A stretch of 64,000 nucleotides of DNA from Synechococcus sp. CBW1002 (GTDB lineage: Bacteria; Cyanobacteriota; Cyanobacteriia; PCC-6307; Cyanobiaceae): assembly GCF_015840915.1 (NCBI RefSeq), contig NZ_CP060398.1:3596001-3660000 (forward strand), read 5' to 3'. The position numbers and the translations under genes are program-made. Positions 1-64,000 of the stretch are shown here, piece after piece. Below the pieces are notes generated by a model, which did not search any database, was not told the origin of the DNA, and saw only the letters and a list, made by a program, of their open reading frames with translations. Within the stretch, counting starts at the first letter, position 1. Each line of letters starts with the position of its first letter.

Positions 1-190
1 ATCCTCCAGGTAGAGAGCATCGATCCTGGCCATGATCCGCAGCGTCGATACACGGACCGGTGTCGGCCGGTAGTACAGCGTGGATCGAGGCAGCCCCAGC
101 AGCGCACACTGCCTGCTGATGCTGAGCTCGGGGTGGTCGTGATCGACCAGCTTGCGCAGTTCACGGGCATCAGAGCAGTTGAGACTTTTT
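1..190 (-). CDS. IS3-family transposase OrfB (partial, runs off window)
   Basis: This reading frame encodes the N-terminal part of an IS3-type OrfB, the DDE integrase subunit that is normally made as an OrfAB fusion. The visible part contains a segment reading HPELSISRQCALLGLPRSTLYY, the family's usual entry into the HTH_21 region before the rve catalytic core, which lies outside the window. No ATG is seen at the head of this frame, so it is probably expressed only by a frame switch from OrfA at the A8 run just upstream. About 60 residues are visible, so family membership is firm but integrity is unknown. Confidence 0.75.
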
Positions 191-457
191 TTTGAGCCAC
201 TCCAGCTCCATCTGCAGCCGTCCGATCTGCTGGAACAGCTCCGCCTCCTTGGCCTGCCCCTCCTCCTTGTCCTTGGTCTTCTTGCCTCGGGTGAAGAGCT
301 CGCTGGCACCGTCCAGGAGCTGCCGCTTCCACTGGCTCACCTGGATCGGGTGGATGGCGTGGTCGGCGGCGATCTCCTGGATCGTCTTGCGGCCACTGAT
401 CGCCTCCATGGCGACCCTGGCCTTGAACTCGGGGCTGTGGGTGCGGCGCTTGCTCAT
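170..457 (-). CDS. IS3-family transposase OrfA
   Basis: This 95-residue protein is the DNA-binding OrfA of an IS3 element. It starts MSKRRTHSPEFKARVAMEA and has the HTH_8 motif around residues 10-50 (TIQEIAADHAIHPIQVSQWKRQLL). A leucine-zipper-like coiled coil follows at residues 70-92 and ends in WLKKK. The length matches the family. The gene ends just past an A8 run where the reading frame of OrfB is entered. The terminal inverted repeat of the element, starting TGAGGTGGTC on this strand, lies upstream at about 537. Confidence 0.88.
   Translation of the reverse strand: MSKRRTHSPEFKARVAMEAISGRKTIQEIAADHAIHPIQVSQWKRQLLDGASELFTRGKKTKDKEEGQAKEAELFQQIGRLQMELEWLKKKSQLL
186..193 (-). other. A8 slippery run at the orfA/orfB junction
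   Basis: On the minus strand eight consecutive A residues precede GTCTC, within orfA codons AAA AAA AAG. OrfB lies in the frame reached by losing one A (or moving +1), not in the -1 frame usual for IS3 elements. This could mean transcriptional slippage on the homopolymer or an expanded, defective run. Confidence 0.6.
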
Positions 458-850
458 CGGTGGGAGCCCCTTTCAGGGGCGGTACCCCGCCTCAGAGGTT
501 AACGATGGGGCCTGTCCAGAAAAGCCAGACCACCTCAATCTGCTGGAACAGCTCCGCCTCCTTGGCCTGCCCCTCCTCCTTGTCCTTGGTCTTCTTGCCT
601 CGGGTGAAGAGCTCGCTGGCACCGTCCAGGAGCTGCCGCTTCCACTGGCTCACCTGGATCGGGTGGATGGCGTGGTCGGCGGCGATCTCCTGGATCGTCT
701 TGCGGCCACTGATCGCCTCCATGGCGACCCTGGCCTTGAACTCGGGGCTGTGGGTGCGGCGCTTGCTCATCGGTGGGAGCCCCTTTCAGGGGCGGTACCC
801 CGCCTCAGAGGTTAACGATGGGGCCTGTCCAGAAAAGCCAGACCACCTCA
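225..850. repeat. 313-bp perfect-looking tandem duplication of an IS3 end
   Basis: Bases 225-537 and 538-850 are near-identical direct repeats with a period of 313 bp. Each unit carries the terminal inverted repeat of the IS3 element (TGAGGTGGTC when read leftward from 537 and 850) and the first three quarters of orfA. The inner copy is fused to the complete orfA. The structure looks like one IS end inserted directly against another copy's end, or an unequal-exchange product. Confidence 0.9.
541..770 (-). pseudogene. Truncated duplicate of IS3 orfA
   Basis: The first roughly 75 codons are identical to the complete orfA at 170-457. After AELFQQI the sequence leaves the gene and reads through the inverted repeat of the neighbouring copy, giving a nonsense tail EVVWLFWTG. 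It lacks the coiled coil, the A8 run and any orfB, so it cannot make a transposase. It may still bind the IS ends through its HTH. Confidence 0.85.
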
Positions 851-976
851 GTCAATCAAGTTGTGGTTCTGGCCTCAATCTCATGGCGAGAGGGCCAGTT
901 TTCGTGTCGCCGCCTTGGTTTTGCCGGGCTGGGCCGGTGTTGCCGTTGATCGTGGCGGCCATGACGTCCGCGTCAA

Positions 977-1780
977 TTACGTTGGCGGGTTGCTGGAATC
1001 CTTGGAAACCCTTGCGGCAGCTGCCTTCTGCCGGTAGCTCTCGCCCTTGATCCCGATGATGTGGCAGTGGTGCACCAACCGGTCCACCGCGGCCACGGTC
1101 ATCGATCCGCTCGGGAAGATGTCGTCCCACTCCCGGAACGGCTGGTTGCTGGTCACCAGCAGGGATTTCCGCTCGTAGCGGTGGCAGATCAGCTCAAACA
1201 GCACCGAGGTCTCCAGTTCGCTGCGGCGCACGTAGGAGATGTCGTCGATCACCAGCAGGGCATAGCGATCGAGCTTCTGGAGCATCGCCGGCAGGTCGTA
1301 GGCCGCCTTGGCCTTCTGCAGCAGCTGCACCAGCGTGGTGGCCGGGAAGAAGCGGCAGGCCTGGTCCTGCGCCGCCATCGCCATCGTGATGGCAATGGCC
1401 AGGTGGGTCTTGCCCACACCGCTGGGACCAAACAGCAGCAGGTTCTCCGCCTGCAGGAGCCAGGTGGTCTGCCGCGTCAGGCCTTGGAGCTCCTGCCAGT
1501 GGTGGGGCTCGAGGTGCTGGTGGTCAAAGCCATCGAGACCTTTCTGCCACGGGAGATGGGCACCGCGCAGCAGGCGTTGCTGGCGGGCAATCTGCCGTTG
1601 TTCCAGTTCCTGCTCACAGAGGGCGTAGAGGAACTGGCCCGGGCTCCAGCCCTGGGCATCAGCCTGATCGGCCAGCGGCTGCCAGTGACTGCGGAAGCGC
1701 GCCAGTTTCAGCTGTTTGAGCAGGAGCGGCAGCGCCGCTTCCACCGCCGCAGAGCGCGGGCATGGGGACGAGGTGGTCAT
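977..1780 (-). CDS. istB: IS21-family helper ATPase IstB
   Basis: IstB is the AAA+ ATPase that assists the IstA transposase in target selection. From the chosen ATG the protein has 267 residues and begins MTTSSPCPRSAAVEAALPLLLKQLKL. The Walker A motif GPSGVGKTHLA lies near residue 113, Walker B LLVIDDI near residue 175, and a sensor-like LLVTSNQPF follows, as in DnaC/IstB proteins. Longer in-frame starts upstream read only shadow sequence of istA. The start overlaps the istA 3' end by about 120 bp, much more than the few bases usual in IS21. The protein looks intact. Confidence 0.88.
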   Translation of the reverse strand: MTTSSPCPRSAAVEAALPLLLKQLKLARFRSHWQPLADQADAQGWSPGQFLYALCEQELEQRQIARQQRLLRGAHLPWQKGLDGFDHQHLEPHHWQELQGLTRQTTWLLQAENLLLFGPSGVGKTHLAIAITMAMAAQDQACRFFPATTLVQLLQKAKAAYDLPAMLQKLDRYALLVIDDISYVRRSELETSVLFELICHRYERKSLLVTSNQPFREWDDIFPSGSMTVAAVDRLVHHCHIIGIKGESYRQKAAAARVSKDSSNPPT

Positions 1781-3254
1781 AGGTAGCCAGCAGGTGTTGG
1801 GGGATGGCGGGATCGGGGAGGCTCTGGCAACGGGGAGGAACGCGGAATCGCTGCTGCAGAGCCGACAGCGAAAGGGTCTGGCGGCGTTGGGCCTGCTCCA
1901 GGAAGGCGAGCACCAGCGCATAGGAGGCCACCCGCACCGCCACATACAGGGCCTCGACCATCAGCCGGGCAGCGGCGTCACGGTCACCGCCGACCAGGAG
2001 TTGCTGCCAGAAGTCCCACCAGCGGGAATCAGGGAAGAGGTAGCGCTGGTAGCGGCAATGGAGCAGGGCCCGGGGCTTGGCCCGCAGGGCATCGATCAGG
2101 TGCTCCAGATCGATGCACCAGGCCCGCTTGCCACCAGAGGCGCCATAGAGGCGGGGGAGCTGGCAGACCCAGTCGCTGCCCAGGAACACCACCAGCCGGT
2201 CGTGGTGCAGCCGCACCATGACCTGGCGGCCGATCAGGGTGGGCGGCACTGAGTAGATCACCTGCCGCACCTCGATCGTGCTGGTGCTGCGCACCCGCAC
2301 TGTGAGCAGCTCGTAGTCGGCAAAGCGGAAGGCCGGCAGGGGCCCCAGGTGCTCCAGCTCCTGCTCGTAACGCTGCTGCCGGGGGGCGTTGAGGGCACAG
2401 AACACCTCAGCGAGCAGCTGGGCGTATTCGGCGGGCTCCTCGAAATCGCAGCTGCCCCGCAGGATCAGCTTCTGCTCCAGCCGACGTTTCACATGGCCAT
2501 GGGGAGCCTCGATGATGCCGTTCTCGTGAGCCACGCCGCGGTTATTGCGGCTGGCACTGAGGCCGTAGTGGGCGCAGAGCGCCTGGTGGCGGGGGGTGAT
2601 GTCGAGGGCGTAGCTGCCATCCCGATTGCGGCTGGCGGCCGACAGTCGATCGGTGCGCAGCTCCTTGGGCACCCCACCGCAGGCGGCCAGGGCGTTCTGC
2701 AGCCCTTCTGAAAGGGCGACAAAGCTCTCGCCACCATGGATGAGTTGCCCATAAGCCCAGCCGCTCCAGGCCAGGCGGTAGTGGAACAGCAGGTGGGGAA
2801 ATGGTTCGCCGCGCAGGGTGATCGCCACCCGTTTCAGCCGGGTGAAATCGCAGAAGCCGATCTCTCCAGGCTGGTAGGCCAGCGGGAACATCACCTCCGG
2901 CGCTGGACCGTGCAAGGCCTTCCACTGCTGCACCCGCCGCTGCAGGGTGCGTTTGAGCGAACTCCAGTCTTGATCTGGCTTCTGCTCCTGCAGGTGCTCC
3001 AGCAGGGTGGTGGGCGTCAGGGCTGGATGGCGCTCCAGAAGCGGCAGCAACAGGGGCTCCCAGACCTCAGCCAATGGATCGGGCCGCCGCCGGCCACGGG
3101 GCTTGGCGGCTTTGGGTTGGAGGCGGCCAGCATCAATGCGGTGGGCACTGCTCACCGAAATGCCCGCCGCTGCGGCAGCCACCTCCTGGCGGCTGCCGGC
3201 TCGTCGTTTGGACATGTACAGCGCAATCTGTTGAGCGGTGAGGGGAGCAGGCAT
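1659..3254 (-). CDS. istA: IS21-family transposase IstA
   Basis: IstA carries out strand transfer for IS21 elements. The 531-residue protein starts MPAPLTAQQIALYMSKRRAGS (ATG chosen; another in-frame start lies 24 bp upstream) and has an N-terminal HTH segment. The DDE core is seen in IGFCDFTRLKRV (first Asp), ELRTDRLSAA (second Asp) and HENGIIEAPHGHVKRRLE (Glu). A C-terminal DNA-binding region follows. The C-terminus extends about 40 residues past the usual end into the istB frame (…[17 protein letters not shown]), suggesting loss of the original stop codon or a frameshift near the end. Confidence 0.87.
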   Translation of the reverse strand: MPAPLTAQQIALYMSKRRAGSRQEVAAAAAGISVSSAHRIDAGRLQPKAAKPRGRRRPDPLAEVWEPLLLPLLERHPALTPTTLLEHLQEQKPDQDWSSLKRTLQRRVQQWKALHGPAPEVMFPLAYQPGEIGFCDFTRLKRVAITLRGEPFPHLLFHYRLAWSGWAYGQLIHGGESFVALSEGLQNALAACGGVPKELRTDRLSAASRNRDGSYALDITPRHQALCAHYGLSASRNNRGVAHENGIIEAPHGHVKRRLEQKLILRGSCDFEEPAEYAQLLAEVFCALNAPRQQRYEQELEHLGPLPAFRFADYELLTVRVRSTSTIEVRQVIYSVPPTLIGRQVMVRLHHDRLVVFLGSDWVCQLPRLYGASGGKRAWCIDLEHLIDALRAKPRALLHCRYQRYLFPDSRWWDFWQQLLVGGDRDAAARLMVEALYVAVRVASYALVLAFLEQAQRRQTLSLSALQQRFRVPPRCQSLPDPAIPQHLLATYDHLVPMPALCGGGSGAAAPAQTAETGALPQSLAAAGRSG

Positions 3255-3349
3255 GAGCCGGTGCCCTGCGCATGGCAACCGGATTCAGCAGAGCCCCTCA
3301 GGAGCGGTCAACCTGTTTGGCGCGCCCCTCAACCAGATTGTCGCCGGAT

Positions 3350-3660
3350 ACCCCTGGCCATCACTGGAGGGAGGCTTGGAAGAATTGCGGGAGCTGCGGC
3401 CGATCCGCTCGCGCAGATGGGCCAGTTCGGTCGCCAGGGCGGTGAGCTGGACGCGGAGCTGCACCATCTCCTCCTGTTGAGCCAGGATGAACTCCCTGGC
3501 ACCAGCTGGCCACGACAACCAGTCCACCTCGGAAATGCCAGCAGGAGGGGCGCCCATCTCAAGCAGTCTCTGCCTGAGATGCAAACGGGAATCAGGACGC
3601 CGTCAAGGGTTCAGCAGAGACGATGTTCGCCGCGTGCTGTCCCGACCCCTGAATGCTTAC
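3350..3660 (-). pseudogene. IS66-family tnpC, N-terminal remnant
   Basis: The first ~77 codons (MHLRQRLLEMGAPPAG…SSKPPSSDGQG) and the upstream leader are identical in protein to the intact IS66 at 28288-29982. The left inverted repeat (GTAAGCATTCAGGGG read on this strand from 3660) is present. The gene is cut at 3350 by the IS21 element. Its remainder is not between 1 and 850, so it lies beyond the window or is lost. The outer end also touches the first IS5-like element, whose 4-bp target duplicate ACCT overlaps the last two bases of the IS66 end. Confidence 0.9.
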
Positions 3661-3662
3661 CT

Positions 3663-5431
3663 AGGGACTCCTGAAAAAGATTCTCGGCCCATCGGCGCCG
3701 GATTCGTCCGTTTGCTTCGCGTTAATCAGGCTGGCAAGCGCGGTGACATCAAGTCGGCCAGATCTCAAAAGCATGGCTTGCAGATGCCCTCAGGCGCTCT
3801 GATCGCTGACCAGGCCATAAAAAAGCTGTAGATCCACCCAAAAAGAAGGACAAAAAAGAGGCGCAGCAGCCTCAAGACCTTTTCCGCGCACATCACGACA
3901 AAGGCCATCGAGATGGAGGATTCGGCACCAGCTGGTAGACGAGCCATGATCAGATCCAGGGAATACTTGCGCTTTCCAGAGCCAAAGACGCCTTCCACTT
4001 CATTGCGTCGAGCTTGATCAGATCGGAGCTGGTGCTTGTGTGCAGTGGTGACATCAGGATCCTTGGGCGGGCGACCCAATCGCTTGCCGGAGAGGCGAAT
4101 ACCGTTCCTCGTGCAGAAATGCCTATTCTTGGCCGTGATATAAATCCGGTCGGCGCAGATTCGCTCTGGGTAAGATCCTGTATCCAGCTTGTATTTTTCC
4201 GCCTGAGCGATAAGGTCTTCTCCTTCGTTGTAGGGGTTCCAGCTTGTGCGGTGCAAGAACGGAAAGCCGTTTTGAACCGAAACACTGATTTTGGCTCCAA
4301 ACTCCACCGCAGCACGTGCTTTGCCTCGCACCATTGGGCGGATATGGGTCTGCACAAGATTCACCAGGCGGTCTGGAATGCTGTTGGTCTGAGAGGCGAG
4401 CAGAAGGCCCTGTTGCCGCTCCAACTCGCTGCAGGCCAACAACTTCTGCCACCAATGCCTCTTAAGCTCGGAAAGCCTTGCCCCGCAGCCGATCAGAGCA
4501 TCAATGGCCTTGAGATTCTGCCGCACATAGCCAAGCTGATGTTTAATGGCAGCCTTCACTTTGCGGCGACGTGGTCGTTTTTGCTTCGCCACTCTCAGGA
4601 AATGAGCACGAGCAAGGCCACGGTCGTAGCGAGGTCGATGTCTCCTGAATCCCGATGACTGACTGCACAGATCATCAATGACTCGCTCGGTCGTTGTGCG
4701 AGCCTCGTTGAGGAGCTTGAGGTCTCTGGGATAGGTGATGTCGGCTGGAGTGCAACTGGCATCAATCGTGAGAGTGCCCCAATTCTTTCCTTCTGGCCAG
4801 TCAGCAGGCTTGATCAACGCATCAAGTTCTAGCTGAGCGCCTCCTCCACTGGAATCACGATCATCATGGTCGTCATCGTCTGCTGCCTGAGCAAGTGCTT
4901 CCAGAAGGATCTCTTTGCCGCGCTGCACCACCAGCTCGTTGATACGGCGCAGATCCTCGTCAGAAAAACGCTTGCGAAAGTGCACCATCATCGAGGCATC
5001 AAACGGTGCCTTAGCTGTGTAGCCCGCAAAGCCGAGAAAGAACTGAATATAGGCGTTCTCTCTGATCTGATGGACTGTCTCTTCGTCGGTGAGCCCTAAC
5101 TTCTGTTTGATGTAGAGAGCACCAAAGGCCATTCTCACTGATTTGGCTGGAGCGCCAATTGTGGCGCTGAATTGAGGGGCATAGGTTTCTTCCAGCTCAT
5201 CCCATGGGATCAGCCCCTCCAGTTGAACCCAGCGATTCTCGGGATCAAGTGTGCCGCCAAATGGCAGGTGGAACTCCTTGATTGAGATCTGACCGTTATT
5301 GTGCCTCCGGTACATATGGAACGATCAGGAGTAAAGGCAATCACGGATTGCCTGATTCACGGCCACTTTAGCGGTTTCTCATGCTTGAGACCAGCTGCGG
5401 CGCAATGGATCTGGATTTTTCAGGAGTCCCT
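3663..5431 (-). mobile_element. IS5-like element, copy 1 (1,769 bp)
   Basis: Ends are imperfect inverted repeats AGGGACTCCTGAAAAA at 3663 and its complement ending at 5431. Flanks are ACCT on both sides (3659-3662 and 5432-5435), consistent with a 4-bp target duplication. It carries one transposase gene and is followed after only those 4 bp by a second copy of the same size. Confidence 0.85.
3765..5315 (-). CDS. IS5-family transposase, copy 1
   Basis: This 516-residue protein is a DDE transposase of the long IS5 type. The N-terminal DUF772-like region (PENRWVQLEGLIPWDELEETYAP…YIQFFLG) is followed by catalytic residues seen in LTIDASCTPADITYP (first Asp), CADRIYITAKNRHF (second Asp) and RNEVEGVFGSGKRKYSLD (Glu). 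A hydrophobic stretch precedes the C-terminus. The frame is intact. It differs from copy 2 at one residue only (Thr here, Ile there, in the segment HR-T/I-SWNPYNEG). Base composition is lower in GC than the host genes, suggesting recent arrival. Confidence 0.88.
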   Translation of the reverse strand: MYRRHNNGQISIKEFHLPFGGTLDPENRWVQLEGLIPWDELEETYAPQFSATIGAPAKSVRMAFGALYIKQKLGLTDEETVHQIRENAYIQFFLGFAGYTAKAPFDASMMVHFRKRFSDEDLRRINELVVQRGKEILLEALAQAADDDDHDDRDSSGGGAQLELDALIKPADWPEGKNWGTLTIDASCTPADITYPRDLKLLNEARTTTERVIDDLCSQSSGFRRHRPRYDRGLARAHFLRVAKQKRPRRRKVKAAIKHQLGYVRQNLKAIDALIGCGARLSELKRHWWQKLLACSELERQQGLLLASQTNSIPDRLVNLVQTHIRPMVRGKARAAVEFGAKISVSVQNGFPFLHRTSWNPYNEGEDLIAQAEKYKLDTGSYPERICADRIYITAKNRHFCTRNGIRLSGKRLGRPPKDPDVTTAHKHQLRSDQARRNEVEGVFGSGKRKYSLDLIMARLPAGAESSISMAFVVMCAEKVLRLLRLFFVLLFGWIYSFFMAWSAIRAPEGICKPCF

Positions 5432-5435
5432 ACCT

Positions 5436-7204
5436 AGGGACTCCTGAAAAAGATTCTCGGCCCATCGGCGCCGGATTCGTCCGTTTGCTTCGCGTTAATC
5501 AGGCTGGCAAGCGCGGTGACATCAAGTCGGCCAGATCTCAAAAGCATGGCTTGCAGATGCCCTCAGGCGCTCTGATCGCTGACCAGGCCATAAAAAAGCT
5601 GTAGATCCACCCAAAAAGAAGGACAAAAAAGAGGCGCAGCAGCCTCAAGACCTTTTCCGCGCACATCACGACAAAGGCCATCGAGATGGAGGATTCGGCA
5701 CCAGCTGGTAGACGAGCCATGATCAGATCCAGGGAATACTTGCGCTTTCCAGAGCCAAAGACGCCTTCCACTTCATTGCGTCGAGCTTGATCAGATCGGA
5801 GCTGGTGCTTGTGTGCAGTGGTGACATCAGGATCCTTGGGCGGGCGACCCAATCGCTTGCCGGAGAGGCGAATACCGTTCCTCGTGCAGAAATGCCTATT
5901 CTTGGCCGTGATATAAATCCGGTCGGCGCAGATTCGCTCTGGGTAAGATCCTGTATCCAGCTTGTATTTTTCCGCCTGAGCGATAAGGTCTTCTCCTTCG
6001 TTGTAGGGGTTCCAGCTTATGCGGTGCAAGAACGGAAAGCCGTTTTGAACCGAAACACTGATTTTGGCTCCAAACTCCACCGCAGCACGTGCTTTGCCTC
6101 GCACCATTGGGCGGATATGGGTCTGCACAAGATTCACCAGGCGGTCTGGAATGCTGTTGGTCTGAGAGGCGAGCAGAAGGCCCTGTTGCCGCTCCAACTC
6201 GCTGCAGGCCAACAACTTCTGCCACCAATGCCTCTTAAGCTCGGAAAGCCTTGCCCCGCAGCCGATCAGAGCATCAATGGCCTTGAGATTCTGCCGCACA
6301 TAGCCAAGCTGATGTTTAATGGCAGCCTTCACTTTGCGGCGACGTGGTCGTTTTTGCTTCGCCACTCTCAGGAAATGAGCACGAGCAAGGCCACGGTCGT
6401 AGCGAGGTCGATGTCTCCTGAATCCCGATGACTGACTGCACAGATCATCAATGACTCGCTCGGTCGTTGTGCGAGCCTCGTTGAGGAGCTTGAGGTCTCT
6501 GGGATAGGTGATGTCGGCTGGAGTGCAACTGGCATCAATCGTGAGAGTGCCCCAATTCTTTCCTTCTGGCCAGTCAGCAGGCTTGATCAACGCATCAAGT
6601 TCTAGCTGAGCGCCTCCTCCACTGGAATCACGATCATCATGGTCGTCATCGTCTGCTGCCTGAGCAAGTGCTTCCAGAAGGATCTCTTTGCCGCGCTGCA
6701 CCACCAGCTCGTTGATACGGCGCAGATCCTCGTCAGAAAAACGCTTGCGAAAGTGCACCATCATCGAGGCATCAAACGGTGCCTTAGCTGTGTAGCCCGC
6801 AAAGCCGAGAAAGAACTGAATATAGGCGTTCTCTCTGATCTGATGGACTGTCTCTTCGTCGGTGAGCCCTAACTTCTGTTTGATGTAGAGAGCACCAAAG
6901 GCCATTCTCACTGATTTGGCTGGAGCGCCAATTGTGGCGCTGAATTGAGGGGCATAGGTTTCTTCCAGCTCATCCCATGGGATCAGCCCCTCCAGTTGAA
7001 CCCAGCGATTCTCGGGATCAAGTGTGCCGCCAAATGGCAGGTGGAACTCCTTGATTGAGATCTGACCGTTATTGTGCCTCCGGTACATATGGAACGATCA
7101 GGAGTAAAGGCAATCACGGATTGCCTGATTCACGGCCACTTTAGCGGTTTCTCATGCTTGAGACCAGCTGCGGCGCAATGGATCTGGATTTTTCAGGAGT
7201 TCCT
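5436..7204 (-). mobile_element. IS5-like element, copy 2 (1,769 bp)
   Basis: It has the same length and orientation as copy 1, beginning AGGGACTCCTG at 5436. Its right end reads CAGGAGTTCCT, one base different from copy 1. The left flank is ACCT (shared with copy 1) and the right flank ACGT, so the tandem could come from insertion of one copy at the end of another or from tandem transposition of a dimer. Confidence 0.85.
5538..7088 (-). CDS. IS5-family transposase, copy 2
   Basis: This is an intact 516-residue DDE transposase, the same as copy 1 except for Ile in place of Thr in HRISWNPYNEG (G to A at 6020 against 4247 by alignment). The catalytic segments TIDASCTPADITYP, CADRIYITAK and EVEGVFGSGKR are all present. 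Two intact genes of the same kind, 220 bp apart, in the same orientation give a pair prone to homologous collapse, so the tandem is likely young. Confidence 0.88.
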   Translation of the reverse strand: MYRRHNNGQISIKEFHLPFGGTLDPENRWVQLEGLIPWDELEETYAPQFSATIGAPAKSVRMAFGALYIKQKLGLTDEETVHQIRENAYIQFFLGFAGYTAKAPFDASMMVHFRKRFSDEDLRRINELVVQRGKEILLEALAQAADDDDHDDRDSSGGGAQLELDALIKPADWPEGKNWGTLTIDASCTPADITYPRDLKLLNEARTTTERVIDDLCSQSSGFRRHRPRYDRGLARAHFLRVAKQKRPRRRKVKAAIKHQLGYVRQNLKAIDALIGCGARLSELKRHWWQKLLACSELERQQGLLLASQTNSIPDRLVNLVQTHIRPMVRGKARAAVEFGAKISVSVQNGFPFLHRISWNPYNEGEDLIAQAEKYKLDTGSYPERICADRIYITAKNRHFCTRNGIRLSGKRLGRPPKDPDVTTAHKHQLRSDQARRNEVEGVFGSGKRKYSLDLIMARLPAGAESSISMAFVVMCAEKVLRLLRLFFVLLFGWIYSFFMAWSAIRAPEGICKPCF

Positions 7205-7247
7205 ACGTCAGGACTGCTTGACACAGACTGACTCATGACACACGAAC

Positions 7248-7296
7248 GACACAACTGCGAAACCCGTTGCAACAGAACGGGTCTCGTAGTTGTGTC
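7248..7296. terminator. Long hairpin downstream of the giant gene
   Basis: A 21-bp stem with three mismatches (arms 7248-7268 and 7276-7296) encloses a 7-base loop. It lies 130 bp beyond the stop codon of the giant surface-protein gene, between it and the IS5-like copy, and could end transcription from that side. No T-run follows on the minus strand, so a role as Rho-independent terminator is not certain. The remaining bases 7205-7425 hold no gene that I can see. Confidence 0.5.
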
Positions 7297-7425
7297 AGTC
7301 AGCCAGGTTCGGCTCTTTACGGCTTGGCCTCGAACTCTCTTTCCCAGGAAGACCTAATTATATCGGATGTCGGTCGCTGAGAAAAGTAGCGCCGCAGTCA
7401 GTTTACCTTCTTCAGAAGTCCCAGC

Positions 7426-10400
7426 TTATACAAATTCGGCAATGAAGTCTTCGGACAAGACTGAGGATCCACCAAAGGTAAGAGTGGACGTACTCTCCAC
7501 TCCATCGACAATAGAAGAGAATGTTGCAACATTGCCAGTGAGAGAAACAAGGATATCGTCGTCGACAACAATGCGATCTAACGAGGAGAAGTCAAGGACA
7601 AGGTCGGAGGACCCGTCTAATTGATCAACCGTGTAGTAGATGAGGTCTTGACCTTCACCAGTGATAAATGTGTCGCTGCCGGTACCTCCACATATCAGAT
7701 CGTCACCATTGCCTGTATCAATGAAATCGTCATTGGCACCAGCACGGATAAAGTCATTGCCGGAGCTGCCTATGATTTCATCAGCACCGGCGCCAGAGCT
7801 GAAATAGACTCCATTAATTGCAATAGTGAATCCAGTCGGCGCATTGGAAGAAATGGTGCCTCCGCCTGCTGTAGAGGCGTAAGGATCCAGGGGGATTAAT
7901 GAAGCCTCGATTAGGCTAAAGCTAATATAAACATTGGACTGAGTAGCAAATCCACCAGCGGTTTCAACTATACGCTGTATGCCATTATTAAAGCTCTCAG
8001 GGCAAACTAGAATAGGCTGTTCGTCAGCAGTAGGAGTAGGCGTGACAAGAAGGCGTGGTATACCGTCAACATAGATGATGTCTAAGCTATCACTTTCGGA
8101 TGGCGTGACCCCGGCAGCGCACTCGATCATAGGTTGAGGTTTTGGTGATTCAGGATCAGGCTTCGGATGTGCAATAGGGTTGCGTGGTTGAGGTGTGATG
8201 GGCTCGGGAGATTGAGGTGGAATAGGATCGGGTACTTGAGGTGGAATAGGATCGGGTAATTGAGGTGAGACCCCTAAGCTGGAAAGCGGATGCTGTTCTC
8301 CATCCTCATCAATAAGTGAAACCAAGTAGCCACCAGGATCGTGCGTAAGCATAAACTGAACCGATACTTGGTTATTGGTCGTTTTGTCGTTATCGAATAC
8401 AGGGGCATCTGCTTCAGAACCAGCATCGTTGATCTTGATCAATTGGCTCAGAGTTGAAGACGATCCGATTGAAGAATCAGCGGTCTCTCGGCGGTAAACA
8501 AGAAGTTCGGCAGAAGGAGCTGAAATGAGCCGGTTGGAAGAATCGATCGATTGATGAATTGGTTCCTGGGAAAGAGTTACGGCTTCATGCGATGTTGGCT
8601 TGTTTTTATCAGGTTGTTGAGTTGTCTCGGAATTAGACGAACTAGATATAGGAGTGGTGGAATCCGAGCTAGTGCTTGAACCTGATTTGGTACTAGAGAC
8701 TGTTGGCGAGGCGCCTTTAACAGAATCTGAACCAGGGTCAGACCGGAAGCTGAGCTGGGCTGCACTTGGTTCCTGGGAGAGAGTTACGGCTTGGTGCGAT
8801 ATTGGCTTGGTTTCATTAGGTTGTTGAATTGTCTCGGAGTTAATTGAGCTAGATATAGGAGTGGTTGAATCCGAGCTAGTGCTTGAACCTGATATGGTAC
8901 TAGAGACTGTTGGCGAGGCGCCTTTAACAGAATCTGAACCAGGGTCAGACCGGAAGCTGAGCTGGGCTGCACTTGGTTCCTGGGAGAGAGTTACGGCTTG
9001 GTGCGATATTGGCTTGGTTTCATTAGGTTGTTGAATTGTCTCGGAGTTAATTGAGCTAGATATAGGAGTGGTTAGATCCGAGCTAGCGCTTAAACCTGAT
9101 GTGGTACTAGAGACTAATTCTTCTAGTGTGCTATTAACAGGCTCTGAACTGATGTCTGTACGGAAGCTGAGCAGGGCCGACTTAGTTCCTGCTAGAGATT
9201 CAAGTCTAAATCCACTGATTAAATCACCAGCATTTTCCTCACCGCTTTGGCTGCTCAGCACCAGGTGCAGCTCCCGTTGGCCGACGTCGGCAACCTCTTC
9301 TACCTCAAGGCTGATGCCAACATTGCGTAGCTGCTCAAGCCGCTGTTGATTAAAGGGAACGCTAATCAGTTTGGATATGTCACCAGGCTCAAAGACGATG
9401 TACCCCGCCACAGGGTTATAGTCGAGGCCTGTTTCGGCCGTGGCGTTGGCTGTGCTTGAGGCGTAGGTTACGACCTGGCGGCTACTGGCTTCGGTGCGAG
9501 AAAGCTCAAAGCGTGTTTCTCCACTGCCTACATTAGTTTTGAATGCTGTAAGGGTAAATCCATTACCAAATAGCTGAGTTGAGGCAATCGCGGACGATAG
9601 TGGTGCAGATAGAGTCGATAAGTTGGCTAAACCAGCTAAGTCCGACTCAACTGTGGAAGGCAGATCAGCCTCTGCGAGAACAACATTTCTAGTGAGCCAG
9701 CTGTCATCGCCAAGCTCAGGATTCAGCACATACACCAGAGTAGGACTGTCCAAGAACAGATTCTCTGAGGATGTGATGTAGGCGTTCCATAACGCTCCAC
9801 CAAAATTCGTGTCGAAGCTAGCGTCGCGCGAGAAGGTGAAGTAATGATCGCTGTAGAGCTTGATTTTATCAGAACTGTCTGGTGTAAGGAACAGCATGCG
9901 ATCATCGTTGAAGGCGTTGACCGCTTTAGGGTCAAAGGATAGAATATTGCTGCCATAATCAAACGAACTGATCAGTTCAATATTCTGTAGTTTGGTGCCT
10001 GGAAGATATTCACGAACAGGTAAACCATCAAGGCGGAAGTCGTATCTTTGATCGACATCGCCTTGCAGCAGCAGAGTATCGATCCCGGGGCCGGCATCAA
10101 TGCGGAAGAAGTCGTTGCCAGTAATGGCGATCGTATCGCCCCCAGCGCCGGTATAGACGACATCAGCGCCCCCGTTGGTGATGACGGTGTCATCGCCGGC
10201 CAGGCTGTAAATCACATCAGCGAGAGGGCTGCCAATCAGTGTGTCAGGACCATTGGTTCCAATTTGAGAAGCGATGTCAAGGAAATCGCCGCCAAAGAGA
10301 ACGTATTGATTGTCGACGGCCAGCGACGGGTCAGACGGATCCGAGAGCAGGATATCGGAGAAGCCATCACCATTGACATCGAGATTGCCATCGAGCGAGT

Positions 10401-13400
10401 AACCAGCTAAGGAATAGCCACTCTGATTAATCTGATTGTCGCCAAAGGCTGGTTGCGTGCTGTTGTAGGCAATGGAGACCGCAGCCGACATGGCACCCGG
10501 ATAAGTACCGTTGACTTGATTGGTGACATACAGTGTATTGCCATCGATGCTTGGCGTTACCGCCTGTGGTGCATTGCCGATGTTATTGGCTAGTGTGACA
10601 GCGTTTTTGAAGTAACCACCGGCATACGAACTAGAAGTCAACCCTAAATTGCCCGCCTCTTGTAGTGTTATGGGTAAGGTGTGAGTTGTTCCGGCAGTGA
10701 TCAACGAACCACTGTTGAGTTCAACCGGCTGATCAGGCGATAGATGATCAATATTCAGTGCGACCGGGAAGAAATAGGCATCAGTCGAACTGGTTGACCA
10801 GGGTGTATAGGTGAGATAGAGGTTGGCCTGATCTGTGGTGATGGATGGAGTATTGATTCCTGTTGTCGTGCTATCCCAGAGCGTCCAGTCTGCAGATGCC
10901 GATGTGTTGTTAGCACTGGCACCCTGAGCAGTTGGAGCAAAGGCGAGAAGCAGACTACCATTTTCGACGTTATTACCACCACCTTTGGAATAACCGCGGA
11001 AAGCCAGAACAGTGCGACCCTGATAGGTGGTGGCTGCGATGGGGGAGGTGACGATCACGGCACCAGCGTTGTCCCAACCCTCGTTGGGTGGTGTTGTACT
11101 AAGGCCGGTATCAATATTGATGGTGCTGCTGGAGCCCGTGTAGGCATTATTCTGCGCGAGTGTGCTTCCCCAGGCATCGGGGCTGGTTGGATCATGGCTG
11201 TATAAATAGCGGATGTTAAGGTCCTCATCATTATTGCCCGCGTATCCGGCCGGAAAATAGATGGCTAAGCGCTCACCTTCGCTGACCAGTGTTGGTGTCA
11301 GCAGCGTGTATTCTGAGCTTGTATTCTGGTTAGACTTGAGTAAATAACTGGTCCAGTTGCTGGTTTCGTATAGGTCCTTAGGCCCGTTGGAATCATTAAG
11401 ATCTGCATAGGCAATCCAGATGTTGTTCGCGCTTCCATAGCCTTCTTTTGTGTTGTTTGAGGTGGGAATAGCGACAAACAACTTGCCGTTGTGAATGGCA
11501 GCACCAGGTGTCAGCGGGGCGATTGACTCGGATGGGAACGTTCCACCTGCGAGACTTTTAATCTGAGTGAGGTCGATTTGTTCATAGCTGACATTATTCG
11601 GATCAAGGCTATTCTGACTAATGCCCAGATTTAAAAGGTTGCTAAGACTGGAATTTAAAGACTTTGTTGTAACTGTGTACAGATTTCCTAGCTCATCTCG
11701 GGCGATTGTGGGGGCCGGATTTCCTAAGCCGCCTTCCGACAGGTTTGTGTTAATGAGATTCTCAACCGAGTCAATATCAATCGGTGCTTGATATTTCAGG
11801 ATCGGCGAGAACCAATTCTGCAGGGATTGATACTCGTCGCTATAGGATGATGTTGTGACATCGTAGAGTTCGATTGAGTTATAGGGATTGAGGGCTGCTT
11901 TAAGGTTGCTAAGATTAAAGGTGTTGGTTGTTTGATCGACATTGAAGAGAGCACCATCAATGAGTGCTGAATAGATGGCAGCTGGCTTGCCATCGCTCTG
12001 GGCTTGGTAAGACGGCCCCTGTGGTGTCAGGGCGATCAGGATATCGTCGACACCATTGCCATTGACATCACCAGCCGCGCGAAGACTCCACAGAGAAAAG
12101 ACGGGCGCTTGCGGTGCTGATGCAATCCAGAGTGACTCGTTGGCATCGAAGTAATCCTCATAACCGTCCCCATTGAGATCGCCAAAGGAGGTGGTGGTAT
12201 TGAAGGCTGGATCGCCTGATAGGGGGCCTGCTGCTGTGGACGTCCAGCCAGCAGTGTCGGAGGTAAGAGCGTTGGAGAAGAGTTGTTGAGCGCTGGCGAT
12301 GGGATCAGCGGCATTGGCCGATGCCAGCCATGCGTCTGGATCAGTGAATGATCCGCTAATGGTGTAAGCCTGACCGCCGCTCGATGCGCTGAGGCTCAGG
12401 CTGCCTGAGCCGGTGAGCGCTGCGGAAATCGTGCTTGTCTGCGTGGTTCCAGGCAGTACAGGTGCGAGCTGAACCGTTTGCTCAGCAGCTACTGGGTTGT
12501 TGTTGATCAGCCAACCGTCCGGAGTGGCAGCACCATTGATCAGGCGCAGACCTGACGACGATGTGGTGGTGTTGCTGGCAGTAATGATATCGAGATCTGG
12601 ATTGCTGACGATGAGGTCATCATTGCCATCACCATCGATGTCACCAACGGCGGTGAGGGTCGATGGTGCTGATGTGTTGCTTTGGCTGATCAGCCAACCA
12701 CCTGCTCCATCTGGGAGCTGAATGGTGGAGTTGATCCAGCTGGAACTGTCGGGCTCATGGAGAGCGGGGACCACATTGATCTGTACTGCATCGGAGTTGG
12801 CATCAATGCTGGAGAGCAGCAGATTTCCATCCACCACGACAGGAACGCTGGCCAGGTCTGTGCGAATTCCACCATTCATGGAATCGATCCGACTGGTTTG
12901 CCAGAGCAGATCCGTATCGGTGCTGACGACGCCATCGGCACTGAGGTTCACGCCATCGGCTAATGCACCATCCAGTGAGAAGAAATCAAGTCTTTGCAGA
13001 TTGATGGACTGATCGTTGTTGGTGTAGGTGAGGGCGAGGCCTGTATCGGTGGTCGTGAGGCCTGGTGCCGTGGTGGGATTGATCGCAGGCTCGGTTTCTG
13101 TGGCCGAGAAGCTGGAGGCAAGGGTGAGGCTGCTGGCGGAGAAACTCAGGATGTACAGGTTGATGGTGCCGTTGTTGTTCAGCGCTACGACTGGATCGCC
13201 CCCTAGTAGCGTGGCCACCGGAGCGGCGGTGGCGGTGATGGAGTTGAAGCCAACGGTGCCATCGCCGGCCACACTGCGCTGGAGCAGTTGCTTAGGTTTA
13301 GTCCAGCTATCACTGGTTTCGTAGCGGTCAGCAACGCTGACCTCGATGTCATTGCTGGAGCTGTTGATCCCAGCCAGCAGTAGCCCGAGGCTTGAGCTGC

Positions 13401-16400
13401 TGTCAGCTTGGAGGATGGACACCAGGTTGCTGCCGGAGCTGATCAGCGCTGTGCTGTTGGTGTCGATTGTCTCCCAGTTGCTACCGTCCAGGGCAAGGGT
13501 CTGCAGTTGCAAGAGATCCGGAGATGCGCTGCTGCTGTAACTGAGCAGGAGCCCATCGCCTGTTTGGGTGAGACCGAGTCCGCTGCTTTGACCTGGATCG
13601 GTGAAGGCCTGCGCTGACCAGCTGGAGCTGGTGGCGGGGCTCAAACTGGTGGCTAGATAGATCTCAGTACTGGGACTGTTGACCGTGCCGCCCTGGTAAG
13701 CGATCACGGTTTGCCCGTTTTGGCTGATGACAGCAAGAGGACCTGAGGCGGTTTGAGAAGCCACACCACTGTTGTATTCAACGTTGATCTGCTCAGACCA
13801 GCCAGAAGGAAGGGATGGATTGCTGCTGGCGGTTCTCAACAGATCACTGGTGTTATTGTTCGCGATGTAATAAACGGCGAGCTGTTCGCTGCCGTTGATG
13901 GTTTCGTTGACAAGTGATGCCTGCTGCGCCGATTGAGTACCGCCGTTGGTTGGGATCACATATTGAGTAGCCCAACTGTTGCTGGCGGCATCGTTGAGGC
14001 TGGTGATATTGATCTCGTTATTGCCATCACCGAGATAGGAGAGGTAGAGCGTGCCATCAAAGGCTGTCAGTGATGGTGGTTTAGCGCTGGTCATGCCTGT
14101 GGGCAGGGCCTGCCAGTCCGCCCAGGATGTTCCTCCATCAGTACTGGAACTCCAGTAGATGAGGTTGTCGCTGTTTCCTTGCACCGCCATGTAGAGGGTG
14201 TCCTCCAGCTGAGCGAGGGCCGGTGCTGCCGTTGAGGAACCGCCGTCGACACCACTCCATGGCGTGTAGCTGCTTGATGTGATGTCTGGGCTGGTGGACA
14301 CCGCTGAATACAGGGTGTTGGAGACCTCGCCGTCGCTGGAGCTGGAATCAATCCACAACAAGGCCAGCGCATCACCTTGATTCAAGAAAGCAGGAGCTAA
14401 ATTGCTGCTAAAGGTGCTGCTGTCTGATTGGGCGGAGGCGATGGTCGCCGGTGAACTCCAGTTGGTCAGCGTTGCGCTGTCTGGATCAAAACTGCTGATC
14501 TGCAGCGCTCCGCCGGGGTCTGTGAAGCCCAGGTAGAGGTTTTGCTCAAAGAAACCCAGAGCCGGGGCGGTGTTGGTGGCAAAGCCGGGTTCCAGAGTGC
14601 TGAGGTTGGCCCAGTTGCTCCAGCTGCTGCCGCCATCGTTGCTCTGGGCAAACCAGATCGAGGTGTCGCCGGCTCCAGTGCCTTTGACTGCGGCATAGAG
14701 GGTGTTGCCTACGGCGATGACGGAGGGGCTGGCGTTGGAGAGGCCATCGCTGATCTGCTGGCCTGGGAGGGTCGTCAGCGGTGCATTGCTGTCTGGATCA
14801 ACCGGGCTGAGGAAGCCGAAACCCGAACCGATGGGAAGTTGATCGGAGTTGCGGCCGTAGAGGATGCCAGTGGTGCTGCCAGCGCCCTGGTTGCCCTCTG
14901 CAGCGGTGCTGAGATTGTCGCTCAGGAAGAGCGCAAGATCAGCGAGGCCGTCGCCGTTGATATCACCAGCTGGGAGAACTTGCGTATCCGGTGAGACGGT
15001 GAAGTTATAGTGGTTGTAGAGGTAGTCGGCGAGGATTTCCTGAGTGTTGGCACCGAGTTCAATGCGCACATTGTTGATGAACTCACCCGGCTGGATGGAG
15101 ATGAAATCGCCGTAGCCATCACCATTGAAATCACCGATCGAGCGAAGTGAGCCAGCGGTGGTCGTGGCGAGTCCATCCAGCAAGTAGCCCGTGTTGCTGG
15201 CAAGCTTGCTGAGCTGCAGATTATTGATTGCTTCGAGATAGGGGTGGCCCCATGCCAAATAGGCACTGGCATTTGGGCCGGATCCTAGCAGAATGTCGTT
15301 GATTCCATCACCGTTGATATCACCACCTCCAAAGGTGCCCTGTCCGGTGTATCCGAGTGCACCGTTTCCGAGTGCACTAAAGATGGAGATACTCAGATCT
15401 GTACCATCGGCTCGTTTTAACTGACCGATGGATCCGGAAGCCACGCTGCCGATGGCGGGATTGGCGTTGTTAGAAGATGGGAAGACTTGATCGTTGCCAA
15501 ACAGCACATAGCCATTGCCGGCGCCGCTGGAGGCGTTGTAGGCCTGAATCAGGAGGTCGCTGTAGCCGTCTTCATTGACATCACCAAGATCAACCAGGCC
15601 GTTACCAAAGTTGTCAGAGATATCTGCACCATAGAGGGTCAGGCCACTGGCCAGGTGCGCGAGGTATTGATAACCCTGCTCCAGATTGATGGACTGGACC
15701 CATGTGGGAGCGCTTGTGCTATCAGAGAAAAAGCTTTGGTTGGTGTCAACAAAATAGACCGCACCGGAGCCTCCAGTTTGTGGAGCTCCGATCGCAAGGA
15801 TCGAATTATTGTTGGTGTTGTGAAAGTCGATAAAGCTCAGACTGGATCCAAAGCCTGAATCTCCCAGGGTGTTCCAGGGCAGAGCCCCATAAAAGGTTGC
15901 GCCTCCGTTCTTGGTGTCGGCGACGACTTCGGCTGTAATCGCCTTGTTCAGAGCAGCCAGGTCATCGCTGCTGCCGAACAGATAGACTGCACCAACTGCT
16001 CCAGTTTGAATCGCCTGGTTGTTGGCGTAAGTCGCATCGCCGATATGATCCACCTGCAGGGCCTTGAGGTTCTGCATATACGTGGATTGCTCTGCCGACA
16101 GTGAGGAGCTACTGGCGACGTCAATCAGACCGGCGTTGTTAACGCCCTGATTACTGGAAACGGTGTAGTTGTTGTCTTCGGATGGAAGCTCAATCTTGAT
16201 CAGTGCACCATCGCCATAGAAATCTTTCGTTCTTTTCTTCCCAGCTGCCGCCTCCTGCACAGCCTCTGTGCCGCTGTAGAGCAGGGATGCCTGCACGCCG
16301 GGGGCAGAGATGGCGATCCCGCCTGCGCCATTGACAGCAATTGATGTGGCGAACTGGCTTCCCCAGTACGTCGTCGTTGTGTTGTCTGAGCCGGTCGCAC

Positions 16401-19400
16401 CGGGGGTGATGGTGATGGTGCTTCCCCACGAACCGAGAATCGGGTTGCTGAGAGGCTGGGCCTCACCGGTATCCCAGCCATTGGGTTCGGTGGACGTGGT
16501 GCTGTAGCTGTAGAGTGCACCAATCGGTACCAACGATGCAACTGAACCGCTGCTATCGATCGATGTGAGATAGTTTGGCGCACCGATCCACAGCGTTGCG
16601 CCATCAAAGGCCAACGCAGACCCGAAGTTCGCCACACTGATGTCGTCGCTGCTGCTCGCCGGAGGCTGAGCTGGCGTCAGAACAGTCACGTAATCCCCGA
16701 CCTCACTGGGGTTGGACAGATCAATCGTTGTGGCCGCACCAGTACTGGTGAGGGAGGCCTCAATCCATTGACCATCGATGATGACGACGCGACCACCGTC
16801 ATTGGCCTGAGGTGACGCGATGATCAGGTCACTCGTGCTGTCCTGATTGACGTCGGCAACCAGCATGGTCTGGCCGAAGTTCTGGCCCCAGCCGGCGGTG
16901 GGATCGGCCTTGATCAGCAGGCCCCCGCTGCTGCTGGGGCTGAAGGCATCACCAAGCAGGGGCAGATTGGGAGTTTCGGGAGAGAAGTTGCTGTTCGCGA
17001 GGGCGTTCAGCCAGGTAGTGGGTGCCTGCGCCGTGTTAGCGCTAGGTTTCCCACCTGCGGATTGCCCTGTGTATTGAATCCAGACGCGACCAGCGGGATC
17101 GCTGAGGGCATTGGTGGAGAAGGGCTGAGCGATCGCCAGCCAGCCATTCGTGTTGTTGTTGCTATCAATGAATGAACCGAACACCTGCGACTGCCCAAAG
17201 CTGTTGGCGGGAGTGAATTCTGCAGAACTACTGGCACCAGCGGCAGTATCAGCGCTCTTGAGCACCTCGCCGCTGTCGACATACTTGAGCTGCAATGGTG
17301 CTTGTTCGATCACCTGGGCCGTTGCGATGGCCTTGTTGCTGGCCTGCAGCTGGTTGAGGGCCGAGGAGCTGACCACCCCGGCTGACTGCATAGCAGCAAT
17401 GCTGCTTGCAGTGCTATTGACGTCAACGTCGGTGGTTGTGCCCACCGTGATCGTGCTGGAGCCTTCAACAAAGCTGAAGGAATAGGTGGCGCTATAGCGA
17501 TCCTTGAGCTGTTCGCCTGGTGCAGCCGGCAGAAGATCCTTAGGGATTACCAGGCTGAAGGCGGGGGCATTGCTCAGTATGGTGTAGTTTAGATTGTCTT
17601 TGTTGGCAAGTGGCTGCAATGACTGCAGGCTTTGATCGCCGATTAACACCTGATCGGCGGTTAGCGAAATCGTAACGGGTGACTGTGTGGTGTCGGTGAG
17701 ATTCGACAATGTGACATTGACTTCGGTGAGTGTCTTGTTTGATGGAGTTGTGATGGTTTCCTGCCAACTGCCGCTGGTCCAACTGGACGTGGGCACGTTA
17801 ATCACCAGACCGTCCTGAAACGATCCCCCGCTGTTGTAGCTGGGTATGCTGGGATCCACTGCCAGCAGGGGATCAAGGCTGCTGGCCTCAGTCCAGGTCT
17901 TCGTGCTGGCATCGTAACTGCTGGTATAGGTGGCCAGGGATGCAGCATTGGGGTTCACATTGCGGGCATCCCAATGTCTGGATATAGCCCCAGAAATGAC
18001 ACCTGGATCAGGCGTCTTGGTGGCGATCTCGGAGCCCAGGCTGGCAAGCAGGCTGAGGGCCTCCTGCGCGTTGGGAGCAGGCCAGTTTCCTGACAAATTG
18101 GCTGCGAAGGCCGCACTACTGAGGGCTTTGTCGTAGAAGGCGAGTTGATCAATCGCGCCCTTTGAATTATTAGCCAGCAACTGCGCTCGATCGTTGAGAT
18201 TGATCAGCGGATAGGGATTGAAGACGTTCGCATCACTGGCCACCAACTGGTTATCCACATACAGGGACGCCGTGCCCATATTGGTGGGCAGTTGGGTAAC
18301 GATACCGTTGGCTTCGTAGGTCTGATAGGTGGGCAGGAAAGACGCCACGATGTAGTGCCAGTTCCCATCGCGGAGATCGGCAGGCACCGTGCCAGCGACG
18401 TCAGAGGTGATTGCCGTTCCGGGGCCGACATCAAACACCAGCTGGCCGGAACCATTCACCGAGATAGCGGTGCCTCGGCTCAGGACGAAGTCGAGCTCAT
18501 AGCCGGAGTAACTCTCGGTGGTTAAGGGGCTGGGCAGGTTGCCGGAGCTGGGCTGGGTGGAATCTGCACTGTCGGGCGCAAGCGAGAAATTAACCTTCGC
18601 TTCGCCGGTTGCCTCCTGAAATTCCCAGAGTGCTGTGAACATGGAAGAAAGACCTGTGCTGATCCCCTCTGTGACGGTGACCAGGCCCCTGTTCAACAGC
18701 GCTGTGCTGGTGTCGACTGCAATGTTGTTGAGGCTGGAATTGGGCAGGCCGGTGTTGCTGTCGATGGCATTGTTGAATTCCAGCTGTGTTGATGGCACAC
18801 TGGCAATCGTGGTGGCATTGGCTCCATCGATTCCAATCAGTTCTGAAGCCCCGACATCGTAATTTTTTAGAAATTCGCTGACGCCATCAAGCGTTGAGCC
18901 ACTGACCAGATTTTTGAGCAGCAGCGCGTTGTTGTACAGATTGCTGCCACCATTGCCATTCATGGCAGTCGTGTTAGCCCCAGTGGCGACGATGCCCCAT
19001 TCCCAGCCAAAGAGGTCTGTGGCTGCGCCCTCAAGCGGTACATTCGCCAGACCCAATGCAGAAGCCTGCTGGTTGCTGATCCGGTCGACTACGAAGCTGG
19101 CATTCAGCAACCAGCCTTCCGGCAGTGTCGACGGTCCGATTGCCACATCAGTGGGTTGACCCAACGCCACTAGGCCGGCTCCGTTGGGGTTGTCGAGGGG
19201 GCTGTCGCTCAGCTTCGCCCAGAATTCGATCGTATAGGGACTGCTGGGGGCGCCGGGACTGGCCACCAGCGCTGAGTTCGTGATGGGAGAACTGAAACTC
19301 CTGTTCAGTTGGATACTACCGCTGCCGCTATTGAGATCAAAGTCACTGATGTCGATGATCGTGGTGTCAGCGGGAATCCCTGGACCGGTGATCCGATCAC

Positions 19401-22400
19401 CCACCGCCAGATCGCCCTGGCTCACTCCAGTGACGCTGAGAGTGTTGCCGCTGATGCTGCCGCTGAAACTGCTCTGTGGGAGCTGGCTGGTGGCATCGAT
19501 CGCCTGCAAATCCGTTGCGATCAGGTTCTGGCTCTGATTGATCCTGTAGGTGCCTGTTCCGTTGGTCTGATCAACCGTCTCTAAGGATTGGATCTTGGTG
19601 CCGGCAAGTACTCCTGGCCCCGCCAGCAAGTCACCTTCCTCTAACCGCCCGGCGGTCAAGGCATTGACGGTGAGGATGTCGCCGCTGATCGCGCCGGTGA
19701 ATCTGGCGATGGCACTGCCTGCAGCCAAGCTGGCGGCTGGAATGTTGCTGGCGATTTGTCGAAACGCGCCAATTGTGGAGCCCAGCCCTGTGCTGAGAAC
19801 ACCGGTGCCATCGATGTTCTGAACCGCGCTTGCCTGGGATTTGGGCAGAGCACCGGCAATCGCCAGATTCAGTCCAGTTTCGGAGGCAAAGGTGTTGGTA
19901 TATGTTGAGCTTTCTGTTCCGAGATTGATATCACTAACGCCGCTTTGCAGCTCACCGAACTGCAAATAGAGGTAAGGTTGATCGTTAAGAACGCTCTGGC
20001 GATAGGGGGTGCGTACCCCCTGACTCCAGGTGATGAGCGGACTCTCGGCGATACTGCCATCAGCTTGCAGCAGCTGCTGGGATGCGATGGAGATGTCTTC
20101 GATCGTCAGGCCAACATGTGCATCCTGATCCCAAGGGATGGTCTGAATCGTCGAATTGCCGTTGGCATCAGCGAACAGCGATTCCCACTGAAAGTTTGTG
20201 GCATCCGGATTGATCCAACCGGTTTTGATCACCGTTGGTAGAGGTTCAATCGCCTTCAGGATCGCAGGGCTGTCAGTGGATCCCAGCGTCAGGCTGCGGC
20301 TGAGGCTATAAGTCCCATCACTGTTGATAGCTGTGATTTTGGCTGGATCGCCGGTGCCGCTGCCAATGATTCGATCACCTACAGACAGCAGGACATCTGG
20401 GCTTTTGACGGTAAGGGTGGAGGCGTCAATCCACCCTTCAAAGCCACTGTCCTTGATTGCATCGATGGATGTTTCCGTCCAAACCAACAACGTGCCGAGG
20501 CCGCCTGGGGCATCTGCATTTGGCACATTGAATGCTTGAAGATGCTGGATGACCGCGTTCTCTGGTTTATAGAGAAGAGACGGAGATGGGGCCTCCCAAC
20601 CCGTTGACCCACCGGCATAGATACGGTAATTAATCTGCTGATTGCCGTATAAGGCTTCCAGGAAGTTCTGGTAGTTAGTGACTCCATCCCCTTCTGCCGT
20701 AACGGGGATCACCTGATCAGTGGCCTCCACCCATGCTACAAGGGTGTTGCCAAGATACTTGTCGCCATTGGCGCCTTCAATCGTGATCGCAGTCGGGGTG
20801 CTGGCAGCGCTGAAAAAGGGGATGCTATTATTAGAGGAAGATTGATAGAGCTGCTCAAGACTTAGCTGATCTGGTGTAACCTCTGGCTTGGCGGTGTATC
20901 CAGATGGGGCCTGCTCATCCTTGACCCTGCCATTCAGATACACCACACTGGCTTCGTCAGAGTCGGTTTGGGTGATATATGTGACACGATTCTGCACCGG
21001 CCATGCGGCCATCGCGTCGATCAGAGGGAAATCATCGCGAAGCCCGTTGCTCAGGAATACGCCGCTATTGGGCACGCTTGGCTGGGCACTGAACTGCTCG
21101 TCGGCTACGAAATTGTTGAGGCTCAGTGTTTCAGGAGTTACGTCGTAACTCGGTGGCGGTGGCGCTGGCTGGCTCTCCGTGGTGAGGCTATTGACAACCG
21201 CATCGGGCAACGTCAGTCGCACAACAGGTTGACTTTTTCCGATATCTTCTTCGGCCACCAATAACGGTTGATCCAGGTCGACCCGCTGGATCACGCCACC
21301 ACTCAGACTGACGGTGGCGGTAACTGAATTGGCCTGGCTGGTTTCTGAGGCGTCGGGATTGATGTCGGGATTGAGGAGAGTAAGGGCGGTTGTGCTGGAG
21401 AAGCTGCTGTACAGCTGTACCGGGACATTTCTATAGGTGTAGAGGCTGTTTTGGGTGGCGCTTGGCGCGGTAATCTCCCCGGTAAGCGGATCGAATTCGG
21501 GATAGATCAAGTTGTCTGACTGATCCGCGGGGTTTACTGATACGCTGGAGACCCGCACAATTGTCTGAATCTTCAGTGTGGGCGGGTTAGTGCTGCTCGG
21601 TTTCAGTGTGATCAGGGGCAGATCAGCAAGAATGTTTCCCGAACTGCTGCCAGGGTCCGGAGGCGAGGCGATGCCGGTGGAGTACACATCGAGAAGTAGC
21701 GCATAGATGCCACTGTTCGTCTGTGTTTCAGGTAGCCCCAGATACGATCCGCCTGAACTGATATGGAAACTGCTTGCCTGGATACTGCCATTGAGGACCG
21801 AGAAGCTAGCCTTGGCTGCCGTCTGGTCATCCCCATCGGCTGTAACACCAATGATTGGTACATTGGTATATGTGCCATCGTTCAGGCCGGAGCCAGGATT
21901 GTAAAGGCTCAGTGCATTGCTACCCGTTGTTTCCGGCGGGTTGATGGCTCCAATGGCAGTCGGATTTAGCGTTAACAGCTGCAGGTTGCTGGCTTGCCGG
22001 CCTAACAGCGGCTGGCTGTTCGCGCCAGTCGATGTTGAAGCTGAAAAATATGAATTACTGCCATACTGCGGCGAATAGAGGAAGGGATAAGCATCCCCAT
22101 CGGAGGCACTGGTGTTGCTAACTAAGGAGCCGTTGGCGGAGGCGGTGGTACCAGTTGCCGGAGCGGGAAGCGAAGCCAGTGGATCTTTGCGGACATCTGG
22201 TGTGGTATCGGAGCTGGTGGTACCGTCTATTGTTGAAGCTGGCAGAGACTGGGTATTCTGATCCGCCACCTCCGTATCTTGCTTTTTTACTGGCCCGATA
22301 TCCTTGGTGAGATAATAGCTAAAAACAGGGACGTAAGCGCCAAAAGGCAGAGCGACTCCGATGTTGGCGAAGAATTGTTCGGTGCCAGATTCTTTGCCTA

Positions 22401-24075
22401 GAAAAAAACTATCTATAAAACTATAGTTAACTTTGTTGCCGATCTGGCCTTTAATGCCTGCAAGGCCCAAATACTTACCTGCGAGCGACAAACGGGTGGT
22501 AACACTAAAGCTGGTTCCTATCTCCAGTTGCGAATCCTCAAAACCCAAGAACTCGGGGGCTGCGAGAGTTGCGGCAACAGGCCCCACTACCGCCAAAGTA
22601 ATTCCCAAAGCAGCATTAACCTTCTCTAGTACTTCGGGATTACCTCCTTCTCTACCAATGTATCCGAATGGATCAGTATTGTCATATTTGGCGTCGACTC
22701 CTTTTGCAAAGGGCACCCCTATTTGTTCATCTTCAGCGACCAGGCCCAAGAGTCCAATGTCGCCCAGCCAGTTGGGTAATGGCGCCCCGTCTGTGGCGCT
22801 GAGAAGCTGCTGAAATTCAAATCCGACACCCAAGCCAAAATCTAGCGTCCATGTGCTTTCCATAGCAGTTTGCCATATTTTAGTGTAATTATAATCAAAA
22901 CCAATGGACTCTACTGATATCATTGAGTCAAGAGATGGTCTGTAAGGATATTTGTACTTGTAGGTCGTGCTGACACTTCCGCTATATGCATTTTCACTGG
23001 TTGACTTACTTGCTTCGCCTGTAAGCGCTGTGAGTTCTTTTAATAATGCCTTCTGATTGCCTTTTCCGGTCTCGTATGCGAATTTGACTGTACTCTTGAC
23101 GGTGGGTAGACCGCTAACATTGTAAAAGCCAAATCCGCCCTTCCAGACCTTCTCTTCTCTGACTATATCGAGTCTAATATCTTCTTGGCGTAGGTTACTT
23201 TTGGCTTGCCATCGTACAAAGCTTTGCCCAAGTAGCGCCCCCGCACGAAATACTCCTCCTTCGTCAGCAGCGCCAGGAACCTGGTAAGCTAACCCACCCT
23301 TCCATCCACCTTCCGACTCACTGTTTTGCTGTGCCTGCACCGGAGCAGCTGAGAGGGATAGCGGCGCCGGTGGTGGCGTTGTGATTAACTGCTGTCGCGA
23401 CAGCTCTATGTTGCCCGAGAAGGCCAACGGAGCCCTAGCTGTCTGGACCTGTGGCACAACCGCACTGAGAGCGACGTCGTTGAGCTGAGGCACGCCACTG
23501 GCATTAGGAGTGATCGTGTATTCCGTGACATACAGATCGCTGTCGGGTCGCTCAGCGCTGGACGCGGCCTCCAGTTCCGCCTCGACCTGATCAGCCGGAA
23601 TGTTCTTTAATTTATCGAGCAGGGCATCCACCGATGTGGCGGCCCTCTGCTTCTGCACTACCAGTGAGAAGCCGTTGCTCGTTCCTTCCGTTAGCGCAAA
23701 GGACTGGTCCTCCACCTGATCGTCGGTGAGCTGGACCGGCGTCGACCAGACAAGCTGGCCATCACTGCCCCACTGCCCCAGGCTCGCGAAAATCTCGGAA
23801 CTGCTGCCCTCACCCACCCGGTAGGCCAGCACGATGCCCGGTTTGTGTCCGATTATGGTATCGACGTCTGAACTATTGGTGATTGGCCAGAGGTCGCTCA
23901 GCACGAGCGCCTGTAGCTTCTCGCCACCCACGGCGCCCGGTACTGCCTGCCCCTTCTCCCAGCGCTGGGCCTCGGCGTTCCACTGGCACTGCCAGATCAA
24001 GCCGTTATCCGCCAGAAAAGCGTAGGCGAGACCGTTGGCGTCGTTGACGACCTGGATCGAACTGGAGTACGGCAC
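7426..24075 (-). CDS. Giant RTX / FG-GAP / LamG / Calx-beta surface protein (5,549 aa)
   Basis: One uninterrupted frame encodes a probable type I-secreted adhesin or cell-surface protein of very large size. No Sec signal peptide is seen at the GTG start (PYSSSIQVVNDANGL). Visible modules, by residue: a unique N-terminal region (1-600) with aromatic-rich, barrel-like segments; a LamG-like unit (about 1615-1990, PYTIEFWAKL and GNWHYIVASF); many FG-GAP calcium loops (GDINGDGINDILL type) between about 2400 and 4600; Asp-box sialidase-like repeats (SNDGGSSW near 3147, STDGGTSW near 3310); an RTX block (about 4620-4665); a Calx-beta unit (4840-4940); three 69-residue Ser/Thr-rich repeats (about 4990-5170); a Pro-rich linker (5270-5310); and a C-terminal RTX block (5425-5485) ending SEDFIAEFV. 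GC is lower than in the host genes. SwmB-like or adhesin roles are possible but unproven. No exporter genes are nearby. Confidence 0.85.
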   Translation of the reverse strand: MPYSSSIQVVNDANGLAYAFLADNGLIWQCQWNAEAQRWEKGQAVPGAVGGEKLQALVLSDLWPITNSSDVDTIIGHKPGIVLAYRVGEGSSSEIFASLGQWGSDGQLVWSTPVQLTDDQVEDQSFALTEGTSNGFSLVVQKQRAATSVDALLDKLKNIPADQVEAELEAASSAERPDSDLYVTEYTITPNASGVPQLNDVALSAVVPQVQTARAPLAFSGNIELSRQQLITTPPPAPLSLSAAPVQAQQNSESEGGWKGGLAYQVPGAADEGGVFRAGALLGQSFVRWQAKSNLRQEDIRLDIVREEKVWKGGFGFYNVSGLPTVKSTVKFAYETGKGNQKALLKELTALTGEASKSTSENAYSGSVSTTYKYKYPYRPSLDSMISVESIGFDYNYTKIWQTAMESTWTLDFGLGVGFEFQQLLSATDGAPLPNWLGDIGLLGLVAEDEQIGVPFAKGVDAKYDNTDPFGYIGREGGNPEVLEKVNAALGITLAVVGPVAATLAAPEFLGFEDSQLEIGTSFSVTTRLSLAGKYLGLAGIKGQIGNKVNYSFIDSFFLGKESGTEQFFANIGVALPFGAYVPVFSYYLTKDIGPVKKQDTEVADQNTQSLPASTIDGTTSSDTTPDVRKDPLASLPAPATGTTASANGSLVSNTSASDGDAYPFLYSPQYGSNSYFSASTSTGANSQPLLGRQASNLQLLTLNPTAIGAINPPETTGSNALSLYNPGSGLNDGTYTNVPIIGVTADGDDQTAAKASFSVLNGSIQASSFHISSGGSYLGLPETQTNSGIYALLLDVYSTGIASPPDPGSSSGNILADLPLITLKPSSTNPPTLKIQTIVRVSSVSVNPADQSDNLIYPEFDPLTGEITAPSATQNSLYTYRNVPVQLYSSFSSTTALTLLNPDINPDASETSQANSVTATVSLSGGVIQRVDLDQPLLVAEEDIGKSQPVVRLTLPDAVVNSLTTESQPAPPPPSYDVTPETLSLNNFVADEQFSAQPSVPNSGVFLSNGLRDDFPLIDAMAAWPVQNRVTYITQTDSDEASVVYLNGRVKDEQAPSGYTAKPEVTPDQLSLEQLYQSSSNNSIPFFSAASTPTAITIEGANGDKYLGNTLVAWVEATDQVIPVTAEGDGVTNYQNFLEALYGNQQINYRIYAGGSTGWEAPSPSLLYKPENAVIQHLQAFNVPNADAPGGLGTLLVWTETSIDAIKDSGFEGWIDASTLTVKSPDVLLSVGDRIIGSGTGDPAKITAINSDGTYSLSRSLTLGSTDSPAILKAIEPLPTVIKTGWINPDATNFQWESLFADANGNSTIQTIPWDQDAHVGLTIEDISIASQQLLQADGSIAESPLITWSQGVRTPYRQSVLNDQPYLYLQFGELQSGVSDINLGTESSTYTNTFASETGLNLAIAGALPKSQASAVQNIDGTGVLSTGLGSTIGAFRQIASNIPAASLAAGSAIARFTGAISGDILTVNALTAGRLEEGDLLAGPGVLAGTKIQSLETVDQTNGTGTYRINQSQNLIATDLQAIDATSQLPQSSFSGSISGNTLSVTGVSQGDLAVGDRITGPGIPADTTIIDISDFDLNSGSGSIQLNRSFSSPITNSALVASPGAPSSPYTIEFWAKLSDSPLDNPNGAGLVALGQPTDVAIGPSTLPEGWLLNASFVVDRISNQQASALGLANVPLEGAATDLFGWEWGIVATGANTTAMNGNGGSNLYNNALLLKNLVSGSTLDGVSEFLKNYDVGASELIGIDGANATTIASVPSTQLEFNNAIDSNTGLPNSSLNNIAVDTSTALLNRGLVTVTEGISTGLSSMFTALWEFQEATGEAKVNFSLAPDSADSTQPSSGNLPSPLTTESYSGYELDFVLSRGTAISVNGSGQLVFDVGPGTAITSDVAGTVPADLRDGNWHYIVASFLPTYQTYEANGIVTQLPTNMGTASLYVDNQLVASDANVFNPYPLINLNDRAQLLANNSKGAIDQLAFYDKALSSAAFAANLSGNWPAPNAQEALSLLASLGSEIATKTPDPGVISGAISRHWDARNVNPNAASLATYTSSYDASTKTWTEASSLDPLLAVDPSIPSYNSGGSFQDGLVINVPTSSWTSGSWQETITTPSNKTLTEVNVTLSNLTDTTQSPVTISLTADQVLIGDQSLQSLQPLANKDNLNYTILSNAPAFSLVIPKDLLPAAPGEQLKDRYSATYSFSFVEGSSTITVGTTTDVDVNSTASSIAAMQSAGVVSSSALNQLQASNKAIATAQVIEQAPLQLKYVDSGEVLKSADTAAGASSSAEFTPANSFGQSQVFGSFIDSNNNTNGWLAIAQPFSTNALSDPAGRVWIQYTGQSAGGKPSANTAQAPTTWLNALANSNFSPETPNLPLLGDAFSPSSSGGLLIKADPTAGWGQNFGQTMLVADVNQDSTSDLIIASPQANDGGRVVIIDGQWIEASLTSTGAATTIDLSNPSEVGDYVTVLTPAQPPASSSDDISVANFGSALAFDGATLWIGAPNYLTSIDSSGSVASLVPIGALYSYSTTSTEPNGWDTGEAQPLSNPILGSWGSTITITPGATGSDNTTTTYWGSQFATSIAVNGAGGIAISAPGVQASLLYSGTEAVQEAAAGKKRTKDFYGDGALIKIELPSEDNNYTVSSNQGVNNAGLIDVASSSSLSAEQSTYMQNLKALQVDHIGDATYANNQAIQTGAVGAVYLFGSSDDLAALNKAITAEVVADTKNGGATFYGALPWNTLGDSGFGSSLSFIDFHNTNNNSILAIGAPQTGGSGAVYFVDTNQSFFSDSTSAPTWVQSINLEQGYQYLAHLASGLTLYGADISDNFGNGLVDLGDVNEDGYSDLLIQAYNASSGAGNGYVLFGNDQVFPSSNNANPAIGSVASGSIGQLKRADGTDLSISIFSALGNGALGYTGQGTFGGGDINGDGINDILLGSGPNASAYLAWGHPYLEAINNLQLSKLASNTGYLLDGLATTTAGSLRSIGDFNGDGYGDFISIQPGEFINNVRIELGANTQEILADYLYNHYNFTVSPDTQVLPAGDINGDGLADLALFLSDNLSTAAEGNQGAGSTTGILYGRNSDQLPIGSGFGFLSPVDPDSNAPLTTLPGQQISDGLSNASPSVIAVGNTLYAAVKGTGAGDTSIWFAQSNDGGSSWSNWANLSTLEPGFATNTAPALGFFEQNLYLGFTDPGGALQISSFDPDSATLTNWSSPATIASAQSDSSTFSSNLAPAFLNQGDALALLWIDSSSSDGEVSNTLYSAVSTSPDITSSSYTPWSGVDGGSSTAAPALAQLEDTLYMAVQGNSDNLIYWSSSTDGGTSWADWQALPTGMTSAKPPSLTAFDGTLYLSYLGDGNNEINITSLNDAASNSWATQYVIPTNGGTQSAQQASLVNETINGSEQLAVYYIANNNTSDLLRTASSNPSLPSGWSEQINVEYNSGVASQTASGPLAVISQNGQTVIAYQGGTVNSPSTEIYLATSLSPATSSSWSAQAFTDPGQSSGLGLTQTGDGLLLSYSSSASPDLLQLQTLALDGSNWETIDTNSTALISSGSNLVSILQADSSSSLGLLLAGINSSSNDIEVSVADRYETSDSWTKPKQLLQRSVAGDGTVGFNSITATAAPVATLLGGDPVVALNNNGTINLYILSFSASSLTLASSFSATETEPAINPTTAPGLTTTDTGLALTYTNNDQSINLQRLDFFSLDGALADGVNLSADGVVSTDTDLLWQTSRIDSMNGGIRTDLASVPVVVDGNLLLSSIDANSDAVQINVVPALHEPDSSSWINSTIQLPDGAGGWLISQSNTSAPSTLTAVGDIDGDGNDDLIVSNPDLDIITASNTTTSSSGLRLINGAATPDGWLINNNPVAAEQTVQLAPVLPGTTQTSTISAALTGSGSLSLSASSGGQAYTISGSFTDPDAWLASANAADPIASAQQLFSNALTSDTAGWTSTAAGPLSGDPAFNTTTSFGDLNGDGYEDYFDANESLWIASAPQAPVFSLWSLRAAGDVNGNGVDDILIALTPQGPSYQAQSDGKPAAIYSALIDGALFNVDQTTNTFNLSNLKAALNPYNSIELYDVTTSSYSDEYQSLQNWFSPILKYQAPIDIDSVENLINTNLSEGGLGNPAPTIARDELGNLYTVTTKSLNSSLSNLLNLGISQNSLDPNNVSYEQIDLTQIKSLAGGTFPSESIAPLTPGAAIHNGKLFVAIPTSNNTKEGYGSANNIWIAYADLNDSNGPKDLYETSNWTSYLLKSNQNTSSEYTLLTPTLVSEGERLAIYFPAGYAGNNDEDLNIRYLYSHDPTSPDAWGSTLAQNNAYTGSSSTINIDTGLSTTPPNEGWDNAGAVIVTSPIAATTYQGRTVLAFRGYSKGGGNNVENGSLLLAFAPTAQGASANNTSASADWTLWDSTTTGINTPSITTDQANLYLTYTPWSTSSTDAYFFPVALNIDHLSPDQPVELNSGSLITAGTTHTLPITLQEAGNLGLTSSSYAGGYFKNAVTLANNIGNAPQAVTPSIDGNTLYVTNQVNGTYPGAMSAAVSIAYNSTQPAFGDNQINQSGYSLAGYSLDGNLDVNGDGFSDILLSDPSDPSLAVDNQYVLFGGDFLDIASQIGTNGPDTLIGSPLADVIYSLAGDDTVITNGGADVVYTGAGGDTIAITGNDFFRIDAGPGIDTLLLQGDVDQRYDFRLDGLPVREYLPGTKLQNIELISSFDYGSNILSFDPKAVNAFNDDRMLFLTPDSSDKIKLYSDHYFTFSRDASFDTNFGGALWNAYITSSENLFLDSPTLVYVLNPELGDDSWLTRNVVLAEADLPSTVESDLAGLANLSTLSAPLSSAIASTQLFGNGFTLTAFKTNVGSGETRFELSRTEASSRQVVTYASSTANATAETGLDYNPVAGYIVFEPGDISKLISVPFNQQRLEQLRNVGISLEVEEVADVGQRELHLVLSSQSGEENAGDLISGFRLESLAGTKSALLSFRTDISSEPVNSTLEELVSSTTSGLSASSDLTTPISSSINSETIQQPNETKPISHQAVTLSQEPSAAQLSFRSDPGSDSVKGASPTVSSTISGSSTSSDSTTPISSSINSETIQQPNETKPISHQAVTLSQEPSAAQLSFRSDPGSDSVKGASPTVSSTKSGSSTSSDSTTPISSSSNSETTQQPDKNKPTSHEAVTLSQEPIHQSIDSSNRLISAPSAELLVYRRETADSSIGSSSTLSQLIKINDAGSEADAPVFDNDKTTNNQVSVQFMLTHDPGGYLVSLIDEDGEQHPLSSLGVSPQLPDPIPPQVPDPIPPQSPEPITPQPRNPIAHPKPDPESPKPQPMIECAAGVTPSESDSLDIIYVDGIPRLLVTPTPTADEQPILVCPESFNNGIQRIVETAGGFATQSNVYISFSLIEASLIPLDPYASTAGGGTISSNAPTGFTIAINGVYFSSGAGADEIIGSSGNDFIRAGANDDFIDTGNGDDLICGGTGSDTFITGEGQDLIYYTVDQLDGSSDLVLDFSSLDRIVVDDDILVSLTGNVATFSSIVDGVESTSTLTFGGSSVLSEDFIAEFV
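8561..9181 (-). repeat. Three 207-bp tandem repeats inside the giant gene
   Basis: The sequence starting GGTTCCTGGG recurs at 8561, 8768 and 8975, a period of exactly 207 bp (69 codons). The last two units are nearly identical; the outermost ones have drifted. The encoded unit has Ser/Thr-rich text (SSTSSDSTTPISSS), a QQPNETKPISHQAVTLSQEP segment and LSFRSDPGSDSVKGASP. Such repeats change copy number readily. Confidence 0.92.
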
Positions 24076-24147
24076 AGCGATCAGCTATCACGTTCTTTCA
24101 TCTTCGCAGCCAGAACCGCATCCCGTTACCCCCATTCGTAGGGGTTT

Positions 24148-24711
24148 TCAGAACTCATCCGTTTTCTGCCTTCTGCGCAGCTGAACACCGCTCAGCCAGG
24201 CCAGAGCTGCCGTGGCCGCGATGGCGAGCCCGGTCAGCACTGTTGTCCCTATCGAAAGCTGCCCGCTGATCGCTTCTGCGCCTCGCGCTCCTGCCTGCAC
24301 CATCACCGCAAAGCGCAACACCAACACCGTGGAGGCCAGGCTGTAGCCGCGCCATCCTGTGGCAGAGAGGGCACAACAGGCGCTCACCAGAGCCATTGGC
24401 AACAGCGCCAGCCGTAGCAGCAGCACCGAGCGCCACGACAGGCGCGCATCCACCAAGCTCAGCATCCACTGCCTGCGGCGCTTTCTCTGGATGCGGTGCA
24501 CGATCCAGGCTCTGCACCAATGCCGGCAGAGGTTCCAGTTGATCGCAAGACCGATCGCCTGAGCGGCCACCACCACCACCAGGCCGATCGCCCCACCAAA
24601 CATCGCACCCGCCGCCACAACCGCAGCACCCATCGGCAGGCCCAGACCCACACCGCCAGCCAAGAGCAGTGCATAGAGCAGCGGCTGCGTGGCCAGATCA
24701 GCAGCCATCAC
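24148..24711 (-). CDS. DedA/TVP38-like membrane protein
   Basis: This 187-residue protein is strongly hydrophobic with about five membrane segments (residues 10-30, 35-60, 95-120, 125-145 and 155-180). The spacing, the Gly/Ala-rich first helices (GGVGLGLPMGAAVVAAGAMFGG) and a basic cytoplasmic stretch (HRIQRKRRRQW) match the SNARE-associated/VTT family, whose members take part in lipid flipping and envelope upkeep. Assignment is by general pattern, without a diagnostic catalytic residue. It follows the LuxR-type regulator gene by 2 bp, so the two are probably cotranscribed, and it ends 72 bp before the giant gene begins. Confidence 0.55.
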   Translation of the reverse strand: MMAADLATQPLLYALLLAGGVGLGLPMGAAVVAAGAMFGGAIGLVVVVAAQAIGLAINWNLCRHWCRAWIVHRIQRKRRRQWMLSLVDARLSWRSVLLLRLALLPMALVSACCALSATGWRGYSLASTVLVLRFAVMVQAGARGAEAISGQLSIGTTVLTGLAIAATAALAWLSGVQLRRRQKTDEF

Positions 24712-24713
24712 TT

Positions 24714-25430
24714 CTAATCGGTGTCGTGCTGCAACAAGCCCAGCTCAAGCGCACGGCGCACCACCTGAGTACGGTTCCTGGCGTGGAATTTGGCCATCAG
24801 AGATCCCACATAATCGCGCACGGTCGATTCGGCCAATCCGATCTGCTCGGCGATCTGCCTATTGGTCTGCCCCTGAGCTAATTCCCTCAGCGTGCAGCGC
24901 TCACGGCTCGTTAGCCGCGGGATCACCTGGTTGCTGGTGGCCTGGAGCATGGGCAGAATCGCTGGATCCAAATAACGACTGCCGCGACTCAGCGCCAGGA
25001 GTCCGTTGATCAGAACGCCGCTGCCGAAGCTATGGGTATGGATCACGGCGTCGACCTGATCCACGGGATAGCAGTTGGCCCGCAACCAGTGCAGATCCTC
25101 CACCAACAGCACGATCGCCGGAGGCATGGGCAGTTGCCGCAGCTGCGCCACAAGGGCCTCACCGTGATCGGACGCAATGGAATCCACCATCAGCAACAGG
25201 CAGCGCTGACTCTTGGAACTCACCAGACTGAAGACCTCCTCGGCGTTGACGCAGGTGCCCAGCACCTGCTGTTCGCCCATACTCAATGTGCCCCTTGCCA
25301 TCAAGTGCGCTTCTAACCAGGAGCCGGAAGCACCCACCAGTGGCCATCGCTGGAGGATCCGATTCACCGTGTGCATACGGTGACGGAAACCTGGATCGGC
25401 TGGAAGGAACCGCGGCCTCTTCTCCGTCAC
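24714..25430 (-). CDS. LuxR/NarL-type transcription regulator
   Basis: This 238-residue protein has a clear C-terminal GerE/LuxR helix-turn-helix (residues 171-235: LTSRERCTLRELAQGQTNRQIAEQIGLAESTVRDYVGSLMAKF). The N-terminal 150 residues resemble a receiver fold (LLLMVDSIASDHGEAL, AIVLLVEDLHWLR), but the usual phosphoacceptor pattern is not obvious, so it may be an atypical receiver. It sits directly upstream of the DedA-like gene and 500 bp upstream of the giant surface gene on the same strand, making it a candidate regulator of both. That link is inference. Confidence 0.78.
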   Translation of the reverse strand: MTEKRPRFLPADPGFRHRMHTVNRILQRWPLVGASGSWLEAHLMARGTLSMGEQQVLGTCVNAEEVFSLVSSKSQRCLLLMVDSIASDHGEALVAQLRQLPMPPAIVLLVEDLHWLRANCYPVDQVDAVIHTHSFGSGVLINGLLALSRGSRYLDPAILPMLQATSNQVIPRLTSRERCTLRELAQGQTNRQIAEQIGLAESTVRDYVGSLMAKFHARNRTQVVRRALELGLLQHDTD

Positions 25431-25449
25431 GCGTCGGTCGCTCCTTTGT

Positions 25450-26247
25450 TTACGGCGCTGTGTAGGGAAAGTCGGCTCCCTCAGCCAGCCAGAAAGGCTG
25501 ATGCGCTCGGTCGTAGATGAACCAGGGTTCAGAACGGTTGAACGTCTCTGTTGTGGTCTGGGTGAGCACCCAGTGGCAGAACCGAGCCGCCAGATCAGCA
25601 GGTATCAGATTGGCGCGATTGCCCCGGAAGAACGACGCGAGAGGGAAATCCGCAGGATCCGGTTCACGCAGGCTGGCTTGCATGCCGGTATCCACCTCAC
25701 CGGGAATCAATTCAGCCACCTCAAGTTCTGGTCTTAGATCATGCCGCAGACTTTCGGTAACTGCATGCAACGCGTGCTTGCTTATGCAGTAAGCGCCAAG
25801 GCCTGGAAACGTGGCCTGCGCTGATCGACTCGAGATATTAAGTATTCTACCGCCTGATGGCATGTGGGGTGCGATCACGGCGGCCAGTTGTGCCGGCGCC
25901 ACGGCCATCAGGCACAGGGCTCGCAGCAGATCAGACGCGGACTGGTGGATCAGAGCTCCTAACGGCTCAACAGCTCCAGCCCCATTCACCAGAGCTGCCA
26001 CCGGCCGGCCATCGATGGCATCTTTCAGCCTCTCGATAGCCTTGCTCAGCCCTGCCTCATCGCTGAGGTCCACAGCCAGTGCTGTGAGATTCTCAGCAGG
26101 GGTGCAAGCTTGTCGCGATAGTGTGACTACCTCGTATCCAGAGCTCAGCAACAGATTCACAAGCTCGCGACCGATGCCACGGCTGGCGCCGCTCACCACC
26201 ACCATCCCTGCCGGTAGCTGATCAAGTCGATCCAAAGCCAATGGCAC
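25450..26247 (-). CDS. Short-chain dehydrogenase/reductase (SDR)
   Basis: This 265-residue protein belongs to the classical SDR family, NAD(P)-dependent oxidoreductases of unknown substrate here. The cofactor motif SGASRGIG is near residue 19, the NGAG motif near 88, the catalytic Ser in ILNISSRSAQ near 137, and the active-site pair in AYCISKHAL (YxxxK) near 152. The length is normal. It is followed by the LuxR-type gene after 19 bp, so they may share a transcript. A 7-bp inverted repeat lies just upstream of the start and may be an operator. Confidence 0.85.
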   Translation of the reverse strand: MPLALDRLDQLPAGMVVVSGASRGIGRELVNLLLSSGYEVVTLSRQACTPAENLTALAVDLSDEAGLSKAIERLKDAIDGRPVAALVNGAGAVEPLGALIHQSASDLLRALCLMAVAPAQLAAVIAPHMPSGGRILNISSRSAQATFPGLGAYCISKHALHAVTESLRHDLRPELEVAELIPGEVDTGMQASLREPDPADFPLASFFRGNRANLIPADLAARFCHWVLTQTTTETFNRSEPWFIYDRAHQPFWLAEGADFPYTAP

Positions 26248-26480
26248 AGGGTGTAATTCATTCTATCATGAAGATGATAGCTTGTCATTGGCAATCCTCA
26301 ACGAGACTGCCCTTGCCAATCATTCCCCCACGAGATGCACGGTCTGATTGGAACACCTTTGCAGCGGAGTCGATTCCCACAAAAACAGATTTCAGCCCTC
26401 TTGAGATCGTCTTGACTGATATCAAGACGACGTTTGGGGAAACGTGGTCAGCCCTGACTGGCTGGGCCGCGTCCCTTTGC
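26248..26480. other. Intergenic region between SDR and the IS256 end
   Basis: No convincing gene is seen here. Besides the operator-like repeat near the SDR start, it holds a perfect 9-bp inverted repeat (TCGTCTTGA / TCAAGACGA, 26407-26430) around a 6-base spacer. An 82-codon plus-strand frame crosses the region but looks non-coding in composition. Confidence 0.5.
26263..26280. promoter_or_regulatory. Inverted repeat upstream of the SDR gene
   Basis: CTATCAT and ATGATAG are separated by four bases, 15 bp before the SDR start codon. The placement fits an operator for this or an unlinked regulator. There is no direct evidence of function. Confidence 0.35.
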
Positions 26481-26733
26481 GTGGTGTAAAACCCGAGGCC
26501 CGAATGCCCTGACTCAGAGGGTGAACAGGGTGGAATGACGGGCTGTCATTCCTGAGGCGCAGATGCACCTCGTTTTTCCACGATGAAATGAGGCGATTGA
26601 CTTGTCAAGTCTCTCGTCTGATCGCGGCTGTGTTGTGAGCGGCAGGGGTCTTCTATGCAGCCCAGGGGTTACAGCGCCGGCCCCCGGGCGGCGATTGAGG
26701 CCGCTGCGCCCTGTGGGGGCGCTGCCACCTCAA

Positions 26734-28009
26734 TCACCTGGGGCCTGCGTCTTGCACCTCTGCGGCGGCGGCGCTGAGCAGGGCCGGCAGATCCTCCAGC
26801 TCCGGGATGGCGGCCATGCTCTCGGCTGAGAACATGCGGCGTCCCTCCAGCTGCCAGTGCTCGTGCTGCTCCAGCAATACCGCGCCCACCAGGCGGGTGA
26901 TCGACGCGTCGTTAGGGAAGATGCCGACCACCCTGGTGCGGCGCTTGATCTCCTCGTTGACCCGCTCCAGCAGGTTGGTGCTCCAGACCTTCTTCCAGTG
27001 AGGCTGCGGGAAGTGACGGAAGGCCAGCACGTCCTCTCTGGCCTCGTTCATGAGCTCGGTGGCCTTGGGGAAGCTCTCCGCCAGCGAGGCGGCCAGGTCA
27101 TCCCAGCGGCTGAGGATCTCTCCGGCATCCTCCTGAGCGAACACCGAGCGCAGGGCGGCGGTGACCATGCCCTGGTGGGCTTTGGGGACGCGCTGGAGAA
27201 GGTTGCGGGCGAAGTGGACGCGGCAGCGCTGCCACACACAGCCCTGCAGCTGGCGCCTGATGGCCTTGGTGAGGCCCACGTGGGCGTCGCTGATCACCAG
27301 CTTGACGCCAGTGAGGCCGCGCTCCTACTGCTTCGCAGAAGCCTTCGGCTAGATCGAGGCAATGAACTCGCTCCAGAAGCCCTCGGTTTCGCTGCCTGTC
27401 ACCTTGAGACCCAGCAACTCCCGGCGGCCGTCCGCGTTCACCCCCATGGCGACGACGACAGCCCGTGAGCAGACCTGCAGGGCCTTGCCCAGCCTGCCCT
27501 TGAGGTAGGTGGCATCCAGGTAGACGTAGGCGTAGCCGGACTCCTGCAGGGGCCGGCTCAGGAACGCCTGCACCTGCTGGTCGATCTCCTGGCAGATGCG
27601 ACTGACCTGGGATTTGGAGATGCCGCTCTGCGATCCCAGGGCCCCCACCAGGGCATCGACCTTGCGGGTGGAGACGCCGCCGATGTAGGCCTCCATGATC
27701 ACGGCATAGAGGGCCTGATCCACCCGGCGGCGGGGCTCAAGGATCGAGGGCAGGAAGCTGCCGGCCCGCAGTTTGGGGATCAGCAGGTCGATGTCGCCCA
27801 CCTGGGTGGTGAGGCTGCGGGGCCGGTAGCCGTTGCGGTAGCCGAGCCGTTCCTCGCTGCGCTCATGGCGGTCGGCACCCAGAACGGCGGCAACCTCCAG
27901 CTCGATCAGCTGCTGCAGGCCGTGGCGGGCCAGCTCCGGGATCAGCTCGCCGGCACTGCTGCCATCCAGTAGCGGCGCCAGGTCAACTGCGGCACGATGG
28001 GTCTTGGGC
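26734..28009 (-). pseudogene. IS256-family (Mutator) transposase, disrupted
   Basis: The joined frame begins PKTHRAAVDLAPLLDGSSAGELIPELARHG and matches IS256 transposases over about 420 codons. The YRNGYRPRSL region, IGGVSTRKVDALV, YVYLDATYLKGR (first Asp), KLVISDAHVGL (second Asp) and the late RVNEEIKRRTRVVGIFPND segment are present. Two lesions are visible. The ATG start is split by the antisense group II intron at 28010. Near 27322-27348 a palindromic stretch of about 27 bases brings two in-frame stops between EFIASI and ERGLTG. The gene is therefore dead twice over. Confidence 0.9.
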
Positions 28010-28287
28010 GTGTGTCACGAGTCAGCAGGTGAAAGCCAAGGCTGATGAAACTGCATCGGGGATGGGAGTGTGGCCTCCCGGGATCGGCCTGCAGGGGCTG
28101 GTACCAAACCACCCCGTGCTGCTGCGTTCAAAAGACGTGGTGGTGAGCGACGGGGAAACGGCGGACTGGATCCGTCAGGTGTGCGACGAGAAGGTGAGCG
28201 CAAGCGAACCGTTGATGACGCGCCGATATCTATTTCAGACGCTGCCAAAACGGGAGGCGGCCCAAATCTCCTGGATCAGTGTGGACA

Positions 28288-29982
28288 GTAAGCATTCAGG
28301 GGTCGGGACAGCACGCGGCGAACATCGTCTCTGCTGAACCCTTGACGGCGTCCTGATTCCCGTTTGCATCTCAGGCAGAGACTGCTTGAGATGGGCGCCC
28401 CTCCTGCTGGCATTTCCGAGGTGGACTGGTTGTCGTGGCCAGCTGGTGCCAGGGAGTTCATTCTGGCTCAACAGGAGGAGATGGTGCAGCTCCGCGTCCA
28501 GCTCACCGCCCTGGCGACCGAACTGGCCCATCTGCGCGAGCGGATCGGCCGCAGCTCCCGCAATTCTTCCAAGCCTCCCTCCAGTGATGGCCAGGGGTTT
28601 AGGCCGCCCGAACGACGCAAGGGCAGTGGCCGCAAGCGCGGCGGCCAGCCGGGCCATCCCGGATCTGGGCCGGAGCTGCTGCCGATCGAGCGGGTGGATG
28701 AGGTGGTCGAGCACCACCCCCAGGCCTGCCGCCGCTGCGGCACGTTGCTACAGGGTCAGGATCCCGAGCCCTTGAGGCACCAGGTGATCGAGATTCCACC
28801 GATCACGCCTCTGGTGATCGAGCACCGGCTGCACCGCCTGGTCTGCCCCTGCTGTTCCACCAGCACCTGTGCCTCGTTACCGGCGGAGGTGGAAGTAAGC
28901 CATTACGGTCCCCGGCTCAGTGCTCTGGTGGGTCTGCTGGGTAGTGCCTTCCCGTTGAGTTTCAGCAAGACCCAGGCGCTGCTGGATCAGCTGCTGGGGG
29001 TACAGATCAGCCGGGGAGCGATGGCCACTATCCGCCAGCGCTTGAGTGCAGCACTGGAGCAGCCCATGCAGGAGGCCCTTGCGTTTGCCCGTCAGCAGTC
29101 GGTGGTCTATGTCGATGAAACCGGTGCCCCCACCGGTAATGCCGATGGGGGCAACCCCGATGGCCGGCGCGGCTGGGAGTGGGTCATGGTGACCGCCATG
29201 GGGGTGACAGTGTTCTTGCAGAGCCTGAGCCGCTCGGCTGCCGCCGCGATCGACCTGCTCGGGAATGCCTTTGGCGGAATTGTGGTGAGCGATCGCTTCT
29301 CCGCCTACAACCATCTCCCGCTGGAGCAGCGCCAGCTGTGCTGGGCGCACGTGATCCGCGATCTCACTGCCATCGCTGACCGTCAGGGCGCCAGCGGTGA
29401 GATTGGAGCGGAGCTGCTGGGCCTGCAGCAGCAGCTGTTTGCCCAGTGGCACCGCTACAAAGACGGAACGATCGACTGGTCCACGTTGCAGCAGGGCTGT
29501 CGGCCGATCCGCCAGGCGTTTGTGGGCACGCTGCAGCGGGTTGTGGAGCTGGGCTGCCAGCGCGGCGAGCGAACGCCGTGGGCCAAGACGGTGCGTACCT
29601 GCCATCAGTTGCTGCAAGTGAGCGATGGCCTCTGGACCTTCCTGGAGATTGAAGGGATCGAGCCCACCAACAACGCAGCCGAGCGTGCCCTGCGCCATTC
29701 GGTGATTCAGCGCAAGATCAGCCATGGCGTCCAATCCCGCCAGGGTGCAATCTGCCGCAGCAGGTTGCTCACGGTCACCACCAGCCTGCGGCAACAGGGC
29801 CGTGATATCTGGCAGTTCCTGGAGCAGGCCTTGATCGCCCATCATCGCGGCGGTGAGATGCCATCGCTGTTGCCGAATCCCTGAGCCGGCCGTCATCGAT
29901 CGTGGTGTCTGTGGTCGCTTGGTGATCAGCGATCAAGGGCGGTGAATGCTGCGCGGCTGCGTCACGGCCCCTGAACGGATAC
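28288..29982 (+). mobile_element. IS66-family element (single-gene type, 1,695 bp)
   Basis: Terminal repeats GTAAGCATTCAGGGG (28288) and the complement of GTATCCGTTCAGGGG (ending 29982) bracket one transposase gene. An 8-bp duplication TGTGGACA lies on each side (28280-28287 and 29983-29990), the length expected for IS66. Absence of tnpA and tnpB places it with the ISBst12-like single-gene group. It sits in domain I of the group II intron, 15 nt after the EBS1 candidate. Confidence 0.95.
28364..29884 (+). CDS. tnpC: IS66-family transposase TnpC
   Basis: This intact 506-residue transposase has an N-terminal leucine-zipper segment (residues 20-60, LAQQEEMVQLRVQLTALATELAHLRERIG), the basic SSRNSSKPPSSDGQG linker, a zinc-binding CRRCG…CPCC region (about 125-165) and the DDE core: VVYVDETGAPTG (Asp, near 250), IVVSDRFSAYNH (Asp, near 305) and EPTNNAAERALR (Glu, near 432). 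A C-terminal IS66 tail follows. The N-terminal 77 residues are identical to the remnant at 3350-3660, so the same element occurs twice in the window. Confidence 0.95.
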   Translation: MHLRQRLLEMGAPPAGISEVDWLSWPAGAREFILAQQEEMVQLRVQLTALATELAHLRERIGRSSRNSSKPPSSDGQGFRPPERRKGSGRKRGGQPGHPGSGPELLPIERVDEVVEHHPQACRRCGTLLQGQDPEPLRHQVIEIPPITPLVIEHRLHRLVCPCCSTSTCASLPAEVEVSHYGPRLSALVGLLGSAFPLSFSKTQALLDQLLGVQISRGAMATIRQRLSAALEQPMQEALAFARQQSVVYVDETGAPTGNADGGNPDGRRGWEWVMVTAMGVTVFLQSLSRSAAAAIDLLGNAFGGIVVSDRFSAYNHLPLEQRQLCWAHVIRDLTAIADRQGASGEIGAELLGLQQQLFAQWHRYKDGTIDWSTLQQGCRPIRQAFVGTLQRVVELGCQRGERTPWAKTVRTCHQLLQVSDGLWTFLEIEGIEPTNNAAERALRHSVIQRKISHGVQSRQGAICRSRLLTVTTSLRQQGRDIWQFLEQALIAHHRGGEMPSLLPNP

Positions 29983-30252
29983 TGTGGACAGAGCCTGTCT
30001 ATGGACCACACGGCAGCCGGCGTATAGACGGCACGAGCTCATCGCAGGCCCTGATGCGGAACGTGAGAACCTGCCATGGAATGCCAAGGGAACATCCCAA
30101 GTGGTCACCACCATGAGGGTCAATACCGATGTCTGTGGCAGGGGCGGAGCAACCCGTAGTAGCGATGATGGGTCTGTAACGGACTCGGAGCCAAGGGGTT
30201 GCATCATCCCGTTTGGAGTCTCCCATCAACTGCCTACGGCAGGAGGAATGGG

Positions 30253-31503
30253 ATGACAACAGACAAGCCGCTACCGATTACCAAGGTGATGGTCTGGAAG
30301 GCCTATCAACAGGTGAAACGGAACGGACAGGCGGCCGGTGTGGATGGCCAAAGCCTGGACGACTTCAACAAGGATCTGGAGAATAATCTCTACAAACTCT
30401 GGAATCGGATGGCATCAGGAAGTTATCTTCCGCCACCAGTTCGGCGTGTGGAGATTCCCAAATCCGGTGGAGGCGTCAGGCCGCTGGGTATCCCGACGGT
30501 TGCTGATCGCATCGCACAGATGGTGGTCAAGCAGGTGCTGGAGCCAGAGCTGGAGCTGATCTTTGATCAGGATTCCTACGGCTACAGACCGGGCAAGTCA
30601 GCGCATCAGGCAGTAGAGGTCTGCCGTCAGCGCTGCTGGAGGTCCAACTGGGTTCTCGATCTCGACATCAAGGGGTTTTTCGATGCTATCGATCACGACC
30701 TGTTGATGCGCGCGATCAAGGCCCATACCTCCGAGCGCTGGGTGGTGCTCTACCTGCAACGATGGCTGCAGGCACCGGTTCTGTTGCCGGATGGCACGCT
30801 CCATCCCAGGGACCGGGGCACACCGCAAGGTGGTGTCATCAGTCCACTGCTGGCCAATCTGTTCCTGCACTATGCGTTTGATGTGTGGATGCGCCGGAGC
30901 CACCCGGCCATTGCCTTTGAGCGCTATGCAGATGATGTGATCTGTCATTGCCACAGCGAGAAGGAAGCTCGGCGGTTGCTGGAGGCATTGCAGGATCGCT
31001 TTGCGTCCTGTGGCCTCCAGCTTCATCCCCAGAAGACCCAGGTGGTCTACTGCAGGGATAGCAACCGCCGGGCACCGCTTGCTGATGTCACGTTCACGTT
31101 TCTTGGTTTCGCGTTTCGGCCACGTGTGTCTCGCAATTCTCGCGGAGTCATCTACACAGGCTTTTTGCCGGCAGTGAGTCCGCAGGCTCTCCAGCGTATG
31201 CGGGAGAGGATTAGGTCGATAGGGCTTCCATCGCTCGTGTATCTGTCGCTTGAGGAGATCGCTAAAGTGCTGAATCCAGTGATTCGTGGCTGGATTCAGT
31301 ACTACGGTCGTTTCTATAGGACAGAACTGATCAGGAAGTTGTATCGCTACCTGGATGACAGAATTGCAGCCTGGTTACGGCAGAAGTACAAAAGGCTGCG
31401 GGGTCGTCGGCTCCAAAGCTGGCGAGTACTTGCCAGGATCAGGTCTGGACATCGTGATCTGTTCGCGCACTGGCGTCGAGTCAGTGAAGTGGCATGTGGA
31501 TGA
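30253..31503 (+). CDS. ltrA: Group II intron reverse transcriptase/maturase
   Basis: The 416-residue protein starts at an ATG six bases after AGGAGG. It has the RT fingers-palm blocks in order: GVDGQSLDDF (RT0/1), IPKSGGGVRPLGIPTVADRIAQ (RT2), YGYRPGKSAHQAV, DLDIKGFFDAIDHD, TPQGGVISPLLANLFLH (RT4) and the catalytic FERYADDVICH (YADD, near residue 225), followed by LGFAFRP. A C-terminal maturase X/GIIM region follows (VIRGWIQYYGRFYR). No HNH endonuclease domain is present, so mobility would use nicks at replication forks. The gene is intact, but its RNA scaffold is split by IS66. Confidence 0.95.
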   Translation: MTTDKPLPITKVMVWKAYQQVKRNGQAAGVDGQSLDDFNKDLENNLYKLWNRMASGSYLPPPVRRVEIPKSGGGVRPLGIPTVADRIAQMVVKQVLEPELELIFDQDSYGYRPGKSAHQAVEVCRQRCWRSNWVLDLDIKGFFDAIDHDLLMRAIKAHTSERWVVLYLQRWLQAPVLLPDGTLHPRDRGTPQGGVISPLLANLFLHYAFDVWMRRSHPAIAFERYADDVICHCHSEKEARRLLEALQDRFASCGLQLHPQKTQVVYCRDSNRRAPLADVTFTFLGFAFRPRVSRNSRGVIYTGFLPAVSPQALQRMRERIRSIGLPSLVYLSLEEIAKVLNPVIRGWIQYYGRFYRTELIRKLYRYLDDRIAAWLRQKYKRLRGRRLQSWRVLARIRSGHRDLFAHWRRVSEVACG

Positions 31504-31506
31504 TGG

Positions 31507-31580
31507 GAGCCGTATGACGCGAGAGTGTCACGTACGGTTCTGTGAGCACCTCGGGGGGAAGTTCCCCGGGGTGACTCGAC
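31507..31580 (+). ncRNA. Group II intron domains V and VI
   Basis: Bases 31507-31540 form the canonical 34-nt domain V hairpin (GAGCCGTATGAC … GTACGGTTC). Domain VI follows with an 8-bp stem (CCTCGGGG / CCCCGGGG) and an unpaired A in GTGAC shortly before the 3' end, the expected branch point. The intron ends CGAC at 31580. Confidence 0.92.
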
Positions 31581-31710
31581 ATGGTTCGTCTGGTTGAGGT
31601 GGTTCTCGAACCAGGGAAACGGGCCTGCCCACCCCTTGCAACGCCAGGCGTCTGAGGTGTGCTCGCTCAGCCCCGGCTACGCAGGGGCTGCTCCTCCTGA
31701 GTTACACCAC

Positions 31711-32087
31711 TCCACGGGACGCTGCTCATCGCCAGATCTGCAGCCAGTTCCAGGGCAAGCGCAAGATCCCTTTCTTGGCGACGGATCACGAGATCAGCCA
31801 CAGCCGACAGATCACCTGGAGTCTGCGTGCCAAGGCGGCCCCAGAGCACATCGCTCAGTCCTGGATCGGCACCAGCTGGATCGTCGAGGTGGTGGCCACC
31901 TGAACCCGTGACGGCAAGCCCTTTCATGCCACGCATCTGTTTCTCACCAGCCTGCGCACAACCCCAGAATCCCTGCTGCAACTGGTGCGAGACCGCTGGA
32001 GCATTGAGTGCTGGCACTGGATCCGTGACACCCAGCTCCATGAAGATGCCCACCGCTACCGGGGCAATGGTGCTGGCGTGATGGCCG
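31711..32087 (+). pseudogene. ISAs1-family transposase remnant
   Basis: The plus-strand frame reads like the C-terminal half of ISAs1/H-repeat transposases: RQITWSLRAKAAPEH, FHATHLFLTSLRTTPESLLQLVRDRWSIECWHWIRDTQLHEDAHRYRGNGAGVMAA. A TGA stop interrupts it after IVEVVAT near 31901. Both the N-terminal half and the C-terminal tail are missing. It lies against the outer end of the IS256 element, which may have cut it. Confidence 0.8.
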
Positions 32088-32266
32088 CGGGCCAGCCATC
32101 CCCGAACCCATGGTGAGACTTTGAATCAGCCCTGGGACGGCTCGGGACTCCCACCAATCGCTGAACCTCATGCCGTCTGGGACGGCCAGGGACGTATCGG
32201 ACATGGTGCCGGGTCGTCTCGGGTTGGGCTGTGGCTGTCGCCCCGTAGCGGCGATTGCCAGCGGCA

Positions 32267-33250
32267 TCATCCAATTGGGTGAGGGTCGATCACCGTTCCG
32301 GGTGATTGTCCCGCCAGCCAGACCGCAGGCGCATCCTTGAACAGCTGCAGATCGCGCAGCATTGCGGCGGCGCGGCTCTGTTCGGCTTCCACCTCCCCAC
32401 GGTCTGGGCTGCCACTAGCCGTCACCCATGTTTGCTGCAGGGCTTCAACGTATTGCTCCAGGGGTATCGCCCCACCGTCGTGGCGGTAGCAGTCGCGTTC
32501 GCTGGGGTGCTCGGTCAGGGAGAACCCAAGCGCCGCCCGACTGGCCTCATGGCAGGTGGTGGCGATCTCCAGTAGGCGATCGAGGCTGAGCTCACAGTCC
32601 TCCGGCTCCAGGTGCGTCGGCGGGCCGGTGATGGCATACCGCTCTGGGTGACGCTGCGCCTGTTTCTTGCACCGTTCGCTGCAGGTGCGGGCGGTCTTGC
32701 GTTTCACCTGAAACAGCTCACCGCAGACTCGGCAGCGTCCCGTGCGGCTGGCCAGTTCGGTCGATCGTTGCCGCCGCTGCTGCCGCTTGCGTTCGGCGAT
32801 CTGATCGACCGCGACCGCATCACAGGCGGCGCTGCATTGCTGCCTGCCGCCGAACAGTCGCGTGGTGAGGAACAGCCCATCGCAGGCGCGGCAACGGCTG
32901 AGGCGATTCAATCCGTCAGGCAGCTGCAGGTGCTCGCAGGTCTGGCGCCCCAGGTCGATGCACAGGGCACTGCTACCGCTGCGAGCAGCCCTGCCACCGC
33001 TCGTTCGCAGGCGATCGTGCGAGTAGTCGGGGGGCAGCCCGAGGCGTTTCTCCATGGCGTTGAGATCCGACCACCACTGCTGTGCGGCGGGGTCGCCGTA
33101 CTCGGGTTGCGGGTTGCGCTGCCGCCATTCGCGGAGCTTCTGCCCCTGGCGGTCGATGTAGTCCCAGTGATTGGCGAGTTGCTGCGCGGTGTCGCCCGGC
33201 AGCTCTCCTGTAGGAAGCCGATCCATGGTGTCCCCGTAAGTGGTCCTCAT
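32267..33250 (-). CDS. Zinc-finger protein of unknown function
   Basis: I do not recognise this gene. From MRTTYGDTMDRLP the protein has 327 residues. It has two cysteine clusters that look like zinc ribbons, CRACDGLFL…QCSAAC (about residues 120-145) and CRVCGELFQVKRKTARTCSERCKKQ (about 175-200), separated by a very basic helix (ERKRQQRRQRS). The rest is acidic and helical. It lies on the same strand as the terminase-like gene upstream and probably belongs to the integrative island; a DNA- or RNA-binding role is an inference from the ribbons. A longer in-frame start at 33364 reads through low-complexity Pro/Gly text and is less likely. Confidence 0.6.
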   Translation of the reverse strand: MRTTYGDTMDRLPTGELPGDTAQQLANHWDYIDRQGQKLREWRQRNPQPEYGDPAAQQWWSDLNAMEKRLGLPPDYSHDRLRTSGGRAARSGSSALCIDLGRQTCEHLQLPDGLNRLSRCRACDGLFLTTRLFGGRQQCSAACDAVAVDQIAERKRQQRRQRSTELASRTGRCRVCGELFQVKRKTARTCSERCKKQAQRHPERYAITGPPTHLEPEDCELSLDRLLEIATTCHEASRAALGFSLTEHPSERDCYRHDGGAIPLEQYVEALQQTWVTASGSPDRGEVEAEQSRAAAMLRDLQLFKDAPAVWLAGQSPGTVIDPHPIG

Positions 33251-33513
33251 GGAGCGCCGTCCCCGTTGGGACAGCTTACCGGGACAGTTCCATCGGCGCC
33301 CAGCGGGCCGGGCCGCCGGAGCCCAGGCTCCCGGAATCGGGAACCCCCCCCACGCACACGGCACCTGCCGCCGTGGCAGCGGGCTGCTTCCGCCGGCGGC
33401 TGCCGGGGGAAGCAGAACCTCCTGGCAGCCGTCGGCAGTGGGATGCCCCCCGCGCCGGGGGGCGCCGGAAGCAATACCTCCTGACGGAAGTAGCAGAAAC
33501 CGCGCCGGGCTGG
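33251..33513. other. GC-rich intergenic region with hairpin
   Basis: Very GC-rich spacer between the terminase-like and zinc-finger genes. It contains a 7-bp GC hairpin (33445-33463, GCCCCCC / GGGGGGC) and two near-identical copies of GGAAGCAGAACCTCCTG (second copy with ATACC), both giving a strong AGGAGG on the minus strand. A short leaderless frame starts at the second AGGAGG but looks non-coding. Confidence 0.45.
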
Positions 33514-34059
33514 CTATTCCGATACCTTCATGCTACGGGATAACCCTTCCAGGGCAGATCTAATCTCACCTTCCAGCACCTCATTCAGCTTGGATTGTTG
33601 AACCGGGTCGATGACTCCCATGATTCCAGAGATTCGCCCCAGGATCCTTGCCGGAATTGATTCCATCGCGTCACGCATCTGCCGACACGCGACGAACCAT
33701 AGCTCTTCTACTTCATCAATAGGCACCAAGCTTCCGCGCCTTTCTTGTAGTTCTAGTTCCGCCATTTCTGCTAGCGCTGCTTCCTTCCTTGCTTGCGACA
33801 CTGCCCTAGGGGCCCAGTCGACATCCGCCACCACCGGGTCGCCGCTGATATTCACCTGCCGCCCCTGATGGCTGAGCACCGATGCGGCCCATTCGCGGTC
33901 GGCAATCTCCGGGTCGATTAGCACTCGCTGTCCATGTCTCTTTACACCCTGGCGGATTTTGCCTTGTGAAAGAGCTTGCTTCACCGTCGTATAGGCGCAA
34001 GCAAGGCCACGCTCCCGGCGATAGGAGCAATAGTCAGTAATCGAGAGAGTGTGTGCCAT
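33514..34059 (-). CDS. Phage terminase small subunit-like (Nu1/DNA-packaging type)
   Basis: This 181-residue protein has the plan of phage DNA-packaging small subunits. An N-terminal winged-helix segment (SITDYCSYRRERGLACAYTTVKQALSQGKI, residues 5-35) leads to VLIDPEIADREWAAS, where the site-specific DNA-binding part ends. A long charged helix (residues 85-125, ARKEAALAEMAELELQERRGSLVPIDEVEELW) and a C-terminal RDAMESIPARILGRISGIM region follow. In phages the small subunit recognises pac/cos DNA. In PICI and tycheposon satellites a stand-alone copy redirects helper-phage packaging. No large terminase, portal or capsid gene is near, which favours the satellite reading. Confidence 0.72.
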   Translation of the reverse strand: MAHTLSITDYCSYRRERGLACAYTTVKQALSQGKIRQGVKRHGQRVLIDPEIADREWAASVLSHQGRQVNISGDPVVADVDWAPRAVSQARKEAALAEMAELELQERRGSLVPIDEVEELWFVACRQMRDAMESIPARILGRISGIMGVIDPVQQSKLNEVLEGEIRSALEGLSRSMKVSE

Positions 34060-34411
34060 GCCAGCACTCTACCGGCGCCGTTTTCAGTCGGGCAGTGCCT
34101 GACCGGCGGGGTGCTGCTGATGCAAATGCGGCGAAAGTTTCCGGGGTGACTCGGCCAAAAGCACTGGTATCACTGGCTTCTGGGGTAGAACGTAGACATA
34201 ATACAATGGTGCTATGTGCGGGGTCTAGCTATGCTTGAAAATCTGAGGCTGGCCGTTTCCCGGGGCCTCGCGGCGTCGCACCTATAGGGGGTGGTATAAA
34301 GGACCCGCTCTTTCTTTGGGCCATGGGAATAACGACCGGCAACAGCGCTTGCTGTATCCACGCCATCATCAACAGGGCGGCAACTCATCACCAGAGCAGG
34401 CAGTGTGATCA
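34060..34411. other. Intergenic region upstream of the terminase-like gene
   Basis: No gene is seen. The region is lower in GC than its surroundings and on the minus strand has AT-rich promoter-like text (TTTATACC near 34290 and TTGTATTATG near 34203) suited to drive the terminase-like gene. No boxes with convincing spacing were fixed. Confidence 0.35.
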
Positions 34412-34639
34412 TCATCGTGATACTATCCCCGCCAGTCTGCGCCACCATGGGCGACTGACTGACTCTGTATCTGTACTGGCCAGTGGCTGCAGCTCCCAGA
34501 TAGTCCAGCAGCCACGTTTAGCTAATGCCTCATAGGTGTTGGCAGTGTGAACATATTGTTTGCGGTCAATATCGGCCCATCTTGCACCCTTAGCGGCGCG
34601 TGCCTTCAGGGCGTTGATCATCTCATCGTGGGTGTTCAT
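34412..34639 (-). CDS. Small hypothetical protein (75 aa)
   Basis: Not recognised. The frame starts MNTHDEMINALKARAAKGARWADIDRKQ and has an amphipathic, plausible protein composition in its first 55 residues, without membrane segment or cysteine motif. The tail (SVSRPWWRRLAGIVSR) is basic. It lies on the same strand as the terminase-like and other island genes. No clear ribosome binding site is seen, so it may be spurious. Confidence 0.35.
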   Translation of the reverse strand: MNTHDEMINALKARAAKGARWADIDRKQYVHTANTYEALAKRGCWTIWELQPLASTDTESVSRPWWRRLAGIVSR

Positions 34640-34771
34640 TGCGGGGTTTGGTATGGGGTGGAGTTAACGGTGGTGGTTCAGTGTCTTCTTCTGGGAGGCG
34701 TGGTAATACGCATGGCAAACAAAATGCGATTCCACAAGGATATAGATAATCGTATTTCGCACTTTCTCTGG

Positions 34772-34975
34772 CTATTTGTTATATAGACGGCGATATTCGG
34801 CGGCGATGGTGGCCGGCGGGAGGTGATGCACGAAACCGGCAACAGTGCCCGGCGGGCCGCAGTCCAGGCGCTGTCGCCATTGCCGGAGCGTCAGCTTCAG
34901 GGGCCCCTGAGGTGGCGGTGGTGACTGGTCCATCAGGCGGCCCCGTAGGCGATGGCGGGCGGTCAGGCGTGCCAC
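34772..34975 (-). CDS. Small hypothetical protein (67 aa or shorter)
   Basis: Not recognised. Two starts are possible, MARLTARHR or MDQSPPPPQGP fourteen residues later. The second half (LTLRQWRQRL and a C-terminal AAEYRRLYNK) is helical and basic. The start overlaps the 3' end of the preceding gene on the same strand by about 13 bp, an arrangement typical of coupled phage genes and the main reason to believe it. Confidence 0.4.
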   Translation of the reverse strand: MARLTARHRLRGRLMDQSPPPPQGPLKLTLRQWRQRLDCGPPGTVAGFVHHLPPATIAAEYRRLYNK

Positions 34976-35436
34976 GGTCCCGCGCAGACACCGCTGCTCG
35001 CCTCAGAGAAGTAGGTGGCGCACTCCTGGATCCAGTGCGGGGCGTGCTTGCCTCCCAGCTCCGGGCGTTCCCCTACTACCAGCTTGAGAGCGAAGCAGGA
35101 GGCGGGGTTCTTCGCGTGTTGCCGTGAGTGGCTGATGACGCGGACCCACCTGGGGCCAACATTCGGGTCGGGGATCAGCACGGCACCGCCGCAGATCAGC
35201 TCGTAACCGTCATCACTAACGAAGGTGGCGAAGGCCAGCACGGGCAGGCAGTCGTCTATCCACACGAAGGTTTCGCCCGTGTCATCGGCCTCGATCAGGT
35301 CAGCCCAGTAGAGCCAGGCGGGCAGGTGGGCAGGTACGACGGTCTGCAGTTGGCGCGGATCAGGGCTCAGCGCAGCGAAGGCCTCGCCGTCGGTGTAGCG
35401 CTTGCAAATGGTGTCCATCACGGTCTCAGTGGTCAT
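34963..35436 (-). CDS. Hypothetical island protein (157 aa)
   Basis: Not recognised. The protein is acidic and mixed alpha/beta in appearance, starting MTTETVMDTICKRYTDGEAF, with a core ETFVWIDDCLPVLAFATFVSDDGYELICGG and a conserved-looking HWIQECATYF near the C-terminus. There is no signal peptide or membrane segment. It lies between the iteron-like array and the small downstream frames, on the same strand as the primase-helicase remnant. Codon usage looks like the neighbouring island genes. Confidence 0.5.
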   Translation of the reverse strand: MTTETVMDTICKRYTDGEAFAALSPDPRQLQTVVPAHLPAWLYWADLIEADDTGETFVWIDDCLPVLAFATFVSDDGYELICGGAVLIPDPNVGPRWVRVISHSRQHAKNPASCFALKLVVGERPELGGKHAPHWIQECATYFSEASSGVCAGPWHA

Positions 35437-35533
35437 CAGGGTCTCGATCGAAGGGTTAGGGGTGCTACTGGCTTGGGGCCGGCGCAGCGGCGGGCCGGGG
35501 GTTGGCGGCGGTTTTTTTCGTCACTGGCGGTTT

Positions 35534-35832
35534 TGCTCAGGGCTGCTCAGGGCTGTCCCCCGTTTTGCTCAGGGCTGGCTTTTCCCCCAGACCGCTTGCG
35601 GCGCAGTGGGTCTGGGGGTGTTGGGCACTTTGCTCAGGGCTGTTTTTGACCTTCGCCTACACAGCGCAGTGATGCACATGGTTTTTCCTATAGGGAGGGA
35701 GATACAAACAGCCCTGAGCAGAATTGGCCGGACAGGGCCAGACCCGTTGCAGCACAAGCCGTTTTGCCGTTTGGACAGCCCTGCTCAGGCCCTGAGCAGG
35801 CCCTGAGCAGGTCCTGAGCAGGTCCTGAGCAG
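35534..35832. repeat. Iteron-like array, candidate replication origin
   Basis: The 12-mer TGCTCAGGGCTG occurs at 35534, 35544, 35566 and 35631 and in inverted form (CAGCCCTGAGCA) at 35709. Four 11-bp tandem units of GCCCTGAGCAG/GTCCTGAGCAG occupy 35789-35832. All share the core CTGAGCA. The array begins 6 bp after the primase-helicase stop codon. P4-like elements have origins made of short iterons bound by their own primase-helicase, so an origin is the best guess. An AT-richer stretch (about 35640-35710) sits between the two halves. Confidence 0.6.
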
Positions 35833-35837
35833 GGCCC

Positions 35838-36743
35838 TCATGGCTGCACCTCCGGGCGGCGGGCGGCGGGCAGTGCTGCGATGGCCTCCAGCCCGCCGTC
35901 ACTCATGCCGCGCGGGTTGAACACGTCGCGTTTGAACTCCAGGGCATGGGGCAGCCAGAGCCCCGGCCTCAACGTGAACCCGGCATCAAACCGCGGCAGG
36001 TTCAACCTCTCGGCCTGGGTGCGGCCAGCGGCGCGGGCCTCGTCGGTGCTCTCGCGGTGGCGCTCCAGGCAACGGGCAGGGCCAAGGGTGCGCCGCAGCT
36101 GGCTGATGAAGTTGGTTCGCTGCATCCCGGTGGGGACGTTGCTGTAGCGACACCAGCCCATGTAGGACTCATACAAATCCAGCCAGTCCTGCTGCCTCAC
36201 TTCGGTATCGGGCCCCAGGGGGCTCGGCATCAGGCAGGCATCGGCCCACTGGCTAACGGTGTCTGACGTGGCTGCGACAGCTGCTGCAGCGGCCCGTAGC
36301 AGCCCCTCCGGGTCATTCCTGGCCAGCACCTCCAGCACCTCAGCCAGCGGCATTGACAGGGCCCAACTGGCAGCCTCAGCGCGGATCGCGTGATGCCTTG
36401 GCGTGTCACCTTCCAGCGCTGCCTTCAAGGAGGGGTCCGGGTCGCCGTGACGGGGCAGGGTTTCCAGAGTGAGCACGCGCCGTTGGAAACCTTCGCGGCC
36501 ATCCCTGAACTGCAACGGGACCACGCTGGCCAGGATGCAGCGCGCAAACATCCGCCGTGGCTTTTCGCCTTCGGGACCATTCAGCCGGCGGGTGGTCTGC
36601 GGCTGGTTTTCGACCAGTTCGTAGAACAGGTTGCAGGTAGCACCACGCGCCACGGTGACCGGGCAATCGGGGAACACCAGCAAGCGCCGCCCGATCGCGT
36701 ACTGGTAGAGCTTTTCGGGCCCCGCCAGTTCGGACGGATGCCC
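35838..36743 (-). pseudogene. P4-like helicase (DUF5906/SF3), C-terminal half
   Basis: This is the detached C-terminal half of the primase-helicase whose N-terminal half lies at 41854-42606. It begins GHPSELAGPEKLYQYAIGRR, then LLVFPDCPVTVARGATCNLFYELVENQPQTTRRL, an arginine-finger-like QRRVLTLETLP region and a helical tail. When the DNA between the CTAG sites is removed the frame joins exactly as LQSSL-GHPSEL. An internal start at 36683 could still make a fragment, but without Walker A it would lack ATPase activity. Confidence 0.85.
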
Positions 36744-37890
36744 TAGTATGCCGTCCCGGAAATAACAGCTAGAATCGAGAGTGTCACCCGAGGTGCCTTG
36801 TGGCGCTTGGTCGTCCGATGCCTCCGCTGGTCCTCAGCGAGGACGAGGTTCAGCAGTTGCGGGCCCTTGCAAATTCCCGGTCGTTGCCGCATTCGATCGT
36901 GCAGCGCGCTCAGATCGTGCTGGCCTGCGGTGCCGGCGAGACCAACACCGCCATCGCCAAACGGATGGGGCTGACGGGGATGACCGTTGGCAAGTGGCGC
37001 AAGCGGTACCGGGAGCTGGGCCTGGAGGGCCTGCATGACGAGCTGCGGCCGGGTAGGCCTCGCACCTACGAGGACGACACGGTGGCGGAGGTGATCAACC
37101 GGGCACTGCAGACCAAGCCCACCGATGGCAGCACCCAGTGGTCTGCGCGCTCCCTCGCGGCTGCCACCGGCATCTCCAAAACCACCGTTCACCGCTGGCT
37201 GCAGACTTTCTCGGTCCAGCCCCACCGGCAGAAGTCGTTCAAGCTCTCCACCGACCCGTTCTTTGTGGAGAAGGTCCGCGACATCGTCGGCCTGTACCTG
37301 AACCCTCCGGATAAGGCGATGGTGCTCTGCGTCGACGAGAAGACGCAGATCCAGGCACTGGACCGCACCCAGCCGCTGTTGCCCATGGGCCTGGGTTACG
37401 TGGAGGGCGTCACCCACGACTACATCCGCCACGGCACCACCACGCTGTTCGCTGCTCTGGATGTGGCAACAGGCGAGGTGATCACCCAATGCAAGCCCCG
37501 CCATAGGCATCAGGAGTTCCTGGGGTTCCTGCGCCAGATCGAGAAGTCGGTCCCCGAGGAGCTTGATGTCCACTTGATCGTCGACAACTACTGCACCCAC
37601 AAGCACGCCAAGGTGAGGGCCTGGCTGGCGCAGCGGCCCCGCTTCCACGTGCACTACACACCGACCTACGCCTCCTGGATCAACCAGGTGGAGCGTTGGT
37701 TTGGGATCATCACCCAGCGGGCGATCCGACGCGGCAGCTTCTCCAGCGTCAAGGAGTTGATCTCCAAGATCGAGCAATTCGTGGCGGCCTACAACAAGAC
37801 CAAGGCGCCGTTCAACTGGACGGCCACAGCGGATTCAATCCTGGAGAAGCTCCAGCGACTTTGCTCGCAGATCTCCGGGACGGCACACTA
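36744..37890 (+). mobile_element. IS630-family element inserted in the helicase gene
   Basis: Terminal repeats TAGTATGCCGTCCCGGA (36744) and the complement of TAGTGTGCCGTCCCGGA (ending 37890) include the TA dinucleotide that IS630 elements duplicate. The element entered the helicase gene at a CCCTAGGG site. A second element later used the CTAG formed at its right junction. Confidence 0.92.
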
Positions 37891-37891
37891 G
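36818..37891 (+). CDS. IS630-family transposase
   Basis: The 357-residue protein (ATG at 36818; an in-frame GTG lies 18 bp upstream) is complete. It has an N-terminal HTH pair ([26 protein letters not shown] and [14 protein letters not shown]) and the DDE domain, seen in [15 protein letters not shown] (Asp), [15 protein letters not shown] (Asp) and [17 protein letters not shown] (third acidic residue). Tc1/mariner-type cut-and-paste activity at TA sites is expected. The TAG stop uses the TA of the right target end, so the coding region spans practically the whole element. Confidence 0.93.
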
Positions 37892-37991
37892 GAGCCTGTC
37901 GCGCATAGATCACCGCCCGCACTCTCCACAGACGCCCCTGAATCTGCCCAGATCCCAGTGACTGCAATGGATCTGCTCGATAGAATGGGGC

Positions 37992-38462
37992 ATGGCCAAG
38001 TCCAAAACCTTCCGCCCCTGGCAGCCTGAGCAGATCACCCTGTTGCCACCGTCGCCCAGGGAGTGGCTCTCGGATGATCACCAGGTTTATTTCCTGCTGG
38101 ATCTGGTCGATGAGCTGGATCTCTCGGCCATCCTCATCCCTGCCCAAAGCAAGGATCCTCGCGGGGAGAAAGGGTTTGATCCGCGAATGATGACGCTGTT
38201 GCTGCTCTACGCCTACTGCGTGGGCACCGTCTCCTCCCGCAAGATCGAGCGTGCCTGCTACGAGGATCTTGCGTTCCGCGTGCTGACCGGTAATCAGCAA
38301 CCTGATCACAGCCGTATCAGTGAATTCCGGCGCCGCAACCTTGATGCCCTCAAAGGCCTGTTCATTCAGATCCTGCGGCTGTGCCAGAAGGCCGGGATGG
38401 TGAGCCTGGGCCATGTAGCCCTCGATGGCACCAAGGTGCAGGCCAGTGCCTCCAAACACAAG
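37992..38462 (+). pseudogene. IS1182-family transposase, N-terminal part
   Basis: 157 codons starting MAKSKTFRPWQPEQITLLPPSPREWLSDDHQVYFLLDLVDELDLSAI, the family's usual opening, through RISEFRRRNLDALKGLF to the first catalytic segment GHVALDGTKVQASASKHK. The frame then enters foreign DNA at 38463. The rest of the gene resumes at 40619 with AMSHQRM, exactly where the family's consensus continues. Confidence 0.92.
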
Positions 38463-38569
38463 ACACTCCTATGGACTGTCAAGCCCCCGGACGCTCCGGC
38501 TGAGCGCCATCGAGGTGGCAGTGCTGACCAGCTCAGCCACGATGGCCGTGAACCAGCGCTGGCCACGCC

Positions 38570-39217
38570 GTGGAACCCGTCACCACCTCCAGCGAGCTGC
38601 TGCTGTGGGAGGCCATCGACCAGGTCCGTAGGGCAGAGGACGGTCCTGATCTCTCCCTCGATGAGCTGGCTGAGTGTGTGATGGCCGCCCTGGGTTCATC
38701 GCTGTCGCTGCAGCAGATCTGCAGAGCGGCTGATGGCTTGCTGCACCTGGCCGACGATCCCAGCCAAGGGAGCGCCGCACGGCAGGTTCCTGTGGTCGAT
38801 GTGCAGGCCGTGCAGGAGAGGGCGCTGAATCTCTTGGATTGGCAGGAGCTGGAGGATGGCGACGATCGCAGCGACAACCAGAAGCTGATCGACAACGCCA
38901 CCGATCCCGACACCGTGCTCGTGCGCGATCCCTCCGCCACTCCGGAGCTGCAGGAGATCGGCATCCTCGAGCTCCTGCAGCGCTATCCCTGTCGCGGCAA
39001 CGATGCCCGCTGGAGCCCCGACGATGCCATCGCCTTCCTGGAGACAAAGGCCCGCTGGCTGGATGCGGCACTGGAGACCTGGGAGGCCGATGGCGAGGCC
39101 ATGGCCGACGACAGCGACGTGAGCGAGGCCAAAGCCGTCGTGCTGGTCGTGCCGGAGAAGCCTGGCCAGGCGTTGCTGTCCGAGGTGCTCGACGTGCTGA
39201 TCCCCGTGGAGGAGTGA
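38570..39217 (+). CDS. Hypothetical acidic protein inside the IS110-bearing insert
   Basis: I do not recognise this 215-residue protein. It starts at a GTG (EPVTTSSELLLWEAIDQVRRAEDGPD). It is very acidic, helical, and lacks cysteine clusters or membrane segments. The first 60 residues (DLSLDELAECVMAALGSSLSLQQICRAADGLLHLA) look like a compact helical domain. The second half is a series of charged helices ending LLSEVLDVLIPVEE. It ends 20 bp before a 22-bp hairpin. It may be a passenger gene of the insert or a captured fragment of a larger protein whose N-terminus was lost. Confidence 0.5.
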   Translation: MEPVTTSSELLLWEAIDQVRRAEDGPDLSLDELAECVMAALGSSLSLQQICRAADGLLHLADDPSQGSAARQVPVVDVQAVQERALNLLDWQELEDGDDRSDNQKLIDNATDPDTVLVRDPSATPELQEIGILELLQRYPCRGNDARWSPDDAIAFLETKARWLDAALETWEADGEAMADDSDVSEAKAVVLVVPEKPGQALLSEVLDVLIPVEE

Positions 39218-39237
39218 ACCACCGGCCGGCTCTCGTT

Positions 39238-39286
39238 CTGGCAGATCCGTTGCCTGCCGCCCCACGGCAGGCAACGGATCTGCCAG
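39238..39286. terminator. 22-bp perfect hairpin between convergent genes
   Basis: Arms 39238-39259 and 39265-39286 pair perfectly around a five-base CCCCA loop. It lies between the stop codons of the acidic-protein gene (+) and the IS110 transposase (-), so it could end both transcripts. No T-run follows on either side. It might also be an IS110 end structure. Confidence 0.55.
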
Positions 39287-39319
39287 GAGCCTGGGCTACT
39301 GGAGCAATCCTGCTGGCGA

Positions 39320-40402
39320 TCAGGCCGTTGCGGTGCGAACGGCGGGACCGCCGCGCAGGATGCCGAACACCTCGCGGGCGACGAACCGCTTGAGGCAGCG
39401 GATGATCTCCTTCATCGAGCGTCCTTCTGCCGTGCGTCGTTCGACGTACTCCCGGGTCTGCTGATGCCGCTGCAGCCGGCAGATCACGATGCGGTGCAGG
39501 GCGCAGTTGGCCTGGCGGTTGCCGCTGCGGTTCAGCCGGTGCCGCACCACCTTGCCCGAACTGGCGGGCAGTGGATTGACGCCACAGAGGGCAGCGAATG
39601 ACGCCTCGGATTTCATCCGTTCCTGGTTGTCGCCAACTGCCACAACGAGGGTGGCACTGATGTCCACACCCACGCCGTAGGTGTTCCGCAGCTCGGGGCA
39701 CAGCTGCATGGTCAGTCGATCCAGCTGCGTGACGGTTTCCTTGAGCTCCTCATCCAGCTGCTGGATGCGGCGCGCCAGGATGCGCAGGGTCATCTTGGCG
39801 GCCGCCTGAGGGGTGGTGATCTCGCCAGAACGCAGGCCTGTGCAGCTTTCGAGCAGCTCCTTTCTCTTGAGCCGCTGCAGCCGTTCCCGCAACGCTGCCG
39901 GCGCCGTCACCACGATGGCGTGCAGCTGATTGAGGGCTGCGGTGCGGTTCGCGGTGGCCGAATCCTTGGCCACCTTGAGCATGCGGATCATCTCCACCAA
40001 AGCGTCGCCCGCCTTGGGGATGACGCTGGCCGTTCCGGCGATACAGGCCCGTGCTGCGGCCTCCGCATCGATGGTGTCGTCCTTACCGATGCGCCGCCGC
40101 GTGGAGCGATCCGGCCGGTTCACTTCTACCACTGCCATCCCTGCGGCCTGCAGGGCGCGGCAGAGCCCGGCGCCGTAGCAACCGGTTCCCTCCACGGCGA
40201 ATACCGGGTTGGAGCCGAATGCTGCGGCCCAGCGGATCAGCTCCTGGTAGCCACTGCGTTTGGCATCCAGCTTGAGGCTGCCCAGCCAGCCGCCATTGGC
40301 GCCCAGGGCCACCGCCATGTGCGTGAGTTTGTGGGTGTCAATGCCGACCACCACATCGTGGCCAGTGCTGATCTCGGGGGCATGTGCTGTCGCTGCGCTC
40401 AT
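39320..40402 (-). CDS. IS110-family DEDD transposase
   Basis: The 360-residue protein, started at MSAATAHAPEIS (a second start lies 27 bp upstream), has both IS110 domains. The RuvC-like DEDD part is seen in VVGIDTHKLTHMAVAL (Asp), FAVEGTGCYGAGL (Glu) and KDDTIDAEAAARA (two Asp). The C-terminal transposase_20 domain has TYGVGVDISATLVVAVGD and the reactive-serine region SFAALCGVNPLPASSGKVVRHRLNRSGNRQ. The gene looks intact. IS110 enzymes work with a structured bridge RNA from the element's noncoding end, here most likely upstream of this gene. Confidence 0.93.
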   Translation of the reverse strand: MSAATAHAPEISTGHDVVVGIDTHKLTHMAVALGANGGWLGSLKLDAKRSGYQELIRWAAAFGSNPVFAVEGTGCYGAGLCRALQAAGMAVVEVNRPDRSTRRRIGKDDTIDAEAAARACIAGTASVIPKAGDALVEMIRMLKVAKDSATANRTAALNQLHAIVVTAPAALRERLQRLKRKELLESCTGLRSGEITTPQAAAKMTLRILARRIQQLDEELKETVTQLDRLTMQLCPELRNTYGVGVDISATLVVAVGDNQERMKSEASFAALCGVNPLPASSGKVVRHRLNRSGNRQANCALHRIVICRLQRHQQTREYVERRTAEGRSMKEIIRCLKRFVAREVFGILRGGPAVRTATA

Positions 40403-40618
40403 GACTGCTGGGGACGGGAGGGGGTGCAACCAACCGGGCAGACGGACAGGCCATTGACGGGACGGGAACGTCGGACTCCTATGAGGTCACGGGACTTCCC
40501 GGCTGGTTGCCCCACCGCACGGACCGACAGGTCTTGTGAAAGACACCACCCCAAACTGGAGAAGGTCCGCCATGAGCAGGGTCAGGCCCGCGCTGGTGGG
40601 GTCCCGAAATCATCAATG
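40403..40618 (-). ncRNA. Candidate IS110 bridge-RNA region
   Basis: This stretch lies upstream of the IS110 transposase at the element end where IS110-group members encode their bridge RNA. No protein frame is convincing here. It contains several short GC-rich inverted segments (for example around GGGACTTCCCGG). The target- and donor-binding loops were not worked out, so this is a positional guess. Confidence 0.3.
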
Positions 40619-41695
40619 GCCATGAGCCACCAGCGGATGCTCAGGGCTGAGAAGGAACTGGAGAAAGAGATCAACGCCTTGGTGCGCAAGGCCGAAATCC
40701 TGGATGCCCAGGAGGATCGCCGGTACGGCAAGGACAAACGCGGCAGTGATCTGCCCGATGCGTTGCGGCACAAGCAGAGCCGCCTGGCCAGGATCCGCCA
40801 GGCACGCAAGGAGATGGAAGCGGAAACCGCTGCTGCCGCTGCACGGCAGCGATGGGAGGAAGCAGAGAAAGCCAGCGCCAAAGCGGCGGCTGCGCGCGAG
40901 GCCGATGCACCAGCAACGGAACAGGCCGAGCTGACCAGAAAAGCTGAGGCAGCAGCTGCCAAAGCCAAAGCGGCGAGGGAGCAGGCCATCGAGACCGCCG
41001 AAAACGCCGGACTGGAGCCGCCGGATCTGCAGCCGCTTGCGGCTGATGCGATGCCCAGGCGTGGCCTGGCCAGGAAGGCCGACGGCACACCAACCAAGAA
41101 GACCCAGCGCAATTTCACTGACCCCGAGAGCCATCTGATGCAGTCAGGCGGCTCCTATCTGCAGGGCTACAACTGCCAGTTGGCGGTCGACAGCGACCAC
41201 CAGGTGATCGTGGCGGTGGGTGTGAGCAACCAGCCCCCAGATGTCGAGCACCTGACTCCCATGCTGGGGCGCATCGTTGACAGCGCTGGTGCGCTGCCGG
41301 ATGTGATGACGATGGACGCGGGCTACTGGAGCGAGGCCAACGCCAAGGCCTGCGCTGATCAGGGCATCGACGCCTACATCGCCACCGGCCGCCTGCCCCA
41401 TGGCAAGCCACCACCGCCGAAACGCGGACCGCTGCCCAAAGATGCCGATGAGAAAACCCGGATGGCCCGCAAGCTCAGAAGCAAGAAGGGGTCAAAGATC
41501 TACGCCCAGCGCAAAGCGATCGTGGAACCGGTGAACGGTCAGATCAAGGAAGCCAGAGGCCTGCGGCGCTTCCTGCTGCGAGGCCTGCAGAAGGTCGACG
41601 GCGAATGGCACCTGATCGCTGCGACACACAACCTGCTCAAGCTTTTCCGCTACAGACGATCACAGCAGCCGGGGCTGGCGGCAGCGACAGGCTGA
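40619..41695 (+). pseudogene. IS1182-family transposase, C-terminal part
   Basis: The continuation of the transposase at 37992-38462. It starts AMSHQRMLRAEKELEKEINALVRKAE, passes the family's long Ala/Glu/Lys-rich helical insert and reaches the DDE_Tnp_1 core: NFTDPESHLMQSGGSYLQGYNCQLAVD, VMTMDAGYWSEANAKAC (second Asp) and AIVEPVNGQIKEARGLRRFLLRG (Glu). No other lesion is seen, so exact loss of the insert would restore a full gene. Confidence 0.92.
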
Positions 41696-41853
41696 AGGGG
41701 AATGCCCCTGTCTGGCCAAGTTGGTCAGAGACGAATCAGCACCATCGCGATGGTCAACAGGACGAGAAGCCTGCGGCACCGGATAGATCCGGTCTGCGGA
41801 CGCAGTGTTCGCTGCACTCGCCTGGCCGGGCGGTATGGGCGACAAACTCCTAG

Positions 41854-42606
41854 GGAGGACTGCAGATCAGTTGGCAGCAGACCCAGCAGGAAGGCCAGCA
41901 GGGTGCCTTTCCCGGTGCCGGTATGGCCGAGCAGGTGGAAGGCCTGCCCGTAGGGGATTGATGGGTCGATCAGCCAGCGGATCAGCGCCCGGACGATCGA
42001 CCCGGCACCTTCGGGGTAGCAGGTGGTGAGCAGCCGCCGCAGCTCGGGCGGGCAGGCTGCGCCGGCCTTGTAATCAGCGGCGATCCCATAGGTGGCGCCG
42101 TGGTCGGGATCGTGGGGCTCAAGCGTCCCGGTGGCCAGGTTGTAGGTGCCATTGCGGAACACCACCACGGGCGGTGGTGTCGCGCTGCTGAGGGGCCCCT
42201 GGCCGGCTAGCACCTTGAGGGACGCCACGGTGTCGCGCACATGGCGGATCGACCCGTAGGGGTAGGTGGGGCCCTTGTTGGCGGCCATCTTGCAAACCCG
42301 GCGCAGCAGCCCCTGAGCACGGGTTTCGTAGATGTCATCACCCTCCCGCTGCCAGTAACCGGCAGCAGCGTCGTAACGGAACAACGTCCGCGCGACGGAT
42401 GCCAGCCGGCCCTGAGCTTCGGCATAGAGCGCATCAGCGCCTTGCAGATCGATGGGGCGACCATCGTCAAGCTGCTCTCCATCCGGCGGCGCAGCGGCAG
42501 CCTCCAGCCCCGGCGGATCGGTCGTAATGGCGGCCAGCAGTTGCTCAGCGGTGGCGCCTTCTGCGATCCAGTCGGCTACATCAAGGCCACCGGTGGCAGG
42601 GCATGA
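41854..42606 (-). pseudogene. P4-like helicase, N-terminal half (Walker A part)
   Basis: This frame reads ATGGLDVADWIAEGATAEQLLAAITTDPPG onward, then LFRYDAAAGYWQREGDDIYETRAQGLLRRV (D5-like N-terminal region), and the Walker A loop LLGHTGTGKGTLLAFLLGLLPTDLQSSL. It is then cut at the CTAG site. Its upstream end overlaps the primase gene in another frame. A single-base change near 42600 would fuse them, so the two were probably one polypeptide. Its other half lies at 35838-36743. Confidence 0.85.
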
Positions 42607-43792
42607 GCCGTTCCATTAGGTGCGGCTGATCGGGCCAGCACAACAACCACCGGGCGCCGGGATGGGCGACAGCAATCTGGCGGGCATGTTCGATCCCCTT
42701 GCGGTCACGATCTGGGACGATCACCAGCCGATCGGGCGGGAACAAACCGCCATCGCGGGCGGGGTTGAACTTGCCAGCGCCGCCGATGCTGGTCACTGCC
42801 GGCAGACCCAGCGACCGCAGCGCATCGACGCACGGCTCACCCTCGACCCAGAACACCGCCTCAGCGCCGGCTTCCAGGGCCTCCAGGGCCTCGCGGTAGC
42901 CGTAAGGCATGACCAGGGCCTGCAGATCGCGGGGGGCCTTGCCGGCCACCAGGGCCTGTTGATAGATCTTCCGTTTTCCGCTGCCGTCGTCGTTGCGCTT
43001 GACGGTGATCAGCGGGGTGCCATCGCGGTCGCAGTAGGTCCATGCCCGTGTGGCCTTGGGCCTGATCGACTTGCGGGGCTCCAGGGGGCGATCCAGCCGG
43101 AACTGGCCCCAGCCGGCGGAATCACCCAAATATGCCCAGATCTGCCCGTCGTGACCGGGGCCGTGGCTGCCCTTGCGGTCTGCCCAGCTCGGCGGCTGGT
43201 GGGTGGTCCCGCGCCAGCAGAGCACCAGGCCGTTGGCGTTGGTGGAGCACTTCGCATCCTTGACGCGACCGCAGACCGGGCAGGGGTTGCGACGGCTGAA
43301 ACGGGTGAGCGGACCCCGCCCCGACCCCGCGCCGGGGGTGCGCTCAACGCGGGTCTGCGTGAGCTCCGGGCAGAAATCCAGCAGAGGCATCCAGTCCTGA
43401 TCCAGAGCCTCCTTGCTTGGATAATTCTTGCGATCAGAATCGATGTCCACCACATCCGTGGACGGGATGATGACGAGTTCGATCGGCTGTCCCAGTCGCT
43501 CGGCGACATCAAGCCGTTTCAACACCTCAGACTCATCAGCCGGCTGGCTCTGACTTGTCAATCTCGGCTCGCCATCAGCCAGCCAGAAACTCGGGTTCTT
43601 GCCGTCAAATGCAGGGAGAAGCTGCCCGTTGTTGTCACGCTGAACCTCCCTTTGACCGGTTGTGCTGTTCTGCTTGGCCACCGGGTAGGACTCGGCAGGA
43701 AGCGCCACTGGAATCACCGTCTGCAGGCTGAGCCCCAGCCGGGACAGATAGCCGACCGCTTCCCTCAGTGCTGTGTAGTTGCAGGGGGTCAT
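42581..43792 (-). CDS. Primase with Toprim domain (N-part of a P4-like primase-helicase)
   Basis: The 403-residue frame has an N-terminal primase-polymerase-like region with VVDIDSDRKNYPSK (two metal-binding-like Asp, near residue 116), a zinc ribbon CPVCGRVKDAKCSTNANGLVLC (about 175-195) and a Toprim domain. The Toprim motifs are VFWVEGEPCVDALRSLGLPAV (Glu, near 315) and LVIVPDRDRKGIEHA (DxD, near 365). It would synthesise primers for the island's replication. The segment TRVERTPGAG jumps quickly to the zinc ribbon, so part of the AEP fold may be deleted. The C-terminus (CHRWP) is out of frame with the helicase half downstream. Confidence 0.8.
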   Translation of the reverse strand: MTPCNYTALREAVGYLSRLGLSLQTVIPVALPAESYPVAKQNSTTGQREVQRDNNGQLLPAFDGKNPSFWLADGEPRLTSQSQPADESEVLKRLDVAERLGQPIELVIIPSTDVVDIDSDRKNYPSKEALDQDWMPLLDFCPELTQTRVERTPGAGSGRGPLTRFSRRNPCPVCGRVKDAKCSTNANGLVLCWRGTTHQPPSWADRKGSHGPGHDGQIWAYLGDSAGWGQFRLDRPLEPRKSIRPKATRAWTYCDRDGTPLITVKRNDDGSGKRKIYQQALVAGKAPRDLQALVMPYGYREALEALEAGAEAVFWVEGEPCVDALRSLGLPAVTSIGGAGKFNPARDGGLFPPDRLVIVPDRDRKGIEHARQIAVAHPGARWLLCWPDQPHLMERLMPCHRWP

Positions 43793-43975
43793 GGGCGAAC
43801 CTCCTGATCGGAGGAGCCCCAGGACGCACCACTTTGTTGTTGAACAGCCCAGCAGATAGCAGTCGCAGCAATCTCCGGAGACGCCATAATCAGTTCAGCA
43901 AGAACTCAGGGCCGCGGCGAACTTCGCTGCGGCCTTTTTATTTGACCTCCTGCACGGCCTGCCTGGATGCCCTGG

Positions 43976-44024
43976 AACCGTGCAGACCGTGCAAGTCCTG
44001 GACATCTGCACGGTCTGCACGGTT
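43976..44024. promoter_or_regulatory. 18-bp perfect inverted repeat between primase and excisionase-like genes
   Basis: AACCGTGCAGACCGTGCA and its exact complement are separated by 13 bases. Each arm itself contains two direct copies of CCGTGCA, and a related TGCACGGCCTGC lies just upstream (43951). Lying between divergent island genes, it is a good candidate operator for the switch between them, or a second protein-binding site for replication or excision. The rest of 43793-44083 shows no gene. Confidence 0.6.
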
Positions 44025-44083
44025 CAGCAGCGCTTAATCGCTGAACCCAGGGGCTCAAATGGTGTTGCGAGAATCCAACTGCC

Positions 44084-44383
44084 ATGAGCCCATCTCTGAC
44101 AGCTGCGGATGACATCAAGCAGCAACTCAATCTCATCTGTGCTCAGCTGAATGTGATCCAAGCGAAGCTGGAGCTGAAGCCCAGGCTCAGCAGCAGCCCC
44201 TGGCTGCCCCTGTCCGAAGCCGCCATGGCCCTGCATTTCCCAAGCACCCGTGCCCTGCGCATGGCCATCGACCGCGGTCGCATCCCTCCTCAGTTCGTGA
44301 GCGCCACCACCGGCGACACCGGCAAGCGCAGGACGCTGTACGTGGATGTGGAGGGCTTCGCCTCACATCTGCGCAACAAGTGA
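44084..44383 (+). CDS. Small HTH protein, excisionase-like
   Basis: This 99-residue protein has an N-terminal coiled-coil-like helix (DDIKQQLNLICAQLNVIQAKLEL) and a winged-helix-like segment (residues 40-70, WLPLSEAAMALHFPSTRALRMAIDRGRIPPQFV), followed by a basic turn (TGKRRTLYVDVEGFASHL). The layout matches excisionases and Cro-like regulators of integrative elements. It runs against the integrase gene and overlaps its 3' end by 21 bp. A role in directing excision or controlling the integrase is inferred from size, fold and position. Confidence 0.6.
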   Translation: MSPSLTAADDIKQQLNLICAQLNVIQAKLELKPRLSSSPWLPLSEAAMALHFPSTRALRMAIDRGRIPPQFVSATTGDTGKRRTLYVDVEGFASHLRNK

Positions 44384-45484
44384 GGCCATCGAGGCGCTGT
44401 CAAACCAGCGCTGGTAGAGCGTGGTGTGAACCATCAGGGAATGCCCGAGGCTCTTGGCCGCCAGGGACGGGCTGATCTGCGGGTTGTGAATCGCCCGCAC
44501 CGCCCAGGCATGGCGCAGGTCATAGGCCTGAAAGGGTGCCCCGAACCGCCGCAGCGCCACACCCAGCTGTGCTCCCACCGTGCGGTGGTCCCGATCGAGG
44601 TTGATGCCGGGCAGGCGCCTGCGTTCAAGCGACCAGCGATCGATCCAGGCTTTCGGGAGTGGCAGCCCCTGGCGGGCTCCGGTTTTTCCTCCCTCAATCG
44701 CCACGAGGCCATTGGGCTGGACCTGAGCCTTCATCAGTGCCTCATGGGGGCGAGTGCCATAGGTGGCGCACACACCGGCAACCCACTGCCAATCGGCGGG
44801 CAACGCATCAATCACCTCAAGAATCACCGCATCCGTGGGCAGCTCACGCGGGGCCGCATCCTTCTGTGGGGTGTACCCCTTGCCGAGATCCTTGAGCTTT
44901 TGGACGGCTTCCGGGCCCAGATCGATCGCACGGGCCACTGCCACGGTGGCGATTGAAGCCCGACGCCGGTTGCGGCTCCCCACCTCCTTGCTCTCGACCA
45001 AAGCGGTCAGCACCTTCAGATCGATCTTCTCCAGAGACAGCAGTGGCTTGAGGGGCGAGGCGTAGTCGGTGGCCCAGGAGACCGGGGCACTCACCCCACG
45101 CCTTCGCTGCTGGATCCACCATTGCTCGGTGCGGCGGATCGCCTGAACGCCGCTGATCCCGTCTTCGGCCTCCCCACCCTTCTTCCCGCCTCCACTTTTC
45201 TGGGAGTCATCGAACCACCGCTCAAAGGGGAAGGGGTCCAGCCCCATGCGGTGGAGCTCGATATCCCGGCCGAGCTCCTCGGCCAGCTTGCGGGCTTGCT
45301 CCAACCCCGCGGGGTAGGTAATCGGGGTGCTGATGCGCTGCTGCTTCCAGGAGCCGTCGGGCAGCGGCATCGTGCTTCTGAGCCGCAGGCGCTTGCCGGA
45401 GGGAGCGACCTCAATCGCCACCGCGCAGCCCAAGTCCCTGAGGGCCCGGTTGACACGGGTCAGATACGGGTCCTTGGAGGGCAT
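44363..45484 (-). CDS. int: Tyrosine recombinase / integrase
   Basis: The 373-residue protein is a phage-type integrase. The C-terminal catalytic domain shows the first Arg in TYGTRPHEALM (near residue 248), a Lys in EGGKTGARQGLPLPK, the H-x-x-R-like box in YDLRHAWAVRAI (near 325) and the LGHS…TLYQRW box with the nucleophile Tyr (near 355). The N-terminal half holds an arm-binding region with a long linker rich in Lys/Gly (SGGGKKGGEAEDG). It sits 133 bp from tRNA-Leu with repeats between, the classical layout of an island integrated at a tRNA 3' end. Confidence 0.93.
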   Translation of the reverse strand: MPSKDPYLTRVNRALRDLGCAVAIEVAPSGKRLRLRSTMPLPDGSWKQQRISTPITYPAGLEQARKLAEELGRDIELHRMGLDPFPFERWFDDSQKSGGGKKGGEAEDGISGVQAIRRTEQWWIQQRRRGVSAPVSWATDYASPLKPLLSLEKIDLKVLTALVESKEVGSRNRRRASIATVAVARAIDLGPEAVQKLKDLGKGYTPQKDAAPRELPTDAVILEVIDALPADWQWVAGVCATYGTRPHEALMKAQVQPNGLVAIEGGKTGARQGLPLPKAWIDRWSLERRRLPGINLDRDHRTVGAQLGVALRRFGAPFQAYDLRHAWAVRAIHNPQISPSLAAKSLGHSLMVHTTLYQRWFDSASMASLVAQM

Positions 45485-45490
45485 GGCGAC

Positions 45491-45552
45491 CGTGCCTAAA
45501 ACCGTGCCTAGTTTGACCCTTTTTGGGCTTTTTCGTGCCTAAATCGTGCCTA
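45491..45552. repeat. Four direct CGTGCCTA repeats, likely integrase arm sites
   Basis: Exact CGTGCCTA occurs at 45491, 45503, 45534 and 45545, i.e. as two pairs (spacing 12 and 11 bp) about 43 bp apart. The repeats fill the gap between the integrase start and the tRNA-Leu 3' end, where arm-type binding sites of attL are expected. They may also regulate integrase transcription. Confidence 0.65.
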
Positions 45553-45617
45553 GCCCCAAAACCGCTTCGACCATCAGCGCCTTGCCAGAATCCAGTTGCG
45601 ACAAGCTTTTTCAACGA

Positions 45618-45701
45618 TGGGGGCAGGGGGACTTGAACCCCCACAGTGTCGCCACCTGCGGATTTTAAGTCCGCTGCGTCTACCGATTCCGCCATGCCCC
45701 C
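45618..45701 (-). tRNA. tRNA-Leu (anticodon UAA)
   Basis: An 84-nt cloverleaf with a GGGGGCA / TGCCCCC acceptor stem, D-arm GCGGAATCGGTAGACGC, anticodon loop CTTAAAA (anticodon TAA), a long variable arm as in class II tRNAs, and GGTTCAAGTCC T-loop. CCA is not encoded. There is no group I intron in the anticodon loop, unlike many cyanobacteria. It marks the right end of the integrative island. Confidence 0.96.
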
Positions 45702-45745
45702 GGCGCAGCCATCCTAAATTCGCCGCAGTGGTGCTCCGATTGGTC

Positions 45746-45988
45746 ATGCCCGGCTTCCTCACGGCAGACAACCTGCTCGGGCTTGGAGCGTTTGTTGCCC
45801 TCGCGGGTGCCTACCTGGTGGTGGTGCCCCTGGCCCTCTACTGGTGGATGGTGAAGCGCTGGTATGTGATGGGCAAGATTGAGCGCTTCGGCGTCTACGG
45901 CCTGGTGTTTCTCTTTTTCCCCGGCCTGATCCTGTTCTCTCCCTTCATCAACCTGCGCATGGCAGGCCAGGGAGACGCGGGCTCATGA
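45746..45988 (+). CDS. ndhL: NAD(P)H-quinone oxidoreductase subunit L
   Basis: NdhL is a small membrane subunit specific to the cyanobacterial and chloroplast NDH-1 complex, which runs cyclic electron flow, respiration and CO2 uptake in thylakoids. The 80-residue protein has two membrane segments (residues 8-33 and 48-70), separated by the family's [28 protein letters not shown] segment. The ATG at 45746 is the first sensible start after the tRNA. Its stop overlaps the DUF3007 gene start by four bases (ATGA), and trpA follows, the usual order in cyanobacteria. Confidence 0.9.
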
Positions 45989-46320
45989 GCCGCGCTCAGG
46001 CGATCCTGCTGGGTCTGCTGGTCTTCGGGCTTGGCGGGATTGGCTATGGCATTTTCACCGCCACTGGTTACGAGGGCTTCAGTGCCGGCATCGCCTCTTC
46101 GGTGCTGCTGGTGCTGGTGGTGGTGGGCTGGACAGCCACCTACCTGCTGCGGGTGGTGACTGGAAAAATGACCTATATGGAGCAGCGTCGCACCTACCGC
46201 GAGGCCTACGACGCCCACACGATCGAGCAGCTGCAGGCCAAATTCGATTCCCTCAGCCCCGAGGAGCAAGAGAAGCTCCTGGCTGAGGTGGGCCAGCTCC
46301 AGGCCGACGCCGACATGTGA
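45985..46320 (+). CDS. DUF3007 family membrane protein
   Basis: This 111-residue protein of unknown function is widespread in cyanobacteria and plastids. Two membrane helices (residues 6-27 and 33-55) precede a charged cytoplasmic part ([42 protein letters not shown]). It is coupled to ndhL by an ATGA overlap, so a part in NDH-1 or thylakoid membrane upkeep is plausible but unproven. Length and end match the family. Confidence 0.85.
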
Positions 46321-46359
46321 CCCCATAGGCTCGCTTCCGACGCCCCTTCGGATCGGCTG

Positions 46360-47202
46360 ATGAGCCCCTCTGCCGCGACACCTTCCGCCTGCAGCGCTGC
46401 TACGGCCATCGACCAGCGGTTCGCCTCCCTCGCTGAGCAGGGACGCTGCGCCCTGATGCCGTTCCTGATGGCCGGCGATCCCGATCTGGCCACCACCGCT
46501 GCGACGCTGCTGACACTTCAGGAGAACGGCGCCGATCTGATTGAGCTGGGAATCCCCTACAGCGATCCCCTGGCCGATGGCCCGGTGATTCAGGCCGCCG
46601 CCAGCCGCGCCCTGCGGGCCGGAACCACGCCGGCATCAGTGCTGGAGCTGCTGGATGGTCTGCGCGGTGCGCTCAGCACGCCGGTGGTGTTGTTCACCTA
46701 CAGCAATCCCCTGCTCAACCGGGGCATGGAGACCTTCTGCAAGGAGGCCGCCAGCGCCGGTGCCGCCGGCCTGGTGGTTCCCGATCTGCCTCTGGAGGAA
46801 GCCGAAAAGCTCTCGCCGATCGCCGCCGCCGAAGGGCTCGACCTGGTGCTGCTGGTGGCCCCCACCACTCCAGCCGACAGGATGGCCCGCATCCATGCCG
46901 CCAGCCGAGGGTTCACCTATCTGGTCAGTGTCACCGGCGTGACGGGGGTGCGGACCAGCCTGCAGAGCCGCGTCGGCAGCCTGGTGCAGCAGCTCAAGAC
47001 CAGCGACGGCACCCCCGTGGCCGTGGGCTTCGGCATCTCCGGACCTGAGCAGGCCCGCCAGGTGCGTGACTGGGGCGCCAACGGAGCCATCGTGGGCAGC
47101 GCTCTGGTCAAGGTGATGGCCGAAGCCCATGCCGCCGGAGAGGATGTCGCCGCTGCTGCCGGCCGGTTCTGCTCGACTCTGCGTCTGGGGCTGGACGCCT
47201 GA
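46360..47202 (+). CDS. trpA: Tryptophan synthase alpha subunit
   Basis: TrpA cleaves indole-3-glycerol phosphate to indole and glyceraldehyde 3-phosphate and channels indole to TrpB. The 280-residue protein is a complete TIM barrel with the catalytic glutamate in [23 protein letters not shown] and the catalytic Asp in the same segment. The phosphate-binding loops [10 protein letters not shown] and [13 protein letters not shown] are seen, as is [11 protein letters not shown] at the end. The gene begins 39 bp after the DUF3007 gene and may share its transcript. No attenuator is seen, and trpB is not nearby, as usual in cyanobacteria. Confidence 0.96.
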
Positions 47203-47220
47203 GTCTTGCTGGGGAGGAGC

Positions 47221-47436
47221 TCAGGCGAGGCCTAGGGGGTTGGCCATGTCGACGGCTGCAAGCCCGGCTGCACCGATTGGCTGAGGGGAAGGGACGTCCG
47301 GCTGGTCGTTGGCTTGAACCTGCAGGGCAGGACCGCAACCTGCCGGAAGCAAAGCCAACAACCCAGCAACCACCAGGAGGAATGGGGTTGCAACGGAACG
47401 GCCTTGGAGCCGCTGGAGGGTTCGTTGGAGGGCCAT
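47221..47436 (-). CDS. Small lipoprotein-like hypothetical
   Basis: Not recognised beyond its export signal. From MALQRTLQRLQGRSVATPF it has 71 residues, with a hydrophobic helix and the lipobox LLPAGC (residues 28-33), so a mature lipoprotein of about 40 residues is expected. The mature part is Pro/Asn-rich without motif. It is divergent from the methyltransferase gene, with 21 bp between their starts. Confidence 0.5.
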   Translation of the reverse strand: MALQRTLQRLQGRSVATPFLLVVAGLLALLPAGCGPALQVQANDQPDVPSPQPIGAAGLAAVDMANPLGLA

Positions 47437-47457
47437 CACCCACATGCCGTTGCCTCC

Positions 47458-48273
47458 ATGATGGCTTTCATGCCGTCAAATGCACCAGGAAAGTCCACGA
47501 GTCCAGGTGCTCCGGCCGCCTCCCGCTGGTTCGGCGCCGTGGCCGGCGACTACGCCCGCTACCGGCTCACCTACCCGGAGCCCTTCTTCGCCCGCTTCGC
47601 GGCGCGTTGTCCCCAGCGTGATCGGGTCTGGGACTGCGGCTGCGGCAGCGGCCAGGCCTCCCTGGCCCTGGCCCGCCACTTCAGCGAGGTGATCGCCACC
47701 GATGCCAGTGCCGAGCAACTGGCAGCGGCCGCAGCGCAGGAGCGGGTGCACTACCGCTGCGCTTCCGCGACAGCCAGTGGCCTGGAGCCCGCCAGCGTTT
47801 CAGGGGTGATGGTGGCCGCGGCGGTGCACTGGTTCGCCGGACCCGCCTTCGACGCCGAGCTGCGTCGCGTGGCACGACCGGGTGCCGCCATGGCCTGGAT
47901 CGGCTACCTGCCCGTGCACATGCCCTCCGCGGCACTGCGCGCCTGGTTTGAGACGTTCTACAGCGACACCCTGGCGCCCTGGTGGCCTCCCGAGCGACGG
48001 CTGGTCGACAACGCTTACCAGGATCTCACCTTTCCCGCAGAGGAATGGCCCTTCCCCGACGATCTGGCGATTGAGCGTCACTGGGACCTGGCCACCTTCC
48101 TCGGCCATCTGGGCACCTGGTCGGCCGTACAGCGGGCTCGGGAGCAGGGGGTCGATCCCCTGGTGGAAGCGGAGAGGGACCTGCGGGCGCTCTGGCCGCG
48201 GAATGGTGCGGCACCCATCGATCTCACCTGGCCATTCATGGGCCGCTGGGGCCGGATTGGATCAGTGCCTTGA
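47458..48273 (+). CDS. SAM-dependent methyltransferase
   Basis: This 271-residue class I methyltransferase has the motif-I loop VWDCGCGSGQASLALA (about residues 57-72), the acidic residue after strand 2 in VIATDASAEQL, and motif post-I/II text (VAAAVHWF). A C-terminal cap with many Trp residues (PWWPPERRLVDNAYQDLTFP) follows. The pattern resembles small-molecule methyltransferases of the UbiE/trans-aconitate type. The substrate cannot be read from sequence. The start at the double ATG (47458) is chosen because upstream text is out of family. It overlaps the 3' end of the convergent aminotransferase gene by 38 bp. Confidence 0.85.
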   Translation: MMAFMPSNAPGKSTSPGAPAASRWFGAVAGDYARYRLTYPEPFFARFAARCPQRDRVWDCGCGSGQASLALARHFSEVIATDASAEQLAAAAAQERVHYRCASATASGLEPASVSGVMVAAAVHWFAGPAFDAELRRVARPGAAMAWIGYLPVHMPSAALRAWFETFYSDTLAPWWPPERRLVDNAYQDLTFPAEEWPFPDDLAIERHWDLATFLGHLGTWSAVQRAREQGVDPLVEAERDLRALWPRNGAAPIDLTWPFMGRWGRIGSVP

Positions 48274-49528
48274 TGCCCTGCCTGAGGCGCCGCAGTGCCT
48301 CCTCCAGCTCCGCCGCATTGAGCATGCCGTAGCTGAGCCGCAGCACACAGCCGTGCCTCTGATCCACCAGCCCGAAGCTCGCGCCATCCACGCTGGCCAG
48401 TCGCTGCTCCAGCACCAGCCGCCGCATCAGATCCCGCGAACCCAGGGTGCCGCCAGGCGCATCGATGCGCAGCAGGGCATAAAAGGCCCCATCCGGCTGG
48501 GCCAGCAGGGCACAGGGCAGGCTTTCAGCCGCCTCATTCAGGGCGTTCACCAGCTGGCGGCGACGCTCCCCCAGGGCCGCGATGCGCGATGCACACCAGG
48601 CTGGGCCAGCCTCCAGGGCAGCCAGGGCAGCCCGCTGATTGAGCAGAGGCGGACAGATCATCACCGTGTCCTGCACCTTGGCCACAGCGGCCATCAGCTG
48701 CTGGGGCAACGCCGCATAACCGATCCGCCAGCCCGCCATGCCATAGGCCTTGGAGAGGGAATACAGCGAAATGGTGTGGGCACCACTGCCCGCCAGGGAG
48801 CCCGGGCTCCAGTGGGGTTCGGCGCCATGCACGAACAGTTCGTAGGCCTCGTCGTTGATGTGGAACAGGCCGTGGCGCTCGCACAGGGCATTGATCGCCG
48901 CCAGCACCGATGCGGGAATCACCAGGCCGCTGGGATTGTTGGGGGAGATCGTCACAATCGCGCGGCTGCGCGGTGTGATCGCCCTGGCCAGAATCTCCGG
49001 GTCCGGAATCCAGCCGGCCTCCACCGGCACCGGCACGCCGCCAGCCAGCTGGATCGCCATGGCGTGGTTGAAGTAATAGGGAACCGGCAGCAACACCTCA
49101 CTGCCGGGATCACAGATCACCTGTGCCACAGCGTTGAAGGCCATGTTGCTGCCGGCCGTGACCAGCAGGGCGCTGCCCTCCAGATCCAGCTGGTTCTGGT
49201 GCCGCAGCTTCGTGCCGATCGCCGCCAGCAGCTCCGGCTCGCCGGCCATGGCACCGTAGCGATGCAGGGCGGCGCTGCAGCCGCCTGGCTGGCTGGCAGC
49301 GGCGTCGAGAGCCTGCCGAACGGCGACATCCACCCCGGGCGGCGGAGCCCAGTGCACCATCCCCTGGGCCAGGGAGAGGGTGCCGGGGGTCTGGCGGGTC
49401 AGGGCCGCCACCTCCGGAATCACAGGGCTGGCCACCGCCTCCAGCCGGGCGGCGGCTGGTGGCACGGCTGACGCGCGCTCAGACCACCCTGCCGAGCTGC
49501 TTCCTGCTGTGACGGATTGCTGTCCCAT
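48236..49528 (-). CDS. PLP-dependent aminotransferase (class I/II)
   Basis: The 430-residue protein is a fold-type I aminotransferase. It shows the cofactor-phosphate and substrate segments of the family: LHRYGAMAGEPELLAAIG, TAGSNMAFNAVAQVI, VTISPNNPSGLVIPASVL (the NPSG motif), HINDEAYELFVHG (Asp that pairs the pyridine N), ISLYSLSKAYGMAGWRIGY (the PLP Lys, near residue 245) and VLRLSYGM (C-terminal Arg). The first 30 residues are an extra Ala/Ser-rich tail. It is probably an aspartate/aromatic-type enzyme, but the amino-acid specificity is not clear. It is transcribed divergently from the YciI-like gene. Confidence 0.9.
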   Translation of the reverse strand: MGQQSVTAGSSSAGWSERASAVPPAAARLEAVASPVIPEVAALTRQTPGTLSLAQGMVHWAPPPGVDVAVRQALDAAASQPGGCSAALHRYGAMAGEPELLAAIGTKLRHQNQLDLEGSALLVTAGSNMAFNAVAQVICDPGSEVLLPVPYYFNHAMAIQLAGGVPVPVEAGWIPDPEILARAITPRSRAIVTISPNNPSGLVIPASVLAAINALCERHGLFHINDEAYELFVHGAEPHWSPGSLAGSGAHTISLYSLSKAYGMAGWRIGYAALPQQLMAAVAKVQDTVMICPPLLNQRAALAALEAGPAWCASRIAALGERRRQLVNALNEAAESLPCALLAQPDGAFYALLRIDAPGGTLGSRDLMRRLVLEQRLASVDGASFGLVDQRHGCVLRLSYGMLNAAELEEALRRLRQGIKALIQSGPSGP

Positions 49529-49563
49529 GGGCCTTACTGTCGGACCGCACCGACCGATTGGTG

Positions 49564-49833
49564 ATGGCGAAGTTTGTGCTCTGGGGCACCTACTGCGACA
49601 ACGCTCTCGAAAAACGCACGCCCTACCGCCAGGAGCACCTGGCGGGTCTGCAGCGCCTCAAAGAGGCTGGAACCCTGGTCACCCTTGGACCCACCGAAGC
49701 CAGCACCCACGTGTTCGGAATCTTCGAGGCCGGATCTCTGCAGGAGGTTGAAGACCTGGTCAAGTCCGACGTCTACTGGCGCAACGGCATCTGGACAGCC
49801 GTTGCGGTCTATCCCTGGATCCAGGCGTTCTGA
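49564..49833 (+). CDS. YciI-like protein
   Basis: This 89-residue protein of the YCII family (small ferredoxin-like alpha-beta folds with a His/Asp active-site pair) starts MAKFVLWGTYCDNALEKRTPYRQEHLAGL. The His in REQHL-type position, GPTEASTHVFGIFEA and the closing DVYWRNGIWTAVAVYPW match the family. The function in cyanobacteria is unknown. The ATG at 49564 is chosen over in-frame upstream non-ATG starts. Confidence 0.85.
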   Translation: MAKFVLWGTYCDNALEKRTPYRQEHLAGLQRLKEAGTLVTLGPTEASTHVFGIFEAGSLQEVEDLVKSDVYWRNGIWTAVAVYPWIQAF

Positions 49834-49849
49834 GGTGCCAGGCCCTGGA

Positions 49850-50302
49850 TCAGGTGTCCCGAGGCTGTCTGGGCCAGTCAGCCTGGGCCTGCTGCCACAC
49901 ATAGGCCGCCACCACGGACACACCCTCATCCCCAAGCACGTCGGCATAGCCGCCCATCTGACCCACGCCTGCTCTGGCGATGGCGGCAACGGCGTCGGCA
50001 TCAGCGATGCCATTGCGTTGCAGGGCCGCCAGTTTGAGGGTCTTACCGCGACGAATGATGTTGCCTCCCTGCAGGTGACAACCGGCGCAATGATTCTCGA
50101 ACAGCTGTGCACCGCTTGACTGGGAAGCACTGACCTGGGCAGTGCTGACCTGGGCAGTGCTGACCTGTTCAGACCTGGGCTCGGCTTCAGCCAGAGCCAG
50201 CGCGGCTCCGGGCTGGACGATCAGCAGCGAAGCGACCAGCCCAAGCACCAGCAGCCATGGGATGACCAGGCCACCCCATGAACACTTGCGCTGCACTGTC
50301 AC
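49850..50302 (-). CDS. Cytochrome c6-like protein
   Basis: The 150-residue protein has a Sec-type signal (residues 8-36, VIPWLLVLGLVASLLIVQPGAALA) and one c-type heme site CAGCH (near 72), with the probable axial Met in VGQMGGYADVLG. The segment GGNIIRRGKTLKLAALQRNGI marks it as one of the c6B/c6C-type relatives rather than the main c6. It would carry electrons in the thylakoid lumen or periplasm. The linker between signal and heme contains 15-bp direct repeats (VSTAQ twice and a third related unit, near 50131-50166). It starts at GTG, overlapping the cyAbrB stop by four bases. Confidence 0.88.
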   Translation of the reverse strand: MTVQRKCSWGGLVIPWLLVLGLVASLLIVQPGAALALAEAEPRSEQVSTAQVSTAQVSASQSSGAQLFENHCAGCHLQGGNIIRRGKTLKLAALQRNGIADADAVAAIARAGVGQMGGYADVLGDEGVSVVAAYVWQQAQADWPRQPRDT

Positions 50303-50676
50303 TCGTCCTCATCCTCAAGCATCTCTTCCATGGCACCGACGGGCAGCAGACGGATCTGTTTACGACCCAGCTTGATCTCGAACTGCTCACCGGGCTCCAG
50401 CTCGAGCAGGGCGGTGTAGGCCTTGCCGATCAGCAGGTTGCCATTGCCCTGAACCGTGGCGATGTAGCTGAGCTTGCGTCCACCTTTGCCAACCTTGCCG
50501 CCACCACCGAACGCCACGCCCTTGGCTTCGAGCAGGGCCTCGTAGAAGGCGGTGAAATTCAGTCGATCGCCTCCATCCTTCTTGGACGACACATAGCCGC
50601 ATTCCCGGACGATCTCCGACTTGCTGGCATCACCGAGTTCCTTGACCTTGGCCAGTAGTTCCGTTCCGATGAGCAT
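50299..50676 (-). CDS. AbrB-like transcription regulator (cyAbrB)
   Basis: The 125-residue protein is a cyanobacterial AbrB, with the N-terminal helical part MLIGTELLAKVKELGDASKSEIVRECGYVS and a C-terminal swapped-hairpin-like DNA-binding region (KLSYIATVQGNGNLLIGKAYTALLELEPGEQFEIKLGRKQIRLL, residues 68-115). The end is acidic (EEMLEDEDE). Members regulate carbon/nitrogen genes by binding DNA broadly. It is coupled to the downstream cytochrome by a 4-base GTGA overlap, so they are one operon. The start at 50676 gives the family's standard first residues. Confidence 0.92.
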   Translation of the reverse strand: MLIGTELLAKVKELGDASKSEIVRECGYVSSKKDGGDRLNFTAFYEALLEAKGVAFGGGGKVGKGGRKLSYIATVQGNGNLLIGKAYTALLELEPGEQFEIKLGRKQIRLLPVGAMEEMLEDEDE

Positions 50677-50766
50677 GGAATGTCTTCGCTAGCAATTGAC
50701 CGACCCCCGTAACGTACACCAGCATTAGCTGTTGTCGTGACACCAACCCATGCCACCACAAGTTTC

Positions 50767-51243
50767 ATGACCCTCATCCGTCCGCTGGTTGCCGAGGATC
50801 TGAACCAGCTGATTGACCTCTATCACGACGCCGTAATCTCCCAGACTCAGGGTCTCTACAGCAGCACACAGATCGAGGCCTGGGCCACCAACGCTGCTCG
50901 CGGCGATGCGGTGCGTTCCGCCCTCTGCAACGGCTACGGCCTCGCCAGTTGCGTAGCAGACGATTCCCAGCGGATCGAAGCCTTCGCTGTACTCGATCCG
51001 ATCGATCGACTCTCTCTGCTCTATTGCCGCGGCCGTTCATCCCGCCAGGGGCGCGCCACGGCCCTGGTGCTCCAGCTGGAAGCCCATGCCCGCCGTCAGC
51101 ATTGCGCGCAGTTGCGCACCGAGGCCAGCCAGCTGTCACGGCCCCTGCTGACGCGACTCGGCTGGGAGGTGCAGGAGGAGGAGGAGGTGCTCTTCGGCGG
51201 AGCGACGTTTCTGCGCTGGCGGATGATCAAGTCGCTCCGTTGA
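50767..51243 (+). CDS. GNAT-family N-acetyltransferase
   Basis: The 158-residue protein starts MTLIRPLVAEDLNQLIDLYHDAV; an in-frame GTG 30 bp upstream is possible. It has the acetyl-CoA fold, with the acceptor part up to IEAFAVLDPIDRLSLLYCRGRSSRQGRATALVLQLEAHAR, where the beta4-loop-alpha3 (R/Q-G-R-A) holds the cofactor. The closing LLTRLGWEVQEEEEVLFGG is the family's usual end. The substrate is unknown. A 14-bp gap separates it from the Nif11-cupin gene, so the two may be cotranscribed. Confidence 0.82.
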   Translation: MTLIRPLVAEDLNQLIDLYHDAVISQTQGLYSSTQIEAWATNAARGDAVRSALCNGYGLASCVADDSQRIEAFAVLDPIDRLSLLYCRGRSSRQGRATALVLQLEAHARRQHCAQLRTEASQLSRPLLTRLGWEVQEEEEVLFGGATFLRWRMIKSLR

Positions 51244-51257
51244 TCCGTGCTCCTGCC

Positions 51258-51788
51258 ATGGCCGAAGCCCAGCTGCAGCAGTTCCTCGAGAAGGTTCGAG
51301 CGCTCCAGGCCTTCGTGGCCCTCAGCGAAGCGGATCCGGCGCTGCGCCAGGCCCTGCGCGACTGCAACCACCACCATCAGGTGGTGAGTCTGGCGCAAAG
51401 CCGTGGTTTTGAGATCGGTCGCCGCTGGGGAGAACAGGAGAACCCTACCGCCGGTGATGACAACCTGCTGGCTGGTTCCTGTCCAGCCGCTGGAACCGAA
51501 GAGACCCGCCTGCTGCTTGAGGCGCCAGGCCTGCGTCTGGAGCGGATCCATTCCTGCGACTTCGCCAATCCCGACCACTTCTGGTACGACCAGGAGGAGC
51601 ACGAATGGGTGCTCTTGCTACGCGGCAGCGCCACACTGCGCTTTGCTGATGAACCCGAGGCGCGGCAAATGACAGCCGGAGACAGCCTCTGGATCAGAGC
51701 TCATCGAGCCCATCGTCTGGAACGGACGGATCCGGCTCCCGGTTCCGTATGGCTGGCCCTGTTCTCGAAGGCGGCTTGCGCAGACTGA
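51258..51788 (+). CDS. Nif11-like leader domain fused to a cupin
   Basis: The 176-residue protein combines an N-terminal Nif11 domain (residues 1-60, AQLQQFLEKVRALQAFVALSEADPALRQAL…SLAQSRGFEIG) with a cupin beta-barrel (about 85-170, FWYDQEEHEWVLLLRGSATLRFADEPEARQMTAGDSLWIRAHRAHRLERT). Two cupin boxes with their His/Glu (HEW, HRAH) are seen. Nif11 domains usually serve as leader peptides for ribosomally made natural products. Here the cargo is an enzyme-like cupin and no GG cleavage site precedes it. The 3' end overlaps the convergent psiE-like gene by 95 bp. Confidence 0.78.
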   Translation: MAEAQLQQFLEKVRALQAFVALSEADPALRQALRDCNHHHQVVSLAQSRGFEIGRRWGEQENPTAGDDNLLAGSCPAAGTEETRLLLEAPGLRLERIHSCDFANPDHFWYDQEEHEWVLLLRGSATLRFADEPEARQMTAGDSLWIRAHRAHRLERTDPAPGSVWLALFSKAACAD

Positions 51789-52230
51789 GGCTGCGCACCA
51801 GCCAGAAGGCAGCGGCCAGAGAGAGCACCGCGATTCCCAGACCCACAAGCAGCTGCGGCTTGTTCTCCGCACCGGGTGGCAGCACAATCACCTTCCGGGC
51901 AACGGCGGTGATCGCGGTGAGAAGCACCAGCTCAATCTGCACCACGTGGCGCCGCAGATAGGAGGTGATGTTCTGCAGCACCTCCAGGGCGATCAGGAGA
52001 TTGAGCAGATCGCCCAGCACTGCGGTGAGGTCGTCCCCCATCCAGCGGCTGTTGGAGGTGAACAGCGAACCGATCACGACCGCGACCAGTTGGAAGGTGG
52101 CGGCGGCAATCACCACGCAGAGCACAAGGGCAAGCAGCTTGGCCAGCTGCTGCTCCCCTCGATCAATCAGATGCAGGAAGCCACCATCATCGGTGACACG
52201 CCGAAACCAGGGCCTCGTTTTCATCTGCAC
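51694..52230 (-). CDS. PsiE-like membrane protein
   Basis: The 178-residue protein has four membrane helices (about residues 30-52, 65-85, 95-113 and 125-145). The pattern, with GDLLNLLIALEVLQNITSYLRRHVVQIELVLLTAITAVARKVIV in the middle, fits the PsiE family of phosphate-starvation-inducible inner-membrane proteins. Its biochemical role is unknown, and nothing here shows Pho control. A hydrophilic C-terminus (PSRTGPAIRNREPDPS) lies in the overlap with the cupin gene. Confidence 0.75.
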   Translation of the reverse strand: MQMKTRPWFRRVTDDGGFLHLIDRGEQQLAKLLALVLCVVIAAATFQLVAVVIGSLFTSNSRWMGDDLTAVLGDLLNLLIALEVLQNITSYLRRHVVQIELVLLTAITAVARKVIVLPPGAENKPQLLVGLGIAVLSLAAAFWLVRSLSLRKPPSRTGPAIRNREPDPSVPDDGLDEL

Positions 52231-52264
52231 GGCTGCATGCGCATCGCTGTCGACTCTGGGTCAG

Positions 52265-52537
52265 TCAGTTCGGGAAAGGATCCATTTGGGGCCTTGCCGG
52301 CGTGTCGCTGGGGGAATTCTCCAGCTTGGTGTCACAGGTGATCGAACCATCCTCGGCGGTGACGCAGTTCTCAGGTTTCACCTTGGTGGAGGGGCCGACC
52401 GAGCTGCCAGGGCCCAGCAGAAACCTCTGGCTCTGGGCTCTGCCAGGGTCGGCACAGAGCAGAGCCAGGCTGGTGGAAGCCGTGATCAAGGCCAGCCCGG
52501 CGAGGAGGGAGCTGCTGGTGCGGCGCGAGGTCGTCAT
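52265..52537 (-). CDS. Small secreted protein with one disulfide-like Cys pair
   Basis: Not recognised. From MTTSRRTSSSLLAGLALITASTSLA it has 90 residues, with a Sec-type signal cut after GRAQ. The mature part has two cysteines (NCVTAEDGSITCDTKLEN) ten residues apart and a Pro-rich end. Similar short two-Cys exported proteins are common in picocyanobacteria. A longer start (52594) adds only polar residues before the signal and is less likely. Confidence 0.6.
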   Translation of the reverse strand: MTTSRRTSSSLLAGLALITASTSLALLCADPGRAQSQRFLLGPGSSVGPSTKVKPENCVTAEDGSITCDTKLENSPSDTPARPQMDPFPN

Positions 52538-52611
52538 GTCAGAGGTGGCAAGTGGATCGTCGGACTGGACGGGAGAAATGGGCTGGTTGGCCACACTTTG
52601 CCTGTTGGCTG

Positions 52612-52941
52612 TCAGGGCTGACGATCGCCGCGGATCTCCTGCAACAACAGATCCAGTTCACCCAGCTGATCGTCGAGGGCCGAATGACCCACCGCTGCCT
52701 GAGGATCCACCCCCTGATCCTCCTGCTGCCAGAGCTCCTCGATGCCGCAGAGCCGCTCCGCCAGGCCCGTCAATCCATCGGTGTGGTGGATCTGTTCAAG
52801 CGCGTCCACCAGCACCGGCATCCGAATCGAAGCGGCCCGCAGTGCCCGCCTCAGATCGGCCTGGTTGCGGCCGGCATGGCGAAGCCAGTCTTTGAGGAAA
52901 GACTGGAGATCTTCGCGCTGATCGGTACTCAGGGACGGCAT
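52612..52941 (-). CDS. Hypothetical helical protein (109 aa)
   Basis: Not recognised. All-helical, hydrophilic, acidic at the end (ALDDQLGELDLLLQEIRGD), without Cys pairs or signal. The start ATG overlaps the TGA of the YkvA gene by one base, a translationally coupled pair. It probably functions together with YkvA, but the role is unknown. Confidence 0.7.
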   Translation of the reverse strand: MPSLSTDQREDLQSFLKDWLRHAGRNQADLRRALRAASIRMPVLVDALEQIHHTDGLTGLAERLCGIEELWQQEDQGVDPQAAVGHSALDDQLGELDLLLQEIRGDRQP

Positions 52942-53363
52942 CAGCGGCCGGGGGGGAACCAGCGATCCAGTCTGCGCTGCGCCCGGCGCTTGATGTCGGG
53001 GGTGAGATGGCGTGTGCAGAGCCCCAGAAGGGCCGTGATCGCGACCAGATCGTCGCTGAAGCCAGCCGCCGGGATGAAATCGGGGATCAGGTCGATCGGC
53101 ACCAGCAGATAGGTGAGAGCCGCCAGCACGGTGAACCGCACCTGGGCGGGAGTGGAGGCATCAAGCAGCAGCTCAAGGCACTCCAGGGCCGGCCGTGCCA
53201 CCAGCCGCCCGGCGCGGCGCAGCAGGCGCAGCAGCACGGCCTCATCGACCACCCGGCTTTCGAGCACCTCAGCTTCCACCTCCAGTCCTGGGGGATCGGG
53301 ATCGAAACCTTCAGCGGCGAAGGAGGAAGGCCGTGCCGAAGATGCCGCGGAGCTGGAAGTCAT
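52941..53363 (-). CDS. YkvA family (DUF1232) protein
   Basis: The 140-residue protein ends with the DUF1232 core (residues 70-130): VRFTVLAALTYLLVPIDLIPDFIPAAGFSDDLVAITALLGLC, with the family's YLLxPIDLIPDxIPxxGxxDD signature and a membrane-associated hairpin. The first 60 residues are acidic and variable. The family's function is unknown. It starts 21 bp downstream of the sigma factor gene on the same strand and ends in a TGATG overlap with the next gene. Confidence 0.9.
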   Translation of the reverse strand: MTSSSAASSARPSSFAAEGFDPDPPGLEVEAEVLESRVVDEAVLLRLLRRAGRLVARPALECLELLLDASTPAQVRFTVLAALTYLLVPIDLIPDFIPAAGFSDDLVAITALLGLCTRHLTPDIKRRAQRRLDRWFPPGR

Positions 53364-53384
53364 GGCGCCGGTCGCGCAGGACTT

Positions 53385-54308
53385 TCATTCTGCTTCCACC
53401 AGACCGCTCTCGATGCCGGCTTTCCGCAGCTTGCGCAGGGCCCGCTGAACCACCTGTCGGCAATATTCGCGGCTGCAGGCCAGTTGACGGGCCACCTCCG
53501 CCAGGGTGCGCCATTCATTGCTGCCGTCCAGCCCGAACCGCAACAGCACCACGGTGCGCTCCTTGGGTGTGAGGCTGGCCCGCTCCAGCAGTGCCCACAC
53601 CGAGGCACTGCGTTCGGCCAGCTCTGCCCGCTCCATCGGCGGCATTTCGTTGCTGGGCAGAACGTCCACCAGTTCGGAGGGATCCGCCTTCGACTTCACC
53701 ACCCCCTGCAGGCTCACGGTGACACTGCGCAACTCGCAGCCCAGCAGATCCTCGACGTCACCCAAGGGCAACTGCATCATCCGGGCCAGATCACTGGCGG
53801 CGGGGGGTAGTCCATTGGCCTGGAGATAGCGGGCCTTGGCGGCCCGCAGCCTGGTGAGCTTCTCGTTCACATTGACGGGGATCCGAATCGTGCGGCTCTG
53901 GGTGGACAGGGCACGGTTCAGTCCCTGACGAATCCACCAGTAAGCATAAGTACTGAAGCGATGTCCGCGGGTGGGATCGAATTTCTCGACGGCGCGGGTG
54001 AGCCCCAGGGTGCCTTCCTGGATCAGATCGAGCAGATCCAGCCCCTTGCCCTGGTAGCGCTTGGCCAGATTCACGACCAACCGCAGGTTCGCGGTGATCA
54101 TCTGGTCCTTGGCGCGCTCACCCAGACGCATGGTGCGCCGCTCGAGATCGCTGTACTCGCAGGCGGGGCCACTGCCGCCAGCGTCGTGGCAGCGCTCCTG
54201 TAGCCCCACCATGGCCTGCACCTTTCGCCCGAGGGTGAGCTCCTGCTCGGGAGTGAGAAGTTGATGCCGACCGATTTCACCGAGATAGGCGCTGAGCGAT
54301 GTCGCCAT
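53385..54308 (-). CDS. Group 2 RNA polymerase sigma factor (RpoD family)
   Basis: The 307-residue protein, started at the ATG giving MATSLSAYLGEIGRHQLLTPEQE, has the sigma-70 regions in order: 1.2 (YLGEIGRHQLLTPEQELTLGRKVQAM), 2.1-2.4 (MITANLRLVVNLAKRYQGKGLDLLDLIQEGTLGLTRAVEKFDPTRGHRFSTYAYWWIRQGLNRAL), region 3 and region 4 with HTH (TPKERTVVLLRFGLDG…LACSREYCRQVVQRALRKLRK). Region 1.1 is absent, typical of non-essential group 2 sigmas of cyanobacteria. Which (SigB-E) is not clear. An insert with CHDAGGSGPAC near residue 45 is unusual. Confidence 0.92.
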   Translation of the reverse strand: MATSLSAYLGEIGRHQLLTPEQELTLGRKVQAMVGLQERCHDAGGSGPACEYSDLERRTMRLGERAKDQMITANLRLVVNLAKRYQGKGLDLLDLIQEGTLGLTRAVEKFDPTRGHRFSTYAYWWIRQGLNRALSTQSRTIRIPVNVNEKLTRLRAAKARYLQANGLPPAASDLARMMQLPLGDVEDLLGCELRSVTVSLQGVVKSKADPSELVDVLPSNEMPPMERAELAERSASVWALLERASLTPKERTVVLLRFGLDGSNEWRTLAEVARQLACSREYCRQVVQRALRKLRKAGIESGLVEAE

Positions 54309-54674
54309 TACAACCACTACCGAGACTGAATTGAACCTAGGCTGATTTGATCAGGGGACACGAGCCAGATGAATGACAACCAACGTTTCGACTCTCTTCG
54401 TAACCTTTGACTGATTACATATTCTCTTCCAGTTCCTACACTTTCATCTGATTACAATTGCAGCCCCTGGGGCGTATCGCCTGGATCGGCGGATGCGGTG
54501 GGCCCCAGCCGAGAGGTTGGTTCTGAGATGCGCGTTGTCATCAGAAGAGGATTGCCCTGAACAACGGTCTGTCCCGGGCAGCGGCCCGGGCAGCGGTCTG
54601 TCCAGAGCAGCGGTGGCCGTCCGCTGAGGCCGGAGTGCCTTGGCTACCGTCGCTGCCAACGCTCCACCCCATCG
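54309..54674. other. Intergenic region between sigma factor and DUF2214
   Basis: Both flanking genes point away from it. The AT-rich part has two direct copies of CTGATTACA (54411 and 54448, 37 bp apart), which may bind a regulator. Nearer DUF2214 it has a GC-rich repeat (CCCGGGCAGCGG twice, about 54575-54600). I see no gene in it. Confidence 0.45.
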
Positions 54675-55172
54675 ATGCCAGGCTTCGCTGCCCTGCCCAC
54701 CCCGGTGCTCTCCAGCGCCGGCGTGGCCTACGTGCATTACCTCAGCTTCATGCTCTGCTTCGGGGCCCTGGTGCTGGAGCGGCGGCTGATCCGCCCCAAC
54801 CCCAGCAAGCAGGACGCCACGCTGATGGTGATCACTGACGTGGTCTACGGCCTGGCAGCCCTGGCCCTGCTGGGGAGCGGCATCCTGCGCGTGCTCCACT
54901 TCGGCCAGGGCAGCGCCTTCTACACCGAGAATCCCCTGTTCTGGTGGAAGGTGGGCCTTTACCTGTCGGTGGGGGGCCTGTCGCTCTATCCCACGATCAC
55001 CTACATCCTCTGGGCCATTCCGTTGCGCAAGGGTGAAGCTCCGCAGGTGAGCGAGGCCCTGGCCAAGCGTCTGGGCTGGATCCTCAACATCGAGCTGGCC
55101 GGATTCGCCGCCATCCCCCTGTTGGCCACGTTGATGGCTCGCGGCGTTGGACTGCCTGGAGGAGCCGGGTGA
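54675..55172 (+). CDS. DUF2214 membrane protein
   Basis: The 165-residue protein has four membrane helices (residues 18-36, 54-75, 90-112 and 135-158). AYVHYLSFMLCFGALVLERRLIRP and YTENPLFWWKVGLYLSVGGLSLYPTITYILW match DUF2214, a family of unknown function common in cyanobacteria and proteobacteria, with conserved His/Trp positions. Its stop overlaps the GTG of the following metalloprotease gene by four bases, so the two are likely made together. Confidence 0.85.
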   Translation: MPGFAALPTPVLSSAGVAYVHYLSFMLCFGALVLERRLIRPNPSKQDATLMVITDVVYGLAALALLGSGILRVLHFGQGSAFYTENPLFWWKVGLYLSVGGLSLYPTITYILWAIPLRKGEAPQVSEALAKRLGWILNIELAGFAAIPLLATLMARGVGLPGGAG

Positions 55173-56065
55173 GGACTGGCCGCACCGGGCGGATCCTGAT
55201 CGCCAGTGCGGCTTCAGGGTCAGCCTTTGCAGTCTTGCTGTTTGGCGCGATGGCGCCACCTCCGGCCGCAAGGTCAGTTTCCCCGGTTCCCAGGGCTCCG
55301 CTGGCACCCCCCACAGTCTCGGATCAACCCAATTGCCCAGTGCCCGAGGCGGTCCTTGCGGCAGTTCCACCAGAGACGCCGATCACCCAAGACTCGATCG
55401 CCAGGACACCGACTACCAGGCCATCGAGCGGCACGGCACCGTCAGCAGCCAGTCCCGAGGGTTTCGAGGATTACCGCCACCGGCTCCAACCTGGCCCCTG
55501 GGGCTGGATTCACCGCTCTCCCTGGTGCATCTGGATCGAACCGATCGGGGACGAGGCCTCCCTCTGGGATCTCCGCTGGAGCGAGGCGGTGGAGGCGGCC
55601 CTGACCCGCTGGCAGGAGCTGCTGGTGATCGAGCGGGTGGAGGATCCCGCCGCCGCCCAGATTCAGGTGCTGCGGCGCCGACCGCCGCTGCGGCTTCTGG
55701 AGGGAGAGCAGCGGGCCAGCCATGGGCGCGCTGAGCTGCTGGGGGCGCGCTGGGTACGGCACAACGGTGCCTGGCAGCTGGAGCCCCGCCTGCAGGTGCT
55801 GCTCTCTCCGAACCAACGGCAGCTGGGCATCGAAGCCACCGCCCTGCATGAACTGGGCCATGCTTTCGGGTTGTGGGGCCACAGCGACCAGCCTGCTGAT
55901 GTGATGGCAGCTGTGCCAGGGGCAACCCCAGTGCTGGAGATCGGTCCCCGCGACCGCGCCACCCTCAGCTGGCTGCAGCAGCAGCCCAGTGTTTTCGCCC
56001 CCGACTCAGGCGGCCCGGCCCTGCAGCCTCCGGCCGGCAGCCAGGGCGAGCAGGAAGCCCAATAG
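55169..56065 (+). CDS. Exported zinc metalloprotease (matrixin-like)
   Basis: The 298-residue protein (GTG start, GTGA overlap with DUF2214) has an N-terminal export signal (residues 8-30) and a Pro/Ser-rich linker to about 95. A zincin domain follows with the motif HELGHAFGLWGHS (residues 228-240: HExxHxxGxxH) and a following methionine turn (ADVMAAVPG). Such proteins act outside the cytoplasm. The substrate is unknown. The C-terminal Pro/Gly tail overlaps the convergent znuB gene by 60 bp. Confidence 0.85.
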   Translation: MRTGRTGRILIASAASGSAFAVLLFGAMAPPPAARSVSPVPRAPLAPPTVSDQPNCPVPEAVLAAVPPETPITQDSIARTPTTRPSSGTAPSAASPEGFEDYRHRLQPGPWGWIHRSPWCIWIEPIGDEASLWDLRWSEAVEAALTRWQELLVIERVEDPAAAQIQVLRRRPPLRLLEGEQRASHGRAELLGARWVRHNGAWQLEPRLQVLLSPNQRQLGIEATALHELGHAFGLWGHSDQPADVMAAVPGATPVLEIGPRDRATLSWLQQQPSVFAPDSGGPALQPPAGSQGEQEAQ

Positions 56066-56848
56066 CTGCACGATCACCACGCAGGGTCCGGAGGGAAGGT
56101 TGAGGAACGCTGAGGCCAGCACGCCCACCACGGCGCCGCCGCTGCCGAGGGCGGCGGCCAGCAGCACATAGCCACCGAAGTGGCGGCTCACCAGCCGCGC
56201 GGCGCAGGCCGGAATCACCACGAAGGCACTGATCAGCAGCACCCCCACCGCCTTGATCGACACCGCCACCACCACCGCCAGCACGACCACGAAGAGCAGG
56301 CGCTGCCGCTGAGCCTCCACCCCGCGGGAGAGGGCAAGGGACTCATCGAGGCTGAGCAGGATCTGGCTGCTGCGGGTCGCCCACAGGTAAGTGCCGACCC
56401 CCAGCAGCAACAGAGTGACCAGCAGCAGATCAAGCCCGTCCACCCCCAGGATGTCGCCGAAGAGCAGCTGCTGCAGCCCGCCCTGGTACCCGGGCAGCAG
56501 GCTCAGGGCCACCACCGCGATCGCCAGGGAGGAGGAGTAGATGATGTTGAGCAGGGCGTCGGTGGGCAGCTGGCTGCGCTCCACCAGGTGATTGACCAGC
56601 AGGGCGAACAGCACCGCGAAGGGAATCAGCACCAGGGTGGGATTCAGTCCCAGGGCCACGCCCAGGCTGATGCCGAGCAGGGCCGAGTGGCCCAGGGCAT
56701 CACTGAAGAAGGAGAGCTGGCGCAGCACCGCGAAACTGCCCAGCACGCCTCCGAGGGCGCCGGTGAGGGCACCCGCCAGCAGTGCCCGCTGCAGAAAGGG
56801 CAGGGCGAGCAGCTCCGGAAACGAGACCGCGTCACCCACCGGCGCCAT
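56006..56848 (-). CDS. znuB: Zinc ABC transporter permease
   Basis: ZnuB is the membrane part of the high-affinity Zn uptake system. The 280-residue protein (start MAPVGDAVSFPEL, overlapping znuC by 17 bp) has about eight membrane helices and family marks such as LGSFAVLRQLSFFSDALGHSALLGISLG and SSSLAIAVVALSLLPGYQGGLQQLLFGDIL. It is the last gene of the znuA-znuC-znuB set, and its end overlaps the convergent metalloprotease gene. Mn specificity cannot be excluded, but the Zur-type box and His-rich ZnuA favour Zn. Confidence 0.9.
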   Translation of the reverse strand: MAPVGDAVSFPELLALPFLQRALLAGALTGALGGVLGSFAVLRQLSFFSDALGHSALLGISLGVALGLNPTLVLIPFAVLFALLVNHLVERSQLPTDALLNIIYSSSLAIAVVALSLLPGYQGGLQQLLFGDILGVDGLDLLLVTLLLLGVGTYLWATRSSQILLSLDESLALSRGVEAQRQRLLFVVVLAVVVAVSIKAVGVLLISAFVVIPACAARLVSRHFGGYVLLAAALGSGGAVVGVLASAFLNLPSGPCVVIVQLLGFLLALAAGRRLQGRAA

Positions 56849-57608
56849 GGTGGTGGTGATAGGGCAGATAGTCGCGGCCATAGAGCCGCTCCAGCTGGGC
56901 CTGACTCAGGGCATGATCGGGGCTGCCGGAGCAGCGCAGGCTGCGGTTGAGGCAGAGCACCCCATCACAGGTGCGGCGCACCATGTCGAGGTCGTGGGAG
57001 ACCTGCAGGATCGTCCAGCCCTCGCTGCGCCGCAGGCTGAACAGGAGCTGCTGGAAGGCCTCCGAGGCCTGGGGATCGAGGCCCGCCTGGGCTTCATCGA
57101 GCACCAGCAGCCGGCGGGGGCGAACCACGCAGAAGGCCAGCAGCACCCGTTTGAGCTGCCCGCCGGAGAGGTCACTGATCCGCTGCTCAGCGAAGCCCTC
57201 GCAGCCCGTCTTGGCCAGGGCGGAGCGGATGGCATCACGGCGTCGCCCCTCGCCTCTCCAGGGCAGGCGCAGTCTGGTGCCATCCCAACCGAGACCCACG
57301 AATTCCGTCACGGTGAGCGGGATGGGTCCGGTCAGGGCCAGCCGCTGCGGCAGATAGGCGATCTGCTCGCGCACGCTGACGGGAAGGCGGCCCCGGCCAT
57401 CCAGGCGTTCGCCCAGCAGCCGGACCTGGCCGCCCTGATGGGGAAGCAGACCGAGGATGGCCTGCACCAGGGTGCTCTTGCCGGCGCCATTGGGGCCCAC
57501 CAGCGCGGTATCGGATTCAGCGGCGAGCGAGAAGCTGACGTTCTCCACCGCGGTGGTACCCCGCCGCCGCACCGTGAGGCCGCTGACTTCGAGAATCATT
57601 TCCGCCAT
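56832..57608 (-). CDS. znuC: Zinc ABC transporter ATP-binding protein
   Basis: ZnuC powers the Zn import system. The 258-residue protein has Walker A GPNGAGKST (near residue 38), Q-loop region AYLPQRLALTG, ABC signature LSGGQLKRVLLAF (near 145), Walker B LLVLDEAQAGLD (near 168) and the switch His in LQVSHDLDMV. A His-rich tail (YHHHHGAGG) may sense or bind metal. The start is 10 bp after znuA's stop and its end overlaps znuB. Confidence 0.94.
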   Translation of the reverse strand: MAEMILEVSGLTVRRRGTTAVENVSFSLAAESDTALVGPNGAGKSTLVQAILGLLPHQGGQVRLLGERLDGRGRLPVSVREQIAYLPQRLALTGPIPLTVTEFVGLGWDGTRLRLPWRGEGRRRDAIRSALAKTGCEGFAEQRISDLSGGQLKRVLLAFCVVRPRRLLVLDEAQAGLDPQASEAFQQLLFSLRRSEGWTILQVSHDLDMVRRTCDGVLCLNRSLRCSGSPDHALSQAQLERLYGRDYLPYHHHHGAGG

Positions 57609-57617
57609 CGCTTCAAC

Positions 57618-58655
57618 CTAGCGATCCGCGGGAGCGCCCACCCCGGCGGACCGGGCCGCCGACCCTCCCAGCGCGGCGGCCACCGCGGCACCGTTCGCCT
57701 CCATGGTGCGCAGATAGCGGGCGGCGGACGGTTCGCTGCTCTCCTCACCCCGCTCCAACGGATCGAAGCGCAGGATCGGCAGACCCAGATCACGGGAGAG
57801 GGCCACCAGGGCCCGGTTGTTCTGCTGGGGCTCGGCCAGCAGGCCCCGCAGACCCTCCCGGCGAGCGATGCGACCGGCCTGCTCGAGGGCGGCGATGGAG
57901 GGACTCTCCCCGGGCAGGCTGACAAGCACGGCCCGCTGGAGTCCGTAGCGCACCGCGAAGTAAGGCAGCAGATCATGGAAGGTCACCACGGTGCGGCCCC
58001 GATAGGGAGTCAGCTGGCGATCCAGCGTCTGGTGGAGAGCGGTGAGTTGTCGCGAGAAGGCCTCCGCTCGCTCGTCGTAACCCTTGCGGCAGCTGGGGTC
58101 GGCGGCGATCAGCCCATCGCGGATGGTGCCCACCTGCTGACGGGCCCGCAGGGGGTCGAGCCACACATGGGGATTCACATCCCCATGGCTGTCTGAATGG
58201 TCGTGGTCACCGCCATGCCCATGGCCATCGTCGTGGTCCGCCGGCAGGGGAGTGACACCGCGGCTGGCCTCGATCACCCGCAGATCAGAACGGCCGGCAC
58301 CGTCGATCAGGGGCAGCAGGAAGTCATCCAGGCCGAGGCCGTTGCGCACCAGCACCCTGGCCCGGGCGAGACGGGCCATCTCGGCCGGTCGCACCTGCAG
58401 GTCATGGGGATCGGTGGTGGAGGGGAAGAGGGGCTCCACCGTGGCGCAGTCGCCGGCCACGGCCCGGGTCAGCAACGTGATCGGCAGCACCGTGGTGACC
58501 ACCACCGGCCGAGGTGGCATCGCCCCGGATTCGGCCCTCCCGGTTTCAGCGGTCGGCGGGGATGCGGGCCCACCGACGGGGGCAGTGCATCCGGCCAGAA
58601 GCAGCAGTGCCACCCCCGGCAGGACGCCCAGGCACGCGGGAAGCAGGGAGGCCAT
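57618..58655 (-). CDS. znuA: Zinc-binding periplasmic protein
   Basis: ZnuA captures Zn in the periplasm and hands it to ZnuB. The 345-residue protein starts MASLLPACLGVLPGVALLLLAGC with a lipobox (LLAGC), so it is a membrane-anchored lipoprotein. Its fold shows VVTTVLPITLLTRAVAGD, DPHDLQVRPAEMARLARARVLVRNG (first His), a long His/Asp-rich loop (HGHGGDHDHSDSHGD, about residues 158-178), NPHVWLDP (second His), VTFHDLLPYFAVRYGL (third His) and a closing Asp. It is preceded by a Zur-like palindrome at 58673. Confidence 0.93.
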   Translation of the reverse strand: MASLLPACLGVLPGVALLLLAGCTAPVGGPASPPTAETGRAESGAMPPRPVVVTTVLPITLLTRAVAGDCATVEPLFPSTTDPHDLQVRPAEMARLARARVLVRNGLGLDDFLLPLIDGAGRSDLRVIEASRGVTPLPADHDDGHGHGGDHDHSDSHGDVNPHVWLDPLRARQQVGTIRDGLIAADPSCRKGYDERAEAFSRQLTALHQTLDRQLTPYRGRTVVTFHDLLPYFAVRYGLQRAVLVSLPGESPSIAALEQAGRIARREGLRGLLAEPQQNNRALVALSRDLGLPILRFDPLERGEESSEPSAARYLRTMEANGAAVAAALGGSAARSAGVGAPADR

Positions 58656-58672
58656 GGCAACGCCAGAAGCAT

Positions 58673-58685
58673 GAGAATCATTCTC
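58673..58685. promoter_or_regulatory. Zur-type operator upstream of znuA
   Basis: GAGAATCATTCTC is a perfect 13-bp palindrome 18 bp upstream of the znuA start codon, matching the AT-centred palindromes bound by Zur/Fur proteins at cyanobacterial zinc genes. It lies between znuA and the divergent hydrolase gene, so it could control both. A Fur-family gene lies at the end of the window. Confidence 0.75.
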
Positions 58686-58752
58686 CCAGGTGATTGGGCC
58701 GATCCTGCCGGGGGGATGGTTGGCTGGTGGCCTGTCCGTGACGCCCCCGGCG

Positions 58753-59481
58753 ATGACCCAGCAGCCGATCGTGATCCTCGGTGGCTTCCTGATCACCGCC
58801 GAGGCCTACGAACCCCTGCGGCTCTGGCTCCAGGACCAGACTTCCCAGCCGGTGCTGCTGGTGCCCGCCAGCCGGTTCGACTGGCTGCTCACCTCCTTCC
58901 CCTTCGGCTGGGTGCGGCTGCTCGATCGGGTCGCCGTCCTGGTGGCCGAACAGGCCGCCCGTTCCTCCACGGGCCGCGTCACCCTGATCGGCCACAGCTC
59001 CGGTGGGGTGATGCTGCGCCTCTTCCTGGCGGATCAACCCTTTGAAGGTCGCACCTACAACGGCAAAGCCCGAGCCGACACCCTGGTGATGCTCGGCAGT
59101 CCCCACACCGCGCGGCGGGCCACGCCGCTGCGCCAACGGGTCGACCGGGAGCTGCCCGGTTGCCCCTTCGCCGATCAGGTGCGCTACGTCTCGGTGGCGG
59201 GGGACCTCCCACCCGCTGCCTTCAGCCCCACCGCCCGCCGCCTCGCTCCGTCCTCCTACCGCAACATCTGCGGCGATGCCGACGCCCCTGGCGATGGTCT
59301 TGTGCCCGTGACTTCGGCCCTGCTGGCTGGATCCGAGGCGATCACCCTGGCCGGGGTGGCCCATGGTGGCGCCTTCGGACCGCGGTGGTACGGCACACCG
59401 GAAGTGGCGGCGCAGTGGTGGCCAGCAGTGGTGGCAGGGTTGGGCGAGGGTGCAGGCCCAGGCAATGGCTGCCCTGACTAG
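58753..59481 (+). CDS. Alpha/beta hydrolase, lipase-like
   Basis: This 242-residue protein has the lipase fold: VILGGFLITAEAYEPL, nucleophile elbow VTLIGHSSGGVML (G-H-S-S-G, near residue 83), VMLGSPHTARR and a late APGDGLVPVTSALL with the catalytic Asp. The His is probably in VAHGG. There is no signal peptide. It resembles plant/cyanobacterial DUF-type lipases of unknown substrate. It is divergent from znuA and shares the Zur-box region. The end overlaps the convergent hisIE stop by four bases. Confidence 0.82.
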   Translation: MTQQPIVILGGFLITAEAYEPLRLWLQDQTSQPVLLVPASRFDWLLTSFPFGWVRLLDRVAVLVAEQAARSSTGRVTLIGHSSGGVMLRLFLADQPFEGRTYNGKARADTLVMLGSPHTARRATPLRQRVDRELPGCPFADQVRYVSVAGDLPPAAFSPTARRLAPSSYRNICGDADAPGDGLVPVTSALLAGSEAITLAGVAHGGAFGPRWYGTPEVAAQWWPAVVAGLGEGAGPGNGCPD

Positions 59482-60161
59482 CCGCGGCGGGGGGCACCAC
59501 GGCGGGCGGCCAACACCTCCTGCACCTGCCGCCAGCTCACCCCGTGGTGGGCCAGCGCCACCTGCAGGTGAAAGAGCAGATCCGCCGCCTCGCCGGCGAT
59601 CGCAGGGCCGTCGTCGTCCTTGCAGGCCATCACGAACTCAGCGCTCTCCTCACCGATCTTCTTGAGGATGCGGTTATCGCCCCCCTCCAGCAGCTTGTTG
59701 GTGTAGCTGCCCGGTTCCGGCTGGTCGCGGCGGCCCTCGATCACCCGCATCAGTTCGGTGCAGGCGTCGGCAGGGGGAGGCGGGGCCTCCGCTCCACCGG
59801 CGGTGGCCAGCGGGCCCTGGTCGTAGAAGCAGCTGCGCGCTCCGGTGTGGCAGGCCACGTCACCGATCTGCTCGATGGTCAGCAGCAGCACGTCGGCATC
59901 GCAGTCGTAGCGGAGGCCCCGCAGCCGCTGGAAGTGACCGCTGGTGGCGCCCTTGTGCCAGAGCTCCTGCCGGGAGCGGCTCCAGTAATGCACCTCGCCG
60001 CTGGAGAGGGTGCGCTCGATCGCCACCCGGTTCATCCAGGCCACCATCAGCACGGCCCCATCGAGCCAGTCCTGGGCGATCGCCGGGATCAGGCCAGCGT
60101 CGTTGAAGCGCAGCGGGGGCAACGACTGAAGGCTTCCCTCCAGGGGTTCGGTCATGGTCAT
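59478..60161 (-). CDS. hisIE: Phosphoribosyl-AMP cyclohydrolase / phosphoribosyl-ATP pyrophosphatase
   Basis: The bifunctional enzyme does the second and third steps of histidine synthesis. The 227-residue protein (start MTMTEPLEGSLQ; ATG two codons later also possible) has the HisI half (residues 15-120: VLMVAWMNRVAIERTLSSGEVHYWSRSRQELWHKGATSG and CDADVLLLTIEQIGDVACHTGARSCFY, with its zinc Cys) and the HisE half (135-215: YTNKLLEGGDNRILKKIGEESAEFVMACKDDD). Upstream in-frame codons to 60458 read as non-family text and are excluded. Confidence 0.95.
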   Translation of the reverse strand: MTMTEPLEGSLQSLPPLRFNDAGLIPAIAQDWLDGAVLMVAWMNRVAIERTLSSGEVHYWSRSRQELWHKGATSGHFQRLRGLRYDCDADVLLLTIEQIGDVACHTGARSCFYDQGPLATAGGAEAPPPPADACTELMRVIEGRRDQPEPGSYTNKLLEGGDNRILKKIGEESAEFVMACKDDDGPAIAGEAADLLFHLQVALAHHGVSWRQVQEVLAARRGAPRRG

Positions 60162-60317
60162 CGGGACCCGCAGGTCAGTCGGAAGCGGAACCACAGCCAG
60201 TTTCGCCTTCCGACGCCCACGGATTCCGCCCACTCCCGCCGATAGCTCCCGCAGAGCCCTGCAGCGCCCCGACCGGCCGCAGGACACAGCAGACTTGCCG
60301 CCGGTCCGCCGAGCCCC

Positions 60318-60785
60318 TTGAGTCACACCTGTTCCAAGACCTTCAGCGGCTATCCCTGCTGCCATCGCCAGTGGCGCCACAGCGGCCACTGCCGTTTCGT
60401 GCACGGCTACAGCCGCTCCTTCACCGTCTGGTTTCGGGCTCTCCAGCTGGACCAGCACGGCTTCGTGGTGGACTTCTCAGCCCTCAGCGGCCTGGAGCAG
60501 CGCCTCGCCGACCAGTTCGACCACACCTTCCTGGTGAATGCCGACGACCCGCTCCTGCCGGACTGGCAACGCCTGCACGCCGGCGGCGCCCTCGATCTGC
60601 GGGTGATGGACAACGTGGGCATGGAGGCCAGCGCCGAGCTGGTGTGGGGCTGGGCCAACACCCTGCTGCGGGAGCAGGAGGGGGGGCGTGCCTGCTGCTG
60701 GAAGGTGGAGGCCCGTGAAAACGAGAAGAACGCCGCCTGCTACGAGGCCACCCCCACCTGGTTCCGGACGGAGGTGGCCGGATGA
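60318..60785 (+). CDS. queD: 6-carboxytetrahydropterin synthase-like (QueD/PTPS family)
   Basis: This 155-residue T-fold protein is related to QueD, which makes carboxytetrahydropterin for queuosine. It has the His pair region CCHRQWRHSGHCRFVHGYSRSFTVWFRA (metal-binding His), FVVDFSALSGLEQRLADQFDHTFLV (catalytic His/Asp) and a late glutamate in WKVEARENEKN. The start is TTG at 60318, as no ATG is found before the motif; a start further in would cut the fold. The stop overlaps the permease gene by four bases (ATGA). Confidence 0.8.
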   Translation: MSHTCSKTFSGYPCCHRQWRHSGHCRFVHGYSRSFTVWFRALQLDQHGFVVDFSALSGLEQRLADQFDHTFLVNADDPLLPDWQRLHAGGALDLRVMDNVGMEASAELVWGWANTLLREQEGGRACCWKVEARENEKNAACYEATPTWFRTEVAG

Positions 60786-61747
60786 ACGCGGCCCGGCTGG
60801 CCACGGCCTGGGCCCTGTTCCAGGGGCTGCTGATCGAGGCCATGCCCTTCCTGTTGCTGGGGGTGCTGATCTCGTCGGTGGCCCGCTGGCTGGCCCCCGG
60901 CGGCCGCTGGCTGCGGCAGCTCCCCCACCATCCCCTGGGCGGTCCCCTTACCGGGGCTGCCCTCGGTTTCGCCCTACCGGCCTGTGAGTGCGGCAATGTG
61001 CCGGTGGCCCGCCGCCTGCTGGCCGGTGGGGCGCCCCTGGGCACAGCCCTGGGCTTCCTGTTTGCCGCGCCGGTGCTGAACCCGATCGTGCTGGCCGGCA
61101 CCTGGGCCGCTTTCCCCAACAAGCCCTGGCTGCTGCTGGCCCGGCCCCTGGGAGCCGTGCTGGTGGCCCTGGCTCTGGCGAGCCTGTTGGCGCTGCTGCC
61201 GGAATCCCGCCTGCTGCAGCCGGATCTGCTGGCCGAACGGCGTCTGCATCAGCCCCTGGCCAGCGTGAACCTGCTGGAGCGCAGCACGGGGGTGCTGGGG
61301 GGCAATGCCGCCATGGTGCCGGCGGCCGTCAACCCGCCGCGGCCACCCTGGTCTGAGGTGCTGCGCCACGGCAGCCAGGAGTTCCTCGATCTGGCGGTGC
61401 TGCTGGTGCTGGGCTGCGTCATGGCGGCCCTGGTCCAGACCCTGGTGCCGCGGGAGTGGCTGCTGGCGGTGGGCGGCGCCCCCACCCTGTCGATCGTGGC
61501 GTTGATGCTGCTCAGCCTGATCGTTTCGGTCTGCTCGAGCGTGGATGCCTTCCTCGCCCTGAGCTTCGCGGCCCAGGTCACCCCCGGGGCGCTGCTGGCC
61601 TTCCTTCTGCTCGGGCCGGTGATCGACCTCAAGCTGGTCGGTCTGCTGGGGTTGCTGTTGCGTCCCGTGGGCCTGGCCCTCACCGCCGCCGGTGCGAGCC
61701 TGACGGTGCTGCTGATTGGGCAATGGGTGAACCTGTGGCGCGGCTGA
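60782..61747 (+). CDS. ArsP/DUF318-type permease
   Basis: This 321-residue protein is a two-repeat permease of the PF03773 family. It has about eight membrane helices in two blocks (residues 8-145 and 195-320) and the motif LPACECGNVPVARRLLAGGAPLGTALGFLFAAPVLNP with its Cys pair. The second half repeats the pattern with VSVCSSVDAFLALSFAAQ. Members export trivalent arsenicals or, with TIGR03943 partners, are linked to metal homeostasis. Here the partner gene TIGR03943 overlaps by 25 bp. It follows queD in an ATGA overlap. Confidence 0.85.
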   Translation: MNAARLATAWALFQGLLIEAMPFLLLGVLISSVARWLAPGGRWLRQLPHHPLGGPLTGAALGFALPACECGNVPVARRLLAGGAPLGTALGFLFAAPVLNPIVLAGTWAAFPNKPWLLLARPLGAVLVALALASLLALLPESRLLQPDLLAERRLHQPLASVNLLERSTGVLGGNAAMVPAAVNPPRPPWSEVLRHGSQEFLDLAVLLVLGCVMAALVQTLVPREWLLAVGGAPTLSIVALMLLSLIVSVCSSVDAFLALSFAAQVTPGALLAFLLLGPVIDLKLVGLLGLLLRPVGLALTAAGASLTVLLIGQWVNLWRG

Positions 61748-62487
61748 ACCCTCCCCATCGCCCCGGCTGGGGGGATCTGCCCCGACGGGCCGCCCTCTGG
61801 CGGGGCCTGGGACTGGGCCTGTGGGGGCTGGTGCTGCTGCAGAGTGCCGCCAGCGACCGGCTCGCCCTGCTGCTGCGCGAGGTGTTCCATCCGCTGGTCT
61901 GGCTGGCCGGGGCTTTGCTGCTGCTGCTGGGAGTCCTGCAGATGGCCCAGGCCTGGCGCCAGGGAAGCAAGGCCGGGGCCCCTGGAGCGGATCGGCTGCG
62001 CCGTAACCAACTACCGGGGCTACTGGGCACTGCGGTGCTCGCCCTGCTGGTGCTGGCCGTGCCGCCGAACCCCTCCTTTGCGGATCTGGCGGGCCAGCGC
62101 CCCCGCGACACCACCAGCGAGGAGGGCCTCAGCTTCGTGTTGCCCCCGGCCCAGCGCAGCCTCACCGACTGGGTCCGGCTGCTGCGCAGCCAGCCCGATC
62201 CCCGCCTGTTCGTCGGTGATCCGGTGCGCATCAGCGGCTTCGTGCTGCCGATGGAGGGGGAACCTCCGCAGCTGGCCCGCCTGCTCGTGCGCTGTTGCCT
62301 GGCCGATGCCACCCCCGTGGGAATGCCGGTCCGCTGGCCGACAACCTCGCCCCTGCCTCGGGCCGACCAGTGGCTTGCCCTCGAGGGGCGCATGGCCCTG
62401 GAAAGCAAGCCCGGCGGCGAGCGTCTGGTGGTGGTGCCCACCCAGATTCGAGAGATCCCACGGCCGGCCCGGCCCCTGGAGCCATGA
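61723..62487 (+). CDS. TIGR03943 (DUF1980-type) protein, permease partner
   Basis: The 254-residue protein (start MGEPVARLNPPHRPG within the permease gene) has two or three N-terminal helices (residues 22-45, 50-70 and 90-112) and an extra-membrane domain (130-250). Family marks such as VRISGFVLPMEGEPPQLARLLVRCCLADATPVGMPV with a Cys pair are seen. Such proteins almost always pair with a PF03773 permease. They are often Zur-regulated in cyanobacteria, suggesting a metal-export or storage role. It is coupled with the next gene by an ATGA overlap. Confidence 0.85.
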   Translation: MGEPVARLNPPHRPGWGDLPRRAALWRGLGLGLWGLVLLQSAASDRLALLLREVFHPLVWLAGALLLLLGVLQMAQAWRQGSKAGAPGADRLRRNQLPGLLGTAVLALLVLAVPPNPSFADLAGQRPRDTTSEEGLSFVLPPAQRSLTDWVRLLRSQPDPRLFVGDPVRISGFVLPMEGEPPQLARLLVRCCLADATPVGMPVRWPTTSPLPRADQWLALEGRMALESKPGGERLVVVPTQIREIPRPARPLEP

Positions 62488-63830
62488 GGCAGCTGCTGCT
62501 CGCCCTCGGGGTCCCGGCAGTTTTGGCGTTGGTGCAGCAGCAATGGCTGTTGCGCCAGCCTCCAAGGCTGGAGGCCCTCGAACCGGCGCCCGCCAGCTCC
62601 GGCCCTGCGGCCCTGCGCAGCCGCTTCAGCCGGCCGATGGACAGCGCCAGCATCGCCAGGTCCAGTCAGCTGCAGCCGCCCCTGGAGCACCGCTGGCTGG
62701 GGGAGGGCGATGGTCTGATGCTGAGTCTTTCAGCGGGGCAACGTCTGAGCGAGCCCCTGCGCCTGGAGCTGGAGGGGCGCGATCGGCGCGGGCTGGCCCT
62801 GCGGCCTGGCGCCTGGTGGTGGGATCCGCGGCCGCGGGTGCTGGCCGTGGTGCCGGTGCCGGGGGGCGAACAGCTGCAGCTGCGGGAGCGGGACGGTCGC
62901 TGGCATCCCCTCTCGCCGGTGTGGCACCGGATCCTGCAGGTCCAGCCCACCGGCGGCGGCCGGTCGCTGGCTCTGGTGAGCCGTTCGCCGGAGGGGGAGC
63001 ACCGGGTCTGGCGCCTGCCCCTGCGGCAACGCAACCTCGCCCCATTGGCCCAGGGACTGGGCCCCGTCCAGGCGGGCCGCCTGGAACCTCTGCTGCCCGA
63101 AAGCCTCACGTTTGCCCACCTCAGCGGCAACCAGCGCGGCGATCTGCTGGTCCAGTCCACCATGGGCATGCCGGGAGAATCGGTGCTGCGCCTCTGGTCA
63201 GCTGGGGGCGACTCACGCCTGCTCGATCTGGAGGCCTCCGGGGGGGTGCAGCTGCTGCCGGAGGGGGGAGCGGCGGTGGTGCCCCTGCCTGAGGGACTGG
63301 CCCTGGTGGATCTGCCCCCCCGGGTTGCCCGGCGCCAGGTCCTGCCGGGCAGCCGGGATCTGAGCAGCTTCTGCCCCCAGGCCGGCAGGGCCCTGCTGGT
63401 GCGCCACTGGCCCGATTTCCGCCGATCGCTGGAGCTGGTGGAACCCGGCCAGGCACCGCGACAGCTCTGGGTGGGTTCGCAAGCCCTGATGGCCAGTGCC
63501 TGTGATCGGGGCGGCCAGCGGGTCTGGGTGCTGCTGCTGGACGCCACCGGGGCCCAACGCCTCACCTTGCTCTCCCTCGATCGGCAGGGCCGGCTGCTGC
63601 GCCGCCGCACCCTGACGGGCTGGGAACTGGAGCCCGGTACGGGGTTGCAGTACGACCCCAGCACCGACCGCCTGCTGGCGACGCTCCGGCCCGTCGCCGC
63701 GGCGGGCAGCACGACGGGTCCGAAGCAGACCGTGACGGCGGCGCGCGCCGTACTGATCGACGCCACTCGCCTGGAACTCGATCCTCTCGATCAGCCCGTG
63801 CTGCAGGCGCAATGGCTACCGGCGGGGTAG
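62484..63830 (+). CDS. Hypothetical protein, beta-propeller-like
   Basis: Not recognised at family level. From MRQLLLALGVPAVLALVQQQW the 448-residue protein has a hydrophobic N-terminal anchor or signal (residues 1-18) and then many similar beta segments (RLWSAGGDSRLLDLEASGG, VVPLPEGLALVDLPPR, RVWVLLLDATGAQRLTLLSLDRQG), which look like blades of a seven-bladed propeller. An exported scaffold or binding protein is the likeliest role. The ATGA coupling to the TIGR03943 gene suggests the same function. Confidence 0.65.
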   Translation: MRQLLLALGVPAVLALVQQQWLLRQPPRLEALEPAPASSGPAALRSRFSRPMDSASIARSSQLQPPLEHRWLGEGDGLMLSLSAGQRLSEPLRLELEGRDRRGLALRPGAWWWDPRPRVLAVVPVPGGEQLQLRERDGRWHPLSPVWHRILQVQPTGGGRSLALVSRSPEGEHRVWRLPLRQRNLAPLAQGLGPVQAGRLEPLLPESLTFAHLSGNQRGDLLVQSTMGMPGESVLRLWSAGGDSRLLDLEASGGVQLLPEGGAAVVPLPEGLALVDLPPRVARRQVLPGSRDLSSFCPQAGRALLVRHWPDFRRSLELVEPGQAPRQLWVGSQALMASACDRGGQRVWVLLLDATGAQRLTLLSLDRQGRLLRRRTLTGWELEPGTGLQYDPSTDRLLATLRPVAAAGSTTGPKQTVTAARAVLIDATRLELDPLDQPVLQAQWLPAG

Positions 63831-63864
63831 AACAAACCCCCCGTCGCCTGTCGCTTCGCGTTCC

Positions 63865-64000
63865 ATGGGTCCGCCCCCCACCACTGATCGACTTCCGCCT
63901 CGCCAGCAGGGTCTGCTGAAGGAGCTCGGCCGGGCCGATGCGGAACTCTCCGGCCAGGAGCTCCACGCCCGCCTGCGGGGAGGTCCCCAGGCCATGGGGC
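63865..64000 (+). CDS. Fur-family metalloregulator (partial, cut by window end)
   Basis: Forty-five codons are visible: MGPPPTTDRLPPRQQGLLKELGRADAELSGQELHARLRGGPQAMG. They fit the N-terminal winged-helix of Fur/Zur proteins (TPRQ…LL…LSAQELHxxL…GLATVY) up to just before the recognition helix. It follows the metal-linked genes after 34 bp on the same strand. Zur is the best guess, given the Zur-type box upstream at znuA. Confidence 0.75.
   Translation, partial: MGPPPTTDRLPPRQQGLLKELGRADAELSGQELHARLRGGPQAMG

Follow-up and report, generated by a model that had tools for sequence, protein, structure and literature searches.

A repeat array directly 3' of a helicase gene in the chromosome of Synechococcus sp. 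CBW1002 is most likely (a probability of roughly 80%, in our estimate) the origin of replication of a phage-satellite-like island, with the layout of origins from phage-inducible islands (PICI and SaPI), and is predicted to be read by the island's own D5_N/SF3 helicase. The array lies in a stretch of 64,000 nucleotides (NZ_CP060398.1, positions 3,596,001 to 3,660,000), here called the window, to which coordinates refer unless another locus is named. The origin reading rests on the architecture of the array, which is non-random and recurs beside related helicases, on a core that members of the helicase's subfamily share, and on a model in which the helicase C-terminus is winged-helix-like. On the other hand, the gap within the array is only 55% AT and the helicase is broken, both of which count against this reading.

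Structure and rarity of the repeat array

The array (35534-35836) is one bipartite structure, in which two sets of iterons are arranged about an AT-richer gap. The left arm (35534-35642, plus strand) consists of four exact copies of the 12-mer TGCTCAGGGCTG, at 35534-35545, 35544-35555, 35566-35577, and 35631-35642, the first two overlapping by 2 bp. The right arm begins with an exact inverted copy (35709-35720, minus strand), and the two 12-mers bordering the gap are thus exact inverted copies of each other. The five 12-mers of the preliminary description, four forward and one inverted within 35534-35720, were all exact. The right arm continues with five tandem 11-bp units (35780-35836, minus strand, spacing 11 bp), one CCTGCTCAGG and four CCTGAGCAGG; the tract reads CCTGCTCAGGC and then four times CCTGAGCAGG followed by C, T, or G. 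Four such units with the core CTGAGCA had been described, and we found them together with one variant first unit. Every repeat in the array, 12-mer or 11-bp unit, includes TGCTCAG or its complement, and the ten cores of this kind are distributed as four on the left and six on the right of the gap. The gap itself (35643-35708, 66 bp), a putative unwinding element, is 55% AT as compared with 38% for the window, in agreement with the AT-richer stretch noted earlier; 4.3% of the window's 66-bp stretches are equally AT-rich.

The helicase stop codon is at 35838-35840 on the minus strand, only a few bp from the closest repeat, which bears out the placement of the array directly 3' of the primase-helicase gene. 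Because the next minus-strand ORF starts at 35436, the array occupies the intergenic gap. The helicase frame ends immediately ahead of the array and is not open on its far side.

The word TGCTCAGGGCTG has nine exact copies in the 3.85-Mb chromosome, five within the 187 bp of the array and four elsewhere, and a reversed-pattern control gave none. It is therefore not a dispersed repeat; scattering through the host genome, which the preliminary description had named as an argument against an origin, was not what we found. The shorter search word CTGAGCAGG occurred 11 times in the window, as compared with 1.6 expected, and 5 of the 11 occurrences were in the array. Two 12-mers lying no more than 30 bp apart were detected in 1 of 399 other family genomes (G167), as an isolated pair next to a different gene, and were judged to be a chance occurrence; no such pair was found in viral contigs. 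No second instance of the exact 12-mer array was present among the 399 other family genomes and the viral contigs.

Gene content of the island

On the minus strand, the order is tRNA-Leu(TAA), integrase, primase-like gene, D5_N helicase, array, small ORF, and small terminase. The tRNA-Leu (45618-45701) is the probable attachment site of the island, and the tyrosine integrase gene (44363-45484, minus strand) matched phrog_1 (2.8e-05). Between the integrase and primase-like genes, a small plus-strand ORF (44084-44383) had no family match; it is a candidate excision or regulatory protein, a role guessed from its position. The primase-like protein (42581-43792, minus strand) had a weak match to the DNA primase/helicase phrog_239. 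Beyond the array, the gene for the terminase small subunit (33514-34059, minus strand; phrog_57, 1.4e-20) is indicative of a phage satellite. No convincing second att copy emerged when the tRNA-Leu region was used for a similarity search, and the far end of the island was likewise not found. On the terminase side, an ORF at 30199-31503 (plus strand) encodes a group II intron reverse transcriptase/maturase (RVT_1, 1.4e-42; GIIM, 7.2e-19).

The helicase gene next to the array, contrary to what its preliminary description implied, is not intact. Its 5' part (41854-42516, minus strand) carries D5_N and Walker A, and its 3' part (35838-36740, minus strand) holds the C-terminal winged-helix-like domain. 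The two are separated by a nested insertion of IS elements of ~5.1 kb (36741-41853, exact ends approximate), which contains transposase-like ORFs, among them an IS110 transposase (39320-40429), and for which no terminal repeats or target duplications were resolved. The split falls between the equivalents of residues 534 and 537 of the helicase of the closest relative (G091). A search of the host genome for an intact helicase homologue matched only the two split parts. Because IS elements split the gene and no intact homologue was found in the genome, the putative origin is probably silent, a relic in its host that would need the arrival of a compatible helicase to be used.

The helicase and its C-terminal domain

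Domain matches identified the window helicase as a D5_N/P4-family primase C-terminal helicase. The only solved structure clearly related in sequence was 7ola (E 6.7e-11 with alignment A2 and 1.3e-4 with alignment A1), labeled 'DNA primase' in the database, which we take to be the SaPI5 primase-helicase. In the model of the window C-terminus, residues ~137-267 of ORF 35838-36683 were winged-helix-like. The confident part of this model gave modest matches: Z 6.2 with the ASFV PrimPol C-terminus, Z 5.7 (rmsd 4.4 over 85 aligned residues) with 1ka8, the origin-binding domain of P4, and Z 5.4 with the RFX DNA-binding domain. This modeling suggests that the helicase C-terminus is winged-helix-like.

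We also modeled the full helicase of a relative (G319); the model was of poor overall quality, with a mean pLDDT of 56.5, and we used only its confident and its clearly disordered regions. A winged-helix-like region (~340-433) and a three-helix tail (511-555) were confident, whereas residues 435-509 had a pLDDT of ~25-34. The full G319 model had no significant match in the PDB.

Arrays beside the nearest relatives

The closest relative, G091, has a helicase 54% identical to that of the window and, at the same position, an array of ten GGTCTCAGGGCT-type sites whose two sides face each other in opposite orientation across an AT-richer gap of 106 bp. Its helicase frame has no stop within the array and continues into a family-A DNA polymerase (Pfam 2e-32). 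With the G091 helicase as the query, we found a 32.7% identical helicase part on the Nostoc plasmid NZ_CP091924, where eight ACCCTGAGA/TCTCAGGGT words surround a ~130-bp strongly AT-rich gap ~0.9 kb downstream of rep. The window, G091, and NZ_CP091924 arrays all contain the core CTCAGGG.

The second-nearest relative, G279, whose helicase is 48% identical, has no array at the 3' place, and this counts against the origin reading. By the 9-mer test described below, the 3' array was absent from the homologous islands G279, G044, G083, G205, and G062. The comparison of homologous islands proposed earlier thus had a divided outcome: the exact 12-mer is not shared and five islands lack the array, whereas the CTCAGGG core is common to the nearest relatives. 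In G279 and G062, other repeat clusters lie between integrase and tRNA; these could represent arm sites of the integrase or an origin that has changed place. A search for helicase relatives yielded none in viral contigs and only the G279 record (Cyanobium sp. CZS25K MAG) in genome contigs.

Some further features of these relatives should be mentioned. Two relatives without a 3' array carry clusters of CGGGAACCA (L021, 12114-12204) and TGCACGGAA (L025, 14302-14374) between the integrase gene and tRNAs. In the G044 island, a gene for the terminase large subunit follows the helicase (L022, 11750-13177, plus strand; phrog_2, 1.6e-25). The Nostoc plasmid (Nostoc sp. UHCC 0870, L106) encodes a protelomerase-family protein at 1707-2735, and NZ_CP091924 may therefore be a linear phage-plasmid despite its circular record.

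Recurrence across cyanobacteria

We scanned 53 loci collected by profile searches over the family and the phylum. A locus was scored as having an array if the 1.2 kb at the 3' end of its helicase domain included a stretch of 400 bp with four or more copies of one 9-mer. Such an array was present in 29 of the 53 loci, those of one genus not being independent, as compared with ~1.4 expected. The remaining 463 kb of these loci held 10 such clusters (0.026 per 1.2 kb), and none appeared in 1060 dinucleotide shuffles. The other 24 loci had no array at the 3' place by the 9-mer test, which counts against the origin reading, and the clusters in L063, L083, and L085 may reflect chance or low complexity. 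Among the 25 scorable arrays, 21 were inverted about an AT-rich gap.

The iteron words vary by lineage (ACCCTTCAC, ACCCTCCAT, ACCCTGCAT, AACTGCCGA, CCTGATCCA, and others), and iteron similarity tracks helicase similarity (Mantel r 0.31, 0 of 5000 permutations), a covariation that common descent alone could give. Taken together, the comparison with relatives gives good support to the earlier proposal of an iteron origin for the cognate primase-helicase. Its label 'P4-like' held in part for the protein (D5_N/P4-family, and a modest Z of 5.7 with 1ka8); the layout of the DNA, however, is that of PICIs and SaPIs.

CyRepA1 of pSYSA was considered as a member of this family and rejected: positions 30000-38000 of pSYSA contained no 9-mer cluster, and a match annotated as CyRepA1-family, obtained with a relative's helicase as the query, was confined to the N-terminal third of that query.

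Arrays within the helicase coding sequence

Of the 23 same-family loci, 8 have the array ~90-520 bp ahead of the stop codon of the helicase gene, and three more (G091, G022, and G013) have it inside an ORF that continues into a family-A polymerase. The arrays of the wider set are mostly in-gene, and this placement was also found on plasmids of Gloeothece, Allocoleopsis, Crinalium, and Nostoc. The G319 array encodes, by arithmetic, residues ~440-498, which correspond to the disordered linker of the model. G318 and G319 are conserved in the tail that follows the array, which shows that the array does encode protein in these two; the synonymous/nonsynonymous count of the pair (4/36) was not informative.

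These findings lead us to consider it probable that cyanobacterial replicons with a D5_N/SF3 primase-helicase, islands and plasmids alike, hold a SaPI-like two-sided origin in the 3' portion of the helicase coding sequence, as a disordered linker after the winged-helix domain, with a run-on into the family-A polymerase in three of them and a different word in each lineage. The window array would be the member that lies just outside the frame. Since each lineage has its own iteron word, gene and origin would travel as one self-addressed unit.

Alternative explanations

The array could be an operator for transcription control by the helicase or another regulator, without origin function. The 11-bp phasing does set the tandem units on one helix face, and iteron binding often regulates rep too; however, the array is found not at a promoter but where the gene ends, and many relatives have it within the coding sequence; it also flanks an AT-rich gap. 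We regard this explanation as highly improbable.

Very little weight falls to a packaging (pac) site read by the small terminase of the island, whose gene is ~1.5 kb away. Small terminases can bind repeated sites near their own gene, and one is encoded here, but a pac site has no need of a layout that recurs beside plasmid rep genes, of words that track helicase relatedness, or of centring on an AT-rich gap, all of which were observed.

The disrupted helicase, the IS elements, and the reverse transcriptase of the group II intron would all fit neutral decayed repeats or transposon debris in a dying island. The chance of this seems slim indeed, given that the five 12-mers are identical, that the word is not scattered through the genome, and that relatives keep the layout with different words. 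As for arm-type integrase binding sites, which the integrase-tRNA clusters of G279 and G062 bring to mind, they can practically be dismissed for an array that borders the helicase, with the integrase gene ~8.5 kb away.

Comparison with known origins

The window helicase resembles the alpha protein of phage P4 in being a P4-family primase C-terminal helicase. P4 replication requires a separate crr region besides ori, whereas the window array is one two-sided block adjoining rep. In phage lambda, ori consists of iterons and an AT-rich element inside the initiator gene O, where it encodes a linker, and this resembles the in-gene arrays of the window's relatives. Lambda O is not a helicase, however, its iterons are on one side, and the window array, unlike lambda ori, is outside the gene.

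In PICI and SaPI origins, two iteron sets flank an AT-rich region directly 3' of rep (PMC6092414; PMC7581432); for EcCICFT073, the two-sided origin has been tested (PMC6092414). The window array is like those of SaPIbov1, SaPI1, and EcCICFT073 in lying directly 3' of the initiator gene and in its two-sided layout of four cores, a 66-bp gap of 55% AT, and six cores. The PICI gene order int, pri, rep, ori, terS (PMC6092414) is similar to the window order int, pri, rep, array, terS, as known from gene matches. The differences are the cyanobacterial island, the new iteron word, and the broken helicase; moreover, in most relatives the array falls within the rep reading frame, and plasmids make up several of these relatives. 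The putative SCCmec Cch2 origin is also alike, in that a D5_N/primase_Cterm helicase uses its C-terminal domain to bind direct repeats that closely follow the gene encoding it; this origin differs in having three 5-nt AAGTG iterons, and the accessible part of the source describes no two-sided set with an AT-rich gap (PMC7581432). ORF904 of the Sulfolobus plasmid pRN1 is an SF3 primase-helicase with a winged helix, and its gene is directly followed by an essential region; this region is a 100-nt stem-loop and not iterons (PMC4234260).

The architecture of the PICI origin has been said to be shared by no other known bacterial replicon (PMC6092414). Cyanobacterial islands or plasmids with such an origin, or its in-gene position, were not described in the freely readable literature that we searched. 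Because the layout is that of PICI and SaPI origins, the term 'undescribed origin' used in the preliminary description is too strong for the kind, which is already known from PICIs; the window instance and its family are apparently new, and the cyanobacterial setting, the occurrence on plasmids, and the in-gene placement appear to be new as well.

Proposed mechanism and significance

We infer helicase binding, double-hexamer loading, and replication on the model of SaPI origins (PMC9894130), of SaPI Rep and Cch2 (PMC7581432), and of PICIs (PMC6092414). The C-terminal winged-helix domain of the helicase would bind the CTCAGGG/CCCTGAG words, and one hexamer would load on each side, in opposite orientations (head to head). 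The two hexamers would then open the AT-richer gap and unwind outward, after which the primase and the host polymerase would copy the excised circle. Arrays of this type would supply many replicons with a candidate origin, in a phylum where few plasmid origins have been mapped. The helicase/iteron pairs would also form a natural series for tests of origin choice by a self-loading helicase, and the compact rep-ori cassettes could be used in cyanobacterial vectors.

Additional features of the related loci

The open frames that join helicase, array, and family-A polymerase in L020 (7230-12623, minus strand), L068 (7694-12784, plus strand), and L069 (8367-12677, plus strand) are 1436-1805 residues long. 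GC skew in the plasmid pP742404 has its minimum at 9053, near the array (9971-10272), whereas the extremum of the other plasmids is not near the array. Further 9-mer clusters occur 6-7 kb past the helicase in L060 (~16405-16615, AACTGCTAT six times) and L068 (~18844-19222, ACAATCAAT six times).
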